Assembly: GCA_001443495.1 (NCBI GenBank)
Contig: LDXR01000011.1
Location: forward strand, 43,840-107,839
Length of the DNA: 64,000 nt
DNA from: a candidate division NC10 bacterium CSP1-5
GTDB lineage: Bacteria; Methylomirabilota; Methylomirabilia; Methylomirabilales; CSP1-5
Direction of reading: 5' to 3'
Shown here: positions 1 through 64,000 of the stretch, in pieces
Position numbering within the stretch: the first letter of the stretch is position 1
Layout of the letters: each line of letters begins with the position of its first letter
Notes under the pieces: generated by a model
What the model saw: only the letters and a program-made list of their open reading frames with translations
Told to the model about the DNA's origin: nothing
Databases searched by the model: none
Position numbers and translations under genes: made by a program

Positions 1-3000
1 CTGGGTCCTTGTCCTCTTTGGCGATCGTCACCGCCTTCTTGAGCATAGGGCCGGTGATTTTAGCGTATGTTTCCACCATCTCAGGACTCATCGGAATACG
101 CTCAATGTGCTCGTGGAGAGGCGGCAACTGGTAGCCCAGGTCGGTAATCCTTGCAAACAAGGTGATGGGCAAGAGAAACCTTATGACCGAGGGCATGATG
201 CCGGGAAGCTCTGTGGATCGATAGTTCCAACGCTTGATGTTGGTCGTGGCTCCCCGATCCCCTGGCCGGGGTGCTTCGTCCTGAGAGTAGGTGTATTTCA
301 ACAAACCATGGTGATTGACCCATAGACTGTGGCCGTCCTCATAGGAGTAGTTCTGTCTCACTTCTGGATTTCTCCGGTAGAGCAGATAGAACAGAGAGGA
401 GGCGGTTCCACCGAACAGAGTGCCAGTCAAAGCAATCGAGTACCGAGTGCCGGCAATGAACCGGGAGTCGGCCACGCCGATGTCTGTGCGGGCCGCCTGG
501 GCCTTATGCACTTCATCGGCGATGTAAATCTTGAACAGATGTCTGAATTTCTTCTGGATAAGACGGGCAACCCCTTCCCGGCGCCATCTCGACATCTCAA
601 ATAGAGGGGTCTGACACTTACCCTCAACCTTTTGCCACTTCCACTTTCCTTCCTTCCCATCGGTCCGCTCAGATTCATCGAAGTGCCAGTAGCCCTTGTC
701 CACCTTCCCGGCACAGAAGTCAGGAATCTTGTTCCAGTCCATGTAGTGACAGCCACATATGGGGCACTGGAACGCTCTGACTTTCCTCTCTTCCTCAACA
801 GCACTCTTACCGTCCTCACTATCGACGACGGTGATGCCTTTCTTCCAGCGCAGTAGAAGCCGTTCCTTGAGAACCTCACCGGCTCCAAACAGGGCCGGGA
901 TGGGCCGGACATCCTTGTCATCCTGAGTTCTATCCCAGGGTGTGTAATGCTTGGACGGCCCCATCTTGGAGGAGTAGTGCTCTGGCACTATCTGGACCGC
1001 TCCAGCCCCATACTTGCCAGGGTCAAACGCAACGATGGCGACGGCCCTCTTTCCAAGCCGGCCTGCCTGCCAGTCAGACGCGAAATCGAACAGGGTGTAC
1101 TCATCCTGATCGAAGTAATGTGCCTGGAAGCCATCGATGGTGAATTGGGTCGTCATGGTCAGCCTGACACTCGGGCTGCCTGAGTCACCGTTGCGCCTCT
1201 TGGCCCGGAAGGTCACACGGGTGGCCTGTTCCAGCGCCCTGACTAGACGGGTCCTGTTTCGCGGCGAAACGCGGACGGTCAGCCTACAGCGGCCGCCGGA
1301 ATCGCTGTCGGCTATCGGATCGACCTGCGTCCTTTCCCGGCTGGTGACCTCGCCTTCCGCCTCCTCGATGAGAGGCAGAATCACATTGTGGTAGAAGGTT
1401 CGGCCACGGCGCACGGGATCACTGATGATCCGCGCGGCAATCGGCTCATCTGGCTTGGCGATGGCTTCCGTATCCCGACGCCACTTGCCGACCATATGAC
1501 CTGGGCAGTAGATCAGGGCTGGCCACTGGTTCATCTCCCTCACCAGCCCCAGTGTGCTATTCATCAGCACCAAGATGGAGACAGCCATAGCCGTCTTGCC
1601 AATACCCATTTCCCCGTTGATGATCAGGTGGCCATGTTGCTGGAGTACTCTCTTCCCGGCGATGGCAAGATGTCTCTGGGCGTTGAACAAGCCACGCTCG
1701 TCTCTTCCTGGAAGGGGCGGTAGCTGGGCCGCCACGCCGTCCAGGGAACGCCATTCAGATTCAGTGGGGTCGAAGCCATAGGTGGCCGGATTCCTCTGCA
1801 AGATAGCAGAGGCTAGAGGATCGGCATAGCGAGTGATGAGATCGCCCACACTGTTGATGTCGGACACCAGTTCAATTTCTTTGTCCGTGATCGTGGTAAT
1901 GACAGTGCAAGGCTTCTCCCGTTCCTCCACGTTGTAGTGGGTCACCTGTCCTTTACTATCCATGACGGGCAGGGAGGTCTGCACCTTCTGTTTCTGGGAC
2001 AGACCACGCAATAGCATTCGGCGCCCATCGGGCAATATGATCGGGAGTGTTCCAATCTCGCCCGCACCGAGAAGCATACTCACGTGCCCAATCTTGGGCG
2101 GCACGGCTGTCTGGAAGGGAGAGCCGACCGGCTTGACATGAGTCACTTTCCGAAACTCCTCGGCCGCGGTCAGTTTACAGCGCAGGGCGGCATCCACCAT
2201 ATCGGTGTGAGAGACGGGCGCATAACTAAACCGATCCTCATCGGGCCGGGAAGGGATGACCCAGGCAGGCTCATCTTCCTGGCGAGCACGCATGGGCGGG
2301 ATGTCGGTGAAGACCGGCACTTCCACCTTGCGTGTCTTCTCCTCACCAGTCTCTTCATCGGTATAAGACTCTTCCTGTTTCCCCCATCCCATGATCAGGT
2401 GGTCATCGGTCAGGCAGGTGAGTTCCTGAATGGCCTTGCTCCCCGGATGGACATAGGCCGCTCCCCGATTGCAGGCCAGGATCACAATCTGACCGAATTT
2501 CTCATAGTCCTCGCCCGACTTGAATACCTGGAAGGATTCATACCAGCCGGCCAGGTGACGGGCCAGTCGTTCTTCCATCTGACTCTGCCCAATGAGAATC
2601 ACCTGATGGCCGCCTGCGATGATCTTGTCGGTCGTCTTAGTGACGAAGAGGTACTCGTGCCGCAACCTCTTCCCGGACTCGTCCCGTGTCTCCGACCAGT
2701 CGTAAGGTGGATTGTTGAACGCCAGAGAGACAGAGCGTCTCGCCCAGCTCACACCATAGAAGGTGGTAGGCAGCACCCGATCCAGTACCTTAGCAGCCTC
2801 GACCGATCGGGAGTAGGAGAGCTCGATGCCCCAGGTTTCCGCAGATCCGCCGAGAAGGTCCGCGAACTGCCGCAGGGCGGCGCCCATACCGCAGGCCGGA
2901 TCAACCAGGCGAATCGGTGTCTTGACCGTAAACCAGGAAGCAATCATCTCAATGATGGCTGGCTCAGTGGGGTAGTACAACAGTTTGCTCTGTGATTCCA

Positions 3001-3010
3001 AACGTGCCAT
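1..3010 (-). CDS. DUF6094-type DNA methyltransferase fused to SNF2/DEAD-type helicase (3' end outside window)
   Basis: This frame stays open for over 1000 codons, from an ATG at 3010 preceded by AAGGAA, and runs off the left edge. The N-terminus has a SAM-binding motif DPACGMGAALRQF (from about residue 37) and the N6-adenine catalytic motif NPPY (about residue 100), in the style of DUF6094 methyltransferases. A helicase half follows, with Walker A GEMGIGKT (about residue 466) and a DEVH box (about residue 832). A CxxC pair lies between those helicase motifs. Fused methyltransferase-helicases occur in restriction and anti-restriction systems (for example P1 DarB), so protection of phage DNA is a reasonable guess. 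The later helicase motifs lie beyond the window. The domains are clear; the biological role is inferred. Confidence 0.85.
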   Translation of the reverse strand, partial: MARLESQSKLLYYPTEPAIIEMIASWFTVKTPIRLVDPACGMGAALRQFADLLGGSAETWGIELSYSRSVEAAKVLDRVLPTTFYGVSWARRSVSLAFNNPPYDWSETRDESGKRLRHEYLFVTKTTDKIIAGGHQVILIGQSQMEERLARHLAGWYESFQVFKSGEDYEKFGQIVILACNRGAAYVHPGSKAIQELTCLTDDHLIMGWGKQEESYTDEETGEEKTRKVEVPVFTDIPPMRARQEDEPAWVIPSRPDEDRFSYAPVSHTDMVDAALRCKLTAAEEFRKVTHVKPVGSPFQTAVPPKIGHVSMLLGAGEIGTLPIILPDGRRMLLRGLSQKQKVQTSLPVMDSKGQVTHYNVEEREKPCTVITTITDKEIELVSDINSVGDLITRYADPLASAILQRNPATYGFDPTESEWRSLDGVAAQLPPLPGRDERGLFNAQRHLAIAGKRVLQQHGHLIINGEMGIGKTAMAVSILVLMNSTLGLVREMNQWPALIYCPGHMVGKWRRDTEAIAKPDEPIAARIISDPVRRGRTFYHNVILPLIEEAEGEVTSRERTQVDPIADSDSGGRCRLTVRVSPRNRTRLVRALEQATRVTFRAKRRNGDSGSPSVRLTMTTQFTIDGFQAHYFDQDEYTLFDFASDWQAGRLGKRAVAIVAFDPGKYGAGAVQIVPEHYSSKMGPSKHYTPWDRTQDDKDVRPIPALFGAGEVLKERLLLRWKKGITVVDSEDGKSAVEEERKVRAFQCPICGCHYMDWNKIPDFCAGKVDKGYWHFDESERTDGKEGKWKWQKVEGKCQTPLFEMSRWRREGVARLIQKKFRHLFKIYIADEVHKAQAARTDIGVADSRFIAGTRYSIALTGTLFGGTASSLFYLLYRRNPEVRQNYSYEDGHSLWVNHHGLLKYTYSQDEAPRPGDRGATTNIKRWNYRSTELPGIMPSVIRFLLPITLFARITDLGYQLPPLHEHIERIPMSPEMVETYAKITGPMLKKAVTIAKEDKDP
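1256..1270. repeat. Dispersed palindrome GTTTCGCGGCGAAAC, copy 1
   Basis: Exact 15-bp palindrome inside the methyltransferase-helicase gene, where the leftward frame reads VSPRN. It is identical to copies at 11635, 29729 and 61439. Confidence 0.9.
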
Positions 3011-3018
3011 TGAGTTCC

Positions 3019-3963
3019 TTAACCGGCGAGCGTGATCTCGCCGGAATAGAGTGCAAGTCGAATGATGTCTCTCCAAGCATCTGTGCTAGAGCTTACCCGG
3101 ATGGCGTTCCTGATGTCCGAGACACCGACCACGGGCAGACTCTCAATCAGCCCTTCATGTAAGCCGTGCTCGTAAAGAGCACTGCCCCACTCATCCAGGT
3201 AGCCCCAGGGAGTTGCCAGAGCTAGGCGCTGGATAAATTTCCGAACAGGGTCCTCGTGCTCCATAGAGACGACATAGAAATTTTCCAGACCGGCCGGATT
3301 GCCCGCGCCTGGATGAAGCAGGAAGCTGGTCAGTCCTTGCGCCCCTGTTTTGGCTTCCAGGTTGGCGGTGATGACTTGGTAGCCCCTTCGAGCGCCAAGA
3401 AGCTCGACATGCATGGCCGGGCCATTGAGATATAGAAAGCTGTTCTTCCTGTTCACCGACAGACTTGCTCGGACAGCCACCTGTAGTTCTTTCGCATTGG
3501 TCACGATCTGGGCTGCCACGAGGGTCTGTGTTCCAGGATCGTAGGTGGCTCCCACCACCCTGACCATGGCAGACTCGTTTGACAAAGTGTAGGATGGATA
3601 TTTGGGTTCTTCTGTCGTGGTAGTTGACACTTTCAGAGTTTTCTCAATGCCTGCTATGGCCTCGGCAACGACATCACCGTGACATGGATCGGGCTTACAC
3701 CAGCAGACGAGGACAATGTTCTCACCCGCCTTATGCTTGTGCGATAGGCGTAGCAACTCTCGCTTGGCTGGCCCATTCACGCGGTACTGATTTCTCAGCC
3801 AGCCGCGGTAGCGGGCAACCACATCTTCCCGGCTTATCCCTCGTTTGAGCAAGCCCAGAAAGGGATTGGCAAGCGGTGAGGATACCGGGAAGCGGGGCTG
3901 GTTGGCCCACCCGATGTACTCCCCATCCTGCTTCCAGTCACGAGCGTTGACGACGGCGATCAC
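3019..3963 (-). CDS. DUF4326-domain protein with a long C-terminal extension
   Basis: The first ~100 residues carry the DUF4326 pattern: VNARD, a Y-x-G near the start, SPLANPF, an R-x-W-L segment and a C-terminal CWCKPDPCHGDVVAE cysteine/histidine signature that could hold a metal. The biochemical role of DUF4326 is not established; it is common in phages. The remaining ~200 residues are not recognised. The start is GTG at 3963, overlapping the upstream stop as GTGA, which suggests coupled translation. The next gene (the methyltransferase-helicase) begins only a few bases downstream. Confidence 0.8.
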   Translation of the reverse strand: MIAVVNARDWKQDGEYIGWANQPRFPVSSPLANPFLGLLKRGISREDVVARYRGWLRNQYRVNGPAKRELLRLSHKHKAGENIVLVCWCKPDPCHGDVVAEAIAGIEKTLKVSTTTTEEPKYPSYTLSNESAMVRVVGATYDPGTQTLVAAQIVTNAKELQVAVRASLSVNRKNSFLYLNGPAMHVELLGARRGYQVITANLEAKTGAQGLTSFLLHPGAGNPAGLENFYVVSMEHEDPVRKFIQRLALATPWGYLDEWGSALYEHGLHEGLIESLPVVGVSDIRNAIRVSSSTDAWRDIIRLALYSGEITLAG

Positions 3964-4235
3964 TTTGCCTCTCTGGCTAGTAGGGAAGCAATCTCTTCCT
4001 TCCTGGCCCTGAGTTGGTGCCTGGCATACTCACCAAGTGCAACATCAATCCCAAGAGAGATGAGAATGCCTGCTACTGAGGCAGGGTTGGTGTCGATCTT
4101 GCTTTTGAACTGGGCCATCGTGACGAGCGTTCTGAGTTCCTGCACTAGGACACTCGGTAGGTTGAACTCGGCTTCACCCTCCAACTCGCCCTGCAGAACG
4201 ATCTTCATGGTGTTTTTCTTAACGACGGCAGGCAT
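3960..4235 (-). CDS. Small hypothetical protein
   Basis: 91 residues, not recognised. An acidic middle segment (ELEGEAEFNLP) is followed by a mostly helical half ending in a charged run rich in Arg, Lys and Glu. It sits between two hypothetical genes in the leftward operon and is coupled by GTGA to the DUF4326 gene downstream. Confidence 0.7.
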   Translation of the reverse strand: MPAVVKKNTMKIVLQGELEGEAEFNLPSVLVQELRTLVTMAQFKSKIDTNPASVAGILISLGIDVALGEYARHQLRARKEEIASLLAREAK

Positions 4236-4238
4236 GGG

Positions 4239-4739
4239 CTACTCATCTACTCGGGTGTGTTTGTGAGATGATGCTGTGTTCTTGTGAGTGGTATCCCACC
4301 ACGAGAACACATTCTGATCTCCCCACTCAGCATCGGGGTAGTACAGAACACAGGCTAAGGCGAGCAAGAGCGGGAGATGGGGTTCCCCGCTTGGGCCGCC
4401 GATTCCACCCCAGTAGTATTCGTCTGCATTGTTCCAGGGGGCGATGTCTACTCTGTCTCCCCGGAAGGTGATGGTGTCTTCGTGATGATCACCCATGCGA
4501 TTAAGCGTGTGTCGGAGACAATCAAACGCACCTCTGAAAGTACCCAGGCGGAAGTAAGGGGTAGGCGACATCTTGCGTCGGATGGCCTTGATGATATTCT
4601 CGGCAGTGACCGGCCAATCGTATCCAGGAAGGCCGGCTTCCTGGGCCTGGTCACACTCCACATCGCTGAGCCAGATGCGGATCTGTAGATCGTCGGCTCT
4701 CTTAAAGGGCAGGTTAGACCAACGCGCTATCTTTTTCAT
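4239..4739 (-). CDS. Hypothetical protein
   Basis: 166 residues from the ATG at 4739, which overlaps the stop of the preceding gene (ATGA). The frame extends further upstream, but that part overlaps the neighbouring gene and is rejected. It has a Trp/Tyr-rich middle (NADEYYWGG) and a helical LPLLLALACVLYY segment. No family recognised. Confidence 0.75.
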   Translation of the reverse strand: MKKIARWSNLPFKRADDLQIRIWLSDVECDQAQEAGLPGYDWPVTAENIIKAIRRKMSPTPYFRLGTFRGAFDCLRHTLNRMGDHHEDTITFRGDRVDIAPWNNADEYYWGGIGGPSGEPHLPLLLALACVLYYPDAEWGDQNVFSWWDTTHKNTASSHKHTRVDE

Positions 4740-5095
4740 CACACAAACTCCAGGGGTGGCATAGGGATAGCCCGATGAATAGGCCGCCATAGATGCAGCA
4801 CACCGGGATGGATGTTTATGTACCTGGACTGGGGCGGGTGGTACTGAACGACACACTCCTCGGGCTCCCAGAACAGGTGTCTCACAAAGGACATCTCATC
4901 CCAGGAAGGGATGACTGCCCCTTTCTTAGAGACGGACACGTGCTCCCATTCTCCACCGTCCGAGACGATTAAGTAGAGTAGCTTACCGTGATCGGGACCA
5001 GGGATCAGGAAGGCCCCGTTATTACCGATGGCGCCGGCGTAGCGGCCTCTCTTCACCCGGTAGGGTTCAACCCTCGGATTCGGAGTAGGTCTCAT
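4739..5095 (-). CDS. DUF7694-like conserved phage protein
   Basis: 118 residues. The pattern WEHVSVS ... PSWDEMSFV ... FW-x-x-EECVVQYHPP ... YINIHPG ... LHLWRP matches a small protein family common in phages (DUF7694, from memory). Its function is unknown. The preferred ATG at 5095 overlaps the upstream gene by about 29 bases. A longer frame from 5278 would run entirely over that gene and lacks its own ribosome site. Confidence 0.75.
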   Translation of the reverse strand: MRPTPNPRVEPYRVKRGRYAGAIGNNGAFLIPGPDHGKLLYLIVSDGGEWEHVSVSKKGAVIPSWDEMSFVRHLFWEPEECVVQYHPPQSRYINIHPGVLHLWRPIHRAIPMPPLEFV

Positions 5096-5327
5096 CCGGC
5101 TCTTCTTCCAGGATATACGCCGGCAGGCCACGTACTCGCCGGACGACATTGATCTCTTCCAGGGTGAATGGGCCACACCGGCCTGTGTCTGGGTCTGGGC
5201 CCATATCCACCCACCAATTCTTACATTTGCTACAGCCGCAGGTGTAGGGGTGGTCACTCGCCTCAATGAACGAATCATCGATGCCGAACTGGTGGGCGTA
5301 GTCTCTGAGGATGTCTTCCAGGCTCAT
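5067..5327 (-). CDS. Small acidic protein with a cysteine pair
   Basis: 86 residues with a CGCSKC motif that may bind zinc and an acidic C-terminus. It also contains CGPFTLEEINVVRR. Not assigned to a family. Overlaps the downstream DUF7694-like gene. Confidence 0.7.
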   Translation of the reverse strand: MSLEDILRDYAHQFGIDDSFIEASDHPYTCGCSKCKNWWVDMGPDPDTGRCGPFTLEEINVVRRVRGLPAYILEEEPDETYSESEG

Positions 5328-5414
5328 GTCTTCATCCTATCCGAAAGGTGTGTCACCTAGCGTCACTTCTTGGGCGAGAAGTGCCAGCGGGAGACCCACT
5401 GGAAACGCTTCTCT

Positions 5415-6155
5415 CTACTCTTTTTCACGATCGATCTCCGCAATGGTGAAGGCTCCCTCAACCCAGACATTCTTGACCCGGGGCGGCGGCTCGGCCTTCA
5501 CTCTCTCCGGTAGGGGCAGGCCACGTCTCTCGAGCTCACCTTCCAGGGCAGTAGCCCAAAGCCCTGCCTGGTACTCGATCTCGTCTGCCTCATCCATGGC
5601 CCGTTCTGCTGCATCCTGGGCTCCATCACCGTGAGGGCCCCAGAAGGGATCGTGGTAGAACATCCTGGCCGATGCGATCTTGGCCAGTCTCCGATAGAGT
5701 TGGCGTAAGGCATTGGTGAGATGCCCGGGAGACATGAGTGAGATGGGATGGAGTGAGCCGTCCTTCCCGCGCCAGATGGGGCACTGATGCCTGGCCCTGA
5801 GTCTGTTGACCAGCGCGATCTCAGCCTCTCTCTTCTCATCTGGAGGCTCATCCAGGCCCCACCTTTCTTCCTGGCGTGAACCGTAATACTCAGACCTGCT
5901 ATCGCTGTCGTCCTGCTCAGAAGGCACTTGGTCTCCCCAGTTCTGGGCTTCGACCCAAGCTTTGGCGTCCGCCATTGATGTTCCTGGCTGAAGCTGAAGC
6001 ACCGCCTTAATCCGCATGAGCTTTACCCGAGTGGGGCTAGTAGTGGTGAACTCAGGGTATTCCAATGCTGCGCGCCGATCGACATGGTGAATGTTGAGAC
6101 TAGCGAGCCTGTTATGCGTGACTTCGATGTGGAATCCGAGAAGGTTAGTCTTCAT
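5415..6155 (-). CDS. Hypothetical protein
   Basis: 246 residues, unrecognised. The N-terminal third is possibly beta-rich, the middle is very acidic (around residues 80-115) and the C-terminal half is helical. The ATG overlaps the stop of the LuxR-type gene (ATGA at 6155-6152), so the two are likely co-translated. Confidence 0.75.
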   Translation of the reverse strand: MKTNLLGFHIEVTHNRLASLNIHHVDRRAALEYPEFTTTSPTRVKLMRIKAVLQLQPGTSMADAKAWVEAQNWGDQVPSEQDDSDSRSEYYGSRQEERWGLDEPPDEKREAEIALVNRLRARHQCPIWRGKDGSLHPISLMSPGHLTNALRQLYRRLAKIASARMFYHDPFWGPHGDGAQDAAERAMDEADEIEYQAGLWATALEGELERRGLPLPERVKAEPPPRVKNVWVEGAFTIAEIDREKE

Positions 6156-6430
6156 GGTTTGCTTTCTCCCGCTTGAACGCCAAGGGAAGGGGCAGGTTGC
6201 AAGTCGCCCAACCGGATGTCTTTCCGGCTTAAAATGCCCTGCTTGGCAAGGATATTGGCAACATGCGTCCTGACCGTCTCTACACTGATGCAGAGCCGGT
6301 TAGCAATCTCTTTGTTTCGCAGGCCGGCTACAACCAGGGTCGCCACTTCTTGCTCACGAGGAGTGAGTGGTTCCTGAAGGAGGTCGGACATCTCATCATA
6401 CCAGACTCGGTACTTGGGTTGGCTACCCAT
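6152..6430 (-). CDS. LuxR/GerE-type helix-turn-helix regulator
   Basis: About 92 residues from the ATG at 6430, chosen because AGGAGGAG lies just upstream. The GerE-type HTH is complete: LTPREQEV, then LRNKEIANRL and SVETVRTHVANIL. There is no receiver or autoinducer domain, so this is a stand-alone DNA-binding domain. It is an unlinked candidate partner for the phage histidine kinase at 56.2 kb, but with no phosphoacceptor domain a classical relay is unlikely. It probably controls phage or host promoters. Confidence 0.88.
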   Translation of the reverse strand: MGSQPKYRVWYDEMSDLLQEPLTPREQEVATLVVAGLRNKEIANRLCISVETVRTHVANILAKQGILSRKDIRLGDLQPAPSLGVQAGESKP

Positions 6431-6935
6431 CACTCTCCTCCTGTCTGGGTTGGTAGCCTGGGTCCGGCTCGTAAGCCTCTTCGGCTCCTTGCTGGGCCAG
6501 CTTGTCACACCGCTCGTTATCGGGGTCCCCGTTGTGGCCCCTCACCCACTCAAACCTGACCGAGAAGTGTGAATCAATCATGTTCAGGAGCCGGCTCACA
6601 AGGTCAACGTTCTTGGCCAACTGTGGGACGGTGGCCCTGGGATCAAGGTACCATCCTTGTGCCTTCCACTTCCTGGCCCACCCTTGCCCGAACATATTGA
6701 CCAGGTACTTGCTGTCACTCCTGATGATGACATGACATGGCCTCTTGAGTGCTTCCAGGGCCGTGAGTGCCCCGTAGAGTTCCATCCGAGGCGCATTGGT
6801 CATCAGGAAACCGCCGACAATCTCTTTGGTGCTCTCTCCATAGCGTAGGACGGCGGCATAGCCACCTGTCCCGGCTGAGTTAGGCACCGGGAAGCAACAG
6901 CCATCGGTGTAGATGATGAGCTTGAACCTTATCAT
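6423..6935 (-). CDS. rnhA: Ribonuclease HI
   Basis: 170 residues from the ATG that overlaps the upstream stop (ATGA at 6935-6932). All RNase HI active-site elements are visible: first Asp in IIYTDG, Glu in APRMELYGAL, Asp in RSDSKYLVN and the terminal His/Asp in WVRGHNGDPDNERCD. Length is normal for the family. It degrades RNA in RNA-DNA hybrids, here most likely removing replication primers or R-loops. Its last bases overlap the LuxR-type gene. Confidence 0.95.
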   Translation of the reverse strand: MIRFKLIIYTDGCCFPVPNSAGTGGYAAVLRYGESTKEIVGGFLMTNAPRMELYGALTALEALKRPCHVIIRSDSKYLVNMFGQGWARKWKAQGWYLDPRATVPQLAKNVDLVSRLLNMIDSHFSVRFEWVRGHNGDPDNERCDKLAQQGAEEAYEPDPGYQPRQEESDG

Positions 6936-7339
6936 GGCTCGGTCACCTGCTGGATGTCTTCCAGGATGAACAACTCCTGCCAAACAGTCGCCTTATGGTT
7001 TGGCTGACCACATGACCAGTAAGAAACCATCGGCTCAAAGCCCAGGTGCATCTTCCACTCGGGATCCACCGGTGTCCAGCCGATTCCGTAGTGATACTCC
7101 GCGACCGATCGTTTGCCGCATTCACAGACGACCAGCTTGGGATAATTCAGTAAGGCCGTCTCGGGTCTGCGGATCCAATCTTCAGGGTATCCGATGTAGG
7201 CAGAGGCCGCGTGCTCTGCAGCTTGCAGGGTATGACCCTCGTCGAGGTCCTCGAATCGCTGTCGCAGGATGGAAGCGAACCTATCAGTGATTCTCTTTCG
7301 GTGCGCTTCACATGCTTCAGAGGCGCTTAGGTGGTTCAT
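6932..7339 (-). CDS. Hypothetical protein with possible zinc site
   Basis: 135 residues: a helical N-terminal half, then CECGKR and a later SCGQPNHK that could form a zinc site. Not assigned to a family. Coupled by ATGA to rnhA. Confidence 0.7.
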   Translation of the reverse strand: MNHLSASEACEAHRKRITDRFASILRQRFEDLDEGHTLQAAEHAASAYIGYPEDWIRRPETALLNYPKLVVCECGKRSVAEYHYGIGWTPVDPEWKMHLGFEPMVSYWSCGQPNHKATVWQELFILEDIQQVTEP

Positions 7340-7353
7340 CGCTATGTTCTCCT

Positions 7354-8073
7354 TTATTCAAAGGCCAGGCCGCGTTCCCTGAGTGAGATGAAACGCTGAT
7401 GGCCGATGATGAGATGATCGAGTACCTCGATGTCCAGCAACTTCCCGGCGTTGATGATCTCCTTCGTGAGGCTGATGTCCTCTGAGGAAGGAGATGGATC
7501 ACCGCTTGGATGATTGTGCGCGACAATGATGGCGGCCCCGTCTCTGGAGATGCACGGCTTGAATACTTCGGCTGTGCGAATCCAGGTTGTGTTCAGAGAT
7601 CCCTTGTAGATGGTGGGTACTGCCAGGATTCGATTGCGTGTGTCCAACACCATCACACGCAGTTCTTCCTGGGTCAGATTCTGCATGTCGGCCATGAAGA
7701 TGTCGCCGGCATCGGCGGGTGCGCGGATCTGTGTCCTCTCAATAGGCGCTGTGGTGAGGGAACGTCGTCCCAGTTCCAGAGCGGCCAATATCTGGTAGGA
7801 ACGCTTCCTCCCGATTCCCTTGGTCTTGGTCATCTCGGCGCAACTCATCTTCATCATGTCGGCAATGTCATTGCTGGCCAGTAGGTTTGCAGCAGCTTCG
7901 GCGTCGCCCGTGACGAGGGACAAGAGCTCCAGGGTTGATAACGACTTCACGCCTATGTTATCGGCTCGCCAGGTCACGTTCTCTCGGGCAATGACTTCTC
8001 GGATTACTCTTTTAGGTTTTTCAGTGTGGGTTCCATCTTGAACTACGAAGGACAATTGTCCTTCATCAGGCAT
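7354..8073 (-). CDS. radC: RadC-family JAMM-domain protein
   Basis: About 239 residues, from the ATG at 8073 (CAGGAG upstream). An N-terminal helix-hairpin-helix-like part (KTKGIGRKRSYQIL) is followed by the RadC MPN+/JAMM domain, with the metal motif HNHPSGDPSPSSED and an upstream glutamate. RadC proteins were once called DNA-repair proteins, but their function is unsettled. They are very common on mobile elements near anti-restriction genes, which fits this block. Confidence 0.93.
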   Translation of the reverse strand: MPDEGQLSFVVQDGTHTEKPKRVIREVIARENVTWRADNIGVKSLSTLELLSLVTGDAEAAANLLASNDIADMMKMSCAEMTKTKGIGRKRSYQILAALELGRRSLTTAPIERTQIRAPADAGDIFMADMQNLTQEELRVMVLDTRNRILAVPTIYKGSLNTTWIRTAEVFKPCISRDGAAIIVAHNHPSGDPSPSSEDISLTKEIINAGKLLDIEVLDHLIIGHQRFISLRERGLAFE

Positions 8074-8392
8074 GGGCACTCCTGGGTCGTGTCGTGTATC
8101 TCTGCATGGTGGACACCCGAGCAAAGGCCCATTCTGGGATATTGCCCGTCTCGAAGAGGAGTTCCCTCTTCCCGCGTAGGGTTTCGGTGTGAGAGATACA
8201 CCGAAATCCTGCCCGGCGCTGGAAGTAAACAGTGAACTCCACTTCGTCTGGAGCGACGATGAGCTTCCTCACCTCGTAGTCACGCGATCGGGCGATGGAC
8301 CGATCGTAATAGTCTACGGCGATCAGGCCGCCCAGCATGAGCGTGATGAGGGTCATGATGGATAGAAAGATGGTTGTTGAAGAGGGATCCAT
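8066..8392 (-). CDS. Small membrane-anchored protein
   Basis: 108 residues. A single strong N-terminal membrane segment (about residues 8-26, IFLSIMTLITLMLGGLIAV) is followed by a charged soluble domain. No lipobox or enzyme motif. The end overlaps the start of radC by eight bases. Confidence 0.7.
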   Translation of the reverse strand: MDPSSTTIFLSIMTLITLMLGGLIAVDYYDRSIARSRDYEVRKLIVAPDEVEFTVYFQRRAGFRCISHTETLRGKRELLFETGNIPEWAFARVSTMQRYTTRPRSAHA

Positions 8393-8424
8393 GGTGGTGT
8401 GGTCTCCTTTGCACTGTGGGTTCT

Positions 8425-8661
8425 TCAGTCCTTCTTGGGGGTCGCGTACCAGCGCGCGACCGTCCTTTCCTTTCCCGGTGCCCCATAGGTGTTAATGTGC
8501 CGGACAAGGTAGCCCTCGTTCTCCCAGGTCTGGAGCATGACAGCGGCCTGCGCCTGGAAGAGACCGGTGTGCTTGGCAATCTCGGCCAGTGTCCGGCCCT
8601 GCTCTTCGGCTTCCTGGACAAATTGCAATATGACCTTCTCGGGTCTGAGATCGGAGCTCAT
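8425..8661 (-). CDS. Small winged-helix protein
   Basis: 78 residues with a helix-turn-helix layout (RTLAEIAKHTGLFQAQAAVMLQTWENEG) and a following wing-like basic segment. Typical of small phage DNA-binding proteins; target unknown. Coupled by overlap to the gene upstream. Confidence 0.65.
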   Translation of the reverse strand: MSSDLRPEKVILQFVQEAEEQGRTLAEIAKHTGLFQAQAAVMLQTWENEGYLVRHINTYGAPGKERTVARWYATPKKD

Positions 8662-8915
8662 TTGATTTGCTCTGTCACGATGCTATTCTTCACAACTGCC
8701 CACAGGAATGACTTCCAGCGATCGAATGTGGGGTCTTTCGCCTCATCGGTGAGGATGCGCTCAAGGCCAATGTATTGCACGTTGGCTTCCTGGAAAGACT
8801 GATCGATCAGAGCTGTATCTCGCTCTGTGCGCGGATAGCACTCATCATATCGGAGCATGTCGAGTGGGAAGGAGCCTAACCCGGTGACTTGGAATGTTTG
8901 TCGATAGACTTTCAT
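8658..8915 (-). CDS. Small hypothetical protein
   Basis: 85 residues, not recognised; a mixed sheet/helix protein with no membrane segment. The stop overlaps the ATG of the winged-helix gene. Confidence 0.65.
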   Translation of the reverse strand: MKVYRQTFQVTGLGSFPLDMLRYDECYPRTERDTALIDQSFQEANVQYIGLERILTDEAKDPTFDRWKSFLWAVVKNSIVTEQIK

Positions 8916-8919
8916 GATT

Positions 8920-9084
8920 TCACCTCAGCAGGAGTATGGCGACTACCGTTGCTACGATCAGAAGCCGCAGCGTTGAGCTGGGATAGCCTTGTCCATCGAA
9001 AGGCCCGGGTCCCTTCCAGGCCCTTCGCAAGCGATGGTAGTCGATGACCAGAAACATGATGAGTGCGAAGAATAGCCAGATCAT
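8920..9084 (-). CDS. Small membrane protein with two hydrophobic segments
   Basis: 54 residues from the ATG at 9084 (GGAGGAG upstream). Hydrophobic segments lie at both ends: IWLFFALIMFLVI and LRLLIVATVVAILLL. No family recognised. The N-terminal IWLFF resembles that of the broken small gene at 9669. Confidence 0.7.
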   Translation of the reverse strand: MIWLFFALIMFLVIDYHRLRRAWKGPGPFDGQGYPSSTLRLLIVATVVAILLLR

Positions 9085-9173
9085 GATTTGAATAGCTCCT
9101 CCACACACCAGAGCACTTGTTCGGCGCGCGCGGCGTCGGCGTCGGCATCGGTGGCGGCGGCTCGTTGTCGCAA
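9081..9173 (-). CDS. Possible short ORF, TTG start
   Basis: A 30-codon frame with plausible protein sequence, ending VLWCVEELFKS, whose TGA overlaps the next ATG as ATGA. It lies in the same frame as the preceding gene, separated from it by that gene's TAG stop. It could be a separate TTG-started peptide, a readthrough extension or chance. Confidence 0.3.
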   Translation of the reverse strand: MRQRAAATDADADAARAEQVLWCVEELFKS

Positions 9174-9182
9174 CGAGGCACG

Positions 9183-9530
9183 CTAACTCATTCTATCGTA
9201 GCAATCCAGGCAAGATGTCCCGGTTGAGGCCATCATGCTCTGCCCAGCCGGAACGCTGTGACCGCAATCACAGTGTACCACTGTCACTGACGGGGCATCG
9301 CGTTTTCGGCCAATCACCCCATATGAGTGATCATAGTAGAAGTTCGGTGACTGACACCACTTGACTGCCTTGCCCGATTCCAGAATGGCGATGATCTGCT
9401 CTCTGGTTTTTCCTTCGATCTTCATCGCGCCCTGGATTGCCTTCTCTAGATCAGCGAGCGTTGGGGTTTTCCAGGTTTTCCCAAATGAGCCGACATATCC
9501 ATCAGTCATCGTCATGTGTTCGAGTTCCAT
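9183..9530 (-). CDS. Hypothetical protein with C-terminal zinc ribbon
   Basis: About 115 residues from the ATG at 9530, chosen because GGGAG is well spaced upstream; 9536 or a GTG at 9623 are alternatives. The C-terminus has CDCGHSVPAG followed by CLDC, a likely zinc ribbon. The central part is helical. Function unknown. Confidence 0.65.
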   Translation of the reverse strand: MELEHMTMTDGYVGSFGKTWKTPTLADLEKAIQGAMKIEGKTREQIIAILESGKAVKWCQSPNFYYDHSYGVIGRKRDAPSVTVVHCDCGHSVPAGQSMMASTGTSCLDCYDRMS

Positions 9531-9669
9531 GCTCATCTCCCGCGCTATCACGGGTACTCCCGGCGGCTTCTTGAGCGAGCCGCTGAGCGTTCGGGTCAAT
9601 CCCCTGGTCGGGATTCGGGCCACAACGCCAGAAAACGCCTTATCTCAGCAGGAAGAACAGCCAGATCAC
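9502..9669 (-). pseudogene. Small membrane-peptide gene interrupted by an in-frame TAA
   Basis: A GTG at 9669 overlaps the stop of the Csx15-like gene as GTGA, the usual start arrangement in this genome. It reads IWLFFLLR and then meets TAA (9642-9640). The same frame then continues for 45 codons of protein-like sequence (GVFWRCGPNPDQGIDPNAQR and on) to a TGA at 9502. Either the gene is broken by one nonsense change (or a sequencing error), or only a 9-residue peptide is made. TAA ends other genes here, so code reassignment is unlikely. Confidence 0.4.
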
Positions 9670-9992
9670 TCTACACCGCCCACGACAAACTGAGGGGGGA
9701 CGCTGGAGTCATGAATAAAGTAGACGGCTGGTACATTGTGCCATCCCAGCGCTTCCATCTCGAGCGCCATCCAATAGGCCGCCACGCTCAACTTTGGCGG
9801 GATAATGGCGACAATCTCCGAGATGTCTTGCACGGTGTCATTCAGCAGGGTCTCCACTTCTCGGCGCAGGTTGCCCGTGACCATATCGAACTGGACAGGC
9901 TTATATACTTCGGTGAAGTGGCCAAGCTGCTCTGAGAGATCCTTGTACTGATATTCGGTCAGCGGATGTGAGAAGTTGATGACGCAATTCAT
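9666..9992 (-). CDS. Csx15-like protein (type III CRISPR-associated family)
   Basis: 108 residues. The N-terminus INFSHPLTEYQ, then VQFD at about residues 33-36, and a second half with IIPPKLSVAAYWMALEMEAL and VPPQFVV follow the Csx15 layout as I remember it (NFSHPLT ... QFD ... NPP ... PPRFEV). Csx15 proteins accompany type III CRISPR loci and are thought to relate to cyclic oligoadenylate signalling. No cas genes are nearby, so an anti-CRISPR role (binding or degrading the signal) is the attractive inference. It is the first sizeable gene downstream of a consensus promoter, which suggests early expression. Confidence 0.65.
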   Translation of the reverse strand: MNCVINFSHPLTEYQYKDLSEQLGHFTEVYKPVQFDMVTGNLRREVETLLNDTVQDISEIVAIIPPKLSVAAYWMALEMEALGWHNVPAVYFIHDSSVPPQFVVGGVE

Positions 9993-10078
9993 GACCTATT
10001 CCTTCTCGGACAGGGGAGAATCGAAACGGAGCGCAATGTCCACACGTGGGTAAGAAGGATGAGAGAACACTCGCACAT
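9989..10078 (-). CDS. Possible 29-residue leader peptide
   Basis: A short frame (MCECSLILLT...) after GAGGA, in the 5' leader between the promoter at 10.17-10.19 kb and the Csx15-like gene. Its stop overlaps the next ATG (ATGA). It could be a leader peptide or chance. Confidence 0.35.
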   Translation of the reverse strand: MCECSLILLTHVWTLRSVSILPCPRRNRS

Positions 10079-10166
10079 TCAATCCTCAGCCAGGAAGAGG
10101 GTAGGGGAGTCAATACGAAGGTATCCCCAGTCGGCTTGCTTCTCCCCTTCCCCATTCTTGGACTTG

Positions 10167-10194
10167 ATTATACACCCAATCAAGAGTTTGTCAA
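10167..10194 (-). promoter_or_regulatory. Consensus sigma70 promoter, leftward
   Basis: On the minus strand TTGACA (10194-10189) is followed after 16 bases by TATAAT (10172-10167), both perfect. Transcription would start near 10160 and read the Csx15-like gene and the accessory genes to its left. It lies within the 390-base gap 9993-10382, which otherwise holds only the possible leader ORF and a short GC hairpin near 10350. Confidence 0.85.
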
Positions 10195-10382
10195 GGGGGA
10201 AAATACGCCGGCCGGGATTCTCGTCGGGTACGATCAACCGGTTTTTACACCGTCTCAGAGGGTGTCCGGGAAGCTGAAATGCCTGGCGTGACACACGACA
10301 CAGGTAAAAGGCTTCTTTGGAGGGTTCTGGACGGATTAACCGGTACTGATCGGGGCTGCAACCCCGACCGGCGTGGCGCCCG

Positions 10383-10586
10383 TTACAGAATGGTCAGCAT
10401 GGCGAGGGGTGAGTATACCGTCTCTTCCTCGGAGACCTGGAAGGTCACTCTCTCATCCCCTATCAGGGGGAACATACCGAGGTAGCCATTCAGCATCAAG
10501 TTCATGACCATCTCGTCGCTGGTGCCTACGATGAGGACTGCCGGCACATTGGGCCGGGCATTGATTTTGATACGAGTTTGCTTCAT
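10383..10586 (-). CDS. Small hypothetical protein
   Basis: 67 residues. It begins with a basic strand-like segment (MKQTRIKINARPNVPAVLIVG) and has no membrane segment. The start overlaps the upstream stop (ATGA) with GGAGA upstream. Function unknown. Confidence 0.65.
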   Translation of the reverse strand: MKQTRIKINARPNVPAVLIVGTSDEMVMNLMLNGYLGMFPLIGDERVTFQVSEEETVYSPLAMLTIL

Positions 10587-11374
10587 CGTCTTATCTCCTG
10601 GGTCGCCACATTCACCTGAACGTGGCGTGGTAGGATCCTCATGGGTCGCTGGACGCCTCTGTACTCAACGACCTTGGAGCCGTTCGCCCTGATCCAGGCA
10701 TCCACTTCGGGTGGGCAGGAGCGAATGTGGCGATTCTTCTCAGCCTTGATGCGTTCGTGCGCCCTCTCAATGGCGCCTTCGATGTAGTTCCAGATGGTAT
10801 CCGGGATGTACTTCGGCAACAGCGCCTTCACACTGACGAGTTGCTGCGTCCGATTGTCAAAGGCGTCGGCCTCATCGGCCAGCTTGCACAGGTCATCGAG
10901 TGACTTGGCCTGAGTGGCCCGCTCCCGGATGGACTGAGCCAACTTCATCGACTGCCCTTTCCGGTCATAGGCTTCCGCCCGGGTGCAGTCACGCATGGCC
11001 TTGACCGCGGCTTCCAGCCCTTCCCGTTCACATTTCAGAGCGGGCCGGGCCTTCTCCATGTGCCACCGGGAAGTACGGTCGATCATGTACTGCCGGTAGG
11101 TGTCGCTGTCCAGTTCGTCCAGGGTAGCACTCCAAGCATTGCGATCGGCCTGGCGCAGTGCCTCCAGGCGGTCGAATAGCTCGTCGTTGTACTCACTGGA
11201 TTCACTTACGTTCTCGATCTCAATCCAATCGCCTACGCTCCCATTATGGAAACGGTAGCGATTCTCACGCTGAGGCTCGACCTCTTCACCCGTTTCCGTG
11301 ACTGCCTCAAAGTCACGGGGAGCGGGGGGCGTGGCCGGGAAGAATGCCGGCTGTGCCCAGATTCCGATGTTCAC
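10583..11374 (-). CDS. Hypothetical helical protein
   Basis: 263 residues from a GTG at 11374, preferred over an ATG at 11413 because AAAGGAGA precedes it and it overlaps the upstream frame as GTGA. The N-terminus is Pro/Ala-rich and acidic. The middle is long helices rich in Glu, Arg and Ala, and the C-terminus is basic. Not recognised; a DNA-associated or scaffolding role is possible but unsupported. Confidence 0.75.
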   Translation of the reverse strand: MNIGIWAQPAFFPATPPAPRDFEAVTETGEEVEPQRENRYRFHNGSVGDWIEIENVSESSEYNDELFDRLEALRQADRNAWSATLDELDSDTYRQYMIDRTSRWHMEKARPALKCEREGLEAAVKAMRDCTRAEAYDRKGQSMKLAQSIRERATQAKSLDDLCKLADEADAFDNRTQQLVSVKALLPKYIPDTIWNYIEGAIERAHERIKAEKNRHIRSCPPEVDAWIRANGSKVVEYRGVQRPMRILPRHVQVNVATQEIRR

Positions 11375-11420
11375 TCTGTCTCCTTTCGTCTCTGCCAGAT
11401 TGTCCGCTGGCATCGGGGTT

Positions 11421-11510
11421 TCACAAACTGGTGACGATACGCACGATCAGGGCTGCCATGGATAGCACAAAACCCCAGATGGCGATCTTCTCGGGAATGT
11501 CCAATTTCAT
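11421..11510 (-). CDS. 29-residue membrane peptide
   Basis: The frame starts at ATG 11510 after GAGGTGAGAC and encodes a single hydrophobic helix (IAIWGFVLSMAALIVRIV) with a short charged N-terminus. Its good ribosome site and position just upstream of the GTG-started gene suggest it is real. Confidence 0.65.
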   Translation of the reverse strand: MKLDIPEKIAIWGFVLSMAALIVRIVTSL

Positions 11511-11622
11511 GTCTCACCTCATACAAAAGGCAAAGGGGAATGGATTTCTCCATCCCCCTTCCTTCATCGGCGGCAGCCACTCAGGGCTCTTTACAGGTTC
11601 AGCTTCCCTACTTCACTCGTTT

Positions 11623-11661
11623 CGTCTTCTAAACGTTTCGCGGCGAAACGTTTAGAAGACG
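11623..11661. repeat. 39-bp perfect palindrome containing GTTTCGCGGCGAAAC, copy 2
   Basis: The arms are perfectly complementary over 19 bases around a single central G at 11642. The core (11635-11649) is the dispersed palindrome. It sits in a gap between two leftward genes. There is no T-run on either side, so it is not an ordinary terminator; a protein-binding site or cruciform is more likely. Confidence 0.9.
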
Positions 11662-11706
11662 CAGGTTCGGGTAACCTACTGCTTTCAGGGCCGCAGCCCC
11701 TTCCGC

Positions 11707-12018
11707 CTAGAAGCGATTGGCACGGTTCGCGGACGACCTGGACTCCTGGACCTGGAAGAACGGTTCGCTTTTGGCCAGTATCTGGCGCAGGTCGGCCATC
11801 TTGAGTGTCTTCTCGGTGCTGGCCTGTAGCTTGTCCAGGAAGTCCTGCAATTCACTGTTATCAATGGCCGCCAGGCGTTCCTTTCCCGGCCACACTCCTC
11901 GGCCACTGGTGACAATGGGTTTCCCGTCCTCAAGCATGATGGTGAGGATACATTGGTGTCGTTTGCTGCCCTCACTGAATTGGATCCGAATGGTACCGTT
12001 ATAGGTAGAGACTTCCAC
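11707..12018 (-). CDS. Small hypothetical protein
   Basis: 103 residues starting at GTG 12018 after GAGGTG. The first half looks beta-rich (TIRIQFSEG, HQCILTIMLED), resembling small phage single-strand-DNA or transcription-modulator folds only superficially. The second half is helical. No family assigned. Confidence 0.7.
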   Translation of the reverse strand: MEVSTYNGTIRIQFSEGSKRHQCILTIMLEDGKPIVTSGRGVWPGKERLAAIDNSELQDFLDKLQASTEKTLKMADLRQILAKSEPFFQVQESRSSANRANRF

Positions 12019-12118
12019 GTTTCACCTCGGAAGAAAATGCCCACAAAGCGAACGTCCCGATTGTCCGGTCTTCACGGCCACGTCATGGGCCGTACACCGC
12101 CACGGGACGTCCGCTTGG

Positions 12119-12207
12119 TGGGGAGTTACCGCTTGGGAGTCGAACCCTCGTCCGGCTGGCCGCAGCCAACCTTCAATGGCTTAGGGAGTCCAATCCGCTC
12201 ACCCCCA
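12119..12207 (-). tRNA. tRNA-like sequence, degenerate
   Basis: The minus strand contains GAGGGTTCGACTCCC, like a T-loop, and a hairpin resembling the long variable arm of class II tRNAs (GGCTG/CAGCC). However, the T-stem is only about 3 bp and no clean acceptor or anticodon arm can be drawn. Probably a relic or a mimic; anticodon not assignable. It fills the 213-base gap 12019-12230. Confidence 0.3.
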
Positions 12208-12230
12208 GGGAAGGTCATCTTCCCGGCCAT

Positions 12231-12440
12231 TCAGCGGTAATGTTCACTCTGCTCTGCTGTGATGCACTGTTCCATCCCCAATCTGGGGAAAGAGCCGTGC
12301 TCAGTATCAAGGAGGTAGTTGTCATCGAGCCTATTGATGCGATGAATCTGATGCAGATGGCCGGCTCCATCTCTCAGGAACATAGCGTATCTGGGCCGAC
12401 CAAAGGCATTGGTTTGCTCGTAGGCTTCGCTGACGGTCAT
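12231..12440 (-). CDS. Small hypothetical protein
   Basis: 69 residues from the ATG at 12440 that overlaps the preceding stop (ATGA). Strand-rich centre (RYAMFLRDGAGHLHQIHRI). Last of four tightly coupled small genes (13118 to 12231). Unrecognised. Confidence 0.65.
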   Translation of the reverse strand: MTVSEAYEQTNAFGRPRYAMFLRDGAGHLHQIHRINRLDDNYLLDTEHGSFPRLGMEQCITAEQSEHYR

Positions 12441-12667
12441 CGCGGGATCTCCAGCTTGGTCGCCAGATTCTTCCACCACCAAAGCTCGTGCCCGTGGTAG
12501 GTACGGCTCATGCTTTTGGAGCCGGCCGAGGCGTTCAGAGTATTGACCGCTTCCTCCACAAGTCGGCGGATGGCGTATGTCTCGGCATTCTCTAGGGTGG
12601 CCGCGTTCACGTGCAGCACTTCGGTTGTCGGATCGGCATAGGGGTACAGGACGTTGAGGATGATCAT
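12437..12667 (-). CDS. Small hypothetical protein
   Basis: 76 residues, unrecognised, with a short C-terminal aromatic run (HELWWWKNL). Coupled by ATGA overlaps to the genes on both sides. Confidence 0.65.
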   Translation of the reverse strand: MIILNVLYPYADPTTEVLHVNAATLENAETYAIRRLVEEAVNTLNASAGSKSMSRTYHGHELWWWKNLATKLEIPR

Positions 12668-12909
12668 TGTCCCATCTCCGAGTAGGCGATCCTCACCGAC
12701 GCGACCAGTGGCTCGTCGAACGGGATCATGGCGACGACCAGCTCGGCCAGGAATTCCGGCAGATACTCGTGGGTGACCGATCCGTTGTGCAGTGTTCGGA
12801 CGATGGCGACACTCCGGCCATAGCCGCTGGTAGGCACGTGCAACTGCATGGTCGAGGACACTGGGCCGTGCTGAAAGATGGGTGGAAATGTCGTTGTGGT
12901 GTACATCAT
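12664..12909 (-). CDS. Small hypothetical protein
   Basis: 81 residues, unrecognised, predicted mixed strand/helix. Coupled by ATGA overlaps to both neighbours. Confidence 0.6.
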   Translation of the reverse strand: MMYTTTTFPPIFQHGPVSSTMQLHVPTSGYGRSVAIVRTLHNGSVTHEYLPEFLAELVVAMIPFDEPLVASVRIAYSEMGQ

Positions 12910-13118
12910 GCCTCCTTTATCTTGGTTGCAGCCTTCTCGGCCACAATCCGATCGTGTTCAGTGCTCGCTTGTATGGCGGTTCGCTTCCACTCGCCACATT
13001 CTTCCCCGTCAATGAGGGCTCGGTAGGGCGGCTCCCCTCGCCTGTCCCTTACTGGGTCTTTGATGTACTTCACGATGTACTTCATAGGCTGCCCTCTGAT
13101 GACGACACGTCTCTTCAT
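12906..13118 (-). CDS. Small basic hypothetical protein
   Basis: 70 residues, first gene of the four-gene cluster, with GGGAGG upstream of the ATG at 13118. A lysine/arginine-rich N-terminus and a helical C-terminus suggest nucleic-acid contact, but no family is recognised. An internal ATG at 13085 is a less likely start. Confidence 0.65.
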   Translation of the reverse strand: MKRRVVIRGQPMKYIVKYIKDPVRDRRGEPPYRALIDGEECGEWKRTAIQASTEHDRIVAEKAATKIKEA

Positions 13119-13198
13119 CGGTTGCCTCCCTTCCAGGCAATGTGTTCCTTATCTCACTATCCCATTGCCGAAACAATAGGATAGATCGCCCGTTTGGG

Positions 13199-13234
13199 TT
13201 TGAGGCCAGTATGAATGCCCGATAGCCTCAAACC
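13199..13234 (-). other. 10-bp hairpin at the 3' side of the candidate RNA
   Basis: GGTTTGAGGC pairs with GCCTCAAACC across an 18-base loop. There is no adjacent T-run, so it is more likely a processing or stability element than a terminator. Confidence 0.5.
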
Positions 13235-13260
13235 AAAAAGCGTCTATACTGCTCATGAAA

Positions 13261-13325
13261 GCGTGCTGGCGGGAGTCGAACCCGCACATTACGAGTGGAT
13301 GACCAGTCCACTCGGCCACAGCCGG
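13261..13325 (-). tRNA. tRNA-like element, anticodon uncertain
   Basis: A perfect T-arm (GCGGG, TTCGACT, CCCGC), a GGCCGAGTGG D-arm like that of serine/leucine tRNAs, and GCTG/CAGC next to the acceptor. The distal acceptor pairs fail and the anticodon-to-T-arm spacing is too short for a normal tRNA. It may be a relic or a structural domain of the surrounding RNA. Confidence 0.35.
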
Positions 13326-14144
13326 CCACGTAGTCACACGAACCTAACTGTGACGGCAGTTTCCAGCGTAGGAATTATCGTCCACACGCCTCCACTGCCT
13401 GCCTTGAAGCCCTTCTCGGCCATCGGACACATGAGAGAAACAGGTCATGGGAGCCAGCCAGGAAGAGCCCGTCGCCCTGGTGCCGAAACACCGGCGGTCA
13501 TAGACTCTTCCCGGCCTCTCCCCCACCATCCATCACGGCCCTCAAAGTCCGGCTTAGGATTGTGCTGCGTGCCCAGGGTTAGAGACACGCCCGGCAGAAC
13601 TCCCTTGACAGGGCGCGTGCACGCATTCCCTGCTCAAGCCTGCCTTTCCCCGCATAGTGATCACGGGACCAGAGGCTACTCTAGCCATTACTTGCCGGCT
13701 GCATGATTCAAGCGCATGCACGCCCCGCAGGGCCTTCCACCCCACCGTGGCAGAACTGTGTCCGCCTCGGCAGACTATGAGGGCAGTCCGCACGGGCCAC
13801 CTCACGTTCAGTCCGCACGGCACCACTCACGTCACGACTCGTGAGAGCCCGCTCCAGGGTGACTCCCCTCATAATCTGCCGACGCCTACTCAGTCCCGCC
13901 TCAATAGAACGCCCGTTCTACCACCGTGTACTTCCCGGAAGTTCCAACGGGCCACAGGGATTGCACCCCTTCAGGGCCCCTGGTGTGCCCCTGGGTGACC
14001 CTCATGCGAGAGCCTGTTGCCTTTTTAAGGACAGATTCCCTAAGAGCAGCCTGGGATGATATTTGGAACGGTCATCGGGGTGAGGGTTTTGGCCTGCTTT
14101 AATACCCCGCCCGTCATCTGGGGCTGCTCTCAGGGCACCTGTTC

Positions 14145-14183
14145 AAAAGAGGGGAGCCGGCACCCGCCGCGGGCACCGGCTCC
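14145..14183 (-). terminator. Rho-independent terminator, leftward
   Basis: On the minus strand a GC-rich stem (GGAGCCGG pairing with CCGGCTCC, with further inner pairs) is followed by CCTCTTTT. It follows the small gene ending at 14196 and separates it from the candidate RNA. Confidence 0.8.
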
Positions 14184-14195
14184 ATAGCCATGTTG

Positions 14196-14306
14196 TTAGG
14201 GGATGATGGCTATCACCAGTGACCCAGGGCTGGAGTGATAGCCAGATGTAGCCGTTGCAAGCAACCCAGCGGCCAGTAGGATGAGTTCGGACAGGCTGAG
14301 TTTCAT
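14196..14306 (-). CDS. 36-residue membrane or secreted peptide
   Basis: ATG at 14306 after GAAGGAA. The peptide has a hydrophobic N-terminal stretch (ELILLAAGLLATA) resembling a signal or membrane segment. It is followed closely by a terminator. Function unknown. Confidence 0.55.
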   Translation of the reverse strand: MKLSLSELILLAAGLLATATSGYHSSPGSLVIAIIP

Positions 14307-14371
14307 GGTTCGATTCCTTCCAGGAAAGGGTGGGGGGGGAGGGGCCCTATGTCGGACCCCTCCACTGTGGG

Positions 14372-14695
14372 CTACAGAGTGAACGCGGGGACGCCCGCCC
14401 AGACAACGCGGCCGGTGCTGTACACGGTCACGCTGGCCTTGTCACCCCGGGCGCGACTGATGCCGGCCAGGAGGATATTGGCCTTGCCCGTCGCCGGGTT
14501 CATGCTGTTGGCGATGGCGCGGTCGTTGGGCTCCAGCTTGGGGTACGTCGCTTCCAGCTTGGCCGCGAACGCCTCGAGCTGCGTCACGTTGATGTCGGTC
14601 GTGGCTACGGGCTGCCGCGGGCCGGGCGTACCGGTACCGGGCTTGCCAGCGACCTTCGCCTTCAGGTCAACGTCACGGTTCAGGAACTTGGACAT
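14372..14695 (-). CDS. Hypothetical protein
   Basis: 107 residues with a Gly/Pro-rich segment (about residues 17-30) and a helical, alanine-rich centre. AGGTGG precedes the ATG. The 228-base gap upstream contains several hairpins. Function unknown. Confidence 0.7.
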   Translation of the reverse strand: MSKFLNRDVDLKAKVAGKPGTGTPGPRQPVATTDINVTQLEAFAAKLEATYPKLEPNDRAIANSMNPATGKANILLAGISRARGDKASVTVYSTGRVVWAGVPAFTL

Positions 14696-14885
14696 GCTAC
14701 ACCACCTTTCCTATAGGAGTTTGCTTCCTCTCGGAGCTTTAGTGCGGCGTTAGCCCCAGGGGGAAGACGGCGGTAGCCCGGAAGTAGGCTGCCGTGCCCC
14801 GTGGGAGGGAGAGTGTGGTGAGACTCCACGCTAGAGAAGGTAAGTTCCTTCCCGGCTTCTGGATGGGCTTTCACCTACCCAGAAG

Positions 14886-14914
14886 CCGAGAGCCGATCCG
14901 AAGATCGGCCTCGG
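14886..14914 (-). other. Strong hairpin after the RNA-polymerase-like gene
   Basis: On the minus strand GCCGATC, a TTCG tetraloop and GATCGGC, extended by CCGAG/CTCGG. It lies just downstream of the gene ending at 14923. There is no T-run, so it is an RNA stabiliser or weak terminator; a second hairpin (GGCTTCTGG/CCAGAAGCC) follows directly. Confidence 0.6.
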
Positions 14915-14922
14915 AACCTATG

Positions 14923-17325
14923 CTACTGGCAGATGCAATCAGCGAACCAGGACTTCTTGGTGCGCCGGGTGACCTTGACGGTCACCTTCAGCCCATTCTC
15001 GGGCGACGGGTGATCCGAAGCAAAGACGGCAATCGCGCCCGGGTAGTTGATGTCGGGCATATGGGGTAGGCCCGAGTTACCGTCCACCAAGCACTTGCGG
15101 ATGACGGTCCGGCCGGACTGTGAGTCCTTGCGTTTGAACTCCCGAACGGTGCCCTGGATGACCGTCTCCTCGGTCACTTCGGGCAGGCCGAGGATGACAC
15201 CAGACACCAACTTGGAGAGGCCGGGCTTATCCCGGAGAATATCCAGTACTTCTTCCGGGAAGGCCATGAACACAGACGACGCCCCGGCGTATTTGCTCCG
15301 CATGTCATGGGCCGCGCGCCAGATAGCAGCGCAGGCTAGGGTGTCATCCAGGCCCATCTCGTTCTTCCAGGTGGCGACCTTCTCGGCCCACCACTGGCTG
15401 AAGCGGACGACATCCTGGGGCCACTCCCAGTTGACGCGCTGGGACTCGGCTACGAACATCTTCTGGAGACCGATCGCGGGCCCCAGAACACTGTCCGGCA
15501 CAACCAGGGCCCATCTCTGGAAGTCATGCAGCGGCCGCACAGCCAGGGTATGGCTCAGCATCGCGCTGAGGGCGAGCAGGGTCAGCCTCATGATCTGGAC
15601 GATGGTCCCGTCGTACCAGGAATTGGTAGGAACGGCATTCTTCCGAACAGGATCGTCGCTCTTCAGGTGACCCATCTCGTCCTCGTTCCAGAAGGACGGG
15701 ACGCCGTGCGTGAAGGCCCAGTCGTTGGGCCAGCTCACCCACGGCGGCAGCGTACCGAGCACATTGACCAGCTTGCTCTGGAACCGAGAGAGATCTTGCA
15801 TGAGCTGCTTGGTGTCGACAGACACCTTGAAGAGATCCGTGCCTGCTTTCACCCAGTAATTCAGGGCGTTATCCAGGGCAGCCTCACTCGCATAGCCCAG
15901 GCGGTGGGCCATCTCTTCCCGGTTGGCCGTGACAAACGTCGCAGCCATGAGGTTGACTGCCATGCCGACCACATTCAGCATGGATTTCTCAGCCAACTCA
16001 CCCCGGATGTCCTCGTCCTCCAGCTTCGTGTGAGTCTTGATGAGCTTGGGCGTGGGCTGGAGCCCAAACCCGCTAACCGCCTCCCACAGGCGGGGCAACT
16101 CACTGCAATCGGCGATCAACGCCAGATCGCCGTCGCAATCACCGCCCTGGTCGGCCCAGAACTTCGTATTCACACCGACCGCCTCGCCCTGGGCAAACCA
16201 CTGGGTCACCGAGACCACGATCTCCGCCTTGATGTCCACCAACTTCTTGTCACCCATCTTGATGTCCTTCGTGCACAACACGAAGTCGGCATCGAGGAGA
16301 TCATCGTCAACGATCCCGGCGCAGCCTTTAGCCGAGAAGGGATGGTCACCCATGGAGGTCATGCCATACTGAATGACCTCCATCTGGGCAATCCGCTCCA
16401 TCTCGGCAATCCGCTCCATCTCGGCTTCCACGGTGTTGAGCGTGTTGTTGTTCGCCCGGATGGAGTTCTTGGCATCGATCGGGTAGCGCGTGCTCAGTGT
16501 TTTCCCGTCCACAGCGATGTTGGGGACGTTCGCGGGCACAGTAACCTTCACCGCGTGATTCAGGGGGACCGTCGTGGCCGCCCGGGCCAGGATGTCTGAG
16601 GACACCCTCATGAGCATGTTCGCCACATACGGGTGCTCAGCCATCAACGGCTCGGCTTCGACCAGGTGGCGGCGACCCTGATCGCGGTCGCCTAACTGCC
16701 TCAACATCCACAACCCGGGGTCACCAGCCTCCACCAGGTTGTCACGCAGAAGCGGCTCCAGCTCTTCCTGGATCTCGGATGTCCAGGGAATGCGCTGCCA
16801 CCAGTGCGACGAGTCGCGCGCGGTGCCGAACTTGATCTTGTCGTGTCCGGCATTCATCTTCTCGGCCACCGAGCGTCTCACATACCCGAAGCCGTCCGCC
16901 ACCGGGCCGGCCAGGGTCTGAGTCCCTTCGGGCACGAACTTGATGTGCAGCTCACCCTTCCCGGCCCCATACAGGCCGTTGGCAAGGAACGCCCGACCGA
17001 ATCGGTGGGCGTCCTCACAGCAGTTCAGCAATCCCGTGTCCACCAGCAGGTCACGGGTCAGGCCCACAGTGTATCCGCGCTTGACGCTGCTGCCCCAGGC
17101 CCAGTCACCACGGTACTCGTTGCCGCCGTGGCGGATCGGCCGGCGCAACTCTTCAGCGGTGGGCGCCTTCGCGCCCTCGTACTTCCAGTTCACCATGACG
17201 ATCTTCTCGTCAGGGAACAGGGCGTCGATCGGGCTGTTAGAGAGAATCCTTTCCTCTCCGGTGGGTCGCCCGAAGCGGTCCACCACAACCACCTTACGGG
17301 TAGAGCGAAATGACGTGAACGACAT
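14923..17325 (-). CDS. Single-chain DxDGD RNA polymerase-like protein
   Basis: 800 residues. The signature is GGDCDGDLALI, with Asp396, Asp398 and Asp400 matching the metal-binding DxDGD of cellular beta-prime subunits and of one-chain two-barrel polymerases (YonO, QDE-1, crAss-like gp66). Upstream elements also fit the RdRP/YonO pattern: ADGFGYVRRSVAEK near residue 148, STRYPIDAKNSIR near 282 and AKGCAGIVDDD near 333. No sigma-like or zinc domain is seen. A small in-frame duplication repeats MERIA-E/Q around residues 310-325. A good ribosome site (AAAGGAGAA) precedes the ATG. It likely transcribes later phage genes. The family call rests on motifs only. Confidence 0.7.
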   Translation of the reverse strand: MSFTSFRSTRKVVVVDRFGRPTGEERILSNSPIDALFPDEKIVMVNWKYEGAKAPTAEELRRPIRHGGNEYRGDWAWGSSVKRGYTVGLTRDLLVDTGLLNCCEDAHRFGRAFLANGLYGAGKGELHIKFVPEGTQTLAGPVADGFGYVRRSVAEKMNAGHDKIKFGTARDSSHWWQRIPWTSEIQEELEPLLRDNLVEAGDPGLWMLRQLGDRDQGRRHLVEAEPLMAEHPYVANMLMRVSSDILARAATTVPLNHAVKVTVPANVPNIAVDGKTLSTRYPIDAKNSIRANNNTLNTVEAEMERIAEMERIAQMEVIQYGMTSMGDHPFSAKGCAGIVDDDLLDADFVLCTKDIKMGDKKLVDIKAEIVVSVTQWFAQGEAVGVNTKFWADQGGDCDGDLALIADCSELPRLWEAVSGFGLQPTPKLIKTHTKLEDEDIRGELAEKSMLNVVGMAVNLMAATFVTANREEMAHRLGYASEAALDNALNYWVKAGTDLFKVSVDTKQLMQDLSRFQSKLVNVLGTLPPWVSWPNDWAFTHGVPSFWNEDEMGHLKSDDPVRKNAVPTNSWYDGTIVQIMRLTLLALSAMLSHTLAVRPLHDFQRWALVVPDSVLGPAIGLQKMFVAESQRVNWEWPQDVVRFSQWWAEKVATWKNEMGLDDTLACAAIWRAAHDMRSKYAGASSVFMAFPEEVLDILRDKPGLSKLVSGVILGLPEVTEETVIQGTVREFKRKDSQSGRTVIRKCLVDGNSGLPHMPDINYPGAIAVFASDHPSPENGLKVTVKVTRRTKKSWFADCICQ

Positions 17326-17337
17326 GGCTGTTCTCCT

Positions 17338-17514
17338 TTATGTAGGTTGATTCCTGCCTATCAGGTCGTTCAATCGGCTGTAACGCGGCCAAGCGCTGCC
17401 TTTCGGCATGATATGGCACATGCCTCTCTTGCATGTCCAGACACCAGTGGCGTCATTGGAGTGCACAAGAGGCACGTGTGTTGTTTTGCTCGTGCTAGAA
17501 CGGCAGGACTTCAT
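17338..17514 (-). CDS. Small cysteine-containing protein
   Basis: About 58 residues from ATG 17514, overlapping the upstream gene by 20 bases. Contains HSNDATGVWTCKRGMCH, a compact Cys/His pattern that might bind zinc. Lies directly upstream of the polymerase-like gene. Start uncertain; function unknown. Confidence 0.5.
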   Translation of the reverse strand: MKSCRSSTSKTTHVPLVHSNDATGVWTCKRGMCHIMPKGSAWPRYSRLNDLIGRNQPT

Positions 17515-17914
17515 CTTCCTGGAAGGCTTTAGCCTGCGGCTGCCCATCCAGGAAGAGGGCCACCCAGTTCTCGGCGATCACCTTCAGACCGCCGAGCAGG
17601 ATGTGCTTGCAGATGGGCAGGCCCCGATAGAGAGGCAAGGCACTCCCCTCAACCGGCATCCCGAGCTCCTGGAGCATGTCGAAGTGCTTCATCGAGGACT
17701 CGAAGTCCTCACAGAAGCACATCCGATCCATGAGGTAAGCCTTGCCCTCGTGCACCTGGAACCGAAGGTGCACGTCATACCGCCCACCCGCGCTGGAGAT
17801 GACCTTCAGGTGGACGGCCCGCTTCCTGGCGTCGTACCACAACAACACTGGGAAGGGATCTGACTGCGCCAAGAGGCTAGCGCTCGTCAGACGGACCCGT
17901 ACATACTTATCCAC
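17495..17914 (-). CDS. Hypothetical protein
   Basis: 139 residues, beta-rich N-terminal half, with single cysteines (CFCED, PICKH) later. Possibly a small zinc-binding regulator. Ends inside the start of the next small gene. Confidence 0.65.
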   Translation of the reverse strand: MDKYVRVRLTSASLLAQSDPFPVLLWYDARKRAVHLKVISSAGGRYDVHLRFQVHEGKAYLMDRMCFCEDFESSMKHFDMLQELGMPVEGSALPLYRGLPICKHILLGGLKVIAENWVALFLDGQPQAKAFQEDEVLPF

Positions 17915-17922
17915 TGTTCCTC

Positions 17923-18417
17923 CTATCGCACTCTGTAGAGGGTCTCCTCACCCATACCGCGGGCGAGGTCGGGATCGGGGCAAGCCCGGAGGATGCGGCG
18001 GTGCATCTCTTTGCTGGATGGCAAGTCGAGAGGCCGCTCCTCGTTGATGGCTTCCCGGAGGCGGCCCAAGGTCTCGGAGGCACCGTACATGCCGCACATA
18101 TCCATGACCATCCAGCGGAACTCCACATTAGCCTCAGAGACCCAGATGTGATACAGCTCCCGAACTTCTGGGGTGTTGCCGAATTGGACATAGAAGTCCT
18201 CACGGCACACGCCGGCATACTCATCACCCGTGCATATCTCGGCATCGTGCCCGCCCATGACACCGCAGATGGGGCACTCATCCCCTTCCTGGGAGCTCGG
18301 CTCGTAATACTCCCGCAAGTCCAGCTCGTAGAAGGGGTTGCGATTGCGGACGATCAGCTCATGGATAGCAACAAGCAGAGCTGCAACACAGAACCAGAAC
18401 AACGGATTGTGTAACAT
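17923..18417 (-). CDS. Membrane-anchored protein with cysteine motifs
   Basis: 164 residues. An N-terminal membrane helix (LFWFCVAALLVAIHELIV) is followed by a soluble acidic domain with CPICG and further cysteines, a possible zinc site. Preceded by GGAG and by the first of three conserved hairpin cassettes. Confidence 0.65.
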   Translation of the reverse strand: MLHNPLFWFCVAALLVAIHELIVRNRNPFYELDLREYYEPSSQEGDECPICGVMGGHDAEICTGDEYAGVCREDFYVQFGNTPEVRELYHIWVSEANVEFRWMVMDMCGMYGASETLGRLREAINEERPLDLPSSKEMHRRILRACPDPDLARGMGEETLYRVR

Positions 18418-18440
18418 GGCTACTACTCCTTTCTGTTTGC

Positions 18441-18501
18441 CTGGGCTCTAGTCCCAGAAGCAGACCAGAGCCGCCCTCGCAGGAGAGTGGCTCTGGTCTG
18501 C
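18441..18501 (-). promoter_or_regulatory. Intercistronic hairpin cassette 1
   Basis: A 13-bp stem (GCAGACCAGAGCC with GGCTCTGGTCTGC) is followed by a mini-hairpin with the core GGGCTCTAGTCCC, then the ribosome site of the gene at 18417. The same layout, with different but still complementary stem sequence, recurs at 18840 and 19148. Confidence 0.75.
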
Positions 18502-18549
18502 TCCCATGAGGGAGCAGGGGTGAAGCGATATTTGGTTGTCTATAGCTTG

Positions 18550-18819
18550 CTACTTATTGGGGTCAGGGACGGGTGTAGCAACCAGGGCTTCGGCCTGCTG
18601 CTTGCCCTGATTGAGTGTCTTGTTGAGAGACTCAGCAGCATCTCTCTTGGCCTCAACGCACGCCTTGAGTGTGTCCGCATCCGGATCAGCCCCATCGTTG
18701 GCGGCCTTGTACTCCCGGATACAGGAGGTCGTCCAGCCTGCCTCTTTCGAGGCATCACAGGCCGTGAAGGCCAGCATCAGCCCGACCAGCACCAGCACGA
18801 AGATGATCTTGTGAGACAT
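18550..18819 (-). CDS. Small lipoprotein
   Basis: 89 residues from ATG 18819 (AAAGGAG upstream). Signal peptide with a lipobox ending FTAC (cysteine about residue 20), then a soluble, mostly helical domain with two more cysteines. Phage lipoproteins of this size can block superinfection or act as outer spanins. The early-type location favours the former, but there is no direct evidence. Confidence 0.75.
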   Translation of the reverse strand: MSHKIIFVLVLVGLMLAFTACDASKEAGWTTSCIREYKAANDGADPDADTLKACVEAKRDAAESLNKTLNQGKQQAEALVATPVPDPNK

Positions 18820-18839
18820 GGGTTTCTCCTTTTCTCTGC

Positions 18840-18897
18840 TTCGGGCTCTAGTCCCGAAAGGCAGAGGCTTGGATACCGTGATACCCAAGCCTCTGCC
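18840..18897 (-). promoter_or_regulatory. Intercistronic hairpin cassette 2
   Basis: A long stem built on GGCAGAGGCTTGG and its complement, followed by a mini-hairpin TTCGGG/CCCGAA around the same CTCTAGT loop as cassettes 1 and 3. It precedes the lipoprotein ribosome site. Confidence 0.75.
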
Positions 18898-18930
18898 TTC
18901 CCGGAGGGGAAGACAGAAGTAGATTGACGA

Positions 18931-19125
18931 CTACTTGCCGCCCTTGCTGGCAGCCATGTAGAGCTTGCCCAGCTTGACCTGAGCCTGGATGGTGAGGCGG
19001 TCGCTGTAAAGAGCGGCCTGGTAGCATGCCTCAGTCAGCCAGTGTAGGTGCAGGCCGATGGCCTTGCTCATGCGTTGCTCCCAGATGGTAGCGTAGTCGT
19101 TGGTGTAGCCTTTCGGGTACGTCAT
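18931..19125 (-). CDS. Small hypothetical protein
   Basis: 64 residues from ATG 19125 (AAAAGGAG upstream); a longer upstream frame would run through hairpin cassette 3 and is rejected. Helical, with a lysine-rich end (AASKGGK). Unrecognised. Confidence 0.65.
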   Translation of the reverse strand: MTYPKGYTNDYATIWEQRMSKAIGLHLHWLTEACYQAALYSDRLTIQAQVKLGKLYMAASKGGK

Positions 19126-19147
19126 GGTGATTCTCCTTTTCTCTGCT

Positions 19148-19211
19148 CTGGGCTCTAGTCCCAGAAAGCAGAGCAGGCCCATCCTCCTCCGAGAGAATGA
19201 GCCTGCTCTGC
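19148..19211 (-). promoter_or_regulatory. Intercistronic hairpin cassette 3
   Basis: An 11-bp stem (GCAGAGCAGGC with GCCTGCTCTGC) enclosing 22 bases, followed by the same GGGCTCTAGTCCC mini-hairpin and an AAAAGGAG ribosome site. Confidence 0.75.
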
Positions 19212-19240
19212 CTTCCTGGAAGAAGGCAGATATTCGATTG

Positions 19241-19432
19241 TTAGCGAGCAACGAGGGAGCGATAGCGAGCCGGGACATCCCCTAGGCTGACCTTGCCTGA
19301 GATCCACGCCTGTCTCCAGGCTTCGGCCTCAGACTGAGGCTGGTAGCTGGGTCTTGGGTTGCTCTCCATCATACGTTCGTATGCTCTCCGAGTAGCTTCT
19401 GAAGCTACCCGGTCCTGGATAACTGTACGCAT
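19241..19432 (-). CDS. Small hypothetical protein
   Basis: 63 residues from ATG 19432, with AAAGGAG upstream. Helical, charged. The leader before it also folds (ACCGGT/GCCCGGT-type hairpin) but lacks the GGGCTCTAGTCCC core. Unrecognised. Confidence 0.6.
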   Translation of the reverse strand: MRTVIQDRVASEATRRAYERMMESNPRPSYQPQSEAEAWRQAWISGKVSLGDVPARYRSLVAR

Positions 19433-19536
19433 GACTCTTTCTCCTTTATGCGACATGGGTTTACCGGGCTTGAGACCGGTATGCCGCATTAGAGCTAAGC
19501 CTATGGCCTAGCCCCTCTCTGCGATATTCAGTTGTT

Positions 19537-19782
19537 TTACAGATTGCCGAGATAGGCCGCAATAGCGAACAGCGCCGGGTTGGCGATGTCCTTCTCTGCG
19601 GCCAACTGGCGCAGTTCAAGAGCGGCGGCATGGCACACCCGCTGCTCAACCTGGATGGTGGGCTGCCCTGCCTGCAGGGCATACCGACCGATACCCCAAG
19701 CAGACGGTTGCGCCTTGCCCACGAAGTCCATCAGTTTCGCGGCCTCGATTGTCCTGATCTCGACATGGTTGATCTGCAACAT
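19537..19782 (-). CDS. Small helical hypothetical protein
   Basis: 81 residues, alanine-rich, helical; AAAGGAG precedes the ATG. The upstream leader contains two hairpins closed by GAAA tetraloops (CAACC/GGTTG and AGCC/GGCT). Function unknown. Confidence 0.65.
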   Translation of the reverse strand: MLQINHVEIRTIEAAKLMDFVGKAQPSAWGIGRYALQAGQPTIQVEQRVCHAAALELRQLAAEKDIANPALFAIAAYLGNL

Positions 19783-19882
19783 GGCTGTTCTCCTTTCCAG
19801 GATTCTTGGTATAGCCTTTCGGCTGAATCCCAGAGGGCGAGGGACACAACCTTTCGGTTGCCCCTCTGCCTCTGCTATTCAG

Positions 19883-19990
19883 TTAGAAGCCCATCGTGAA
19901 CAGTTGCCCGATGATGACGCCTGCGCCACCACCAGCCAGAATGAACACGGCGGCCACGACCAACAGAATGAACGAACCAACCTGTGACAT
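19883..19990 (-). CDS. 35-residue membrane peptide
   Basis: ATG 19990 after AAAGGAG. A single membrane helix (FILLVVAAVFILAGGGAGVII). First gene of the leftward small-gene run, immediately downstream of the promoter at 20056-20084. Confidence 0.7.
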   Translation of the reverse strand: MSQVGSFILLVVAAVFILAGGGAGVIIGQLFTMGF

Positions 19991-20055
19991 GACACTTTCT
20001 CCTTTCCTGGATGTGGACAGAAAGCCCTATACTTCACTAAAAGGCCATCTGTTCT

Positions 20056-20084
20056 TATATATTTCTCCCTTTTCCGGCGGCCAA
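20056..20084 (-). promoter_or_regulatory. Candidate leftward sigma70 promoter
   Basis: TTGGCC (20084-20079) and TATATA (20061-20056) with a 17-base spacer on the minus strand, in the divergent gap between the leftward and rightward blocks. Would drive the small-gene run at 19.99-17.3 kb and perhaps the polymerase-like gene. Confidence 0.5.
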
Positions 20085-20123
20085 GTTGTATGCGTGGGTG
20101 AGGCCGAGAAGGGTGGGGAGTGG

Positions 20124-20129
20124 TAGAAT
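20124..20129 (+). promoter_or_regulatory. Possible extended -10 for the rightward block
   Basis: TGGTAGAAT reads as a TGn-extended -10 about 30 bases before the first rightward gene. No convincing -35 is visible, so this could equally be chance or a phage-polymerase site. Confidence 0.25.
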
Positions 20130-20159
20130 AGGGGGACTCTGTAAGAGGAGGTGTGAGGG

Positions 20160-20339
20160 ATGGTGACCGAAGAGAGTTTGAGGCCGTTGGGGGTGGGGGA
20201 GTTGAGGGCGCTGATAGAGAGGGCGTCGATGATGAGAGCGAACGCGCCAAGGCGTCTGGTGGCGCAGTGGGACGAGTGGATACGGGTGACGGAAGCGTTG
20301 GTAGCCCTGATGGAGCAGGTGGGGTGGGGTGGGGGATGA
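20160..20339 (+). CDS. Small hypothetical protein, first gene of the virion block
   Basis: 59 residues from ATG 20160 after GAGGAGG. Helical (ELRALIERASMMRANAPRRL) and Trp-containing. Its stop overlaps the next ATG. Lies where small terminase-associated proteins often sit, but no family is recognised. Confidence 0.7.
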   Translation: MVTEESLRPLGVGELRALIERASMMRANAPRRLVAQWDEWIRVTEALVALMEQVGWGGG

Positions 20340-20605
20340 GGCCAGTGGCTTTTGGGTTAGCGAACAAGGTCTTGTTTCCAAGCAGTCACAGTTACTCGGA
20401 GAGGGTAGGGGGAGTGGTGCCGCTGGCAGTATGGTCAGATGGGGAGCAGTGCGTATCCTGCTGGCGGCTGAGTTTGCGAGAAAGGCTATCGGCTCTAGTA
20501 TTTGGGCGGGTGTGGTTAGCACTGTTGTCGGGCTGGACACAGCCGCCTGCGTACATTCAGGCAAGTCGAGAATATCTCAAGGAGGGGCAAGATGCAGCAG
20601 CATGA
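20336..20605 (+). CDS. Conserved small phage protein upstream of terminase
   Basis: 89 residues from the ATGA overlap at 20336. The block CVSCWRLSLRERLSAL ... FGRVWLALLSG ... QPPAYIQASREY is a pattern I recognise from many phage genomes, without known function. A CxxC pair is present. Confidence 0.75.
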   Translation: MRPVAFGLANKVLFPSSHSYSERVGGVVPLAVWSDGEQCVSCWRLSLRERLSALVFGRVWLALLSGWTQPPAYIQASREYLKEGQDAAA

Positions 20606-20861
20606 CCAGATGGCTAAACAGACACACATGCAGGAGGTACTGGTTAAGCTGGATGTGAGCCTGGAGCAACTCCAGAAGGGTCTGGGGAGACTGGAGGGGC
20701 GGCTGTCGGGCGTCATGCGGCCGATGATGGAGGCGCCGACGCTCAGGGAGCAGTCGAATGGGGTGTATGTGGCGTTGGCAAACCAGTTTCAGGAACGGGT
20801 CACGCGCCTGGAGGAGTTGGTAAGGCAGGTTGAGAGTATAACGGAGGCTCTCGAGGTATGA
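20592..20861 (+). CDS. Small coiled-coil protein
   Basis: 89 residues, almost wholly coiled coil with heptad Leu/Val, preceded by AAGGAGG. Position fits a small-terminase or accessory packaging role; no DNA-binding motif is evident. Confidence 0.65.
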   Translation: MQQHDQMAKQTHMQEVLVKLDVSLEQLQKGLGRLEGRLSGVMRPMMEAPTLREQSNGVYVALANQFQERVTRLEELVRQVESITEALEV

Positions 20862-21046
20862 GTGACGGATTTCGGGACAAGCTGACGGTGTTGCTGAACG
20901 AGAACAGCATGGAGAATCGGTCGGACACGCCGGACTTCATCCTGGCGCAGTTTCTAATTAGCTGTCTGGACGCCTTTGATGAGGCGGTCTCCAGACGCAC
21001 GGAATGGTGGGGCAAGACTCCACCTGTAGGGAAGGGGGATGGATGA
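20858..21046 (+). CDS. Small hypothetical protein
   Basis: 62 residues, helical (DFILAQFLISCLDAFDEAV). Coupled by ATGA on both sides, directly upstream of the large terminase. Many phages carry a similarly placed small helical protein of unknown function. Confidence 0.65.
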   Translation: MSDGFRDKLTVLLNENSMENRSDTPDFILAQFLISCLDAFDEAVSRRTEWWGKTPPVGKGDG

Positions 21047-22902
21047 GGGCGGACGAGAGGGCGTTATCGAGGTGGATGAAGCGATTTGAGTCGCTGGCGG
21101 AGCCGTCAGACATGCGGGTATTGAAGGAGGCACGCGACGGTGACCTGAATGTGCTGACGAACTACTACATGCGCTTGCCAGGCGGGGGGACTCGCTGGCG
21201 GGCGGAAGGGGGTGAGACTGGCCATTACCGGTCTCTTTTTGAGTACGGTCAGTTGCACGAGATGTGGGTACAGGCGGGCCGGCCGGAGCAGGAGATGAAA
21301 CTGGAGGTCGAGGGGTTTGGCCTCATGCGTATTGAGACGCGCTGGACAGAGCTGGCTGAGCCAGACTTCTTGTATCCGCATGGGTATCTCTTTTTGCCGT
21401 GGGTGATACAGAATGGGTTGATCGATCCGAGTGTGGCGGTCGTGCTGGCCATCACGGGGACCGGGACGAGCAAGACGAGTGCGGTAGCCGTGGCGGGCCT
21501 GGGGTGCTGTGCGTTGTATCCGGGCTTCCGGTTCCTGAACGTGGCGCCCACCGAGAATCAGGCCGTATTGATGGTGGAAGAGTTGACAAAGTGGTGCACC
21601 GATACGCCCTTCACGAAATTTGTAGAGATGACTCGTGGGGGCGAGTTGTTTGTCTCAAAGCCACACCCGACCGTGGTGATTCGGAGTCCCTTTGGGCCGC
21701 AATATGAGAGCCGGTTTGTGTGTCAAACGATTGGGCGAGATGGCACAGCGCAGAACATTACCGGGAAGAATGTGGATTGGCTGAATGTGGACGAGGTGCA
21801 GTACCTCATGGGTATTGTGGCCGCTTTGGGAACACTCATGACCCGTTCGCGCGGACAACGGGCGAATGGTGAGGATATGTGGTCGAAACTGACCATGCTG
21901 ACGAACCCACCCGAAGACGGGATGTTGAATCCTGAGTTGGAAGTGCTCAAAGGACGCATCAGGACGCTGGCCGAGAAGAACGATCCTTTGGTGAAGGCAC
22001 GCTACGTGGAGGGGATTCACCGAGACGCGAACGTCTACATCACCGATCGGCAGAAGGCATTTCATGGGGCCTTGCTATCTGAGGCCGAGCAGAGGCGTTG
22101 GTTGGGTGGGGATACGAACTCCTCGAGCCTGAATCGGCTATTGCCAGAAGTGCTTTTCAATCGGTGCCACGATGAAGAGATGGATAAGGACTTACTGGCC
22201 GAGCGGATCCCGTCTGAGAGTCGAGGGGAAATGGGCGTCATCCGGTATCGAGTGCCGCCAATTGCGCGACATAGCTACATTGTGGTGGGCGATCCGGGAA
22301 AGTCGTATCCGGCCCAGCTGAGTGACCAGAATGTGCCGACCGTATTGGCGCTTGATTTGACGACCTTCATGGTGAAACCAATCCCGTTAGTCTATTTTGG
22401 GATGCTGGATGGGGATGGGACTTACGATCCGTGGCTGAGCGCGTTCAAGCAGTGCATGGATGATTACGCAGCCATGGGCTATTACGACGCGACCAATCTG
22501 GGACTGACCGGGTTCGAGGACAGTGGTGTTTTCGCTAGCTATCAGACTGTGCCGGTCACGTTTGCCGGTAACAACAAAGCCTGGGCTCGGTCTCTATTTA
22601 CGCTCTTGGCGCAAGATAGTCATTTTGCCTGGCCGAAGCTGACCGCTCTTTGGTATCAAGGCGGCGTTTACCGGGAAAAGGGGCCGGGGCACGATAAGTT
22701 GTCCGATGACGTGATTGCCTCTTTGTTTGTATACTGCTTGGCGGTCAGGTACGAAGGGACTCTTTGGAGTAGGGTGGTCGATAAGTTCAGGATCAACGAA
22801 GATCTGAAACCCATGCCGGCCAGTGATGACGAAGAGATGGTGAGGCTGCCGAGAAGCTCCTATCGAGGAGCACGAACACAGACCCGGAGGGATCGGCGAT
22901 GA
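21043..22902 (+). CDS. terL: Terminase large subunit
   Basis: 619 residues from the ATGA at 21043. N-terminal ATPase with a slightly unusual Walker A, TGTGTSKT (about residues 137-144), and Walker B LNVDEV (about 247). The C-terminal RNase H-like nuclease has acidic residues in VVGDPGKS (about 414), YYDATN (about 480) and KLSDDV (about 551). It cuts and pumps DNA into the procapsid through the portal encoded next. Confidence 0.9.
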   Translation: MRADERALSRWMKRFESLAEPSDMRVLKEARDGDLNVLTNYYMRLPGGGTRWRAEGGETGHYRSLFEYGQLHEMWVQAGRPEQEMKLEVEGFGLMRIETRWTELAEPDFLYPHGYLFLPWVIQNGLIDPSVAVVLAITGTGTSKTSAVAVAGLGCCALYPGFRFLNVAPTENQAVLMVEELTKWCTDTPFTKFVEMTRGGELFVSKPHPTVVIRSPFGPQYESRFVCQTIGRDGTAQNITGKNVDWLNVDEVQYLMGIVAALGTLMTRSRGQRANGEDMWSKLTMLTNPPEDGMLNPELEVLKGRIRTLAEKNDPLVKARYVEGIHRDANVYITDRQKAFHGALLSEAEQRRWLGGDTNSSSLNRLLPEVLFNRCHDEEMDKDLLAERIPSESRGEMGVIRYRVPPIARHSYIVVGDPGKSYPAQLSDQNVPTVLALDLTTFMVKPIPLVYFGMLDGDGTYDPWLSAFKQCMDDYAAMGYYDATNLGLTGFEDSGVFASYQTVPVTFAGNNKAWARSLFTLLAQDSHFAWPKLTALWYQGGVYREKGPGHDKLSDDVIASLFVYCLAVRYEGTLWSRVVDKFRINEDLKPMPASDDEEMVRLPRSSYRGARTQTRRDRR

Positions 22903-23126
22903 TCAAACGTATGGGACTTTGGTCACTGGACAAGGTTCAGTCAATGTTACGCCGAATGTTGCAGATTGTTATACGCTGGCAGGCCCAGCTCATCGAAGAC
23001 ACTGCAAATCCTCAGATTCAGGTCGAGCCGAGAAGCCGAGGCGGTCTGCGGTCGGTTAGAGCAAGCGGAAGGTTCAGGCGCGTGGTCACGAGACGCCATA
23101 TTGACAAACGACAGAGATTCTTGTAA
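22899..23126 (+). CDS. Small basic protein
   Basis: 75 residues with an Arg/Lys-rich second half, starting at an ATGA overlap with terL. Might contact DNA. Its last part contains a candidate promoter. Confidence 0.55.
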   Translation: MIKRMGLWSLDKVQSMLRRMLQIVIRWQAQLIEDTANPQIQVEPRSRGGLRSVRASGRFRRVVTRRHIDKRQRFL

Positions 23127-23129
23127 GAT
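23101..23129 (+). promoter_or_regulatory. Candidate internal promoter
   Basis: Perfect TTGACA (23101-23106), 17-base spacer and TAAGAT (23124-23129), before the Com-like and portal genes. The -10 is only a partial match. Confidence 0.35.
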
Positions 23130-23156
23130 GTTCCACAATTGGGTTGAGGGCGATGG

Positions 23157-23363
23157 ATGCCGAACGGCTCCTATCGGGCAGAGTGTAAAAGCAGACCATG
23201 TGTGAACAGGCTGACCGACCGAGGAAAGAAACCAAGATTCCTCTACAACCTGACCTTCGACATGGAACAAGGCATAGTGATGATTGAGTTGAACTGTCCT
23301 GAGTGCAATTCGGTTCAAGTCGATCGTTACCCGATTCCTTCCCCCACCACGACCACAAGTTAG
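23157..23363 (+). CDS. Com-like small zinc-finger protein
   Basis: 68 residues with C-x4-C near the start, then IELNCPECNSVQVDR. This is the layout of Mu Com-type zinc fingers, which act as translational regulators in Mu. Such genes are frequent between terminase and portal in other phages. Role here unknown. Confidence 0.65.
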   Translation: MPNGSYRAECKSRPCVNRLTDRGKKPRFLYNLTFDMEQGIVMIELNCPECNSVQVDRYPIPSPTTTTS

Positions 23364-23424
23364 GCCAGGGCTTTAGAGAAGCCGAGAAATCAGAGCGCAG
23401 GAAGGCGCTACTGAGGTTCGGCTT

Positions 23425-25041
23425 TTGGCACGCTTTGGCCTGGTCAAGAATCCAGACGAAGAACTCTACAATTCAGACGAGTGGGCTGCCCGGCGAACCG
23501 CCTACGCGGATTATCTGTCGTGGTTTCGCGGGGACTCCATTCGTGATCCTGAGTCTAGTATCTCCGATCCGGCGACCGGAGATCGCCCCAAGCTCTATCC
23601 CCTTGCCCTGAACCCGATCGGGAAAGTGTGTCGCGTCCACCGTGACGTACTGATCGGGATTCAGCCTCACAATGTCCTCTCAAACCCTGTCCAGATCGTC
23701 GTGAAACCGGGCGGTGATAGTAGCACCTCACGAGCTGAGGCGACCTCTATTCAGGACCTCTTACGCTCCACTTGGGATGACTCAGAAGCGACTGCGCTCA
23801 TTCAGAGGGTGGGCTTGATGACCCAGGTGTTCGGCGGGTATGGCCTGCAAGTCCTGTGGCAACCCCAAGATACTGAGTTAGCGACCCGCCTGCGTATCTT
23901 CCCGGTCACACCAGGAACGCTGCTACCCGTTTACGACAAGGGCCAATGGTGGAACCTGCGGGAGTGCTACATTGGCTATCTGATCTCATCTGTGGATGCC
24001 GCACGCTACGGGGTCAAGGTTGATGAGAATGAAGATGCCCTCTACATGGAGCACTGGACGCCGGACAGCTATGTCATTCGGGTGAACGGCAAAGTGGCCC
24101 AAGTTGAAGGATACGGTATCCTGGAAGGGCCACACCCATTCAAGAGAGTGCCCATCGTCTATATCCCCCACATTCGAGACGATGGATTCTGGGGCAATAG
24201 TCACATTCCCGACCTGGTAGGATTGACGCGAGAGAAGAATTTCAGATCGGCTGACAAAGGGGATGCCGTCCGGGAAGTCACCCATCCGATCATGACTGTT
24301 GCCAATGTTGAGAAGGGTCTGAAGATGCAGCCCGTTCTCGATGAGCATGGCCGGGAAGTATCGACTGCTCTCAATTTGGGCGTGAAGAGAGCAGCTCCCA
24401 ACTCAGGCGATCCCAAGGCCGACTTCCTGCGCTATCCCGAAGTGCCAGCCAGTCTTGCCAATTACGATGCTGAGCTTTGGAACGAGATCCGCCGGCAGGC
24501 CGACATTGCAGCCGTCGCTCTGGGTGACGATGATGTGTCGGGCGGCCGGATCACGGGCCCGGTGACGGCTTACCGGATGTGGCCGACGATGGCGCACACA
24601 CAAGCTGAGCGCATCGACTTCTCGACCGCCATGCGGCACTTAAATCGCATCATCTTGGCCGGCCTGATGGGCTATGGAAATGCATTGACCCAGGCCGGCG
24701 TTACTTTGCCAGTCAACCTCTCGGAAGACCATCTTCGCCTCAATCAACTATTGATCTGGAATCCTCAAATCCCCCTGGAAGTAAGCGAACGAGCCGACAT
24801 GCTCAATAACCGCCTCACGAAGGGCGGTATCAGTCTCCTGAGCTACCTGACCGAGATTGGCGTCCACGATCCCGAAGCAGAGCAGGACCGCATCCGGGCC
24901 GACATGGAATTTGAGAACGAGCTTGAGATCAAACGGGCTACGGCGATCGCGGAATCGAAGCCGGCTCCCTTCGGGGGTGGCCAGCCGTCCGGGAATGGGC
25001 AGAACGCGCCCGTACCTGTTCCTGCAGGAGTACCCAAATGA
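23425..25041 (+). CDS. Portal protein
   Basis: 538 residues from a TTG start (GAGG upstream; the frame is closed by TAG before any ATG or GTG). Position directly after terL, length, the central RVPIVYIPHIRD ... GLTREKNFRSADKGD helical part and a C-terminal low-complexity tail all fit an SPP1-gp6-like portal, the dodecameric ring at the capsid vertex. No single diagnostic motif. Confidence 0.8.
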   Translation: MARFGLVKNPDEELYNSDEWAARRTAYADYLSWFRGDSIRDPESSISDPATGDRPKLYPLALNPIGKVCRVHRDVLIGIQPHNVLSNPVQIVVKPGGDSSTSRAEATSIQDLLRSTWDDSEATALIQRVGLMTQVFGGYGLQVLWQPQDTELATRLRIFPVTPGTLLPVYDKGQWWNLRECYIGYLISSVDAARYGVKVDENEDALYMEHWTPDSYVIRVNGKVAQVEGYGILEGPHPFKRVPIVYIPHIRDDGFWGNSHIPDLVGLTREKNFRSADKGDAVREVTHPIMTVANVEKGLKMQPVLDEHGREVSTALNLGVKRAAPNSGDPKADFLRYPEVPASLANYDAELWNEIRRQADIAAVALGDDDVSGGRITGPVTAYRMWPTMAHTQAERIDFSTAMRHLNRIILAGLMGYGNALTQAGVTLPVNLSEDHLRLNQLLIWNPQIPLEVSERADMLNNRLTKGGISLLSYLTEIGVHDPEAEQDRIRADMEFENELEIKRATAIAESKPAPFGGGQPSGNGQNAPVPVPAGVPK

Positions 25042-25370
25042 AGCAGGTCTTCCTATCGGTGCTGGACACAAACGGTGATCGCATTTCACCCCTGTTTGAG
25101 AACCTCCTGACCGGGGATGCTGAGATGATGCAATACGAGATGGAGCTGCCAGCCTCGGCCAGCGCAGTCGATCTCTTCCCGGCCCCTCTGTCAAGCGTCA
25201 CCTCTCTTTTCCTGTCGAGTGACGAAGTGATTGAGCTCCGGCTGAACGGGGCTGTCTCAGGGTATGACTGCACGGTCGCTTACCTAGGAGGCGCTACCTT
25301 GACCGGCGTTTCCGTGGTGGCTCCCCTGGGAGCCACACTCAAGATTGTACTTCTGGGGGTACTCGAATGA
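25038..25370 (+). CDS. Minor structural protein, hypothetical
   Basis: 110 residues, beta-rich and Leu/Ser/Val-rich, coupled by ATGA to the portal gene and to the next gene. Possibly a head decoration protein; no family recognised. Confidence 0.6.
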   Translation: MKQVFLSVLDTNGDRISPLFENLLTGDAEMMQYEMELPASASAVDLFPAPLSSVTSLFLSSDEVIELRLNGAVSGYDCTVAYLGGATLTGVSVVAPLGATLKIVLLGVLE

Positions 25371-25726
25371 GCCAAAGCATGTCAAGACTGTTCGTACTTC
25401 CTGTTCATTTCGCCGCGGCAGGCACACTGTCCGAGGCAGTCTCTCTGAATGGTCTGCTGCTTGTCGGGATTGAGATGCCGGCAGAGTGGACGGCCGCCGA
25501 TTTTACCTTCCTGGCGGGCTCCGTCCCGGATGTCGTTCGGGATCTCTACGGAGACGATGACAATGAGGTTACGGTACAGGCCGCAGAGGATCGCTACATC
25601 ACCCTCGCCAATCCGTTACGATTTGCAGGCGTCAAGTTTCTCCAGGTCAGGAGTGGCACGGCGGCTACGCCTGTTGAACAAGAAGAAGCTCGGCTCGTCA
25701 ATATGATCGTGCGCCAATGGCCCTAA
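25367..25726 (+). CDS. Minor structural protein, hypothetical
   Basis: 119 residues, predicted all-beta (LFVLPVHF, GLLLVGIEMP, RFAGVKFLQVR). The pattern recalls small virion decoration proteins between portal and capsid genes. Function not established. Confidence 0.65.
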   Translation: MSQSMSRLFVLPVHFAAAGTLSEAVSLNGLLLVGIEMPAEWTAADFTFLAGSVPDVVRDLYGDDDNEVTVQAAEDRYITLANPLRFAGVKFLQVRSGTAATPVEQEEARLVNMIVRQWP

Positions 25727-25729
25727 TCT

Positions 25730-26008
25730 ATGAGCACGAGACGTATTACCCAAGTTGATGTCGATGTTGAGGTTCAAGAGCCCGCCAGTCGGCGTACTAC
25801 CCAGACCGGTGTCAATGTCGAGATTCAAGAGCCCCGAAAACGACAACTGTCAACTCTAATGGTCATGCTTGAATTAGGCCCGATGGGGCAGGGCAAGAAG
25901 ACGAAGGACAAGGGAGGCAGTGGAGGAGGCGGCAAGAAAAAGGTTGGCCCAGGCGGGGCTGACCTCATGAATGTGAACGACTCCATTACGATCTATCAAC
26001 CAGGATGA
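25730..26008 (+). CDS. Short-repeat protein with R-x-TQ repeats
   Basis: 92 residues. Two clear and one decayed copy of a ~17-residue unit (RRITQVDVDVEVQEP, RRTTQTGVNVEIQEP) are followed by a glycine/lysine-rich tail. A paralogue lies at 56014. Such repeat peptides recur in phage genomes; role unknown. Confidence 0.7.
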   Translation: MSTRRITQVDVDVEVQEPASRRTTQTGVNVEIQEPRKRQLSTLMVMLELGPMGQGKKTKDKGGSGGGGKKKVGPGGADLMNVNDSITIYQPG

Positions 26009-26011
26009 TCG

Positions 26012-27673
26012 ATGGCCTCCTATTTGCCGCCCAAGAAGAATACAGAGTTCATCTTTTACATTGGTCTCACTAGCCAATTTAACACGAAGCTCTTCCAGGT
26101 GAATCCAACCTTGGCGGCGGGCGATGTCAAGGTAAGCCTGGATGGAGGGCCCTTTAACAACCTAGCCACACTACCAGTCGTTACCCCCGCGAGCGGAACG
26201 ATGGTCAAGGTCACGTTGTCGGCCTCAGAGATGAACGCCGACAACATAAATATCACATTCAGTGATGTAGCTGGGAATGAATGGTGTGATCTAAGCGTCA
26301 ACATTCAGACGAGCACCAATCAGATCGATGCTCTCTCCACAGCCGCGGCACTCGCTACTGTGCAAGCTGACACAGACGATCTCCAGACCAAGATTGGCAC
26401 GCCCACGGGCGTTTCTGTGGCCGCCGACATTGCAGACGTCGAGGGCAAAGTCGATGACCTGGAAGGGAGGCTTACGGACACTCGCGCTGGCTACCTGGAT
26501 AACCTCTCGGCGGGCGCAGTGACCCTGGAGAGCACCGCTCAATCCATCTTGGCCGACACGGACGACATCCAGGCCAAGATCGGAACGCCCACAGGAGGTT
26601 CCTTCTCGGCAGACTTAGCCGACATCGAATCAAAAGTAGATGACCTGGAAGGACGGTTGACCACACTGCGCGCTGGCTACCTGGATAATCTATCAGCCGG
26701 GGCAGTCGCACTGGAAGCTACGGCTCAGTCTATCGTGACGGCGACCGATGATCTGGAGGGACGATTGACCGCCGTGCGCGCGGCTTACTTGGATAACCTG
26801 TCAGGTGGTGCTGTGGCGCTACAAAGTACCGCCACAGAAATTCTGGCCGACACGGACGATCTTCAGACCAAGCTAGGGACGCCAACGGGCATTTCCTTCT
26901 CGGCAGACTTAGCCGACATCGAGTCGAAAGTCGATGACCTGGAAGGGCGATTAACTGACTTGCGGGCCGGCTACCTGGACAATCTGTCGGGCGGTGCAGT
27001 CGCCCTGGAGAGTACCGCCGTGAGTATCCAGGCCGACACCGATGATCTTCAGACAAAGCTCGGGACGCCAGTTGGGACATCCTTCTCGGCGGACCTGGCT
27101 GACATCGAGAGCAAGGTAGATGACCTGGAGGGCCGACTCACTGAACTACGTGCCGGCTATCTGGACAACTTGTCAGCGGGCGCTACAGCTCTGGAAAGCA
27201 CCGCTCAATCCGTTTTGGCCGACACAGACGATCTCCAGACTAAGGTAGGGACGCCGACCGGTGCTTCTGTTTCGGCAGACCTGGCCGATATTGAATCAAA
27301 GGTGGACGACCTGGAAGGAAGGCTGACTGCCTTACGAGCCGGCTATCTCGATAACCTATCGGCCGGGGCCGCAGCACTGGAGAGTACCGCGCAATCTATC
27401 TTGGCCGATACCGGAACCGATGGAGTTGCCCTGACGGTCGCAGAGAGGAACGCGGTCGCAGACGCCCTGCTGGATCGGGTAGATGCAATTGAGGTGGGCC
27501 TGACGTTTCGACAGGCTGTGGCGATCATGGCCGCAGCCCTGGCCGGGAAGCTCTCCGGCCTACCAGGTCTCAGTCCCATCTTCCGCAATGCGGTGGCCGA
27601 TAGCAAGAATCGTATCTCGGCCACCGTGGACGCGGACGGGAATCGCCTGACCATTACCTATGATCTCACGTGA
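26012..27673 (+). CDS. Structural protein with tandem coiled-coil repeats
   Basis: 553 residues. A small beta N-terminal domain (about 1-100) is followed by roughly six tandem copies of a ~57-residue unit built on ADIESKVDDLEGRL, RAGYLDNLSAGA and STAQSILADTDDLQ, then a C-terminal cap. Looks like a trimeric fibrous virion protein (head fibre or whisker), since it lies among head genes. Repeat number may vary between relatives. Confidence 0.75.
   Translation: MASYLPPKKNTEFIFYIGLTSQFNTKLFQVNPTLAAGDVKVSLDGGPFNNLATLPVVTPASGTMVKVTLSASEMNADNINITFSDVAGNEWCDLSVNIQTSTNQIDALSTAAALATVQADTDDLQTKIGTPTGVSVAADIADVEGKVDDLEGRLTDTRAGYLDNLSAGAVTLESTAQSILADTDDIQAKIGTPTGGSFSADLADIESKVDDLEGRLTTLRAGYLDNLSAGAVALEATAQSIVTATDDLEGRLTAVRAAYLDNLSGGAVALQSTATEILADTDDLQTKLGTPTGISFSADLADIESKVDDLEGRLTDLRAGYLDNLSGGAVALESTAVSIQADTDDLQTKLGTPVGTSFSADLADIESKVDDLEGRLTELRAGYLDNLSAGATALESTAQSVLADTDDLQTKVGTPTGASVSADLADIESKVDDLEGRLTALRAGYLDNLSAGAAALESTAQSILADTGTDGVALTVAERNAVADALLDRVDAIEVGLTFRQAVAIMAAALAGKLSGLPGLSPIFRNAVADSKNRISATVDADGNRLTITYDLT
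26347..27410 (+). repeat. Tandem ~171-bp coding repeats
   Basis: In-frame repeats within the fibrous protein. Each starts around a GACGATCTCCAGAC-type block and carries GGCTACCTGGATAACCT. One unit, near 26.74 kb, is shortened. Confidence 0.8.
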
Positions 27674-27676
27674 CCC

Positions 27677-27904
27677 ATGTTTCCCGATCTGTTATTTCCA
27701 GCCAGTTATTTTCCGAATGGCTATTTTCCACCGGGCAGTGAGTTCAACGAGACAGTTTTCTTGACCCTGGACGACATGCCGACACTAACCCTAGCCAGTC
27801 TGACCTTTTCTTTGACTCTACTTAGTCTTCCTGGCCTGACCCTGGAAAATGTTCCCGTGCTCACTCTGGAAGAAGAGCCGGGCGGACCAGGAGAGGAACA
27901 CTAA
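27677..27904 (+). CDS. Small YFP-motif structural protein
   Basis: 75 residues. LFPASYFPNGYFPPG near the start is a motif I have seen in small proteins of phage head regions. The rest is leucine/threonine-rich. Function unknown. Confidence 0.65.
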   Translation: MFPDLLFPASYFPNGYFPPGSEFNETVFLTLDDMPTLTLASLTFSLTLLSLPGLTLENVPVLTLEEEPGGPGEEH

Positions 27905-28236
27905 TGGCCACCGCCATCATCGACTATCGAAAGGTTGTCGAAGACAAACGGGTACATGGCGTCGAGGCCAAGGTGGCCTATGCCATCACCATCCCAGCCT
28001 CCTGGGGTCTTGAGGACCCCACCTCATTTGTCGCAAAAGTCTACGATGTGACGGGTGGCGGATTCAAAGATGTGACGACGGCCAGCACGCAGGGGAGTGG
28101 GAGTGCCGTAGGACGATTACTCACGACTCCTCTCGTCAAGAGCCTGGCACACAACAAGGACTATCGTATTTATTGGATTTTCAACATGGACGGTAACACC
28201 TTATCCGCCTGGTACGAGGTGAGAGGAAAGAGGTGA
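27904..28236 (+). CDS. Structural protein, hypothetical
   Basis: 110 residues, beta-rich, with a central DPTSFVAKVYDV and an aromatic C-terminal YRIYWIFNMDG. Start overlaps the previous stop (TAATG). Similar small beta proteins are virion components in other phages. Confidence 0.65.
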   Translation: MATAIIDYRKVVEDKRVHGVEAKVAYAITIPASWGLEDPTSFVAKVYDVTGGGFKDVTTASTQGSGSAVGRLLTTPLVKSLAHNKDYRIYWIFNMDGNTLSAWYEVRGKR

Positions 28237-28241
28237 TTCCT

Positions 28242-28406
28242 ATGGCAGGACACCGATACACCAAGAATCGTTCTCGCTCGTCTTCCCGGTCTCGTGGCTC
28301 TTTCTATAGTGGCCGGAAGAGTAGTAGCAACTCAATGATGACCAGAGGAAGACATATGAAGATGCCAAAGAGCATGGGCCGTATGCGAATGAAAGGATCG
28401 ACCTGA
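28242..28406 (+). CDS. Small Arg/Ser/Met-rich basic protein
   Basis: 54 residues, strongly basic, with an RSRSSSRSRG run and a methionine-rich tail (MKMPKSMGRMRM). Protamine-like composition suggests binding to packaged DNA, or a short-lived assembly peptide; both are inference. AGAGG precedes the ATG. Confidence 0.65.
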   Translation: MAGHRYTKNRSRSSSRSRGSFYSGRKSSSNSMMTRGRHMKMPKSMGRMRMKGST

Positions 28407-28408
28407 TC

Positions 28409-28741
28409 ATGAGCACACAGTCCGTGGGACTGGAAAGCCGGGAAGAAGTACAGAAAAAGGCCGAGCGTATTGGGCGACTACGCATTATGTCTCAAGGTAC
28501 AGGGCACGAGACCCACATCTACGTCTTGGGAGAATCAGGGCAAGCCGAGATTGAGCTGGCCGTGGTCGATGCCTCCGTCTTCATCCCGGTGACCGGCCCC
28601 GTGGTCGCCCGACTGACCGTGCATGTCGTCGATCTAGACGTCCAGGCCGATTTCCATGCCCGGGACGACCTGGAGTTCCAACCGGTTCTTTTTAGAGGCA
28701 GACCACCTGGTGAGTGGGATGAGGAGGAGGACGATGGCTAA
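28409..28741 (+). CDS. Hypothetical structural-region protein
   Basis: 110 residues, beta-rich centre with a very acidic C-terminus. No family recognised. Overlaps the next gene by a few bases. Confidence 0.6.
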   Translation: MSTQSVGLESREEVQKKAERIGRLRIMSQGTGHETHIYVLGESGQAEIELAVVDASVFIPVTGPVVARLTVHVVDLDVQADFHARDDLEFQPVLFRGRPPGEWDEEEDDG

Positions 28742-28934
28742 GCGAAAACGCAGGAGCGGTATCCACATCAAGAAGTCGCGTGAGGGCAGCTTCACGGCTT
28801 GGTGCAAGCGGCAAGGGTACGGCGGTGTGACGTCCGCCTGTATCGCTGCCGGGAAGAGGGCCAAGAGTACGGCCATTCGCAAGAAGGCGAATTTTGCATC
28901 CAACGCCCGGAAGTGGTCTCACAAGAGGAGATGA
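28734..28934 (+). CDS. Small basic conserved protein (DUF5872-like)
   Basis: 66 residues from ATG 28734. The pattern IHIKKSREGSFTAWCKRQG ... ACIAAGKRAKST ... KKANFASNARKW matches a small basic family seen in phages and giant viruses (DUF5872, from memory). DNA binding in the virion is plausible. Confidence 0.7.
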   Translation: MAKRKRRSGIHIKKSREGSFTAWCKRQGYGGVTSACIAAGKRAKSTAIRKKANFASNARKWSHKRR

Positions 28935-28936
28935 GC

Positions 28937-29176
28937 ATGGTTCTCTATCCAGGACTGGTCAGGGGCCGAGAAGACATCGTGGAGGCCCTCAAGAAAGTGA
29001 ATGCGGTCCCGCCCATTCAACGCGGCCTCTACCTGAACTCCTTGAAGAGGCAGGTCGAAACCCTTCGGACTTTTCAGAAGATCACCACTGCAGAAGGTGC
29101 TCAATTTCTGGGCGAGATCCGGCAGAAGAGACAGCCACACTCAGGGCCCCTGATCCAGATGAGGCAAAATGGCTGA
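28937..29176 (+). CDS. Small helical protein
   Basis: 79 residues from ATG 28937 (AGGAG upstream; 28931 is an alternative). Helical, with IVEALKKVNAVPPIQRGLYL. Unrecognised. Confidence 0.6.
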   Translation: MVLYPGLVRGREDIVEALKKVNAVPPIQRGLYLNSLKRQVETLRTFQKITTAEGAQFLGEIRQKRQPHSGPLIQMRQNG

Positions 29177-29522
29177 CGAACCACGCCAGATTAAGTCCGG
29201 TGACGATGAATACGATTTCGTCTTCGGCTTATGGGAAAAGAATGGCCGACCTGCTCAGTTTGACTATGAGTCCTCGGCAGGAGGCGCCATCTATCACGTC
29301 ATCGACCGGCATCTCGACCAACCCACCTTCTCGGTCTGGGCAGAAGGGCCTGGCGAGCTATGGGATGACGAGGTGGATGGAGACATGCCCGTGCGGGTCG
29401 GTTTTGGACAGCACACTAACCGAACCGGGCGATTCAAACTATTTCTCCAGGGACCTGCCCGAAACCAGCGACTATTGGCAAGGACAGAAGCCCCGATCCG
29501 GGAAAGGACAGATTTGACGTGA
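29169..29522 (+). CDS. Hypothetical protein
   Basis: 117 residues, acidic and Trp-containing centre (FSVWAEGPGELWDDE), basic end. Overlaps its neighbours. Unrecognised. Confidence 0.6.
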   Translation: MADEPRQIKSGDDEYDFVFGLWEKNGRPAQFDYESSAGGAIYHVIDRHLDQPTFSVWAEGPGELWDDEVDGDMPVRVGFGQHTNRTGRFKLFLQGPARNQRLLARTEAPIRERTDLT

Positions 29523-29782
29523 GGTACGACTACGAGTGTCAGGCGTGTCAGGACGTGTTCGAGGTACAGAGGATGATGGAGGATTCTTCGCCGGTCGTTT
29601 GCAAGTGTGGCTCGACGAAAACCATTCGCGTCATCACTCGCACTCCGTTGATTCACGTCGCCTGGCGAAACACGCTTGGCTTAGGCCATAGTGGGCAAAT
29701 TGTGATGTCTGCTGTGGATAATCGATCCGTTTCGCGGCGAAACGGAAGGAGGCGAATGCATGAAAACCCGATTTCAAGCTAA
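29519..29782 (+). CDS. FmdB-like zinc-ribbon protein
   Basis: 87 residues from a GTG overlapping the previous stop. MRYDYECQACQDVFEVQR followed by VCKCG is the FmdB-type zinc ribbon, common in phages with unclear function. The C-terminal segment is encoded across the dispersed palindrome, where it reads SVSRRNG. Confidence 0.75.
   Translation: MRYDYECQACQDVFEVQRMMEDSSPVVCKCGSTKTIRVITRTPLIHVAWRNTLGLGHSGQIVMSAVDNRSVSRRNGRRRMHENPISS
29726..29746. repeat. Dispersed palindrome, copy 3 (21-bp extended)
   Basis: The 15-bp core lies at 29729-29743 and symmetry extends to 21 bp. It sits inside the FmdB-like gene, just upstream of the AAGGAGG ribosome site of the next gene. Confidence 0.9.
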
Positions 29783-30365
29783 TACCGGGCTGAGACGCCT
29801 GACGGCTACTGTGACCGATGCCGATGTTGACGACGTGGAACTCTTTGAGCTACCACGGGACGCCATGGTGGTCGGAACGCTGTTGGGCGTGCAGGACGCG
29901 CCGGCCGAGAACGCCACTCTCAAGGTCGGCTACAAGGGCGGGACGGAAACGGAACTGGTCAATGCCGCTGTCGTCGGCGCCAGGAAGTACAGCGCGGCCA
30001 CGATCTCGGCGGCTGAGACCGATAACTCCTACAACGATTCGGCGGCTGCCTTCCCGACCTGGATTTCACAGGGGGACTCCATCGTCGTGGCGGGCTTCAC
30101 AGGAGACGTGAGCAACAACGGCACGAAGGTAGTCGTCTCGGCCACGCCCTCCAAGATCATAGTGGATGCCACCCTGGTCGATGACGCTGCCGGCGAGACT
30201 GTCACGATCACCGAAGCGGTCGGCGCGCAGCAGTTGGTGATGCCCGGTTCACCCGTGACCACCGACCGCGTGCGGACGATTGTGGCGACTTTGTCGGACA
30301 AGACGGCGGCTGCCATTATCGACATCACCGTCCTGTTCGCGCTCATGAAGGATACATCACTCTAA
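29760..30365 (+). CDS. Virion protein with Ig-like module
   Basis: 201 residues. An N-terminal beta part is followed by a module (about residues 76-150: RKYSAATISAAETDNSYNDSA ... GDSIVVAGFT ... NNGTKVVV) that recurs, diverged, inside the tail-tube-like protein at 34455. Likely a capsid decoration protein. AAGGAGG ribosome site. Confidence 0.7.
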   Translation: MKTRFQANTGLRRLTATVTDADVDDVELFELPRDAMVVGTLLGVQDAPAENATLKVGYKGGTETELVNAAVVGARKYSAATISAAETDNSYNDSAAAFPTWISQGDSIVVAGFTGDVSNNGTKVVVSATPSKIIVDATLVDDAAGETVTITEAVGAQQLVMPGSPVTTDRVRTIVATLSDKTAAAIIDITVLFALMKDTSL

Positions 30366-30379
30366 GGAGGCTATAGAAC

Positions 30380-30925
30380 ATGCCTACTCCAACGACTCTG
30401 TTAGTTCCTAAGCGCGGTACCGTTGACACGGGCCTGATCCCGGTCTCAACACCGGAGCGGCCCCAGACAGCTTGGGTCCAGGTTGAGCGAACACGCGATG
30501 AGTATTCCGGGAAGCATCTGATGGAATACTACATCAGCGCCGAGTTCGACTTCAACGACCTGCCGGCCTGCACGGGTACCGGTGGCGTCAGCGGCGGCGC
30601 CGGAACGAAAGTCAGCCTAGGTGAGCTACCCAAGAAGCTGCGTCTTCTCGGCGGCTACCTGGAAACAGTGACCGCCTGGGTCAACGACGCGGCCAGCGAA
30701 GAGATCGACGGCGTCTTTCTCGGCTCAGATGCACTTCTGGCCGACGCCGACATCACGGCTGCGGCTGGCTTCGTGGATCTCGCAGCCGCGGCCACACCCA
30801 TCCCGCCCAAGATTTACGCGACCCCGCAAGAACTGATCGTGTATTTCGCCGGCGCGGCCACCAAAGTCTACACAGCCGGGAAGAGCCGGCTGTACCTGAA
30901 AGTTCTCAGCTACTTTGAGGACTAA
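30380..30925 (+). CDS. Virion protein, probable decoration or minor head protein
   Basis: 181 residues, mostly beta, Ala/Thr/Gly-rich, immediately before the scaffold gene, with AAGGAGG about 13 bases upstream of the ATG. Composition and position fit a capsid-associated protein. Confidence 0.6.
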   Translation: MPTPTTLLVPKRGTVDTGLIPVSTPERPQTAWVQVERTRDEYSGKHLMEYYISAEFDFNDLPACTGTGGVSGGAGTKVSLGELPKKLRLLGGYLETVTAWVNDAASEEIDGVFLGSDALLADADITAAAGFVDLAAAATPIPPKIYATPQELIVYFAGAATKVYTAGKSRLYLKVLSYFED

Positions 30926-30947
30926 TCCACATCAAGGAGCTTGAGAA

Positions 30948-31733
30948 ATGCCACCCGATGGAACGACTGCAACAGACCCTGGAGTGACCACGCTGCCTGC
31001 TACACCGGCCGCGCCGCCGCCCGCAGTGCCTGCCCCTCAGCCACAAGTCTTTGGTCAGGCGGAACCGCCTCCCTTTGCCTCGTCCCGACAGTTGAGACAG
31101 GCCGGTGAGACTGAGCCTGGTGATACTTCCCCTGAATACTGGCGTGCCAAGTACGACGGTGTCATCGGCGCTGCCCAGGAACGCTGGAGGAAGATGACTG
31201 GCCAGATCGAAGCGGGCCAGATGGAGGTTCGTGCCCGAGATGACCAGATTGCCCGAATAACTACCGACCTGGAGGCCGTGCGTGCCCAGGCGGCCACTCT
31301 GGTCACCACACAGCAAGCTCTGGAAGCCGCAAACGCACAGATAGCCCAACTGCAAGGGCAGGTTGCTCGCCAAGCTGTCCTGATGAAGCACCCAAAACTT
31401 CTGTCCGCCACAGTGAAGGCCGAGGATGGAACGGAATCGAATCCGATCCTCGACTTGATCATGAACTCCAAGATGACCGCCGAGGAACTTGAGACGAAGG
31501 CCGTGGCCCTTGCGGCCACTCTGCAGCAGGTGTCTCCCTCGGTCGTTCTTCCCGGCACCGTTCCCCCTCCTCCCGAGCAATCCGTTGGAGAGGGGACACC
31601 GGAGTTCTATCACCAGAAGGCGATGGCCGCGCACGAGTCCTGGATTGCAGGCGGCATGAAAGACAAGGCACTCCAGGAAGAAGAGAGAAAGAATTGGGAG
31701 CTCAAAAGGACTGCATTGGTCGGCAAGCAGTAA
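30948..31733 (+). CDS. Head scaffolding protein
   Basis: 261 residues: a Pro/Ala-rich N-terminus, long coiled coil (about residues 85-150), proline-rich linker and charged helical C-terminus, immediately upstream of the capsid gene. This is the usual composition and position of internal scaffolds that guide procapsid assembly and are then expelled. Confidence 0.8.
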   Translation: MPPDGTTATDPGVTTLPATPAAPPPAVPAPQPQVFGQAEPPPFASSRQLRQAGETEPGDTSPEYWRAKYDGVIGAAQERWRKMTGQIEAGQMEVRARDDQIARITTDLEAVRAQAATLVTTQQALEAANAQIAQLQGQVARQAVLMKHPKLLSATVKAEDGTESNPILDLIMNSKMTAEELETKAVALAATLQQVSPSVVLPGTVPPPPEQSVGEGTPEFYHQKAMAAHESWIAGGMKDKALQEEERKNWELKRTALVGKQ

Positions 31734-31754
31734 TCTCAAACTTAGGAGGCCACA

Positions 31755-33179
31755 GTGGCACTCGAACTAGCACAATATCTCGACATTCACCCCATGGCGG
31801 CCTGGAACCGTGGTACGTGGGATGAACGAGACGCATCGGTGGACACGCGGTTCCACCAAGCCGACGTGATGTTCACACCCTGGGCGGATTACGTCCAGGT
31901 TCCCGTAGGGGTCGGCCTGAACAACTTCTTCTACACGGGTCGTGAGCTGATCCCATCGCACGCCAATCACAACCCGATTGGCTGGTACCAGCGCTACACG
32001 TCTGGTATCTACGTTGACACCCGTGAGCGGCGCCTGCGTTCCCGGTTCCGCTACGGCGGCAAGGCGCAATGGGACAAGGCCGACGAGTTGGTCACCCGTT
32101 TCGGAAACGACACGGACGCCTTCATCCGGGCGGCCATGAACGCGCAGCTTCTCAACAATGTCGTTGAGGTACACGAGAAGATCGCCCGAGATGCCGTGCT
32201 CAACAACGCTATGTACAAGTTCCTGGGCAACGGCGCAGTCTGGTCATCGGCCAACGACTTCGGGACACTGGACAGGTCGGGCACGTACAAGTTCGACATC
32301 CAGTACCTGGAAGAGATGTCGCTGCGTATGGCGATCCGCAGCAAGGATACACTGAAGCAACACGGTGATTACGCCAACCCGGTTCCCGGCCAGGACTTCC
32401 GCAGCAACGTCCTGATCTCGGTCCCGACTTCAGTTTACTGGGATCTATGGAACTCACCGGCGCGTGACTGGATGATTGACCTACGGCAGTTGAACGATCA
32501 GCGCATCATCAATGGTGGGGTCATCCAGTACCGCAACATCACGATCCAGGACTACGGGGTCGGGATGTCCTTGTGGTGTGCCGGCAAGATCGACAAACAG
32601 GTGAACATCACCAGCCCGGTGAACTGGGGCGATGGCGCCCCCGATCCCGAGACCGGCTCGGTCGACGGCATCTGGCTCACCGGTCAGGGCGGCACAGCCG
32701 TCACCCACTACGTCCAGTGTTCCGACTTCTCAGATGGTGACTTTGCGGTCGGTGACTTCGTGGCGCTGCATGCGTCCCGAACCAGTGATTGGGGAATCAC
32801 GAACGGCGTGAACTTCCTGGACGGCAAGACGATCATCATGGAAGTTCAGGCTGTGGATACAACCAATAATCGACTGGTGTTCCGCTATCCGATCACCGAA
32901 GAGTTCAACGAGGCGGTCACCGCGGGCGTGTACGGCTACGTCACCAAGGCGCAGCATGTGTACCCCGTGTACGCAGTCGGCGCTCGTGGGATGGTGGTCT
33001 GGGCAGGACGCGAGAAGATCGTTTGGAATCGTCCAACGGACGAGAACGCCGACTTCCCCTCGATCGAGCGCGTCACCTGGCAGGAGCGCGGCGAAATGAA
33101 TCAGCAGAACCCGGACGTGTACGAGGTCCTCTTCTGTGAAGGGTCATTCGCCAATCGTGGTGCAGTGAGCATCCAGTAA
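31755..33179 (+). CDS. Major capsid protein
   Basis: 474 residues from a GTG after TTAGGAGG. Position after the scaffold, size and alternating helix/sheet content fit an HK97-fold capsid protein. The segment around residues 285-400 (SPVNWGDGAPDPE ... GYVTKAQHV) may be an inserted surface domain. No protease gene is recognised upstream. Confidence 0.82.
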   Translation: MALELAQYLDIHPMAAWNRGTWDERDASVDTRFHQADVMFTPWADYVQVPVGVGLNNFFYTGRELIPSHANHNPIGWYQRYTSGIYVDTRERRLRSRFRYGGKAQWDKADELVTRFGNDTDAFIRAAMNAQLLNNVVEVHEKIARDAVLNNAMYKFLGNGAVWSSANDFGTLDRSGTYKFDIQYLEEMSLRMAIRSKDTLKQHGDYANPVPGQDFRSNVLISVPTSVYWDLWNSPARDWMIDLRQLNDQRIINGGVIQYRNITIQDYGVGMSLWCAGKIDKQVNITSPVNWGDGAPDPETGSVDGIWLTGQGGTAVTHYVQCSDFSDGDFAVGDFVALHASRTSDWGITNGVNFLDGKTIIMEVQAVDTTNNRLVFRYPITEEFNEAVTAGVYGYVTKAQHVYPVYAVGARGMVVWAGREKIVWNRPTDENADFPSIERVTWQERGEMNQQNPDVYEVLFCEGSFANRGAVSIQ

Positions 33180-33183
33180 TTTC

Positions 33184-33849
33184 ATGAGCACGACCTGGGG
33201 CACGATCAACGATAAGCTCAGTTACTTCCTGGATGACGTGACTGTGACCGATGTCACGCCGCAACACGTCACTCCAATGAGGATTGCGGCCTGGAACTGG
33301 GCGCAGGATGCTTTCTGCGCCCATACCGCCCGCGAACGAGAGCAAAGCCTGGTTATCCGGGAAGGAGGCCGGCTGGCCGACCTACCCGTCGACTTCTTCG
33401 AGATGGGCATGATCTACGATCCCGCCAACTCGAAGATATGGGCAAAGAGACGCTTCCAAGAAGACGGTTACCGAAGCGAGACCGATCAGGAGTTGGCCTT
33501 CTGGGTGTGGGGAAATGTTCTACACCTGGAGACGCCATCGAGCAATCGGGAACTGGTTCTGCACTACTACGCTACCTGGCCAGCGATAGAGTATCGCCTG
33601 GACGGGGATGGGAATGTTCTCGTGGTGCAGCCTGAGATCTACATTCCCATGTGGGCCGAGCACCCGCTTTCCTTCCTGGCCGGGGCGTTCATCCTGCAGC
33701 CGCAGGCGGTCGCCTCGTCCATGAATCGAGAGTACAACATCAAGCTTGACTCCGGGACGCCTGTGGACAACTCACGGGCGGCCCAGGCCCGCGAGATGTG
33801 GAACTGGTATAAGAACCTGATCGCACTCCATCCTCCTCAGACGAGGTAG
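33184..33849 (+). CDS. Head-tail connector (adaptor) protein
   Basis: 221 residues, starting just after the capsid gene. An N-terminal helical bundle (RIAAWNWAQDAFCAHTARE) followed by beta segments containing LPVDFFEMGMIYDP fits gp6/gp15-type adaptors that extend the portal channel. No diagnostic motif. Confidence 0.7.
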   Translation: MSTTWGTINDKLSYFLDDVTVTDVTPQHVTPMRIAAWNWAQDAFCAHTAREREQSLVIREGGRLADLPVDFFEMGMIYDPANSKIWAKRRFQEDGYRSETDQELAFWVWGNVLHLETPSSNRELVLHYYATWPAIEYRLDGDGNVLVVQPEIYIPMWAEHPLSFLAGAFILQPQAVASSMNREYNIKLDSGTPVDNSRAAQAREMWNWYKNLIALHPPQTR

Positions 33850-33852
33850 GGT

Positions 33853-34422
33853 ATGTCGGCCATCAAGCACCTGCTGAATGTGCGAATCCTGGACACCCTG
33901 AAAAAGGTCTGCATGACCGACCTGTCGGCTAACAATACGACGCGGGTGGACGGGGTATACCTCAGAACGCAGGGAAATCCTGGAAAGGATCGGATCGCAC
34001 TCGTGTTGCTCAACTTCGATCCCATCCTGGATACAGCCTGGACGGACGGCACACTGGCAGACCGGAGGGCCAACACGCTCGGTCTCCACATGCCACCGGC
34101 CATAATCGGCGGTGATACCTCCGAGTTCATCCGGGGGGTCGTCGAGGCGGTCGGGCTCCTCACCCGATCTCGTGAGGACCCCGTTGAGGCGGACGCCGTG
34201 ATCCAGGAAGCACTGGCGCGTGCTAAGTTTGCTCTCAGAAATATGGATATACGGGACTTGGTGGATGAGTACGGGGAGAGAGTACACCTCTTCCTGGTCG
34301 CAGGTGTGGTGGAGTACGACTCTGGAGCGAAGACGGCGAATACCACCCGCTTCTTCCTTCGCTGGTCTGCGCTCACCACGACTGGGCCAAAGCCTTATCC
34401 CACCGGCATCCCCTTGTCGTGA
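33853..34422 (+). CDS. Neck or tail-completion protein
   Basis: 189 residues between connector and tail tube, with mixed alpha/beta sequence. Position matches tail terminator/neck proteins; identity inferred from synteny. Confidence 0.6.
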   Translation: MSAIKHLLNVRILDTLKKVCMTDLSANNTTRVDGVYLRTQGNPGKDRIALVLLNFDPILDTAWTDGTLADRRANTLGLHMPPAIIGGDTSEFIRGVVEAVGLLTRSREDPVEADAVIQEALARAKFALRNMDIRDLVDEYGERVHLFLVAGVVEYDSGAKTANTTRFFLRWSALTTTGPKPYPTGIPLS

Positions 34423-34454
34423 TCGCAACCTAAGTCGTCAACAGGAGAATCCCA

Positions 34455-35801
34455 ATGGGACAAATTCACATCGCAGCAGCATCCCAGTTCGGTCTTGCCA
34501 TTCAGAGGGACCACAACCTCATGAGTGCGACACCCGCCTGGCGAAAGTTTCCCTTTACCGCAGCGCCGTTCGGCCCCACACAGCCTTCCCGGAACCTACC
34601 CCTAGAAGCGGGCTCGGACATCACGCCACGCGGTATGTACAAGACCGGTGTCTGGGGAGCCGGCCAACTCGCCTTCCTGCCTCGTCTCCAGGATGACATC
34701 GGTCATATACTCCTGGCGGCCATGGGCAAGGATACTGTCACAGACAACTTCGCCTTCAACATCGACGGCGGCGGCGCCGACTCAGCCGAGACCGGCTCGT
34801 ACATCCACACCTTCACCCACGACTCGGCCCAGACCAACTACACGCCGTATATGTCTGTGCGGCGCTTCCTGGAAGGGGTGACGGCCACGGGCGTAGATGC
34901 TCTGGGCGAGCAGATGCAGGACGCTCGTATCGGCAGCCTAGAGCTCAACCTGCCGTCGATGGGCGTGCTCTCGGCCACCATGGACTTGATGGCACGCTCG
35001 CCGGAAGACGAAGACCTGTTCGTCCCGAAACGCTACACGGCGGCCACGATCTCTGTGAGTGCCACAGACGACAGCTTCAACGACTCGGCATCCGGTTTCC
35101 AGCGCTTCGAGCCGGGCGACTCCATCGTCACGTCGGGCTTCACGGAAGCGGGTAACAATGGCACGTTCACCGTCGTCACGGCGACGACGGCCAAGATCAC
35201 GGTGGCCGAGGCCCTGACAACCGAGATCGCCGGCGCTGGCCATAGTGTGAACATCAACTGGCTCACCGATGCTTACGACTCCGACGATGCGTTTTCAATC
35301 GCAGCCGATCCGAAGTCGCAGGTCATCATTGAGGGCGAGCAGTTGCAGTGTTCGGGTCTGACGGTGACCATCACGAACTCTCTGCTGCCGGTCGAGCAGG
35401 CCATGATCATCGGGGAGTACAGTCCTCTAGACTTCCCGAACATCACACGCCAGATCACGTTCCGGGCGACAGCCCTGATCAGCAACTACGATCTATATCG
35501 GGCTCTGATCACCAACTCGACGACCGGGAAGCGATTCTCGGCCTCTCCCTTCACGGGAGACGTGGACTTCCGGGCTTACAGTCCCCTGACTTACCTATCG
35601 GGCGCACGGCAGTTCGCCCTGAATGTTCGCACCACCCAGGGGAATGTGTCCTGGGCGTTGCAGGGTGCTCTGCCGTTCACGGCTGGACAGCCAGTGATCA
35701 TCACTCTTCTCGGCACCGTCCAGAAGCCGGTGAGCCCCCCTTACGCCGAGGTGCGCTTCCAGAATACCGTCAGCGCAGCGTATGCCATACCGACCAGCTA
35801 A
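34455..35801 (+). CDS. Major tail tube protein with Ig-like insertion
   Basis: 448 residues. The outer parts form a tail-tube-like beta protein. A central module (about residues 193-270: KRYTAATISVSATDDSFNDSA ... GDSIVTSGFT ... NNGTFTVV) is related to that in the protein at 29760, so the same surface domain decorates head and tail. Position before the chaperones and tape measure supports the call. Confidence 0.78.
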   Translation: MGQIHIAAASQFGLAIQRDHNLMSATPAWRKFPFTAAPFGPTQPSRNLPLEAGSDITPRGMYKTGVWGAGQLAFLPRLQDDIGHILLAAMGKDTVTDNFAFNIDGGGADSAETGSYIHTFTHDSAQTNYTPYMSVRRFLEGVTATGVDALGEQMQDARIGSLELNLPSMGVLSATMDLMARSPEDEDLFVPKRYTAATISVSATDDSFNDSASGFQRFEPGDSIVTSGFTEAGNNGTFTVVTATTAKITVAEALTTEIAGAGHSVNINWLTDAYDSDDAFSIAADPKSQVIIEGEQLQCSGLTVTITNSLLPVEQAMIIGEYSPLDFPNITRQITFRATALISNYDLYRALITNSTTGKRFSASPFTGDVDFRAYSPLTYLSGARQFALNVRTTQGNVSWALQGALPFTAGQPVIITLLGTVQKPVSPPYAEVRFQNTVSAAYAIPTS

Positions 35802-35808
35802 TCGAGCC

Positions 35809-35834
35809 GGGTAGGGGGAGCAATCCCCCTACCC
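35809..35834 (+). other. Perfect 11-bp hairpin with GCAA tetraloop
   Basis: GGGTAGGGGGA pairs with TCCCCCTACCC around a GNRA loop, between the tail-tube stop and the next ribosome site. No T-run follows, so it more likely stabilises the 3' end of the abundant structural mRNA than terminates it. Confidence 0.7.
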
Positions 35835-35847
35835 ACCAGGAGATACC

Positions 35848-36324
35848 ATGGATCTCGCACTCTATCCGACCATCAGTGAGCCGATCAAATTGGCCGACAT
35901 CTCGCCAGCTTTCAAGTCCCTGGAAGACCAACAGTTGGACGGCCTTCCTGACGAGGAACGGGACGCCAAACGGGTGTGGGTCGTTGTCCGGCAGGCGACC
36001 GAAGAAGATCAGATCCGGAGAACGGATTTGCAGTCGAAACGAGAGGTACGATACACCGGGGCCGACGAAAGCGGATTGGCCGTGTCTGAAGTGATTGATG
36101 ATAACTGGCGTGAGCGGATCCAGCACGAAGCCTACTGGACTCTGCAAGACGTGGGCAACCTGGAACGCAACGGAAAGCCGGTCTTCCCCAAGATGCCGGC
36201 CAACATCATGAAGTGGGAGGAGTTCACCTCGATATGGGGCAAGCTCCACCCGTTGGTTGCCCAGACCATCCATCGGGCGGTTCGTCAGTTCAATCCAGAC
36301 TGGGACTGGCAGCAAGCAAAATGA
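35848..36324 (+). CDS. Tail assembly chaperone, first ORF
   Basis: 158 residues, after GGAGATACC. Between tail tube and tape measure, as for lambda gpG. The stop overlaps an ATGATG that begins the second ORF in the -1 frame. No classical slippery heptamer is seen at the overlap, so restart coupling is as likely as frameshifting. Confidence 0.65.
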   Translation: MDLALYPTISEPIKLADISPAFKSLEDQQLDGLPDEERDAKRVWVVVRQATEEDQIRRTDLQSKREVRYTGADESGLAVSEVIDDNWRERIQHEAYWTLQDVGNLERNGKPVFPKMPANIMKWEEFTSIWGKLHPLVAQTIHRAVRQFNPDWDWQQAK

Positions 36325-36683
36325 TGAGCGCCCACTATCGCCAGATTCAGGAGGCGGTAGCGGGTGCACTCAAGTACGAGTATTACCAAGCCGAACGCCT
36401 CAAGTTCGGCAACACCTTCTCCATGGTGCCTGAGTCAGCCCTCTTCCCGGAGGGAGTTCAGAAGATGCCAGAGGTCTACTGGCTCTATCGCAAGTGCCGA
36501 ACCTGGAACAGCCTGTGGTGGCCAGGTGGTGTTGCCTCACAGCCACACATCCTGATGAACGAGTTCGAGGCGTGCGCCTCGGGCGAGTCCGACTTCCGAG
36601 AGTGGATGGATCAAGTCCTGGAGCAGAAGTTCCAACAAGGGAACGGCAAGAATGATCTTCAAAACCTCTTCAACCGGACCTAG
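36321..36683 (+). CDS. Tail assembly chaperone, second ORF
   Basis: About 120 residues starting at ATGATG. Helical, with WLYRKCRTWNSLWWPGG. Position equals lambda gpT, the partner chaperone that holds the tape measure. Function inferred from synteny. Confidence 0.6.
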   Translation: MMSAHYRQIQEAVAGALKYEYYQAERLKFGNTFSMVPESALFPEGVQKMPEVYWLYRKCRTWNSLWWPGGVASQPHILMNEFEACASGESDFREWMDQVLEQKFQQGNGKNDLQNLFNRT

Positions 36684-36685
36684 CG

Positions 36686-39600
36686 ATGCCTCCTCCTGAT
36701 CGTCCCGAAGTCAGACCGAGCGCGGCCGCTTATTCCGCTAAAGGCTGGCCCTACCTCTCCAGCGATCCCAAGCAGGGTTTCTGGTCATCTGAAGACATCA
36801 AGCACGGTGAAGAGTTCGATCAGTTTGTCTCAGACACACTGATCCCCTTCGTAAAAGCCCATCCTGAGACTCTTTCCGGGACGGGCGTTGCGCGTATCTC
36901 CACTCAGATCAAGGGGCTGACCGGCAGAGCTTACGATATTCCCTATAAGGGACGGCCTGACGTCGTGCTCTGGAACGGTGGCGATAAGATCATCAACGTC
37001 TCAGACGTTAAGGTCTCCACGCCCACCGAGAAGGTCCACTTCCAGCCTGAGAAATACACCGGCACCCCGAAGGAAGAGGGCTATTTTCTCCAGCCCCAAA
37101 TGTATGCCCACGCACTCCGAGAAAGCCTTGCCCCAGGAGCAAAGGCCAGCCTGTTCTTTGCTCCCAAGACCATTGCGACAGACATCATCGTCGCTTGGCA
37201 CGGCCTGAACGAAGAGAACCGGGTTGAGTACGCCCGCCAGATCATGAGGCGTATGACGGGTCAGAACGTCGAGGAAATCCCTCATCTTTCCTCGGAGCTA
37301 GTACCGGTTAAGAACATCACCTATTCTGAGCGGCCTGTGGCCGAGGCCAAAGAGTTTCAGCCCGGCGGCACTCTCTATACCCCCATCCGTGCCGCCTCTG
37401 ATGAGGCAGGTCTCATTGAGAAGTGGACTGGATTTCACCCCCATCGACTGAGTGAGTTCGAGAGAGGCACTGGCGAACCCGGCTCGCCTGTCATCCCGTT
37501 TGCTTGGCGGCGAGATATGCGGGCGCTGTACGAGATCGCCGGCATGCTGGCGAAGGGCGCCCGGAAGGGAGACTTCTCGGAAGAAGAGGCTATCAAAGAG
37601 CTTCAATCTCATATGCAAGAGATCGGGGTCAGTAGCTTTGATCCGACCCGTCTCCCGCAGAGGGCTGCCGAAAAGCCAACCGAGCCAGTTGCCGAAACAT
37701 CCCCTCTGGGCTTTGCACGTGTGGCCTACGGCCGCGTCAAAGAGATTCTGGGAGCCAAGTCCATTCTCACCCAGGGCGGCCGCTTCATTCTGCCCGACAT
37801 TGCCTCCGAGAAGGAAACGGGGGAGATGCCGGTCGTCCAGGAAGGGCGATTGGGTGAGTTCCGTGGCCAGCCGACGATCGATGATGTGCTTGTCACGCCC
37901 GTCCAGTTTGAAGCCGGCATGAGGCCCGTCCAGCCCGAGATCTTCTCGGAGTTGATGCACGTGTGGCGTAAATCCATTGGAGAGGGGATGACTCCCCGGG
38001 CGGCCATGCGTCTCGTGAACGAGAGACGCCGCAAGCTCATGGAAGGGATGCCCAGAGTCGGGCCTGTCTTTGGCGAGACGTCGACCGCGGCCGGAGAAGC
38101 CCTGAACCAGTTGGCTGTGAAGATCAACCAAGTAGGTCAGGAACGCGAGTCTGGCGACCCGATGACCGTCCAGAGATGGTACGAGAAGTCGGGCGGCCTG
38201 GTGGCACGTGGACGTGATCCAAGCTTGGGCTATGACATTGAGCAACTCAACAAGGCTCTTCCCGGCCATGTTTCTACGCCGGGAAGAATCAGAGCGGGTC
38301 TTCTGCTGGAGCAGATTGCCAAGATCCGCAAACGGGTGTCGATGGCTGCACGCCGGGACTACATGCTCTCGGCGGCCCCTGAAACGGGTCGGAACATCAT
38401 CTCCCCGTTCCGCATGGAAGGAGCTCCTCGTTCTGAGCGAGGCATCCACTTCAATGTGGGGTACACCCCGAACTTGCCAGAAGGCATGATGTTGATGGAC
38501 GCCGCAACCATGCGGCAGATGGATGCCCAGGGCGGCTTTGTCCTTCCCCACCAGGAAGACATCCCTCTTCCTTCGGGTGTGGACTTTACACCGGACGAGG
38601 AAGCCTATCGCCGGCAGACCGGTGGCTCAATCCCCCTGGGGCGGCTGGGGCACGCCCGGGAGATAGCGTTCAAGGCCAAGCAGTTCATGCAGTTTGCAGT
38701 CAATCGCGCCTTCCAGCATTATGAGAGTGGCGAGTCCATGCTGCGGGTGGAGGGCGTGGGGAAGGTTAGCGGTGAGCAGGAGTTGATCAAGTCCTGGCTC
38801 GGAAACAAAGCGGTTGGCATGGCCTACGAGGACTTGAATAAACGGGTTGAGGGGGGTGCCCTGAACATTGAAGCGCTGATGCCAGTTGCACAAGCGCCTC
38901 GTCAGGAACTTTTCTCGCTGGTGAGTGACTATTACGCTACCAAGAAACGCGGCTTTGAGCTGTTAACTAAAACGCTTCAGTCGATGGGTCTTGACCCTTA
39001 CAAAGAAGGATTGGTCGAGGACTATGATCCCGAAGAACGGGAGTGGGCCCGGAAGAGCAAGGCGGCCATCACCGGCAAACGCCTGATCTGGGGCGAAAAA
39101 CTAGACCCCTACATCATCCAAATCGGACGAGCCATTCAGCAGCAGATGGTGAAGCAGAACGTCCGCATGAGTATCCCGGTCAGCTACGAGGAGGCCGAAA
39201 CCTACGCCCGTGTTCATGGGCGGGAGTCGTTGGGCCAGATCGACTGGGATGACTGGCGGCAGAATCGGAACGAGCGTCGGGAAGTCACCTTCCAGGGGGC
39301 GATGCCGGTCGGCGGCCGCATGTTCCAGATGGAGAAACTCTGGACGGGCCGGGCTCAGGCCACGCTCGGTGAGTTGCAGGCCATGCCGCCTCGTATGGCC
39401 GAAAGGGCACTCCGGGAAGGAGGGCACCAGCGCCAGTATTACGAGAGTCTGCTGAAATCGGCTACTGCCTCACGGGACCCAACCACTCGCGAGGACATGA
39501 ATGTCGTCAGCCTAGCAGACCTCCGAGAAGAGATCGCCAAGCTACCATCTGAGCTCTCGTTTGTTGAGAAGATGGCTCAGGTTACGCCAGGCCGGTATGT

Positions 39601-42600
39601 TGACATTGGGGGCGGAGTGATCACTCCGCCATTGCCGCAGATGTCGATCATGAGCGTTCCGAGTGAAGTCACGGGAATGGTCAACCCCATTCCCGGCACC
39701 GAGAAGGACGTGTTCCCCCAAGAGGAACATAACGCGATCATCCACTATTACGAGACGCTCGTCAAAGCCCGGGCCGGCTCAAATGAAGAGGCGCGTGCCT
39801 TCGGCCAGGTACGTGATCGGATGAATCGACTGATGGGCACAAAGGCCGTGGCGAAAGGGTTGGTCTCCTCAGATGTGACAGGTCGCATGGGGACAGAAGG
39901 GACGTATGCCTTCATTCCCGGCGCCCGTCCTATGGAAGTCATCGTTGGTGAAAAAGCGTTGCGGGAACTGACCGGTATGCCTTCAGGGGATATGAGCCAG
40001 GAGGCACTGGATCGGTACGTTGAGACAGGTATGACCGCCTTGGGCCAGAGGCGACCAGACGTGCTACAAGGCGTAACGTCCATGCCGGGCTTCCGGATCG
40101 TGACGACCGCCGAGGCGGGCCGCTTGGGAATCCCCGTTCCTCGGAACTTCCAGGGGATGGCTTTCTCCCAGATGATCGCCAACCGCTTCCAAGGGGACGC
40201 AGATGGGGACCAGGTGGCTCTCTTCCTGGCCACCGTGTTCAAGATTGGCAAGTCCATCACCACGCCGGGCGAGGCCGCCAGGAGATCCACAGAGGAAGAG
40301 TTCCTGGAACGGCAGTTCCGGTTCCTGGAGCTGGTGACCGGTGAGCAGGTACACGGTCAGCGCACTTGGGAGAACTACTTGACGGTTGAGGATGATCTGG
40401 TCAGACGAACCGGCATGAAGGCATCCGAACTCGCCAAGTGGATGCAGAATGTCGGCAAGGCGCCCAAGACGGCCGATGAGTTCTTTGGTAGCCTGGAGCA
40501 GATGAACGCCTCGGTCACCACCAAGGACGCTCGTCAGGCATACCTCGTCGAGCAGATTGCCCAGAAGCAGCGGGGCGATGTGTTCAACCCGTTTGTAAGG
40601 AACCTGTCCATCGCGATGAAGTCGATGGGTATGAACACCCAGAGCGAACAGGATACTCTGGCGCGTACCTCCTATTTCGCCTATCAAGCTTCTCTGGACG
40701 AGCCGGTCTCGTCCGGCATGAGAACCCTGATGGGCATCATGAACTCCTATTCGTTGAGGACGGGCGGGGAAGACGACCCGACCAGCCGAGGTCGGGTACG
40801 CGGCAAGATTCGGGAAACCCTCGATCCCACAATGGGCAAGCCGCCCGAGCGAGAAGTTGACTTCCAGGCCCTCCCCAAGGAGATCATCCGGGCTGTCCTG
40901 GAAGCCGAGGAGTTCCGTGGCTTTGCCGACCCCACTAAAGAACAGCTCAACAAAGCCTGGCATCGGGACGTGGCAACCCTCCTTTCGTCCAATCCTGAGA
41001 CGAGAACAGGAATTGCCAAGAGGCTTGAGGGGGTCACCCGTGACGACGTGACCGAAGAGCTGGTCAACGACCTAATTCAGGGGATGGGCGGTGAGCAGGG
41101 CTTCTGGAAAGAGGCAGGCCCTCTGACAGCCGTGATTGGCACTCGTATCACCAACCGGGGTGTTCAGAGTAAAGCGCCCTGGCTGCGTGGCATCATGCGA
41201 GATGTCATCAACAATCCACAGTACACCAACTTCCAGCAGACCGCTAAGGGACGGCAGCCGACCGGTGGATTCGGCTTCTTCGAGCGCCTAGCAACCCCGA
41301 TGCTAGCCGCCCAACGTCTGGAAAGCGGCAATATCGCGCCTTGGGTGACAGGCGAAAAGTCTGAGGACGAGGAAGAGAGAGCTCGTGGACTATTGTCCGA
41401 CCTGGCTTCCGCTGGCCTGCTTCCGACTTACGTGACTGAGACAGTCTCCCGTGGCCTGGAAGCGTTCCGCCAGAAATCCTGGGAGGCGATGCAGCGTATC
41501 CGTCTGGGAGTGGGAGTTCCAAGCCTCGATGAGTATGACAATCCAGGTTCTTCTGGGAACCTAGCCAACATAAACGACGAAGAACGCGAGCTACTAGAGG
41601 CGCGGCGGAAGATAGCCAAGGAGGAACGGGATCGGCTGGACGCGGCCATGAAGGCTCGTGTGTCTGGTGAGTTGAGCCCTGAAGAACTAGCAGCTCGTTT
41701 CGATCCGACTGCCCCAGCGCCAACTCCTCGTGCCCAGGGAGGCGGTGGACGCAAGCCACCCAGTAGAAGACCGCCTGTGATGGCAATACCACCTGAGCCT
41801 GAGACACCACCCGAGCCGAGGCTCACGCCCCAGACACCAGGTGGGGTTACCCCTGGAGAATCGGCTCGCGCAGCCGGCATCTTCCAGGAAGGAAGCGGGA
41901 TTGAGACGGCTGAATTTGTTGCTCGTCGGCGAGCACAAGCAAAAGCCGAACGGGAAGCCTCGACGACGACCGGCTACAAAGAGCCGGGCCAGGTTCCAGC
42001 CGACATTGCCGCACAGTCGATGGGTGATTTCGTCAAGCTCCTCACCGAGGAAGGGGGAGATGTTGGGAGAGCCATCGGTCGGGTTCTTATGTACCAGGGA
42101 CGTCCAAAGAATCTTGGTTATAAGTACGGGGGTGAGCGCTTTCAGGAGCAGTTGTCGATCATCAGACAGCGCATCAAAGAGGGACAGACTTTCGGCCAGG
42201 CCATGGCAGAAACATTCCCGCCTGGCACAACTGAAGGAGGAGAAAGATACGAAGGCGGTGTACTTGAGCAGATGTTCCAAGGCAAGATGACTCCGGCCGC
42301 GGCCGAGACGTTCCGCCGTCTCGAATCGGGCCGGGTGACCGAGAAGTTCATTGCAGAACGATTCGCGGAAATGAAGACACTCGGTGGTGGGGCAGTGGGG
42401 CCCGAGTCGACCGCCGAGAACTTCCGGCAGATTGCGGCCGCCGCGATCCAACAGAAGGAGACGAACAAGTATCTCAAAGATTTCGGAGAGACCCTTCAAA
42501 CGGCACGCCGACACACTGAGGATTTCGGGGATGTCCTGAAGCGCATCCAGCAGGGTAGGGAGGCTCCTGCTGAACGGAAATGGGCACAGGAGATGATGGC

Positions 42601-45600
42601 CGCGGCCGGCCCGCAGGGGGACATACAGGCCGCACGCAGCCTGCGGGGCCTCTTCCAGGAATTGGGATTCACGCCTGAGCAGAGAAGAGCGGTTGGACAA
42701 CAAATCGTCCAACTCCGGGAAGCGGGCGCCGAGGATCAAGACCCGCTATCCAGGGCCGCTCTCCAACGATCGGCGCGCAGCGCCATGGGTCGTATCTTTG
42801 GTGAGGGCGATGTCAGTCAGATCGCCTTTGCCGCCTGGAACCTGCAACGTGCCTGGCGTATGACAGGCGGCCAGATTACAGGGCGCATGGACGATTACGC
42901 CAAGTTCCTAGGTGGCCAACAGCAGGACGTTGCTATGATGGGCGGACCCGCTGGCTTCTTTGGGCCAGCCGGAACCGTCAGACGTGGGCAGGTTGCGGCT
43001 CAAAGGTTTGGTCTGTCGGTCGGTCGGGCTGGATGGGACATCATGGGACCCGTCATGGAGGCCACCTCGGGCGTTCTTGGAATGGAAGATCCTGATCAGC
43101 CCTCACTGGGCTCTTACGCCCTGGCCGCTGGTGGCTTAGGACTGGGTAGTCTTTTTGCTCTGGCCGGTGGCGGTCGCCTTGCAAGTATGGCGGGTCTTGG
43201 TGTTTTGGGTCGGCCCATGACGGGCCTGGCCGAGAATATCGCAGGTGGGGTGGTGGGTCGTGCAGGCGGCTTGGCACGTGGTGTGCGTGGACTTGGTGAG
43301 ACAGCGGCCCTGAGAGGAATGTATGCCCTGGAAGGACGTGCCCTGGGGCGATTGGCGCTACGGGGGGCTGGTGTAGGGGGTGGCCTTGTGGGAGGTGCCC
43401 TTGGCATAGGACTGCTGGGCGGCGAGCTCTTGGGAGAGGCTGGAGCAAACATTGGAGAGGCACAAGGAGGCGAGACGGGCGCTTCCATAGGGCGAGTTGC
43501 TGGGACGGGAGCCGGCATCCTGGGCACCCGTGCTCTTCTCGGCGCTCGTCTTGCCGGTGGAGGCGCTATTACAGGGCCTCTGACAGGTGGGATTGCGCTC
43601 GGTGGCGCCATCTACGATGAGACGATTGGCCGGCAACAGGGGATAACCGCTGGTCAGATCGTCAACCAGCTTCTCGGTGGAATCGACACGGGTGCACGTC
43701 TCCTGGTGGCAAGTCTCTCACAAAGCGCAGATGTCTGGAAGGATGCACAACGCACGGGCGCGATGTGGGCAGAACGGGCCGAAGGGTCGAGCCGAGAAGG
43801 GTCCAAGGCCACTCAGGAAGCTGCCGAGCAGATGAAGAAATTTGCCGACTACTCCCGGTTCGGCAAAGAACTTGAAGCCCGCATGGAAGCGATCCGGCAG
43901 CCGATGGAAGCGGGCACAGGTGTCAAGGTGGGCGCCTTGCTGGCTCAGGCAACTGGGATGGACTTGCAGACGATGATGCGGCCTGAGTCCATCAAGGCGA
44001 TGCAGCAATTGATGCTCTTGCCGCCTGAGCTCCAACAGCAGCGCATGGGGCTCGGCGTGGGCATGGCAAGAGCGGCCGGCATGGAATGGGGCGGGGCCGG
44101 CTTTGCTGGAACAATTCAGCAGGCGATTTCGCTCACCCCACAACAGCAACTCAGGGCCCAGTTCAATCTCGGCCAGATCAGTCCTATCGGCGGCTTAGCG
44201 CAGCAGTATGGCGTCCAACTGCCAGCCCTGACACCCGACCTGATCACCAACCTGTCTCCTGAGCAGAGAACCATGCTCACCCGGGTTGGATCGCTCGACC
44301 CGGTTGCCATCAGCCGGGAAGCGACCCGCCTTCAGGGGATGCAGCCGCAGTTGCAGCAGGCCCAGTTTGCCCAGAACCTTCGAGCCGAAGCAACCCGGAT
44401 GCAGGACATGACACTGGCGCAGCAGAACATTACTCAGGAGGCAAGAGAGCAGAGAGATAGGGATCGCTCTCTCATGCAGCAAGGGGCGAGCTTCCTCTTC
44501 CCGGAAACAGCCATCCGGGCCGCAGCGGTCGGTGGGCAAAGAGGCATCTTCGGGGCCGGGCAAGCCATCGCTGCCCAAATGGGACAGGTACAGCAGGTCA
44601 TCCAGAGAGCCATCCCGACTACGCAACCAGACTTCCGATCACTGATTCAGGTTGAGCCGGAAACGCTTCAGAGGGCCGGGACGACGGATGTCTCCATGTT
44701 CGCCCCGTCCGATTGGGCAATGGGCCAACGGCTGTACGGCCGGACGACAGCCCCTATCGACACGGGCATGAATCTGGTTCAGGCGCAATCACAGGCACGC
44801 ATGGCCGACCGCGCCTATCAGCAGTTCCAGTACCAGCAACAGTTGGCGCAACTGGGGCGGCAACAGGTCTACCAGCTGGGCGGTCAGATCGGCGGCTACG
44901 ACTTCACAGGCGGCTTCAACATTGAGCAGGCGCAACTTGGGGAAGGCGCCCGGGCGCAGAGACGCCAATTCCAGTTGCAGGCCGGGACGATGAACTACGG
45001 CTGGCTGGGCCGGGGCGCCGATGCCTTCCAGGGGATGGGCGGTGAGTATGCTGACCTGGAACGCATGGGAGCCGCTGGCCTGGGCTATCGGCAGTTCTAC
45101 GAGAATTTGGAGCAGCAGAGGAGAGTATCCGGCATACAGCGGGGCCGCACCGAAGAGGACGTTCAACGGCAGTACCAGCGGCAGATGACTGGGTTGGGCT
45201 GGCAGGAGCAGGATCTGACGGTGAATTTCGAGCGCAGCATGACGCGCTTCACCCAGAGCTTGCAAGACCTGACGACCAACTTCCAACGTGGACAGACTCA
45301 ATTTGGATGGCAGCGTGAGAACCTGGCCTTCCAGGGGTCGCAGCAAGCTCTCTCCTTCGGCTGGCAGATGGAGGACATTGACACGGCCATGCGCTACGCC
45401 ACGGGCCGGGAAAGAAGGCAGTTGTCCCGACAGCGGGAACGCGGCGTCGTTGGATATGGGATGCAGGTTGAGCAGTTGGGCCGGGAAGGGGAACGCTTAG
45501 AAGAACGACAGCAGTGGGCCCAAGAAGATTTCAACCGGGAACGCAACCGGCTCGAAGAACGTCGGGGCTGGGCCGAAGAGGACTTCGGCAAAGAGAAGGA

Positions 45601-46147
45601 TCGTATCGACACACGCCGGGAATGGGCTGAAGAGGATCTGGCGCGTGCCTTGGAACGATTGCTTGAGCAGGGCAAGCTGGACGAAGAGCAGTTCGGCTTA
45701 CGCGCCAAGCAGTTTGAGGAAGACCAGAAGATGGCGAAACTTCGCCATGACGAATCGGTCAAGCACTTTAGCATCACCAATGGCCTGCAGGTCAAAGCCT
45801 TCGAGGACCGGAAGAAGCAGTTCGAGATTGAGAGTGCAGCCCAGGCCGTCTCGCTGATCAAGACCATGCTGCACACAGCGGAAGTCATTCGCCTTCAGGA
45901 TCAGATAGGCGTCCTGACCTCGGCCATGAGCTATCGGTTCGATCGTTTCTCAGAAGACATCAAGGACCCGAACGGGAAGCTGGCAAACTCACTGAACGCG
46001 ATCGTGCTAGACATCAGTGGGGCGCTGGGCAGCGCCCACCAGCCCTACTTCAAGGGACACGATACTGTTTTCCGTGCCTTCGAGCGATTGACTGAGGCGG
46101 TCGTCGCAAATGTAAATCGGGCTGTTCAGGAGTTGACGAGTGGCTAG
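36686..46147 (+). CDS. Giant tape-measure protein with fused nuclease and RNA polymerase-like domains
   Basis: 3153 residues. (1) Residues ~60-170 form a PD-(D/E)XK nuclease: KGRPDVVLW, VSDVKVS and QPQMYAHAL. (2) Residues ~480-1600 are RNA polymerase-like, with KSWLGNKAV (Lys702, Lys708) like the beta-subunit GNKG block and RFQGDADGDQVALFL (Asp1171, 1173, 1175) like the beta-prime DFDGD loop. (3) A Pro-rich linker at ~1675-1725. (4) A tape-measure half with a long Gly/Ala hydrophobic stretch (~2090-2325), Gln-rich helices and a terminal Arg/Glu coiled coil (~2920-3065). Location between chaperones and tail-tip genes fixes the tape-measure role. Co-ejection of the enzymes with the DNA is inferred. 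The start has only a weak ribosome site. Confidence 0.8.
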   Translation: MPPPDRPEVRPSAAAYSAKGWPYLSSDPKQGFWSSEDIKHGEEFDQFVSDTLIPFVKAHPETLSGTGVARISTQIKGLTGRAYDIPYKGRPDVVLWNGGDKIINVSDVKVSTPTEKVHFQPEKYTGTPKEEGYFLQPQMYAHALRESLAPGAKASLFFAPKTIATDIIVAWHGLNEENRVEYARQIMRRMTGQNVEEIPHLSSELVPVKNITYSERPVAEAKEFQPGGTLYTPIRAASDEAGLIEKWTGFHPHRLSEFERGTGEPGSPVIPFAWRRDMRALYEIAGMLAKGARKGDFSEEEAIKELQSHMQEIGVSSFDPTRLPQRAAEKPTEPVAETSPLGFARVAYGRVKEILGAKSILTQGGRFILPDIASEKETGEMPVVQEGRLGEFRGQPTIDDVLVTPVQFEAGMRPVQPEIFSELMHVWRKSIGEGMTPRAAMRLVNERRRKLMEGMPRVGPVFGETSTAAGEALNQLAVKINQVGQERESGDPMTVQRWYEKSGGLVARGRDPSLGYDIEQLNKALPGHVSTPGRIRAGLLLEQIAKIRKRVSMAARRDYMLSAAPETGRNIISPFRMEGAPRSERGIHFNVGYTPNLPEGMMLMDAATMRQMDAQGGFVLPHQEDIPLPSGVDFTPDEEAYRRQTGGSIPLGRLGHAREIAFKAKQFMQFAVNRAFQHYESGESMLRVEGVGKVSGEQELIKSWLGNKAVGMAYEDLNKRVEGGALNIEALMPVAQAPRQELFSLVSDYYATKKRGFELLTKTLQSMGLDPYKEGLVEDYDPEEREWARKSKAAITGKRLIWGEKLDPYIIQIGRAIQQQMVKQNVRMSIPVSYEEAETYARVHGRESLGQIDWDDWRQNRNERREVTFQGAMPVGGRMFQMEKLWTGRAQATLGELQAMPPRMAERALREGGHQRQYYESLLKSATASRDPTTREDMNVVSLADLREEIAKLPSELSFVEKMAQVTPGRYVDIGGGVITPPLPQMSIMSVPSEVTGMVNPIPGTEKDVFPQEEHNAIIHYYETLVKARAGSNEEARAFGQVRDRMNRLMGTKAVAKGLVSSDVTGRMGTEGTYAFIPGARPMEVIVGEKALRELTGMPSGDMSQEALDRYVETGMTALGQRRPDVLQGVTSMPGFRIVTTAEAGRLGIPVPRNFQGMAFSQMIANRFQGDADGDQVALFLATVFKIGKSITTPGEAARRSTEEEFLERQFRFLELVTGEQVHGQRTWENYLTVEDDLVRRTGMKASELAKWMQNVGKAPKTADEFFGSLEQMNASVTTKDARQAYLVEQIAQKQRGDVFNPFVRNLSIAMKSMGMNTQSEQDTLARTSYFAYQASLDEPVSSGMRTLMGIMNSYSLRTGGEDDPTSRGRVRGKIRETLDPTMGKPPEREVDFQALPKEIIRAVLEAEEFRGFADPTKEQLNKAWHRDVATLLSSNPETRTGIAKRLEGVTRDDVTEELVNDLIQGMGGEQGFWKEAGPLTAVIGTRITNRGVQSKAPWLRGIMRDVINNPQYTNFQQTAKGRQPTGGFGFFERLATPMLAAQRLESGNIAPWVTGEKSEDEEERARGLLSDLASAGLLPTYVTETVSRGLEAFRQKSWEAMQRIRLGVGVPSLDEYDNPGSSGNLANINDEERELLEARRKIAKEERDRLDAAMKARVSGELSPEELAARFDPTAPAPTPRAQGGGGRKPPSRRPPVMAIPPEPETPPEPRLTPQTPGGVTPGESARAAGIFQEGSGIETAEFVARRRAQAKAEREASTTTGYKEPGQVPADIAAQSMGDFVKLLTEEGGDVGRAIGRVLMYQGRPKNLGYKYGGERFQEQLSIIRQRIKEGQTFGQAMAETFPPGTTEGGERYEGGVLEQMFQGKMTPAAAETFRRLESGRVTEKFIAERFAEMKTLGGGAVGPESTAENFRQIAAAAIQQKETNKYLKDFGETLQTARRHTEDFGDVLKRIQQGREAPAERKWAQEMMAAAGPQGDIQAARSLRGLFQELGFTPEQRRAVGQQIVQLREAGAEDQDPLSRAALQRSARSAMGRIFGEGDVSQIAFAAWNLQRAWRMTGGQITGRMDDYAKFLGGQQQDVAMMGGPAGFFGPAGTVRRGQVAAQRFGLSVGRAGWDIMGPVMEATSGVLGMEDPDQPSLGSYALAAGGLGLGSLFALAGGGRLASMAGLGVLGRPMTGLAENIAGGVVGRAGGLARGVRGLGETAALRGMYALEGRALGRLALRGAGVGGGLVGGALGIGLLGGELLGEAGANIGEAQGGETGASIGRVAGTGAGILGTRALLGARLAGGGAITGPLTGGIALGGAIYDETIGRQQGITAGQIVNQLLGGIDTGARLLVASLSQSADVWKDAQRTGAMWAERAEGSSREGSKATQEAAEQMKKFADYSRFGKELEARMEAIRQPMEAGTGVKVGALLAQATGMDLQTMMRPESIKAMQQLMLLPPELQQQRMGLGVGMARAAGMEWGGAGFAGTIQQAISLTPQQQLRAQFNLGQISPIGGLAQQYGVQLPALTPDLITNLSPEQRTMLTRVGSLDPVAISREATRLQGMQPQLQQAQFAQNLRAEATRMQDMTLAQQNITQEAREQRDRDRSLMQQGASFLFPETAIRAAAVGGQRGIFGAGQAIAAQMGQVQQVIQRAIPTTQPDFRSLIQVEPETLQRAGTTDVSMFAPSDWAMGQRLYGRTTAPIDTGMNLVQAQSQARMADRAYQQFQYQQQLAQLGRQQVYQLGGQIGGYDFTGGFNIEQAQLGEGARAQRRQFQLQAGTMNYGWLGRGADAFQGMGGEYADLERMGAAGLGYRQFYENLEQQRRVSGIQRGRTEEDVQRQYQRQMTGLGWQEQDLTVNFERSMTRFTQSLQDLTTNFQRGQTQFGWQRENLAFQGSQQALSFGWQMEDIDTAMRYATGRERRQLSRQRERGVVGYGMQVEQLGREGERLEERQQWAQEDFNRERNRLEERRGWAEEDFGKEKDRIDTRREWAEEDLARALERLLEQGKLDEEQFGLRAKQFEEDQKMAKLRHDESVKHFSITNGLQVKAFEDRKKQFEIESAAQAVSLIKTMLHTAEVIRLQDQIGVLTSAMSYRFDRFSEDIKDPNGKLANSLNAIVLDISGALGSAHQPYFKGHDTVFRAFERLTEAVVANVNRAVQELTSG

Positions 46148-46577
46148 TATCATCCACAACCACATACACCTCTTCCTGGACAGTGACGATGAACCGGTAC
46201 ATGACTCAACGATGTACCATGTGGCCCAGCCCGGACCCGAGGAACGCTTGACCGCAGCCGTCTCCCAGGAACGCAGTCTGACGGGTGCATTGCATGTCCA
46301 TCGCTTGAGGAACGCTGGAGACATTGTAACGTTCCGGGATGCCATCATGCAGGTGACTGCCACGCCCGCCGAGAAGGACGCCTTGATTGCCCTGTCCGGC
46401 GAGACCTGCTACTACATGCCCATCCTGCACGACGACGCTCCCACTTTCCCGGTCAATCGAGATGCCGGGAATGGCTACCGGTGTCTGATGGTCATTGAGC
46501 CTCCTATTCGACAACTCACCCCGGCCCAGGAATACTGGACAGTCACGATCCGGGTCATGGAGGACACCCTTACATGA
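46140..46577 (+). CDS. Tail-tip protein, hypothetical
   Basis: 145 residues from a GTG overlapping the tape-measure end. Beta-rich (HIHLFLDSDDEPV, HVHRLRNAGDIVTF). Position suggests a distal tail or tail-tip component; family not recognised. Confidence 0.65.
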   Translation: MASIIHNHIHLFLDSDDEPVHDSTMYHVAQPGPEERLTAAVSQERSLTGALHVHRLRNAGDIVTFRDAIMQVTATPAEKDALIALSGETCYYMPILHDDAPTFPVNRDAGNGYRCLMVIEPPIRQLTPAQEYWTVTIRVMEDTLT

Positions 46578-49500
46578 TCTCGCAGGCGGAAAGCGGATTG
46601 ACGGCTGCCCAGTACACTGCATTGCTTGCGGCGGTGGATGACGCGCACGCAGCCCCATCCCTGAAAGTCACCCTGAAGCCTTACGCGCCCAACTGGAGCA
46701 ACCGGCCCCACTTCTACACGACCTCTTTATCTGATTTCGATGCCGCGATTGGGCTGTACTCGGGGGTGAGCAACATCGTTGCCGCATTTGCAGACCCGAC
46801 CGACAACACCATTCTGAGATTGCGCCGGCTGAGCCTGGAAGATTCAGGCGATCAGACTTGGCAAAATGCTGGCTCGTACACCGAGTCGTTTGGCGTGTTT
46901 GGCGTGTCCGCAGCACAGAGTCTCGCTTCGCCCGCCATCACGGACATTGTGCATACAGAAGTGGCGGGCGCATTTCTCTACGTCAAGCGCTTCCAGAACG
47001 GCTCCCTCATCTCTTCCACAACCGACATCGTTCAGGGCATGACGCCCTATACGGGCATGCTCAAGAAGACTGCCGTTGTGGACGATCACCAGATGCACGT
47101 GATTGCTGTCACAAACAATGGGAATTGGCGTCTGGGGTATGTAGACTCGACCGGTGGGACCAACGAGTACATCTGGTCGTGGAGCGAGATTCTTTGGCCA
47201 TACCAGGTACGCAGCTTTGACGCCGTGCGGTTACCCAGTAAGGGGTACGACATCATTGCGATGGTGACCGACTTGCCGCCGATCACAGACTACACCGTGA
47301 GCGGCACCAAGATGGTTGCCGTTGAGCAGAGGGTGCAGGGCATTGTCCTGTTTAAGTTCGATTACGTGAACAAAACCTGGTCGGATCACCGACTGTTTGA
47401 CGTGGCCGACAACAAGAAAGCTATCGTGCGCGAGAACGTGAAACTGTCCCGATATGTCGATGGGGACGAGGTGTTCATGACTTACGCCAAAGAGTACGGT
47501 GGGGTAGTGGGGCAGGCCATCACGAAAAGTCTGGATGGGGTCAACTGGGAGAACCCCATCTTTTACATGGACATCGGCACTAAGGCGAATGTGGATGCCT
47601 GTTTCCCGATGCCGATCGTGCGGAACGGGCGATTCATGTATCTCGTCGGTGGTGAGTACCAAGCTGATAGTTCTGGGATGGGTGTCAAGAGAGCAAACGC
47701 GACCTCCTTTATCCCGGACCCGGACGATCAGTTGGTGGAAGATGTGACGCCTTACGTCCTGAGCCTGGGCGGCCAGATCACGGCCTCTCGTCAGATCAGT
47801 CTCGTCCTCTCCAATCCAGAGGAGGTATTGACCCAACCGAGCCGTCTTCTCGGCTCTTCTCCGCTGAGAGCGTTACGCGCTGAGATAAAGGCCGGCTTCT
47901 GGACCAGTGTGGGGGAGTGCTTGGTTTCTGTCCTGGAAGGGGATGTCATCAGTGTCGATGAAGATCATTCCCTGCCCGTCATCCGACTTCCGATTGCGGT
48001 GCGGGACTCCAGCAATCTTCCCGGCTTGGTCGGTACATCGGACGCGACTGAGTGGCCAGGCTTGGCCTTCGGGGGTGACAACTATGCTCCCAGGACGACA
48101 GACGATACTCTGGGTGCCTCGGGCTTGGGGCATACGGCCTTGCATGGCGGATCCTGGACGGGCAGTACTGGCGGCCTGTCGATGGAAGCAAATGGGAAAG
48201 AAGGGGCTGCCTATACTACATTCATCAGCCGTGCCTTCCTAGGGACACTGACGGCTGAGATTTCATTCTATAAGTCCATCAACCAGGTCAACATGAGTGT
48301 CCTGGGGATACAGCCAACCCAGGTTGCTTCTGGGACAGAGTATGCAGGTTTGGGCTTTCGTATCCAGGACAACGATAATCTGTGGTTTGTTCGTTACAAG
48401 CCGGGAAAGGAGACGGCTGCCCCGCCAAACAACATCTTTACGTTTGAGCTGGTCAAACGCACCAAAGGTGTCACGACGAACATCGAGACAGTCGTAGCGA
48501 CCACGACTCGGAACGTCAACAACTCATACCCCAAATACTATTCTTCCCGGCTGATCATCGTCTGGAAGTACAGTCTCATTAAGGTGTTCTGGATGACCGA
48601 CCCAACACAAGCCGGTGCCCCTGAGCAACTATTCGAGGCCGAGGCTTACGGGATGGGTGACAATGATTTTATGGATGGAGACAACCCACGCAGTGTCACC
48701 ATGGAAGGGGGCACTATGGGGCGTCCCTTCACGATTGGGGCAGCCGGCTTCCTAGCCTACTCTGCTTTGTCCGACAGGCTAGACATAGCTGTGAACGGGG
48801 ATGCCGAGGATGGGACAACGACCAATTGGCTGAGCGACAATAACGCCACCGTGATCAATACAGCCGCGGTCCCTGAAGGACGGTCACCCCGCTGCATTAA
48901 GGTGACGACTGACCCCGACTCAAACAACTCAGGCGTTCATTACCTGATGACGGGCCTGACAGGGCAGGGGTTGAAACTCCAGATCAAAGCCTACGTCTGG
49001 ATCGAGTCGGGCGACGAGGACACTTCTGATGACGCCCAGGTTGAAGTCCGAGTACGACTGTTCTACACAGATGGCTCAAAGGTCAAGTCCTCAACGACGA
49101 CGTTTAAGTCACGGGCACAGTGGGAAGAGTGGGTTTGGAACGTTGAGACAGACCAGGCCAAGAACATTAGCTATTGTGAAGTCTGGTTTATGGACAAGAG
49201 AGGCTTCTGGTTAACCGATCTTCCTACGGTCTACTATGTGGACGACGTTTCCATTTCCAAAGAGGTCACCCCACCGCGAATCTACTTCGGCAACGCGGAC
49301 TTCTCGGACGGCCAGCCAGTGTACAGTGCCCAGGATGCCATTCACGCGCTGTACGCTTTCTCCGGCCAACATCTTGTGGATCGGCGTGCAGCCCTGGAGG
49401 ATCGGTGTACTGCCGATGTAGATACCACGAAATGGACGGTGATCAACCCGATGACCGAGGTTCTGGGCCAGTATACCGGCACGGGCACCATCGCCTCGAT

Positions 49501-50488
49501 TCTCACATTCCCGCTGCCAATCATCTTCCAGGCTGAAATCTTCTCAGACTTTGGGCGGGTCGGCCTGACGGCCGGTGATCCCGCCAGCGCTTGGCCTATT
49601 GAGGTCAAGTGGACAGATACCGAGACTCATCTGGCGGTCAATACAGGAGCCGGCACATTCGTCCGGGAAGTCCCGCACGGGTTGGGACGCGGGCTACTGA
49701 AGGTTGCAGTCACCACTCGACGGTACGAAGGGCTATCGTTTGCCAAGGACAAGGATGCCGCCAACGTCCTTGACTGGCTGACCGTGGCCGTCTACATGAA
49801 CGATACCCTTGTGCTGTGCGGCTCGGCCCCTCTTTTCAATGCCGCATCGTCCGCCTACAAGGTTTGCTTCGCGGGCAATGGGGCCAACGCGATCACCCTG
49901 GACAACATCTGGGTGGATGAACTTCACCGGCTGGTGCCCTACTTCTCGGTCGATCCAGGCGAGAGGGTAGGGGCTGGCCTGGGCCGCATTGTGGGTGCTT
50001 CCCGGAGCGTACCCCTGGCCCGGTTCAATGATCATGTGCTGATTGGCCGAATCCCTATTGAGGACCCGAGTGGTGGCGGCTGGACACCAGACTGGGCAAT
50101 CCCTCTTGGCCGAGGCCGAAAGTCTAATATCAAAAACGATATGCTCGTTCCCTCTCACTATCGGCTGGTGGGAGCCTGGACAGAGCGGGATGTATTCGAC
50201 AGCGTTGGGCTACATCGGACGTGGAGACACTTCTTCGTCAAGAAGGATGATCCGAATCTGATGACCGACCCGGAAATTGCCGCCGAGGAAGCCTATGTGC
50301 TGCGGGATTTGATTGCCGCCCGCTCCCGCATGGGCATCTCAACCCAGTTCCACCCGCTCTTGGAAATGGGGGACTCAATCTCTTACGACGGCCGGAACTG
50401 GCAAGTCGAAGCAGTCGAATGGACAATCAACAAGGCCGCCAACGATAGCGTGGTGTCCGGCAGCACCATCACGGTTCACGAGATCTAA
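46574..50488 (+). CDS. Large tail-tip / receptor-binding hub protein
   Basis: 1304 residues. An N-terminal beta-propeller-like region is followed by segments resembling carbohydrate-binding beta-sandwiches (about residues 730-900: NGDAEDGTTTNWLS ... SYCEVWFMDKRG ... VYYVDDVSI) and a C-terminal part (SMGDSISYDGRNWQVE-like) typical of hub proteins. Likely contacts host surface glycans. No peptidoglycan hydrolase motif was noticed. Confidence 0.7.
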   Translation: MISQAESGLTAAQYTALLAAVDDAHAAPSLKVTLKPYAPNWSNRPHFYTTSLSDFDAAIGLYSGVSNIVAAFADPTDNTILRLRRLSLEDSGDQTWQNAGSYTESFGVFGVSAAQSLASPAITDIVHTEVAGAFLYVKRFQNGSLISSTTDIVQGMTPYTGMLKKTAVVDDHQMHVIAVTNNGNWRLGYVDSTGGTNEYIWSWSEILWPYQVRSFDAVRLPSKGYDIIAMVTDLPPITDYTVSGTKMVAVEQRVQGIVLFKFDYVNKTWSDHRLFDVADNKKAIVRENVKLSRYVDGDEVFMTYAKEYGGVVGQAITKSLDGVNWENPIFYMDIGTKANVDACFPMPIVRNGRFMYLVGGEYQADSSGMGVKRANATSFIPDPDDQLVEDVTPYVLSLGGQITASRQISLVLSNPEEVLTQPSRLLGSSPLRALRAEIKAGFWTSVGECLVSVLEGDVISVDEDHSLPVIRLPIAVRDSSNLPGLVGTSDATEWPGLAFGGDNYAPRTTDDTLGASGLGHTALHGGSWTGSTGGLSMEANGKEGAAYTTFISRAFLGTLTAEISFYKSINQVNMSVLGIQPTQVASGTEYAGLGFRIQDNDNLWFVRYKPGKETAAPPNNIFTFELVKRTKGVTTNIETVVATTTRNVNNSYPKYYSSRLIIVWKYSLIKVFWMTDPTQAGAPEQLFEAEAYGMGDNDFMDGDNPRSVTMEGGTMGRPFTIGAAGFLAYSALSDRLDIAVNGDAEDGTTTNWLSDNNATVINTAAVPEGRSPRCIKVTTDPDSNNSGVHYLMTGLTGQGLKLQIKAYVWIESGDEDTSDDAQVEVRVRLFYTDGSKVKSSTTTFKSRAQWEEWVWNVETDQAKNISYCEVWFMDKRGFWLTDLPTVYYVDDVSISKEVTPPRIYFGNADFSDGQPVYSAQDAIHALYAFSGQHLVDRRAALEDRCTADVDTTKWTVINPMTEVLGQYTGTGTIASILTFPLPIIFQAEIFSDFGRVGLTAGDPASAWPIEVKWTDTETHLAVNTGAGTFVREVPHGLGRGLLKVAVTTRRYEGLSFAKDKDAANVLDWLTVAVYMNDTLVLCGSAPLFNAASSAYKVCFAGNGANAITLDNIWVDELHRLVPYFSVDPGERVGAGLGRIVGASRSVPLARFNDHVLIGRIPIEDPSGGGWTPDWAIPLGRGRKSNIKNDMLVPSHYRLVGAWTERDVFDSVGLHRTWRHFFVKKDDPNLMTDPEIAAEEAYVLRDLIAARSRMGISTQFHPLLEMGDSISYDGRNWQVEAVEWTINKAANDSVVSGSTITVHEI

Positions 50489-50490
50489 AG

Positions 50491-51366
50491 ATGCCACTCG
50501 GACAGCCTCACTCAGACACTAAAGCAGCCTTCTCGGGTGCGATTGAGAATCAATCGCAAACCCGTACCTGGCGAGCACGTGTCCTGGATGCTAATACGAT
50601 CGATGGGACATGCTTGGTACGGGTGTCAGGTGGCTCGGTTGAGCGGGCCCGGGTCCCGATTGGCGTGAGTGTGGCCTACAACTCAGAGGTGTTTGTTGAG
50701 CGGATTCCGGGAAGCAATATGTTGGTCGTCTCAAACAGCGGTGTGGCTGCCGATGCACAAGCACAAGCGGTCGTTCCGGCTGGCTCTGTGGCGATGGGCT
50801 TGGAGCCGCACGAACTGGATAGCATCTATCACCTGGGCCAACTACATGATGCTCAAGCTCCCCAGTTCCTTAAAATTGACGGTAGTCGTGACCTGGAAGG
50901 AAACCTGGGAGTCGATCCAGGCATCACAATCGACGGAGTGGACATCTCCGAGATGGCGGCTGGGATTGCCCGAAATAACATTGTCCTGTTCAAAGACGGC
51001 ACTCGAACGGGCTACGATGCGACCCAGGCGGGCCTGGTGGCGGCCCTGGCGGCTGCTTTGCCACGCAGCGCCGTGCGGCTTCCTTCCAGGGAAATCACAA
51101 TGACGGCCGGCATTACCGTCCCTGAAGGAGTTGCCCTGACCGGGTTATCCAAGAAGGCTTACCTGAACTTCTCCGGCTTCAATGGGACGGCCATCACAAT
51201 GGCGCTGGACGCAGTTTGTCATGGCTTCTCGGTGAAGTTCGTATCGAACGGCGCAAACGCCATCGGAATTAACGGTCACTATCCTGGTACGCTCATCTCA
51301 GATTGTCCAGTAAGCGTCAAGGGCGGCACCGTGCTGAATCATGGCATCTGGACGGGAGAGGACTGA
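50491..51366 (+). CDS. Tail fibre protein, N-terminal beta-helix part
   Basis: 291 residues: an OB-like N-terminal domain (RTWRARVLDAN ... CLVRVSGG), linker and the start of a right-handed beta-helix (SREITMTAGITVPEGVALTGLS). The helix ends abruptly at a stop overlapping the next ATG; a plausible continuation appears only in the C-terminal part of the next protein. Confidence 0.65.
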   Translation: MPLGQPHSDTKAAFSGAIENQSQTRTWRARVLDANTIDGTCLVRVSGGSVERARVPIGVSVAYNSEVFVERIPGSNMLVVSNSGVAADAQAQAVVPAGSVAMGLEPHELDSIYHLGQLHDAQAPQFLKIDGSRDLEGNLGVDPGITIDGVDISEMAAGIARNNIVLFKDGTRTGYDATQAGLVAALAAALPRSAVRLPSREITMTAGITVPEGVALTGLSKKAYLNFSGFNGTAITMALDAVCHGFSVKFVSNGANAIGINGHYPGTLISDCPVSVKGGTVLNHGIWTGED

Positions 51367-53858
51367 TGGCCTTCCCGGAAACTCCCATCCTGGATGATTT
51401 CAATCGGGCGAATGAGGGCCCACCACCGAGTTCCTCATGGGCTACACCAAGCGGAGCGCCTGGCATCAAGGTTATCTCCGGTCAAGTTGGAGAGGATGGA
51501 CCGGGCGGACAGGCAGTTTGGAACACTCAATATGGGCCCGATCTGGAGGCTTATGTTGATGTCCCCACACTGGCTTGGGATGGCATCGGTGGCCACACGG
51601 AGTATTTCCGTCTGTACTTCCGGGCCTCTGCTCCAGATGCAGGCACCACTTCAAGTGGCTACTTCATCCTTGCTTGGAACTCTAGTCCCAACGATAGCAT
51701 TGGTCTCTGGAGCTACACCCCCAGTGGTGTTGATTATCTCACTCACGTTCAAGTTGCGGGCCTGACTTCAGGTAGCTCTGTTGGACTATCTGTCATAGGA
51801 GATCTCATTAGGGTTTATCACAAGCCCCCAGCTGGGTCCTGGGCTGAAGTCTTCAACTACACAGATCCAACATACGACAACGCTGGCTATCTCCTTCTTT
51901 ACATCAGCCAAGGTGGACCCGATCTTCGTCTTGATAATTTTGGTGGAGGAACGCTAGGAGGTTCCCCGCCCACCATCACCACAACCAGCCTGGAAGATGG
52001 TATCGTTGAAACGGCCTACAGTCAGACCGTTCAAGCGACGGGCGGCGTCACACCCTACACCTGGTCCATCTCGGCGGGTACTCTTCCTGGCGGACTCAAC
52101 CTGAACTCATCCACAGGCGAAATTTCGGGAACACCCACGACCGGCCCTCGCATCTCCTATTTCACGGTTCGCTGCACAGCCACAGGCGGCCTCTACGATG
52201 ATCAGGCTCTTTCGATCACCATCTATGGCGATCTGATCGTCACGACGGACTCCCTGGGAGATGCTGAGCAGAACGAAGCCTACAGCCAAACATTAGCCTA
52301 TGCAGGCGGAAAGGAACCGATCTCTTGGAGTATCGTGGTAGGCTCTTTGCCCACTGGCCTAAACCTGACACAGGCAACAGGCGAGATCTCGGGCACACCC
52401 ACGGGCAGCCCAGGAACATCCAACTTCACGGTCCGCGCCACAGACTCCATGGACACGCCCCAGACGGACGACCAGGCCCTTTCGATCACGGTCGCCATAG
52501 GCTTGCCGGCAGTTCCCACGAATCTGAATGTCGAGATTCTATCGACTACCCGGCGTTTGACCTGGACAGATAACGCCAATAACGAAGTCGATTTTGCCAT
52601 CGAGAGACGAACGGCGGCCGGTGACTGGGAACTCTATGCAACGGTGAGTGCCAACGTCACCCAGTTCACAGATAGTGCCCTGGGAGGGCTGTATTGGTAT
52701 TATCGGGTGAAGGCACGCAATGCAGTCGGGTCATCGGCCTATTCCAACATTGGCCCTGTGCCACAAGCGCCCGTACTCATTACCGCGCTGGCGCACATCA
52801 CAGATTCCAATCGGATTGACTTGTACTGGCAGGACAACACCTTCAATGAGGACTACTTCCAGGTAGAACGCAGCACAGATGGAAACGACTTCAACTGGCT
52901 GAACACAGTCGATTCCAATGTGCGGACGTATCGAGATTTGACGTGCAACCCCAACACAACCTATTGGTATCGGGTATCTGCCTACGATCCCGTTTACGGG
53001 TTCTCGGACTACTCAAATGTCCTATCGGCCAAGACCGTCGCGGGCGGGGGTGACGGGGGCGGGGAGGGCGAGCCGCCTGGTGGGCAAGAGCCACCCTGGG
53101 AACCTACAGGTGGACCCAGCTACGTCGTGAACTGTCACCATATATCGGCAGAAGGGCTTGGCGCCCGTGGTATACGGGTGACTGGGGTAGCCTACCTCAT
53201 GCAGTCCCGGATGGTCGCAGACACAGACGGCATTGACCTGGAAGTCGACGAGGACTCTGAGGCCAGAGTCCTGGGATCCCAATTTAGTCGATATACAGGA
53301 TTGGGGCTTATCAACCCGATTCACGGAGATCGGTCGGCTTGGAACACCAGTGCTTATCCAGGAAGACACGCCAAGGACATCTCGGATGGGATACTAGTTC
53401 GACATCTGCCCACTGCCACAGTCACCGGACATGTACCTTCCTGGGATGGCACGAAATGGGTGCCGACTGATGTCGCTACACAGGACGAACTGGATGACCA
53501 CGAAGCGGCCGCGGATCCCCATCCCGGCTATATGACACCTGCAGAACATACAGCGATCGGAGACAGCAGCCCACATCATGCACCGGTGATACTGCATGGT
53601 GATTTAGAATCTTCACTGATGGCGCTCAACGGGCAGCAACTTGACCTTGACCTGCAGACTGCTAATCTTGTCCTGGCTGGCCCGTCCAGTGGCGGATCGG
53701 CCAAGCCCACCTTTCGATCATTGGTGGCTGCCGACATTCCTGGTGGGGCAGTGGGGGGCAAATACCGCCAATTTGTGTATACCGTCAGTGGTAACGACTT
53801 TCAATTCGTGAAGCTCGATGACGGAACGCCTATATTCGTTCTCATGGACTTGGAGTAA
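51366..53858 (+). CDS. Tail fibre protein with Ig-like and fibronectin III domains
   Basis: 830 residues from the ATG at 51366 (TGATG overlap). An N-terminal lectin-like beta domain is followed by two putative-Ig repeats (PYTWSISAGTLPGGLNL, PISWSIVVGSLPTGLNL), two fibronectin III domains (about residues 380-560), a Gly/Pro linker and a C-terminal fibre segment with beta-helix-like turns and a DPHPGYMTPAEHTA stalk motif. Likely adhesion to the cell surface. Confidence 0.75.
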   Translation: MAFPETPILDDFNRANEGPPPSSSWATPSGAPGIKVISGQVGEDGPGGQAVWNTQYGPDLEAYVDVPTLAWDGIGGHTEYFRLYFRASAPDAGTTSSGYFILAWNSSPNDSIGLWSYTPSGVDYLTHVQVAGLTSGSSVGLSVIGDLIRVYHKPPAGSWAEVFNYTDPTYDNAGYLLLYISQGGPDLRLDNFGGGTLGGSPPTITTTSLEDGIVETAYSQTVQATGGVTPYTWSISAGTLPGGLNLNSSTGEISGTPTTGPRISYFTVRCTATGGLYDDQALSITIYGDLIVTTDSLGDAEQNEAYSQTLAYAGGKEPISWSIVVGSLPTGLNLTQATGEISGTPTGSPGTSNFTVRATDSMDTPQTDDQALSITVAIGLPAVPTNLNVEILSTTRRLTWTDNANNEVDFAIERRTAAGDWELYATVSANVTQFTDSALGGLYWYYRVKARNAVGSSAYSNIGPVPQAPVLITALAHITDSNRIDLYWQDNTFNEDYFQVERSTDGNDFNWLNTVDSNVRTYRDLTCNPNTTYWYRVSAYDPVYGFSDYSNVLSAKTVAGGGDGGGEGEPPGGQEPPWEPTGGPSYVVNCHHISAEGLGARGIRVTGVAYLMQSRMVADTDGIDLEVDEDSEARVLGSQFSRYTGLGLINPIHGDRSAWNTSAYPGRHAKDISDGILVRHLPTATVTGHVPSWDGTKWVPTDVATQDELDDHEAAADPHPGYMTPAEHTAIGDSSPHHAPVILHGDLESSLMALNGQQLDLDLQTANLVLAGPSSGGSAKPTFRSLVAADIPGGAVGGKYRQFVYTVSGNDFQFVKLDDGTPIFVLMDLE

Positions 53859-53860
53859 CT

Positions 53861-55015
53861 ATGCCCACCTCAGCCAACCTGGAAGATCTCATCTTGCGTG
53901 ATACGGCGGCGAACCGGCCTGCGGCAGGCACGCCAGGGCGGATTTTCTACGATACGACAAACGAGAAATGGCAGCGCGATACCGGCTCTTCCTGGGAGGA
54001 CTGCGAGCCGGCACCCGGCTCATTCTCATTGGCCGACGTAAAAGACTCCGTGCGGGCCGCGACGACAGCTAACATCACACTGTCCGGTGAGCAGACAATT
54101 GATGGTGTTTCCGTGGTAGCCGTGGATCGGGTGCTGGTCAAAGATCAAAGCGCAGGCGCAGAGAATGGTATCTATGTGGCTGCGTCTGGAGCATGGAGTC
54201 GGGCGATCGATGCCAATACCAGCGCCGAAGTTACGCCTGGAATGTTTGTGTTCGTCGAGGAAGGCACAGTCAATGGTGATCAGGGCTTCGTCCTGACGAC
54301 TAATGCGCCTATCACATTGGGTACAACGGCTCTCTCATTCACACAATTTTCGGGCGGTGGAGGCTCGGATACAACCGCCATCCATGACGACGCGGCCGGT
54401 GAGATCGCCGCGATTACCGAGAAGGCATCTCCCGTTTCAGGAGACTTGTTACTCATTGAGGACAGCGCCGCCTCAAACGCCAAGAAACGAGTGCAGATCG
54501 GTAACCTTCCCGGAGGTACAGACGCAGCAGCCATTCACGATGACACTGCGGGCGAGATTGCCGCGATCACCGAGAAGACAACACCGGTTGCGGCGGATCT
54601 GTTCCTCATTGAAGATAGCGCCGCCTCAAACGCGAAAAAGCGAGTGCAAATCGGTAACCTACCGAAACTCAACTCGCAACTCCTGTCTTCAATCGAAGGA
54701 GTGCTTGTCGTCACAACCGGGAAGTTGCGCTTCTACAACGAGACGGGGCGAACGCTGACTATCAGCAAGGTCAAGTTGGCCGTAGATACAGCTCCTGTGG
54801 GGGCTGCAATCATCGTGGACGTTCATAAGAACGGAGTGACTGTTTTCACGACTCAATCGAACCGGCCGCAGATTGCTGCGGCTGCGAATGAGGGTGAGAG
54901 CACGACCATCGAGGTACCTTCCTGGGCAGATGGAGACTACCTGACGGTGGATGTCGATCAAATCGGCTCGAGCACGGCAGGCTCAGACCTGACTGTGCAT
55001 GTTATCTATAGCTAG
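53861..55015 (+). CDS. Tail fibre protein with duplicated segment
   Basis: 384 residues. It starts with an N-terminal fibre-attachment type motif (RPAAGTPGRIFYDTTNEKWQ) seen in many tail fibres, then a short beta-rich domain, two tandem copies of a ~50-residue unit (AIHDD-x-AGEIAAITEK ... DSAASNAKKRVQIGNLP) and a beta-rich tip. Confidence 0.75.
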   Translation: MPTSANLEDLILRDTAANRPAAGTPGRIFYDTTNEKWQRDTGSSWEDCEPAPGSFSLADVKDSVRAATTANITLSGEQTIDGVSVVAVDRVLVKDQSAGAENGIYVAASGAWSRAIDANTSAEVTPGMFVFVEEGTVNGDQGFVLTTNAPITLGTTALSFTQFSGGGGSDTTAIHDDAAGEIAAITEKASPVSGDLLLIEDSAASNAKKRVQIGNLPGGTDAAAIHDDTAGEIAAITEKTTPVAADLFLIEDSAASNAKKRVQIGNLPKLNSQLLSSIEGVLVVTTGKLRFYNETGRTLTISKVKLAVDTAPVGAAIIVDVHKNGVTVFTTQSNRPQIAAAANEGESTTIEVPSWADGDYLTVDVDQIGSSTAGSDLTVHVIYS

Positions 55016-55025
55016 GAGGCTTGTC

Positions 55026-56012
55026 ATGACGCGCATTTTCACAGAAGGCTTTGAGGCAGGAGACACATTATTCTGGGGCGTCGCCGGGAATGGGAGTGTC
55101 TCGACGACAACGCCCCGGAGCGGATCACGATGCTGGCAGTCAGGTGGTACTGCTGCACAAAAGAGTATATCGGCGATCTCCGAGGGCTACGTCCGCCTTG
55201 GGCTTTTTGCAACCGGGATCGCAGCCCAGGTAATAATGAGATGGTACGCTAGCGGCACTGAGCTTGGCTCCCTGCGTCTGAGTTCCGCAGGAAATCTTCA
55301 GCTTTACACGAGCACGGGAACTCTGGTCGCGACGGGAAGCGTTGCGATCCAGCTCAATACTTGGTATCTCGTCGAGGTGAGAATCAAGATCGCTGACGCT
55401 GGAGGTGTTTTGGAAGTGAAAGTGGATGGAACGGTGGACGCCACGTTCTCTGGCGATACAAAGCCGGGAGCGGACACGACATTCAATCTCATCTACATCC
55501 TCCACACGGGCGCAAGTGTGTGGCGCATAGATGATTTCGCGCTGAACGACACGGCGGGCGGAGTCGATGATGGCTACCCAGGGGACGGCAAGGTGGTCAT
55601 GCTTACTCCAAATGGTAACGGAGACTCATCACAGCTCGTCGGGAATGACGGCAATAGTGTAGACAATTACCTTCTCGTGGATGAAATCCCCTCTGACAGC
55701 GACACGACCTACGTTGAGTCAGCTACGGCAACCGAGAAGGATTTGTACGGCATGACGACATATACGCTGGAAAGCGGCCAAACTGTCTTGCGTTTGTGGG
55801 TTGAGGCACGCGCAAGGGAACTGACTGCGGCCGGAGATGGGATTCAGCTTGGGGTCAAGTCGGGCGCGACCGAATCCTTCTCGGCCACACGCCCGATCGG
55901 AACGTCTTACGCCCGCTACGTCGGGGACGATCTCAAGACCGACCCTAACACGGCAGCCGCCTGGACACAGGGCGGTCTGGATGCGCTCCAGGCAGGTGTC
56001 AAAGTAGCATGA
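55026..56012 (+). CDS. Tail fibre / lectin-like protein
   Basis: 328 residues from ATG 55026 after TAGGAGG (an earlier ATG lies inside the previous gene). The first ~190 residues look like a concanavalin/LamG jelly roll ending VWRIDDFALND. A second beta domain follows. Probable receptor-binding accessory. Confidence 0.7.
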   Translation: MTRIFTEGFEAGDTLFWGVAGNGSVSTTTPRSGSRCWQSGGTAAQKSISAISEGYVRLGLFATGIAAQVIMRWYASGTELGSLRLSSAGNLQLYTSTGTLVATGSVAIQLNTWYLVEVRIKIADAGGVLEVKVDGTVDATFSGDTKPGADTTFNLIYILHTGASVWRIDDFALNDTAGGVDDGYPGDGKVVMLTPNGNGDSSQLVGNDGNSVDNYLLVDEIPSDSDTTYVESATATEKDLYGMTTYTLESGQTVLRLWVEARARELTAAGDGIQLGVKSGATESFSATRPIGTSYARYVGDDLKTDPNTAAAWTQGGLDALQAGVKVA

Positions 56013-56013
56013 C

Positions 56014-56220
56014 ATGAGCACACGACGGATCACTCAGCTCGATGCCAGTATTGAATACCAGCAGCCCGCCTTGCGTAAGGTGACGCAGTTGCTCACACAG
56101 GTTGAGTATCAGCAGCCCGCCTTACGCAAGGTGACACAGTTGTTCATCATGATAGAACTCTCTCCGCCAGGGGAAAGCGTGGGACGGAAATACGGACCCG
56201 CTGTTCAAATGATGGGCTGA
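56014..56220 (+). CDS. Short-repeat protein, paralogue of the one at 25730
   Basis: 68 residues, beginning MSTRRITQ like its paralogue, with near-identical repeats EYQQPALRKVTQL. The copies are also nearly identical as DNA, suggesting recent duplication. Confidence 0.7.
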   Translation: MSTRRITQLDASIEYQQPALRKVTQLLTQVEYQQPALRKVTQLFIMIELSPPGESVGRKYGPAVQMMG

Positions 56221-56239
56221 AACGGGAAGACAGGAAGAG

Positions 56240-57169
56240 ATGAGAAGATATTCATACGAAGGTGCGATCCAGGTTGTCCAGACTATCATAGCTCTCCTCG
56301 TTATGGCCGCACTTCCGTTTACGATAGCTACAACAATTATCTATGCCATGAGTGCCGCACAGGAGAGTCTTGTCCTGTGGGCACTGAACCTTACCCAGTT
56401 TGCGATCGGCGCGTTCTTCCTGACACTGCTGATACGATTGCGATCAGGAATCATAGTACGCAAGGAGCGAGACAGAATACGAAAATCCACGCTTACAATG
56501 CTTCACCACGAATTTCGCACCCCCGCTACCTTCCTGGTGGGAGGCGTCCATCTTCTCCGGGATCCATCTATCACTGGCTCTGATAGAAAGATGCTTATTG
56601 GCAAGCTCTCACTGGGCATCGATCGATTGATGTTGTTGATCGATGAGTTTCTATCACTCAACGACATTCTATACAGCGATGCGAAATTAGCCTATGCCGC
56701 ACACCGAGAAGAATTTCGGGAGTGGCAGGTGGCTATCGATCATGTCCTGCCAAAGCATCAGACTCTTCTGGAAAGGAAAGGGTTGAAACTCTTGATTCGT
56801 ATTGCGAGCGATTTGCCCGCTGTCTGTGCATTCAGCCTGCAGATTGAACAGGCCATCAGCCATCTTCTCGGAAACGCAATCAAGTTTACAGAAGCGGGTA
56901 TGATCCAGATCTCGGTCTTCGAGATAGACCGAGGTGTAAGGTGTGAGGTCGTGGACACCGGTATAGGTCTGTCACAGGAGTACATAGAGATCATCTTTAC
57001 TCCATTTGAGCAGATCGACCGTGAGAAGCGTGAGCAACAGGGGATCGGCCTTGGCCTGGCTATTGTCAAGGGCTTGATTGAGATTCACGGTGGCCGGTTG
57101 GAAGTCAAAAGCTGGCCGGGAAAGGGAAGTGTTTTCGCATTCTGGCTTCCAGAGATAGACCTGGGATGA
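56240..57169 (+). CDS. Membrane sensor histidine kinase
   Basis: 309 residues. Two membrane helices (about 12-36 and 45-66) with only a very short external loop. HisKA domain with the phosphoacceptor in HHEFRTP (His90). Complete ATPase boxes: N-box HLLGNAIKFT (Asn212), G1 VDTGIGLS (Asp239), F region FTPFEQ and G2 GIGLGLAIVKGL. All catalytic residues are present, so it should autophosphorylate. No periplasmic sensor or receiver is encoded with it. It sits between fibre and lysis genes with no adjacent response regulator. It was probably captured from a bacterium and may rewire host signalling or sense membrane state before lysis. Confidence 0.92.
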   Translation: MRRYSYEGAIQVVQTIIALLVMAALPFTIATTIIYAMSAAQESLVLWALNLTQFAIGAFFLTLLIRLRSGIIVRKERDRIRKSTLTMLHHEFRTPATFLVGGVHLLRDPSITGSDRKMLIGKLSLGIDRLMLLIDEFLSLNDILYSDAKLAYAAHREEFREWQVAIDHVLPKHQTLLERKGLKLLIRIASDLPAVCAFSLQIEQAISHLLGNAIKFTEAGMIQISVFEIDRGVRCEVVDTGIGLSQEYIEIIFTPFEQIDREKREQQGIGLGLAIVKGLIEIHGGRLEVKSWPGKGSVFAFWLPEIDLG

Positions 57170-57774
57170 TGCCACCTGACGATGCATCTCTGAGCCACGT
57201 GCTCAAGGTACTCACGTCACAGTACCAAGTCACGGGCGCCCAAATCCTGGATCTGGCACGTCGCCTGGATGACCTACGTGATCGCTTGGGTGCCTATAAT
57301 GAGCAGAACATTGAGAGGTTCAATGGCCACGGAGATCGAATTGAGGAAGTCGAGAAGGCACTAGGAAAGCTCTCTCCAATGGTTGAGACGATCAGCAAAT
57401 CTCTGGGCGAGCTACGTCCCATGATTGAGGCTCAGCTCACCAATGCTGTCCGAGTGGGCGAACGAGCCGAAAGGGTAGCAGCCGATGGGATTGCTCGCTA
57501 TCAGCAATCCTTAACGGCTGTTCAGGACGATTTCGATGAACGGCAGGCTTCCACAAGAGGGGAGATCATGGTTCTGGTCGATAGCCAGAAACTTCGGCTG
57601 GACAGGCTAGAAGTCGAAAAGCAGAAGGGCCGATCTGACGAGACAGAGATCACCAAGACACGTATTCTCTCACGTGCTAATGTCCAAGTGGCCTTGCTGA
57701 CTCTTCTCGGCAGTAGTATAGTGGCCGGCATCGTCTCGGTTGTGATTGAACTCATCAAAAGAGGAAATCCATGA
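57166..57774 (+). CDS. Coiled-coil protein with C-terminal membrane anchor
   Basis: 202 residues: long coiled coil, then a single C-terminal membrane helix (VQVALLTLLGSSIVAGIVSVVIELI). The arrangement resembles XhlA-type lysis accessory proteins, though longer. Coupled by ATGATG to the kinase gene, so both may act at the membrane late in infection. Confidence 0.65.
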   Translation: MMPPDDASLSHVLKVLTSQYQVTGAQILDLARRLDDLRDRLGAYNEQNIERFNGHGDRIEEVEKALGKLSPMVETISKSLGELRPMIEAQLTNAVRVGERAERVAADGIARYQQSLTAVQDDFDERQASTRGEIMVLVDSQKLRLDRLEVEKQKGRSDETEITKTRILSRANVQVALLTLLGSSIVAGIVSVVIELIKRGNP

Positions 57775-58220
57775 AGCGGAGGAAACACATGAAGAAAAGA
57801 GGTACCGTCGATACACGGGTAGATCCGGGGAGCCCCATCGCCGTTCTTCTCGGACCGGGTGTCAGTCTGAGCCTGTCGCTGCGTGTGATGAAGGCAGTCG
57901 TGCGGGGCAACTACAAAGCACTTCTCACCTGGAACCCGCACGATGCCGGCGTGGGACGCCGAGCCGTGATTGCGGTGCTCGCCAGCTCCTTCCCGGCCCC
58001 GGCCATCAATCAGAACTGGTTCGACACCCAGTACTCGGGAGTGATCACATTCAGAAGCCTGGAAGGAGACGATGAGACTGTCCTCCAATTGCTGGAGCAG
58101 GCACTTCACGAGACACCACAACCAGCCCTGAGTCTTGAACCGGAGTTCAATCCCTATGCCGACCGGGAGGACGCTTTTCCCTATACAGGCCCCAGTTTAC
58201 CCGACGAAGGAGGGGGGTGA
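57771..58220 (+). CDS. Hypothetical protein
   Basis: 149 residues, basic start (MKRRKHMKKRG), mixed alpha/beta middle, acidic end. Coupled by ATGA to the preceding gene. No enzyme motif recognised. Confidence 0.6.
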   Translation: MKRRKHMKKRGTVDTRVDPGSPIAVLLGPGVSLSLSLRVMKAVVRGNYKALLTWNPHDAGVGRRAVIAVLASSFPAPAINQNWFDTQYSGVITFRSLEGDDETVLQLLEQALHETPQPALSLEPEFNPYADREDAFPYTGPSLPDEGGG

Positions 58221-58327
58221 TCCTTATACTATCAACGGCTAAGCAAGCATCAAACATAAAAAGGATTTCGTTCAAAACTCTCGTCCGCCTGGGTGACGGT
58301 TTCGCCCTACCCCCATGGAGATCTGTC

Positions 58328-58783
58328 ATGAAGAAACGCATCCTGCTATTCGTTGTGCTCGTCACTCTTCTCGGTGTGGTCGCCTCTGGAGTCATGGCCT
58401 CACCGATGACTTTCCAATCACCAGTCGAGCCGCCGCCACTCCCGGAACTCTCACCAGAGCTCCTGGCAACCATCGCCGGCACGGCACTCTCGCTGGCCCT
58501 GAGTTACATCCCGGGCCTCAATGTGGGATATGCAGGTCTGAACCGGGAACAGAAGCAACTCATCATGCTCGGCCTTCTGGTGCTTGCTTCTGTCGGGATA
58601 CTCGGCCTGGCTTGTACACCGGTTTTGGGGCTTGTGATTGTGGAGTGCTCGGCGACCGGCGCTGTCAGGGTGGTCACGGTACTCATCGCTGCCCTGATCG
58701 CTAACCAGGGTGTCCACAGCATTACTCCCGAAGCAAGCGCGGTACGCAAAGCCAAGGCGAGGGCAGCCGGCCCAAAAGGGTGA
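58328..58783 (+). CDS. Holin-like protein
   Basis: 151 residues from ATG 58328 (GGAG upstream). A signal-like N-terminal helix is followed by ELLATIAGTALSLALSYIPG, a short charged turn (LNREQKQL), IMLGLLVLASVGILGLAC and a third hydrophobic segment, ending in a basic tail. This layout is one I know from proteins annotated as phage holins, which permeabilise the inner membrane. No endolysin gene is adjacent. The ~100 bases before it hold no gene. Confidence 0.7.
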   Translation: MKKRILLFVVLVTLLGVVASGVMASPMTFQSPVEPPPLPELSPELLATIAGTALSLALSYIPGLNVGYAGLNREQKQLIMLGLLVLASVGILGLACTPVLGLVIVECSATGAVRVVTVLIAALIANQGVHSITPEASAVRKAKARAAGPKG

Positions 58784-58852
58784 TGCCGCCAGCGGCAGGT
58801 CCCCCTATGCCGCCGTCTCCTAGATAGCCCGGCCTGCTTACTTACATATGCG

Positions 58853-58886
58853 AAAAAGAGGGTGATCGAATGATCACCCTCTTTTT
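58853..58886. terminator. Bidirectional Rho-independent terminator
   Basis: A perfect 15-bp stem (AAAAAGAGGGTGATC and complement) around a GAAT loop, with a T-run on both strands. It separates the converging rightward virion block and leftward second block. Confidence 0.93.
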
Positions 58887-58898
58887 AACAGACCGAAC

Positions 58899-59756
58899 TC
58901 ATAGAACACCCCCATAGACTAGGATGAGACCAATCCAAAACAGCCAGGAAAGCGCCCAGGCCACGATCATGTAGAACCGATTATGGAGTAGGCTCAGGAG
59001 GAGTACATTCCAAGTGTAGGGTGACACATGAGGGCTGACAAGCACGCCCACCGGATAAGCAGCCTTAATGCGCCCTTCCCGGACTGAATAAATCAAGGCG
59101 AAAAAACCGATGGGGACACTCCAGGGGAAAAACCTGAGCCCGTAAGCCTGGGCGGCCGGGGACATAGCGCCTGTCAAGGACTGTAACCAATGGGGATATA
59201 TCAAAAATGATATACCCATGACGAGGACAGTCGGCCATACAGCCCTGACAACCCCCCTGCCCTGCCCTTCCTTCCAGGTCTGCCATAGGCGAAAAAAGAT
59301 CACCCCAATGGCAAACTGTGGCTTGAGTAGCATCAGTGGTAGACCCATGGGTAATGGCAAAGAGATACCGAGAAGCGGGAGCCAGTCCACATTCCCGGAC
59401 ATCATCTCAATCACCCAAAAGGGCGTGGTGAGAAACAGAGCTGCCGGGAGGAGGTCCGCTTCCAGGCATCGAAGTGCCCATACGGTCACCAGGATGGTTA
59501 GGGCCAGGAAGAGACCACGCCCAAGGCTATCCGGTAACAAGAGAGGGGTCAGGAACGGGATGAGCCAGGGTGGACTGAAGAAACCCTCGACCTGGTAGGG
59601 GTCAATACCCGAAAAAACGGCCTGGACTGCCGGCCTGAAGAACCGGTCAATGTCTATGGCTGTAGGTGAAATGAGAGCACCTATCCCGACGAGAACCAAG
59701 AAAGCTAGAACAGCCGCTGCTGTTTTGACCGCTTCCGTGTGTTTGGAGAAATCCAT
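58899..59756 (-). CDS. GT87-like polytopic membrane protein
   Basis: 285 residues with about eight membrane helices. IDIDRFFRPAVQAVFSG, then GIDPYQVEGFFSPPW, and a later SGNVDWLPLLGI ... LLKPQFAIG resemble the GT-C family 87 (DUF2029) polyprenol-phosphate mannosyltransferase pattern. If so it could modify host surface glycans and exclude other phages. The family is inferred by eye; a truncated transporter is the alternative. The start overlaps the methyltransferase gene. Confidence 0.6.
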   Translation of the reverse strand: MDFSKHTEAVKTAAAVLAFLVLVGIGALISPTAIDIDRFFRPAVQAVFSGIDPYQVEGFFSPPWLIPFLTPLLLPDSLGRGLFLALTILVTVWALRCLEADLLPAALFLTTPFWVIEMMSGNVDWLPLLGISLPLPMGLPLMLLKPQFAIGVIFFRLWQTWKEGQGRGVVRAVWPTVLVMGISFLIYPHWLQSLTGAMSPAAQAYGLRFFPWSVPIGFFALIYSVREGRIKAAYPVGVLVSPHVSPYTWNVLLLSLLHNRFYMIVAWALSWLFWIGLILVYGGVL

Positions 59757-60526
59757 AGTTGCTCTAGCATGTTTCGGTTGCCATTGGAGCGAGCCGGATG
59801 AGTCACCAGTGACCAGCCCACATACAACCGATCGTACAGCCGGGAAGGATAGCTACTCACGATCGCCATGCCCTGAATATCGTTCAGGAGCTCGGCCAGT
59901 AGGATGTGATCCTTCCTGGTCATCTCGTGCTGGTATGCCTTTTTCCCCCATCGGGCACTGCGAACACCGGCCGGGTAAGGAGGATCACAGTAGAACAGGG
60001 TATCGGGCGTATCGTATCGCTGGATGACTTTCGTAGCCTCATCGTTCTCCAGACCTACATCCTTCAGGCGGCCCGTAGTTTCGACAAGATGCTCGACATC
60101 TCTCCACAAATAAACGATACTTGACCAAGAATCGTTCTCTCTCTGGAAACGCCAGCCCGATCGCACTTGGGCCGAGGGGCCTGAGAAAGACTGGTGGGCC
60201 CGGACGTAGAAACGCCGGGCCCTCTCCAGTGGGTCGGCAGAGGGCTGATAGGACAAATCTAGCTCGGCACGCGAGAAGGGTGTGAGCTGCAGCAAACGCA
60301 GCAACTCGCTCGTATCTTCCCGGAGTACCCGGAAGAAGTTCACAACGTCCCCATCCAGGTCGTTGTAAACCTCCAGGCGGGAGGGTGTCTTTTGCAGCAA
60401 GACACTCATCCCGCCGCCGAAGGGCTCGACATAGATGTCATGATCCGGGAAGGATTCAATGATCCAGGATGCAATTCGCCACTTCCCGCCGTGGTATCGT
60501 AAGGGGGGTCTACTTGGCGGCGGCAA
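59705..60526 (-). CDS. Dam-type (D12 class) DNA adenine methyltransferase
   Basis: 273 residues. RYHGGKWRIASWI at the start, the SAM loop YVEPFGGGMSV and the catalytic FYCDPPYPAG define the D12 class (Dam, DpnM). It methylates adenine-N6, most likely to protect phage DNA; the target site is unknown. The start appears to be TTG at 60526 with a weak ribosome site. Confidence 0.92.
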   Translation of the reverse strand: MPPPSRPPLRYHGGKWRIASWIIESFPDHDIYVEPFGGGMSVLLQKTPSRLEVYNDLDGDVVNFFRVLREDTSELLRLLQLTPFSRAELDLSYQPSADPLERARRFYVRAHQSFSGPSAQVRSGWRFQRENDSWSSIVYLWRDVEHLVETTGRLKDVGLENDEATKVIQRYDTPDTLFYCDPPYPAGVRSARWGKKAYQHEMTRKDHILLAELLNDIQGMAIVSSYPSRLYDRLYVGWSLVTHPARSNGNRNMLEQLWISPNTRKRSKQQRLF

Positions 60527-60623
60527 GTTGCGACCCCGCAGGAACAGGACTGTCGTCTACTGTCCCACCGCCCCCACAACCAGCCAAGAAGACGATGAGC
60601 AGGATCAGTAAGAGGCGCTTCAT
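60510..60623 (-). CDS. 37-residue lipoprotein
   Basis: ATG 60623 after AAGGAG, overlapping the upstream stop (ATGA). MKRLLLILLIVFLAGC is a complete signal with lipobox, followed by a short Gly/Pro-rich mature part. Size resembles small outer-spanin or superinfection-exclusion lipoproteins; no inner-spanin partner is evident. Confidence 0.7.
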   Translation of the reverse strand: MKRLLLILLIVFLAGCGGGGTVDDSPVPAGSQLAAAK

Positions 60624-60991
60624 AGGATGTGCTCCTTATTACAGGCTGTACAACTGAAAATCCTCGACCCGTCTTCACTAGCCGTGGATCGGACGAGAAA
60701 CATTCTCTTCCCGCAATCGGGACAGGTCGCCCCGGTATTTGGGTCGTAACCGGGAACAACAAAGGTTCGGATCGTCGGTGAAGTCTGGAAAGCCGTCTGA
60801 TCGCCCAGGCGTAGCAGGATGTTGGAGGCACACATACGCGCCTTGACGAGATTGTCCATCAAGGGTTGCACCTCCCTGAACTCATCAGGACCAAAGGCCG
60901 TATCGGTCTCGACGATCAGGATCAGATCGTCCAGATCTTTGACAATTCTGCGACCACGTGCGATTCTGCCTGCTTTTTCTTTGTTGAACAT
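60620..60991 (-). CDS. Protein with C-terminal zinc ribbon
   Basis: 123 residues: helical N-terminal two thirds, then ATCPDCGKRMFLV ... IFSCTACNKE, a CxxC/CxxC zinc ribbon. May bind nucleic acid. Coupled by ATGA to the lipoprotein gene. Confidence 0.7.
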   Translation of the reverse strand: MFNKEKAGRIARGRRIVKDLDDLILIVETDTAFGPDEFREVQPLMDNLVKARMCASNILLRLGDQTAFQTSPTIRTFVVPGYDPNTGATCPDCGKRMFLVRSTASEDGSRIFSCTACNKEHIL

Positions 60992-61073
60992 TCCTCCACT
61001 CCTTCTAGGGCTTGTGTTCTTGAGTTAAACCAATTTCTTGAGCATCTCGCTTGAGACTATTGGAGAGAGGGGC

Positions 61074-61160
61074 TTGACATCCCTTCTTGGTTCATGTATA
61101 AACAAGGAAGGGCGCAACCACTCCACTCACGGGACGCCGTGAGGGGGTGGTTGTGTTTTA
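61074..61160 (+). ncRNA. Candidate ~50-nt RNA with its own promoter and terminator
   Basis: On the plus strand, opposite to all nearby genes, lie TTGACA (61074-61079), a 17-base spacer and TATAAA (61097-61102). About seven bases on begins a hairpin built from CAACCAC/GTGGTTG and CTCACGG/CCGTGAG, followed by TGTTTTA. The predicted transcript is only about 50 bases and is almost all hairpin. It fills the 166-base gap between leftward genes and slightly overlaps the end of the gene at 61158. Confidence 0.6.
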
Positions 61161-61415
61161 GTCCAGGTCCCACTTCCCTACCCTAGCACGCAAGATCGCT
61201 AGGGAGTCCTTCATGCGCTGTATGTCCCTCTCGGCGCGATTGACCCGGGCCATGTAGCCGCCACGCTGCTCAGGGCGAGCCTTCCTTGCCATCCGAGCGT
61301 AGCGCTTGACCTCTTCCCGGTAGTCCCTGATCTTCTTCCGCGTGAAGTTGATGTCGTCCTGGAAGAGCGGGACGCCATTGATCATCCCGACACATTTTCT
61401 CTTGTCTCGGGCCAT
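61158..61415 (-). CDS. Small basic coiled-coil protein
   Basis: 85 residues, highly charged and helical (YREEVKRYARMARKARPEQRGG). GAGGAG precedes the ATG. Overlaps the LexA-like gene by 34 bases. Unrecognised. Confidence 0.65.
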   Translation of the reverse strand: MARDKRKCVGMINGVPLFQDDINFTRKKIRDYREEVKRYARMARKARPEQRGGYMARVNRAERDIQRMKDSLAILRARVGKWDLD

Positions 61416-61732
61416 TTCTCTTTCTCCTCTTCACCATCGTTTCGCGGCGAAACGTTCCAGGGCCACAGCCCTTCCCTCTCCAGGACTTCCAGGATACGTT
61501 GGGATGGCTTCCACTCCCCGTCTACGGTAATGCCACGTGCCCTTCCCGGCTCCAGCTTGATCAGCCCATACATGTTCAGTCTTTCCAAATGGTGACGAGC
61601 CACGCTCGTCGAGTGCCAGCCAAACTCAGACATGAGCTCTCGCATGGTCGGCGGATAGCCTAGTACGTCAAGCCGCATGACAATGAACTGGAGAACCAGG
61701 AGTGTCTTCCGGGAAGGGGGTCTCTTTACCAC
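61382..61732 (-). CDS. LexA-type winged-helix DNA-binding protein
   Basis: 116 residues from GTG 61732 after GAGGAAG. VLGYPPTMRELMSEFGW, SVARHHLERLNMYGLI and PGRARGI follow the LexA DNA-binding domain closely. The serine-protease/dimerisation half is absent, so RecA-triggered self-cleavage is not possible. It may repress phage genes or compete for host SOS boxes. The C-terminal tail is acidic and is encoded partly across the dispersed palindrome. Confidence 0.85.
   Translation of the reverse strand: MVKRPPSRKTLLVLQFIVMRLDVLGYPPTMRELMSEFGWHSTSVARHHLERLNMYGLIKLEPGRARGITVDGEWKPSQRILEVLEREGLWPWNVSPRNDGEEEKEKWPETRENVSG
61438..61454. repeat. Dispersed palindrome, copy 4
   Basis: Core GTTTCGCGGCGAAAC at 61439-61453, symmetric over 17 bp, inside the C-terminal coding part of the LexA-like gene (reads NVSPRND). 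Confidence 0.9.
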
Positions 61733-62013
61733 AATTCTTCCTCTCTGGGAGGATTCAAGGAGGAGGACCAGCCTGTTTTGTCGCGGCAGGCATGTACCTG
61801 CTTAACCTTCTCCGGCTCAATCCAGCATTGGAGTCCGCGGCGAATGACGATCTTGGCAATCTCGGCGGCAATACCGAGATCGGGAGTAGTCAACACCTCA
61901 ACGTCGTGCTTCCAGGGAGACCACTCAGGAGGCAGCATGGCCTCAACCCGGACCAGGTAGCCGACGTGATTCACAATCCGGTAAAGCCACTTCTCACGCG
62001 GAGGGGGTCCCAT
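61726..62013 (-). CDS. Small hypothetical protein
   Basis: 95 residues from ATG 62013 (AAAGGAA upstream; 62016 and 62034 are alternatives). Contains LYRIVNHVGYLVRVEAMLPPEW and a C-terminal polar tail. Unrecognised. Confidence 0.6.
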   Translation of the reverse strand: MGPPPREKWLYRIVNHVGYLVRVEAMLPPEWSPWKHDVEVLTTPDLGIAAEIAKIVIRRGLQCWIEPEKVKQVHACRDKTGWSSSLNPPREEELW

Positions 62014-62021
62014 CATTTCCT

Positions 62022-62552
62022 TTATCCATCCCACTTGCGGAAGATGTCATCCCGATCAATAAAAGAGACCGATAAGGGACTGGTTCTCGCGCCAGGCCCG
62101 AACACAATGACGCACGACCCTCTCAGATTGCCGGCCATGGGCTGTATGAAATGAGGATGGAGGAAACCTAGCCGACCGTGAATGAAGGTGATCCCGTGGC
62201 AGCGCGCATCTTCCAGAGCCCGGTAGCGATACTCACCATTCGGCGTTGGGACCAGGTGGACACTCCGAAAGTCAAAGGAAGCCTCGGTGATGGCCTTCTC
62301 AAACCACGGCTCGATGTTGCTGTAGGGCGGATTGTTGAAGCCTGATCGACCGTACAGCGTCCAGGAAGTAAGCCCGGATAGTGCATCCTTTCCCGGATCG
62401 ATGAATCGTTCACACAGCCGACTGTCCACGGCAGACAGATCGACATCGAAATGGTACATGGAGTTTAGCCACGTGTAGATGGGCAGAGGCGTGCGCCATA
62501 GATCGCGCAGCCCATCCTTGGTTGTGGAGTCGTGGTAGCCTTTGCGTGCCAT
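62022..62552 (-). CDS. Phage-type DNA N6-adenine methyltransferase
   Basis: 176 residues with RDLWRTPLPIYTWLN, then FDVDLSAVDSRLCERF, and the catalytic GFNNPPYSNI. This is the short phage Dam-like family, distinct from the D12 enzyme at 59705. It methylates adenine in an unknown sequence, probably for protection from host restriction. Confidence 0.9.
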   Translation of the reverse strand: MARKGYHDSTTKDGLRDLWRTPLPIYTWLNSMYHFDVDLSAVDSRLCERFIDPGKDALSGLTSWTLYGRSGFNNPPYSNIEPWFEKAITEASFDFRSVHLVPTPNGEYRYRALEDARCHGITFIHGRLGFLHPHFIQPMAGNLRGSCVIVFGPGARTSPLSVSFIDRDDIFRKWDG

Positions 62553-62554
62553 GT

Positions 62555-62779
62555 CTAACCCTTCTTGGTGAACCAGTCGTAGTATCCACTTGGATTGTGT
62601 TTCTTGACGGCCAGGCCGTCGTTGACCAACTGATACAAGGCGCTCTTAACCTGACCTCGGCGGCCGGCACCTGATCGCCCTCGCCACGAGAGACCAGGGT
62701 AGACGCGGTCGTGAACGTCCAGAATCGTTCGAGGTTGGCTATCCAGGGCTTCCAGGACTTTCTGCTGATAGGGTGTCAT
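62555..62779 (-). CDS. Small winged-helix protein
   Basis: 74 residues with a helix-turn-helix outline (KVLEALDSQPRTILDV ... RRGQVKSALYQLVNDGLAVKK). Sits directly upstream of the methyltransferase gene and may regulate it. Confidence 0.65.
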   Translation of the reverse strand: MTPYQQKVLEALDSQPRTILDVHDRVYPGLSWRGRSGAGRRGQVKSALYQLVNDGLAVKKHNPSGYYDWFTKKG

Positions 62780-62788
62780 GTCTTTCTC

Positions 62789-62992
62789 TCAATCTGATAG
62801 ATACTCTTTGATCCACGAGTCATCGGGCCATACCTTAGTGGCCCGCTCAATCAACTGTTCAAAGAACGACAGCAATTCCTCAGTGGATTCAAAGCGAATC
62901 CCTACGTCAGTGCCACCTGTGTGGAAGACCGCCCCCACATAGTCTGACCCGGCCACGAAGGAAACCGGTAGATGGGCTATGACATTTGTCAT
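62789..62992 (-). CDS. Small paralogous protein A
   Basis: 67 residues; paralogue of the next gene upstream. They share LPV-x-F, GIRFES-x-E, FF and a nearly identical end, WPD-x-SWIKEYLSD. Predicted alpha/beta. Function unknown. Confidence 0.7.
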   Translation of the reverse strand: MTNVIAHLPVSFVAGSDYVGAVFHTGGTDVGIRFESTEELLSFFEQLIERATKVWPDDSWIKEYLSD

Positions 62993-63001
62993 GTCTTTCT
63001 C

Positions 63002-63214
63002 TCAGTCTGACAGATACTCTTTGATCCACGAGTTGTCAGGCCACACCTTGACGGCCTGATCCATCATGCGTGAGAAGAACTCCAGCATTTGCTCAGGCGA
63101 CTCGAAGCGAATCCCCAGGGTGGATTCCCCCACGTAGAAGATAGCCGCCACATGATCCTTCTCGGCATAGAACGTGACAGGCAACTGGACGACAGTCGGA
63201 TTTCGGGCTCTCAC
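63002..63214 (-). CDS. Small paralogous protein B
   Basis: 70 residues, GTG start overlapping the upstream stop (GTGA). A tandem duplicate of the gene at 62789, with stronger similarity at the C-terminus than the N-terminus. Confidence 0.7.
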   Translation of the reverse strand: MRARNPTVVQLPVTFYAEKDHVAAIFYVGESTLGIRFESPEQMLEFFSRMMDQAVKVWPDNSWIKEYLSD

Positions 63215-63393
63215 CTCACCAGCCTCCGCGCCAGGTCTTTGAGATGTAGCTTCATCTGCTCAGTAGCAGCACGCAAGACATCCGCCCGGTAGGCCAGATC
63301 ACGCCGGCAGAGCGACATGACCTTCGGATCTTCCTTGGCCCATTGGGGTAGGATGTTTGGATCAAAGGTTACTTGGATAGTTCTGGGGTTCAT
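63211..63393 (-). CDS. Small hypothetical protein
   Basis: 60 residues, helical, basic. It shares the leader AGGATTGAGACATG with the genes at 63703 and 63937. Unrecognised. Confidence 0.6.
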   Translation of the reverse strand: MNPRTIQVTFDPNILPQWAKEDPKVMSLCRRDLAYRADVLRAATEQMKLHLKDLARRLVR

Positions 63394-63703
63394 GTCTCAA
63401 TCCTTTAGCCTGCTGCTCAATGGCCTCTCTGATTATTCTTGGGAGATCCCTGTGGATGATCACGTCGCCCTGAACTCGCGGCCCACACCAGCAAAAGGCT
63501 CCCTGGTCGGTTGAGTGCTCAGGCTCACCACTCAGCCCATATTGAGAGTAATCATCCTCTTCAAGACTTGGTTCCTGTTCCTGGAAGGTGAAAGTCTCCA
63601 GGATCTCGAGTGGCCGACCACACCCCAGAAGCGCGGCAATCTGGATACGCCAGTAGACGAGCGTCAGGAACTTCCGCCAGCCGGACTGTCTCTTGATGAT
63701 CAT
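63362..63703 (-). CDS. Hypothetical protein
   Basis: 113 residues: a short hydrophobic N-terminal stretch (VYWRIQIAALLGCG), an acidic middle, and a FCWCG cysteine pair. Overlaps the next gene by 32 bases. Unrecognised. Confidence 0.6.
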   Translation of the reverse strand: MIIKRQSGWRKFLTLVYWRIQIAALLGCGRPLEILETFTFQEQEPSLEEDDYSQYGLSGEPEHSTDQGAFCWCGPRVQGDVIIHRDLPRIIREAIEQQAKGLRHEPQNYPSNL

Positions 63704-63706
63704 GTC

Positions 63707-63937
63707 TCAATCCTTCCCAATATCTACGGTGCTATTCAGAAATTCGTCCAGGTACCACCACTCATCATTCGGCTGCATGTCTTCTGGCGGAGCCTCATCT
63801 CCTGAGCTGTGCCCCATCGTTTTCACCACCCACCATGGTGAGTGCATACCGTAGCATGGGGTTGCCGTGAACAGCAATCCGTCTCTGAGAACGATGTACT
63901 TCCTATGTGGTTCTGGATGAAGGTCTGATATTCTCAT
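63707..63937 (-). CDS. Small hypothetical protein
   Basis: 76 residues, aromatic-rich (MHSPWWVVKTMG, NDEWWYLDEF). Coupled by ATGA to the gene cut by the window edge. Unrecognised. Confidence 0.6.
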   Translation of the reverse strand: MRISDLHPEPHRKYIVLRDGLLFTATPCYGMHSPWWVVKTMGHSSGDEAPPEDMQPNDEWWYLDEFLNSTVDIGKD

Positions 63938-64000
63938 GTCTCAATCCTCTTGAGAACAGGATCGTAGAAGACCTGTTGGGCCATCCTGACGATCTGGGCG
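63934..64000 (-). CDS. 3' end of a gene cut by the window edge
   Basis: The last 21 codons of a leftward gene, ending AQQVFYDPVLKRIET and a TGA that overlaps the next ATG. Too short to identify. Confidence 0.6.
   Translation of the reverse strand, partial: AQIVRMAQQVFYDPVLKRIET

Follow-up and report, generated by a model that had tools for sequence, protein, structure and literature searches.

A candidate tape-measure protein with nuclease-like motifs and a putative RNA polymerase site in a tailed phage genome

Genome layout around the locus

The window analysed in this study (64,000 nucleotides) is part of contig C11 (107,839 b), which belongs to a 2.77-Mb assembly of 40 contigs. The last 11,867 b of C11 are a repeat of its first 11,867 b. 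Thus, the element is circular or terminally redundant, with a length of 95,972 b. In addition, genes for the terminase large subunit and the portal were identified in the window by PHROG matches, and the C11 element is a tailed phage. The phage is linked to this assembly, and thereby to any putative host, by contig binning only.

A simple ORF chooser gave approximate gene directions, leftward from about 20.5 kb and rightward from 20.6 to 58.8 kb. In the rightward block, terminase and portal stand with further head genes; then come a 448-aa protein, a pair of small overlapping frames, an ORF of 3153 aa, and genes for fibre-like proteins. Terminase, portal, and the fibre-like proteins were named by profile, and the rest were named by position. 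The main genes are as follows.

14923..17325, minus strand: orphan protein of 800 aa, DCDGD at 396-400 within GGDCDGDLALI, candidate for a non-virion RNA polymerase
21004..22902, plus strand: terminase large subunit (PHROG phrog_2), late, tailed-phage module (21004..25041)
23425..25041, plus strand: portal (PHROG phrog_64), same module
34455..36683, plus strand: genes preceding the tape measure, a 448-aa tail tube candidate and a 158-aa frame with an overlapping ~120-aa frame (tail-assembly-chaperone candidates)
36686..46147, plus strand: whole ORF of the putative tape-measure fusion protein, 3153 aa in a single frame

Several other genes of the phage were noted by eye. A sensor-histidine-kinase-like protein of 309 aa (window 56240-57169), with an HEFRTP box and an ATPase-like C terminus, lies amid the late phage genes. 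On the minus strand, a 1370-aa protein that spans the window start (C11 42803-46915) resembles a methyltransferase fused to an SNF2-type helicase, and a 654-aa protein (C11 31171-33135) resembles an ATPase of the HerA/FtsK type whose N terminus is lipobox-like. The latter, together with a ParB-like protein encoded at C11 ~27123-28064, raises the question of a phage-plasmid. Furthermore, all seven copies of the near-palindrome GTTTCGCGGCGAAAC that the 2.77-Mb assembly contains lie on the circular phage genome. These copies may be parS-like sites, since the ParB-like protein is encoded in the same genome. In a phmmer search, a 314-aa protein (window 3019-3963, minus strand) matched an ORF of Thermus phage P23-45 (33106-33478, gp60 region; E 6.9e-11).

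GTTTCGCGGCGAAAC sites: window 1256-1270, 11635-11649, 29729-29743, and 61439-61453; C11 22523, 27216, and 37535

The 3153-residue ORF and its position among the tail genes

The ORF starts two bases past the stop of the preceding gene. The initial annotation had described one frame of 3153 residues, and we found this frame present and intact, with no internal stop. In an independent assembly, IMGVR_UViG_3300025164_000635, the ORF is identical over its full length (9462 bases), also with no internal stop. This IMG/VR contig (95,304 b) is near-identical to the phage genome; window 29686-50585, which includes the entire ORF, is identical, and small indels lie outside it. Roughly 550 b are missing from the contig relative to window 9083-9652, and about 50 b are extra relative to window 25759-25834.

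Furthermore, codon-position GC is of coding type in every 300-codon block of the ORF, end to end, and the number of cysteines in the 3153 residues is zero. Several unrelated-looking parts share this one frame, as would be expected if an assembly or frame artefact had joined unrelated genes. However, the identity with the IMG/VR contig, the coding-type GC throughout, and the chain without cysteine anywhere make such an artefact exceedingly improbable, and it is refuted as far as sequence allows.

The ORF can be divided into the following parts.

36740..37330, plus strand: PD-(D/E)XK (RecB/Cas4-like) nuclease-like domain, residues ~19-215
38306..41365, plus strand: candidate RNA polymerase region, residues ~541-1560, limits guessed by analogy with gp96 of phage P23-45
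38801..38815, plus strand: GNKAV (706-710), proposed earlier as the second barrel, unsupported (beta-subunit HMM without match)
40160..40234, plus strand: candidate DPBB-A active-site block, residues 1159-1183, AFSQMIANRFQGDADGDQVALFLAT
40196..40210, plus strand: DADGD, putative metal-binding D1171, D1173, and D1175
41636..46147, plus strand: tape-measure half, residues ~1651-3153, on the basis of composition

By gene order, with neighbours mostly named by position, the ORF is the longest tail gene and lies after the tail tube and chaperone candidates and before the distal tail genes. Thus, it is in the place of the tape measure. The tail tube and chaperone candidates were named from position and overlap only, and a family search with the genes at 34455..36683 gave no match. 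The composition of the tape-measure half changes from a Pro/Ala-rich linker to a Gly/Ala-rich stretch (2101-2400) and then to a Gln/Arg-rich part that runs on to the C terminus. Membrane-spanning segments are common in tape measures and not strictly defining. In the 3153-aa protein, no 19-residue window had a mean hydropathy above 1.6, and there was only the Gly/Ala-rich stretch. The ORF is best read as encoding the tape measure of a phage with a long tail.

Nuclease-like and polymerase-like regions of the N-terminal half

The motifs named in the initial annotation are all in the protein: PDVV at 91-94, DVK at 107-109, QPQ at 136-138, GNKAV at 706-710, and DADGD at 1171-1175. Nevertheless, Pfam, PHROGs, and PDB sequence searches with the 3153-aa protein gave no convincing match, and neither the polymerase region nor the nuclease region was confidently recognized by any profile library. 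We count the latter result against the fusion reading.

For the nuclease region, direct reading of residues 19-215 showed a helix with HGEEF, GRPDVV (D92), SDVKV (D107, K109), and QPQMYAHAL. The motifs PD, (D/E)xK, and Q therefore stand in the order claimed for a PD-(D/E)XK nuclease, but the fold is unconfirmed. The best profile match, exonuclease phrog_298, was weak although in register (E 0.3). The AF2 model of this region was too low in confidence to use (pLDDT 35.8), and a Foldseek search with it gave no match at E <= 0.001. In addition, a weak Aeromonas phage match to the region was dropped, as it runs against the annotated strand.

For the polymerase region, the initial annotation had regarded the fusion of tape measure and polymerase as having no known described example. 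This was wrong, for in the hot-spring phage P23-45 the tape measure gp96 bears at its N terminus a two-barrel polymerase, with activity and crystal structures on record (Chaban et al. 2024, PMC10770324). The minimal active fragment of gp96 is 327-1124. In P23-45, gp96 transcribes the genes that come first; one of these is gp64, whose product, the non-virion polymerase, goes on to transcribe further genes (PMC10770324). We placed the candidate region at residues ~541-1560, guided by where DADGD lies and by the extent of the gp96 fragment. Its first aspartate is residue 1171 of 3153, within the ORF at the tape-measure position.

The 25-aa DADGD block scored 17.4 bits against a beta-prime PSSM, and 200 shuffles of the 3153-aa protein reached at most 11.2. 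With the same PSSM, the proven P23-45 polymerases reached 10.4 (gp96) and 0.5 bits (gp64). The block was also in register with beta-prime by hhalign (P 0.0027). When the core motif was omitted from the scoring, just two non-polymerases outscored the flanks of the block, in a set of about 112 sequences sharing the core. Next to these results stands a profile comparison of 103 sequences with beta-prime, in which this protein ranked 43rd, gp96 45th, and gp64 58th. The control consisted mostly of proteins from public contigs sharing the [FY]xGDxDGDQ core, and decoys with this core matched beta-prime as well or better, which we count against a polymerase. Since decoys match equally, the motif can neither prove nor exclude one.

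The initial annotation had proposed signatures of both barrels. The DADGD block stands above the shuffles, but GNKAV is unsupported: a beta-subunit HMM gave no match anywhere in the 3153-aa protein. The same HMM also missed gp96 and gp64, so this test is weak. Other blocks that resembled beta-prime by eye were rejected, with PSSM scores at noise level. The AF2 single-sequence model of residues 541-1560 had a pLDDT of 37.1, too low to read a fold, and a mixed alignment with beta-prime for fold prediction was rejected as circular.

Relatives of the 3153-aa protein were sought by tblastn in phage and plasmid records and with peptide and DNA patterns in viral contigs, which returned only the identical IMG/VR contig; none was found in genome contigs or in 95 genomes of the phylum. 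No divergent relatives turned up in which the three aspartates might be compared, and this also counts against the fusion reading.

Among the called genes of the phage genome, only the 3153-aa ORF and the 800-aa orphan contain DxDGD. The orphan is encoded a few kilobases to the left of the divergent junction, and in profile alignments with beta-prime, gp96, and gp64 its DCDGD fell in register. Like gp64 of P23-45, it is near the divergent junction, among leftward genes. A repeated-word scan for a promoter motif ahead of the pre-early genes gave no clear promoter series.

These observations bear on two alternatives. The protein could be a tape measure with a nuclease-like domain and without a polymerase, in which DADGD is a chance or calcium-binding-like motif of a long orphan protein. 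The unlocated second barrel and the equal beta-prime matches of the decoys would fit this explanation, as would the [FY]xGDxDGDQ matches in genome contigs, where a few true beta-prime genes were found among mostly non-polymerases (repeat, calcium-binding-like, or unrelated proteins). However, the DADGD block exceeds all shuffles, a second DxDGD orphan lies by the divergent junction where P23-45 has gp64, and P23-45 provides a proven case of such an active fusion. We consider this explanation unlikely. Alternatively, a two-barrel domain might be present in a degenerate or repurposed form, such as a DNA-binding or structural tail module. A single visible barrel signature in an extremely divergent region agrees with this, but the three motif aspartates are all intact, and the proven gp96 and gp64 are about equally hard to detect. 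We consider such a form quite improbable.

Proposed role and comparison with known systems

The ORF probably encodes a divergent virion polymerase fused to the tape measure, with an added nuclease. The fusion proposed in the initial annotation is best read as a tape measure bearing a DxDGD active site and, at its N terminus, the motifs of a RecB-like nuclease, although only one barrel is supported, by a single motif and its setting in the genome. In its favour we count the intact ORF in two assemblies, the DADGD block that scores above shuffles, gp96, and gp64, the P23-45-like gene plan, and the precedent of P23-45. Against it we count the second barrel that was not located, the AF2 models without a usable fold, and the undetectable kinship with gp96 and gp64.

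According to this fusion model, the N-terminal half would be an enzymatic payload: first a nuclease-like domain of PD-(D/E)XK type, then a very divergent RNA polymerase with two barrels in a single chain and DADGD as its active site. The chain would lie in the tail lumen and set the tail length, as in P23-45. At infection, we infer that it would move into the host envelope, and the enzymes would be injected with the DNA. The tape-measure polymerase would then start transcribing the first genes to enter, which would include the second, non-virion polymerase on the opposite strand (14923-17325). The two proteins may thereby divide the labour as in P23-45.

It is quite possible, and we put it forward tentatively, that the fusion of a nuclease and a virion polymerase to the tape measure took place in an independent lineage, one that has no detectable sequence relation to phages of Thermus and that carries a second polymerase as well. 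If so, transcription borne by the tape measure would be a strategy of long-tailed phages in general, having arisen or diverged more than once, and the fusion would be no peculiarity of Thermus phages but would also occur in an unrelated environmental phage. In addition, the nuclease would enter the cell alongside the polymerase, which would widen the range of tail-delivered proteins, and a second test system would be available for the coupling of transcription to genome entry.

The N-terminal domain shares with RecB/Cas4-like PD-(D/E)XK nucleases the order of helix, GRPDVV, DVK, and QxxxYA, but differs from them in having no confirmed fold and no profile match above the weak one described. For the polymerase site, the FxxDxDGDQ active-site strand of cellular beta-prime and of large-phage fused beta-beta-prime (L023, L024, L026, and L028) is the closest sequence match, whereas the remaining blocks of beta-prime, like the GNKGV block of beta, do not rise above noise here.

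Some crAss-like phages have PDDEXK domains in large transcription proteins (Yutin et al., PMC7886860). Their virion RNA polymerase (phi14:2 gp66 and relatives, PMC7886860) belongs to a giant protein, is injected, and has two barrels in a single chain, as proposed here. However, it is not described as fused to a long-tail tape measure, and its likeness to the 3153-aa protein is by description.

The nearest parallel in layout is P23-45. In both phages, leftward genes include a DxDGD protein by the divergent junction, and rightward genes encode terminase, portal, head, tail, and tape measure. Both giant tape measures are free of cysteine (0 in 3153 residues here and 0 in 5002 in gp96) and have DxDGD in the N-terminal part. 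However, sequence similarity to gp96 and gp64 is undetectable, and hhalign to gp96 was out of register (P 0.19-0.37). The longer gp96 (5002 aa) contains a metallopeptidase and a membrane region. Unlike the 3153-aa protein, its N terminus has no PD-(D/E)XK motif set by our reading, and a nuclease is unmentioned in the gp96 paper (PMC10770324). What sets the 3153-aa protein apart from gp96 is the additional PD-(D/E)XK-like domain at its front.
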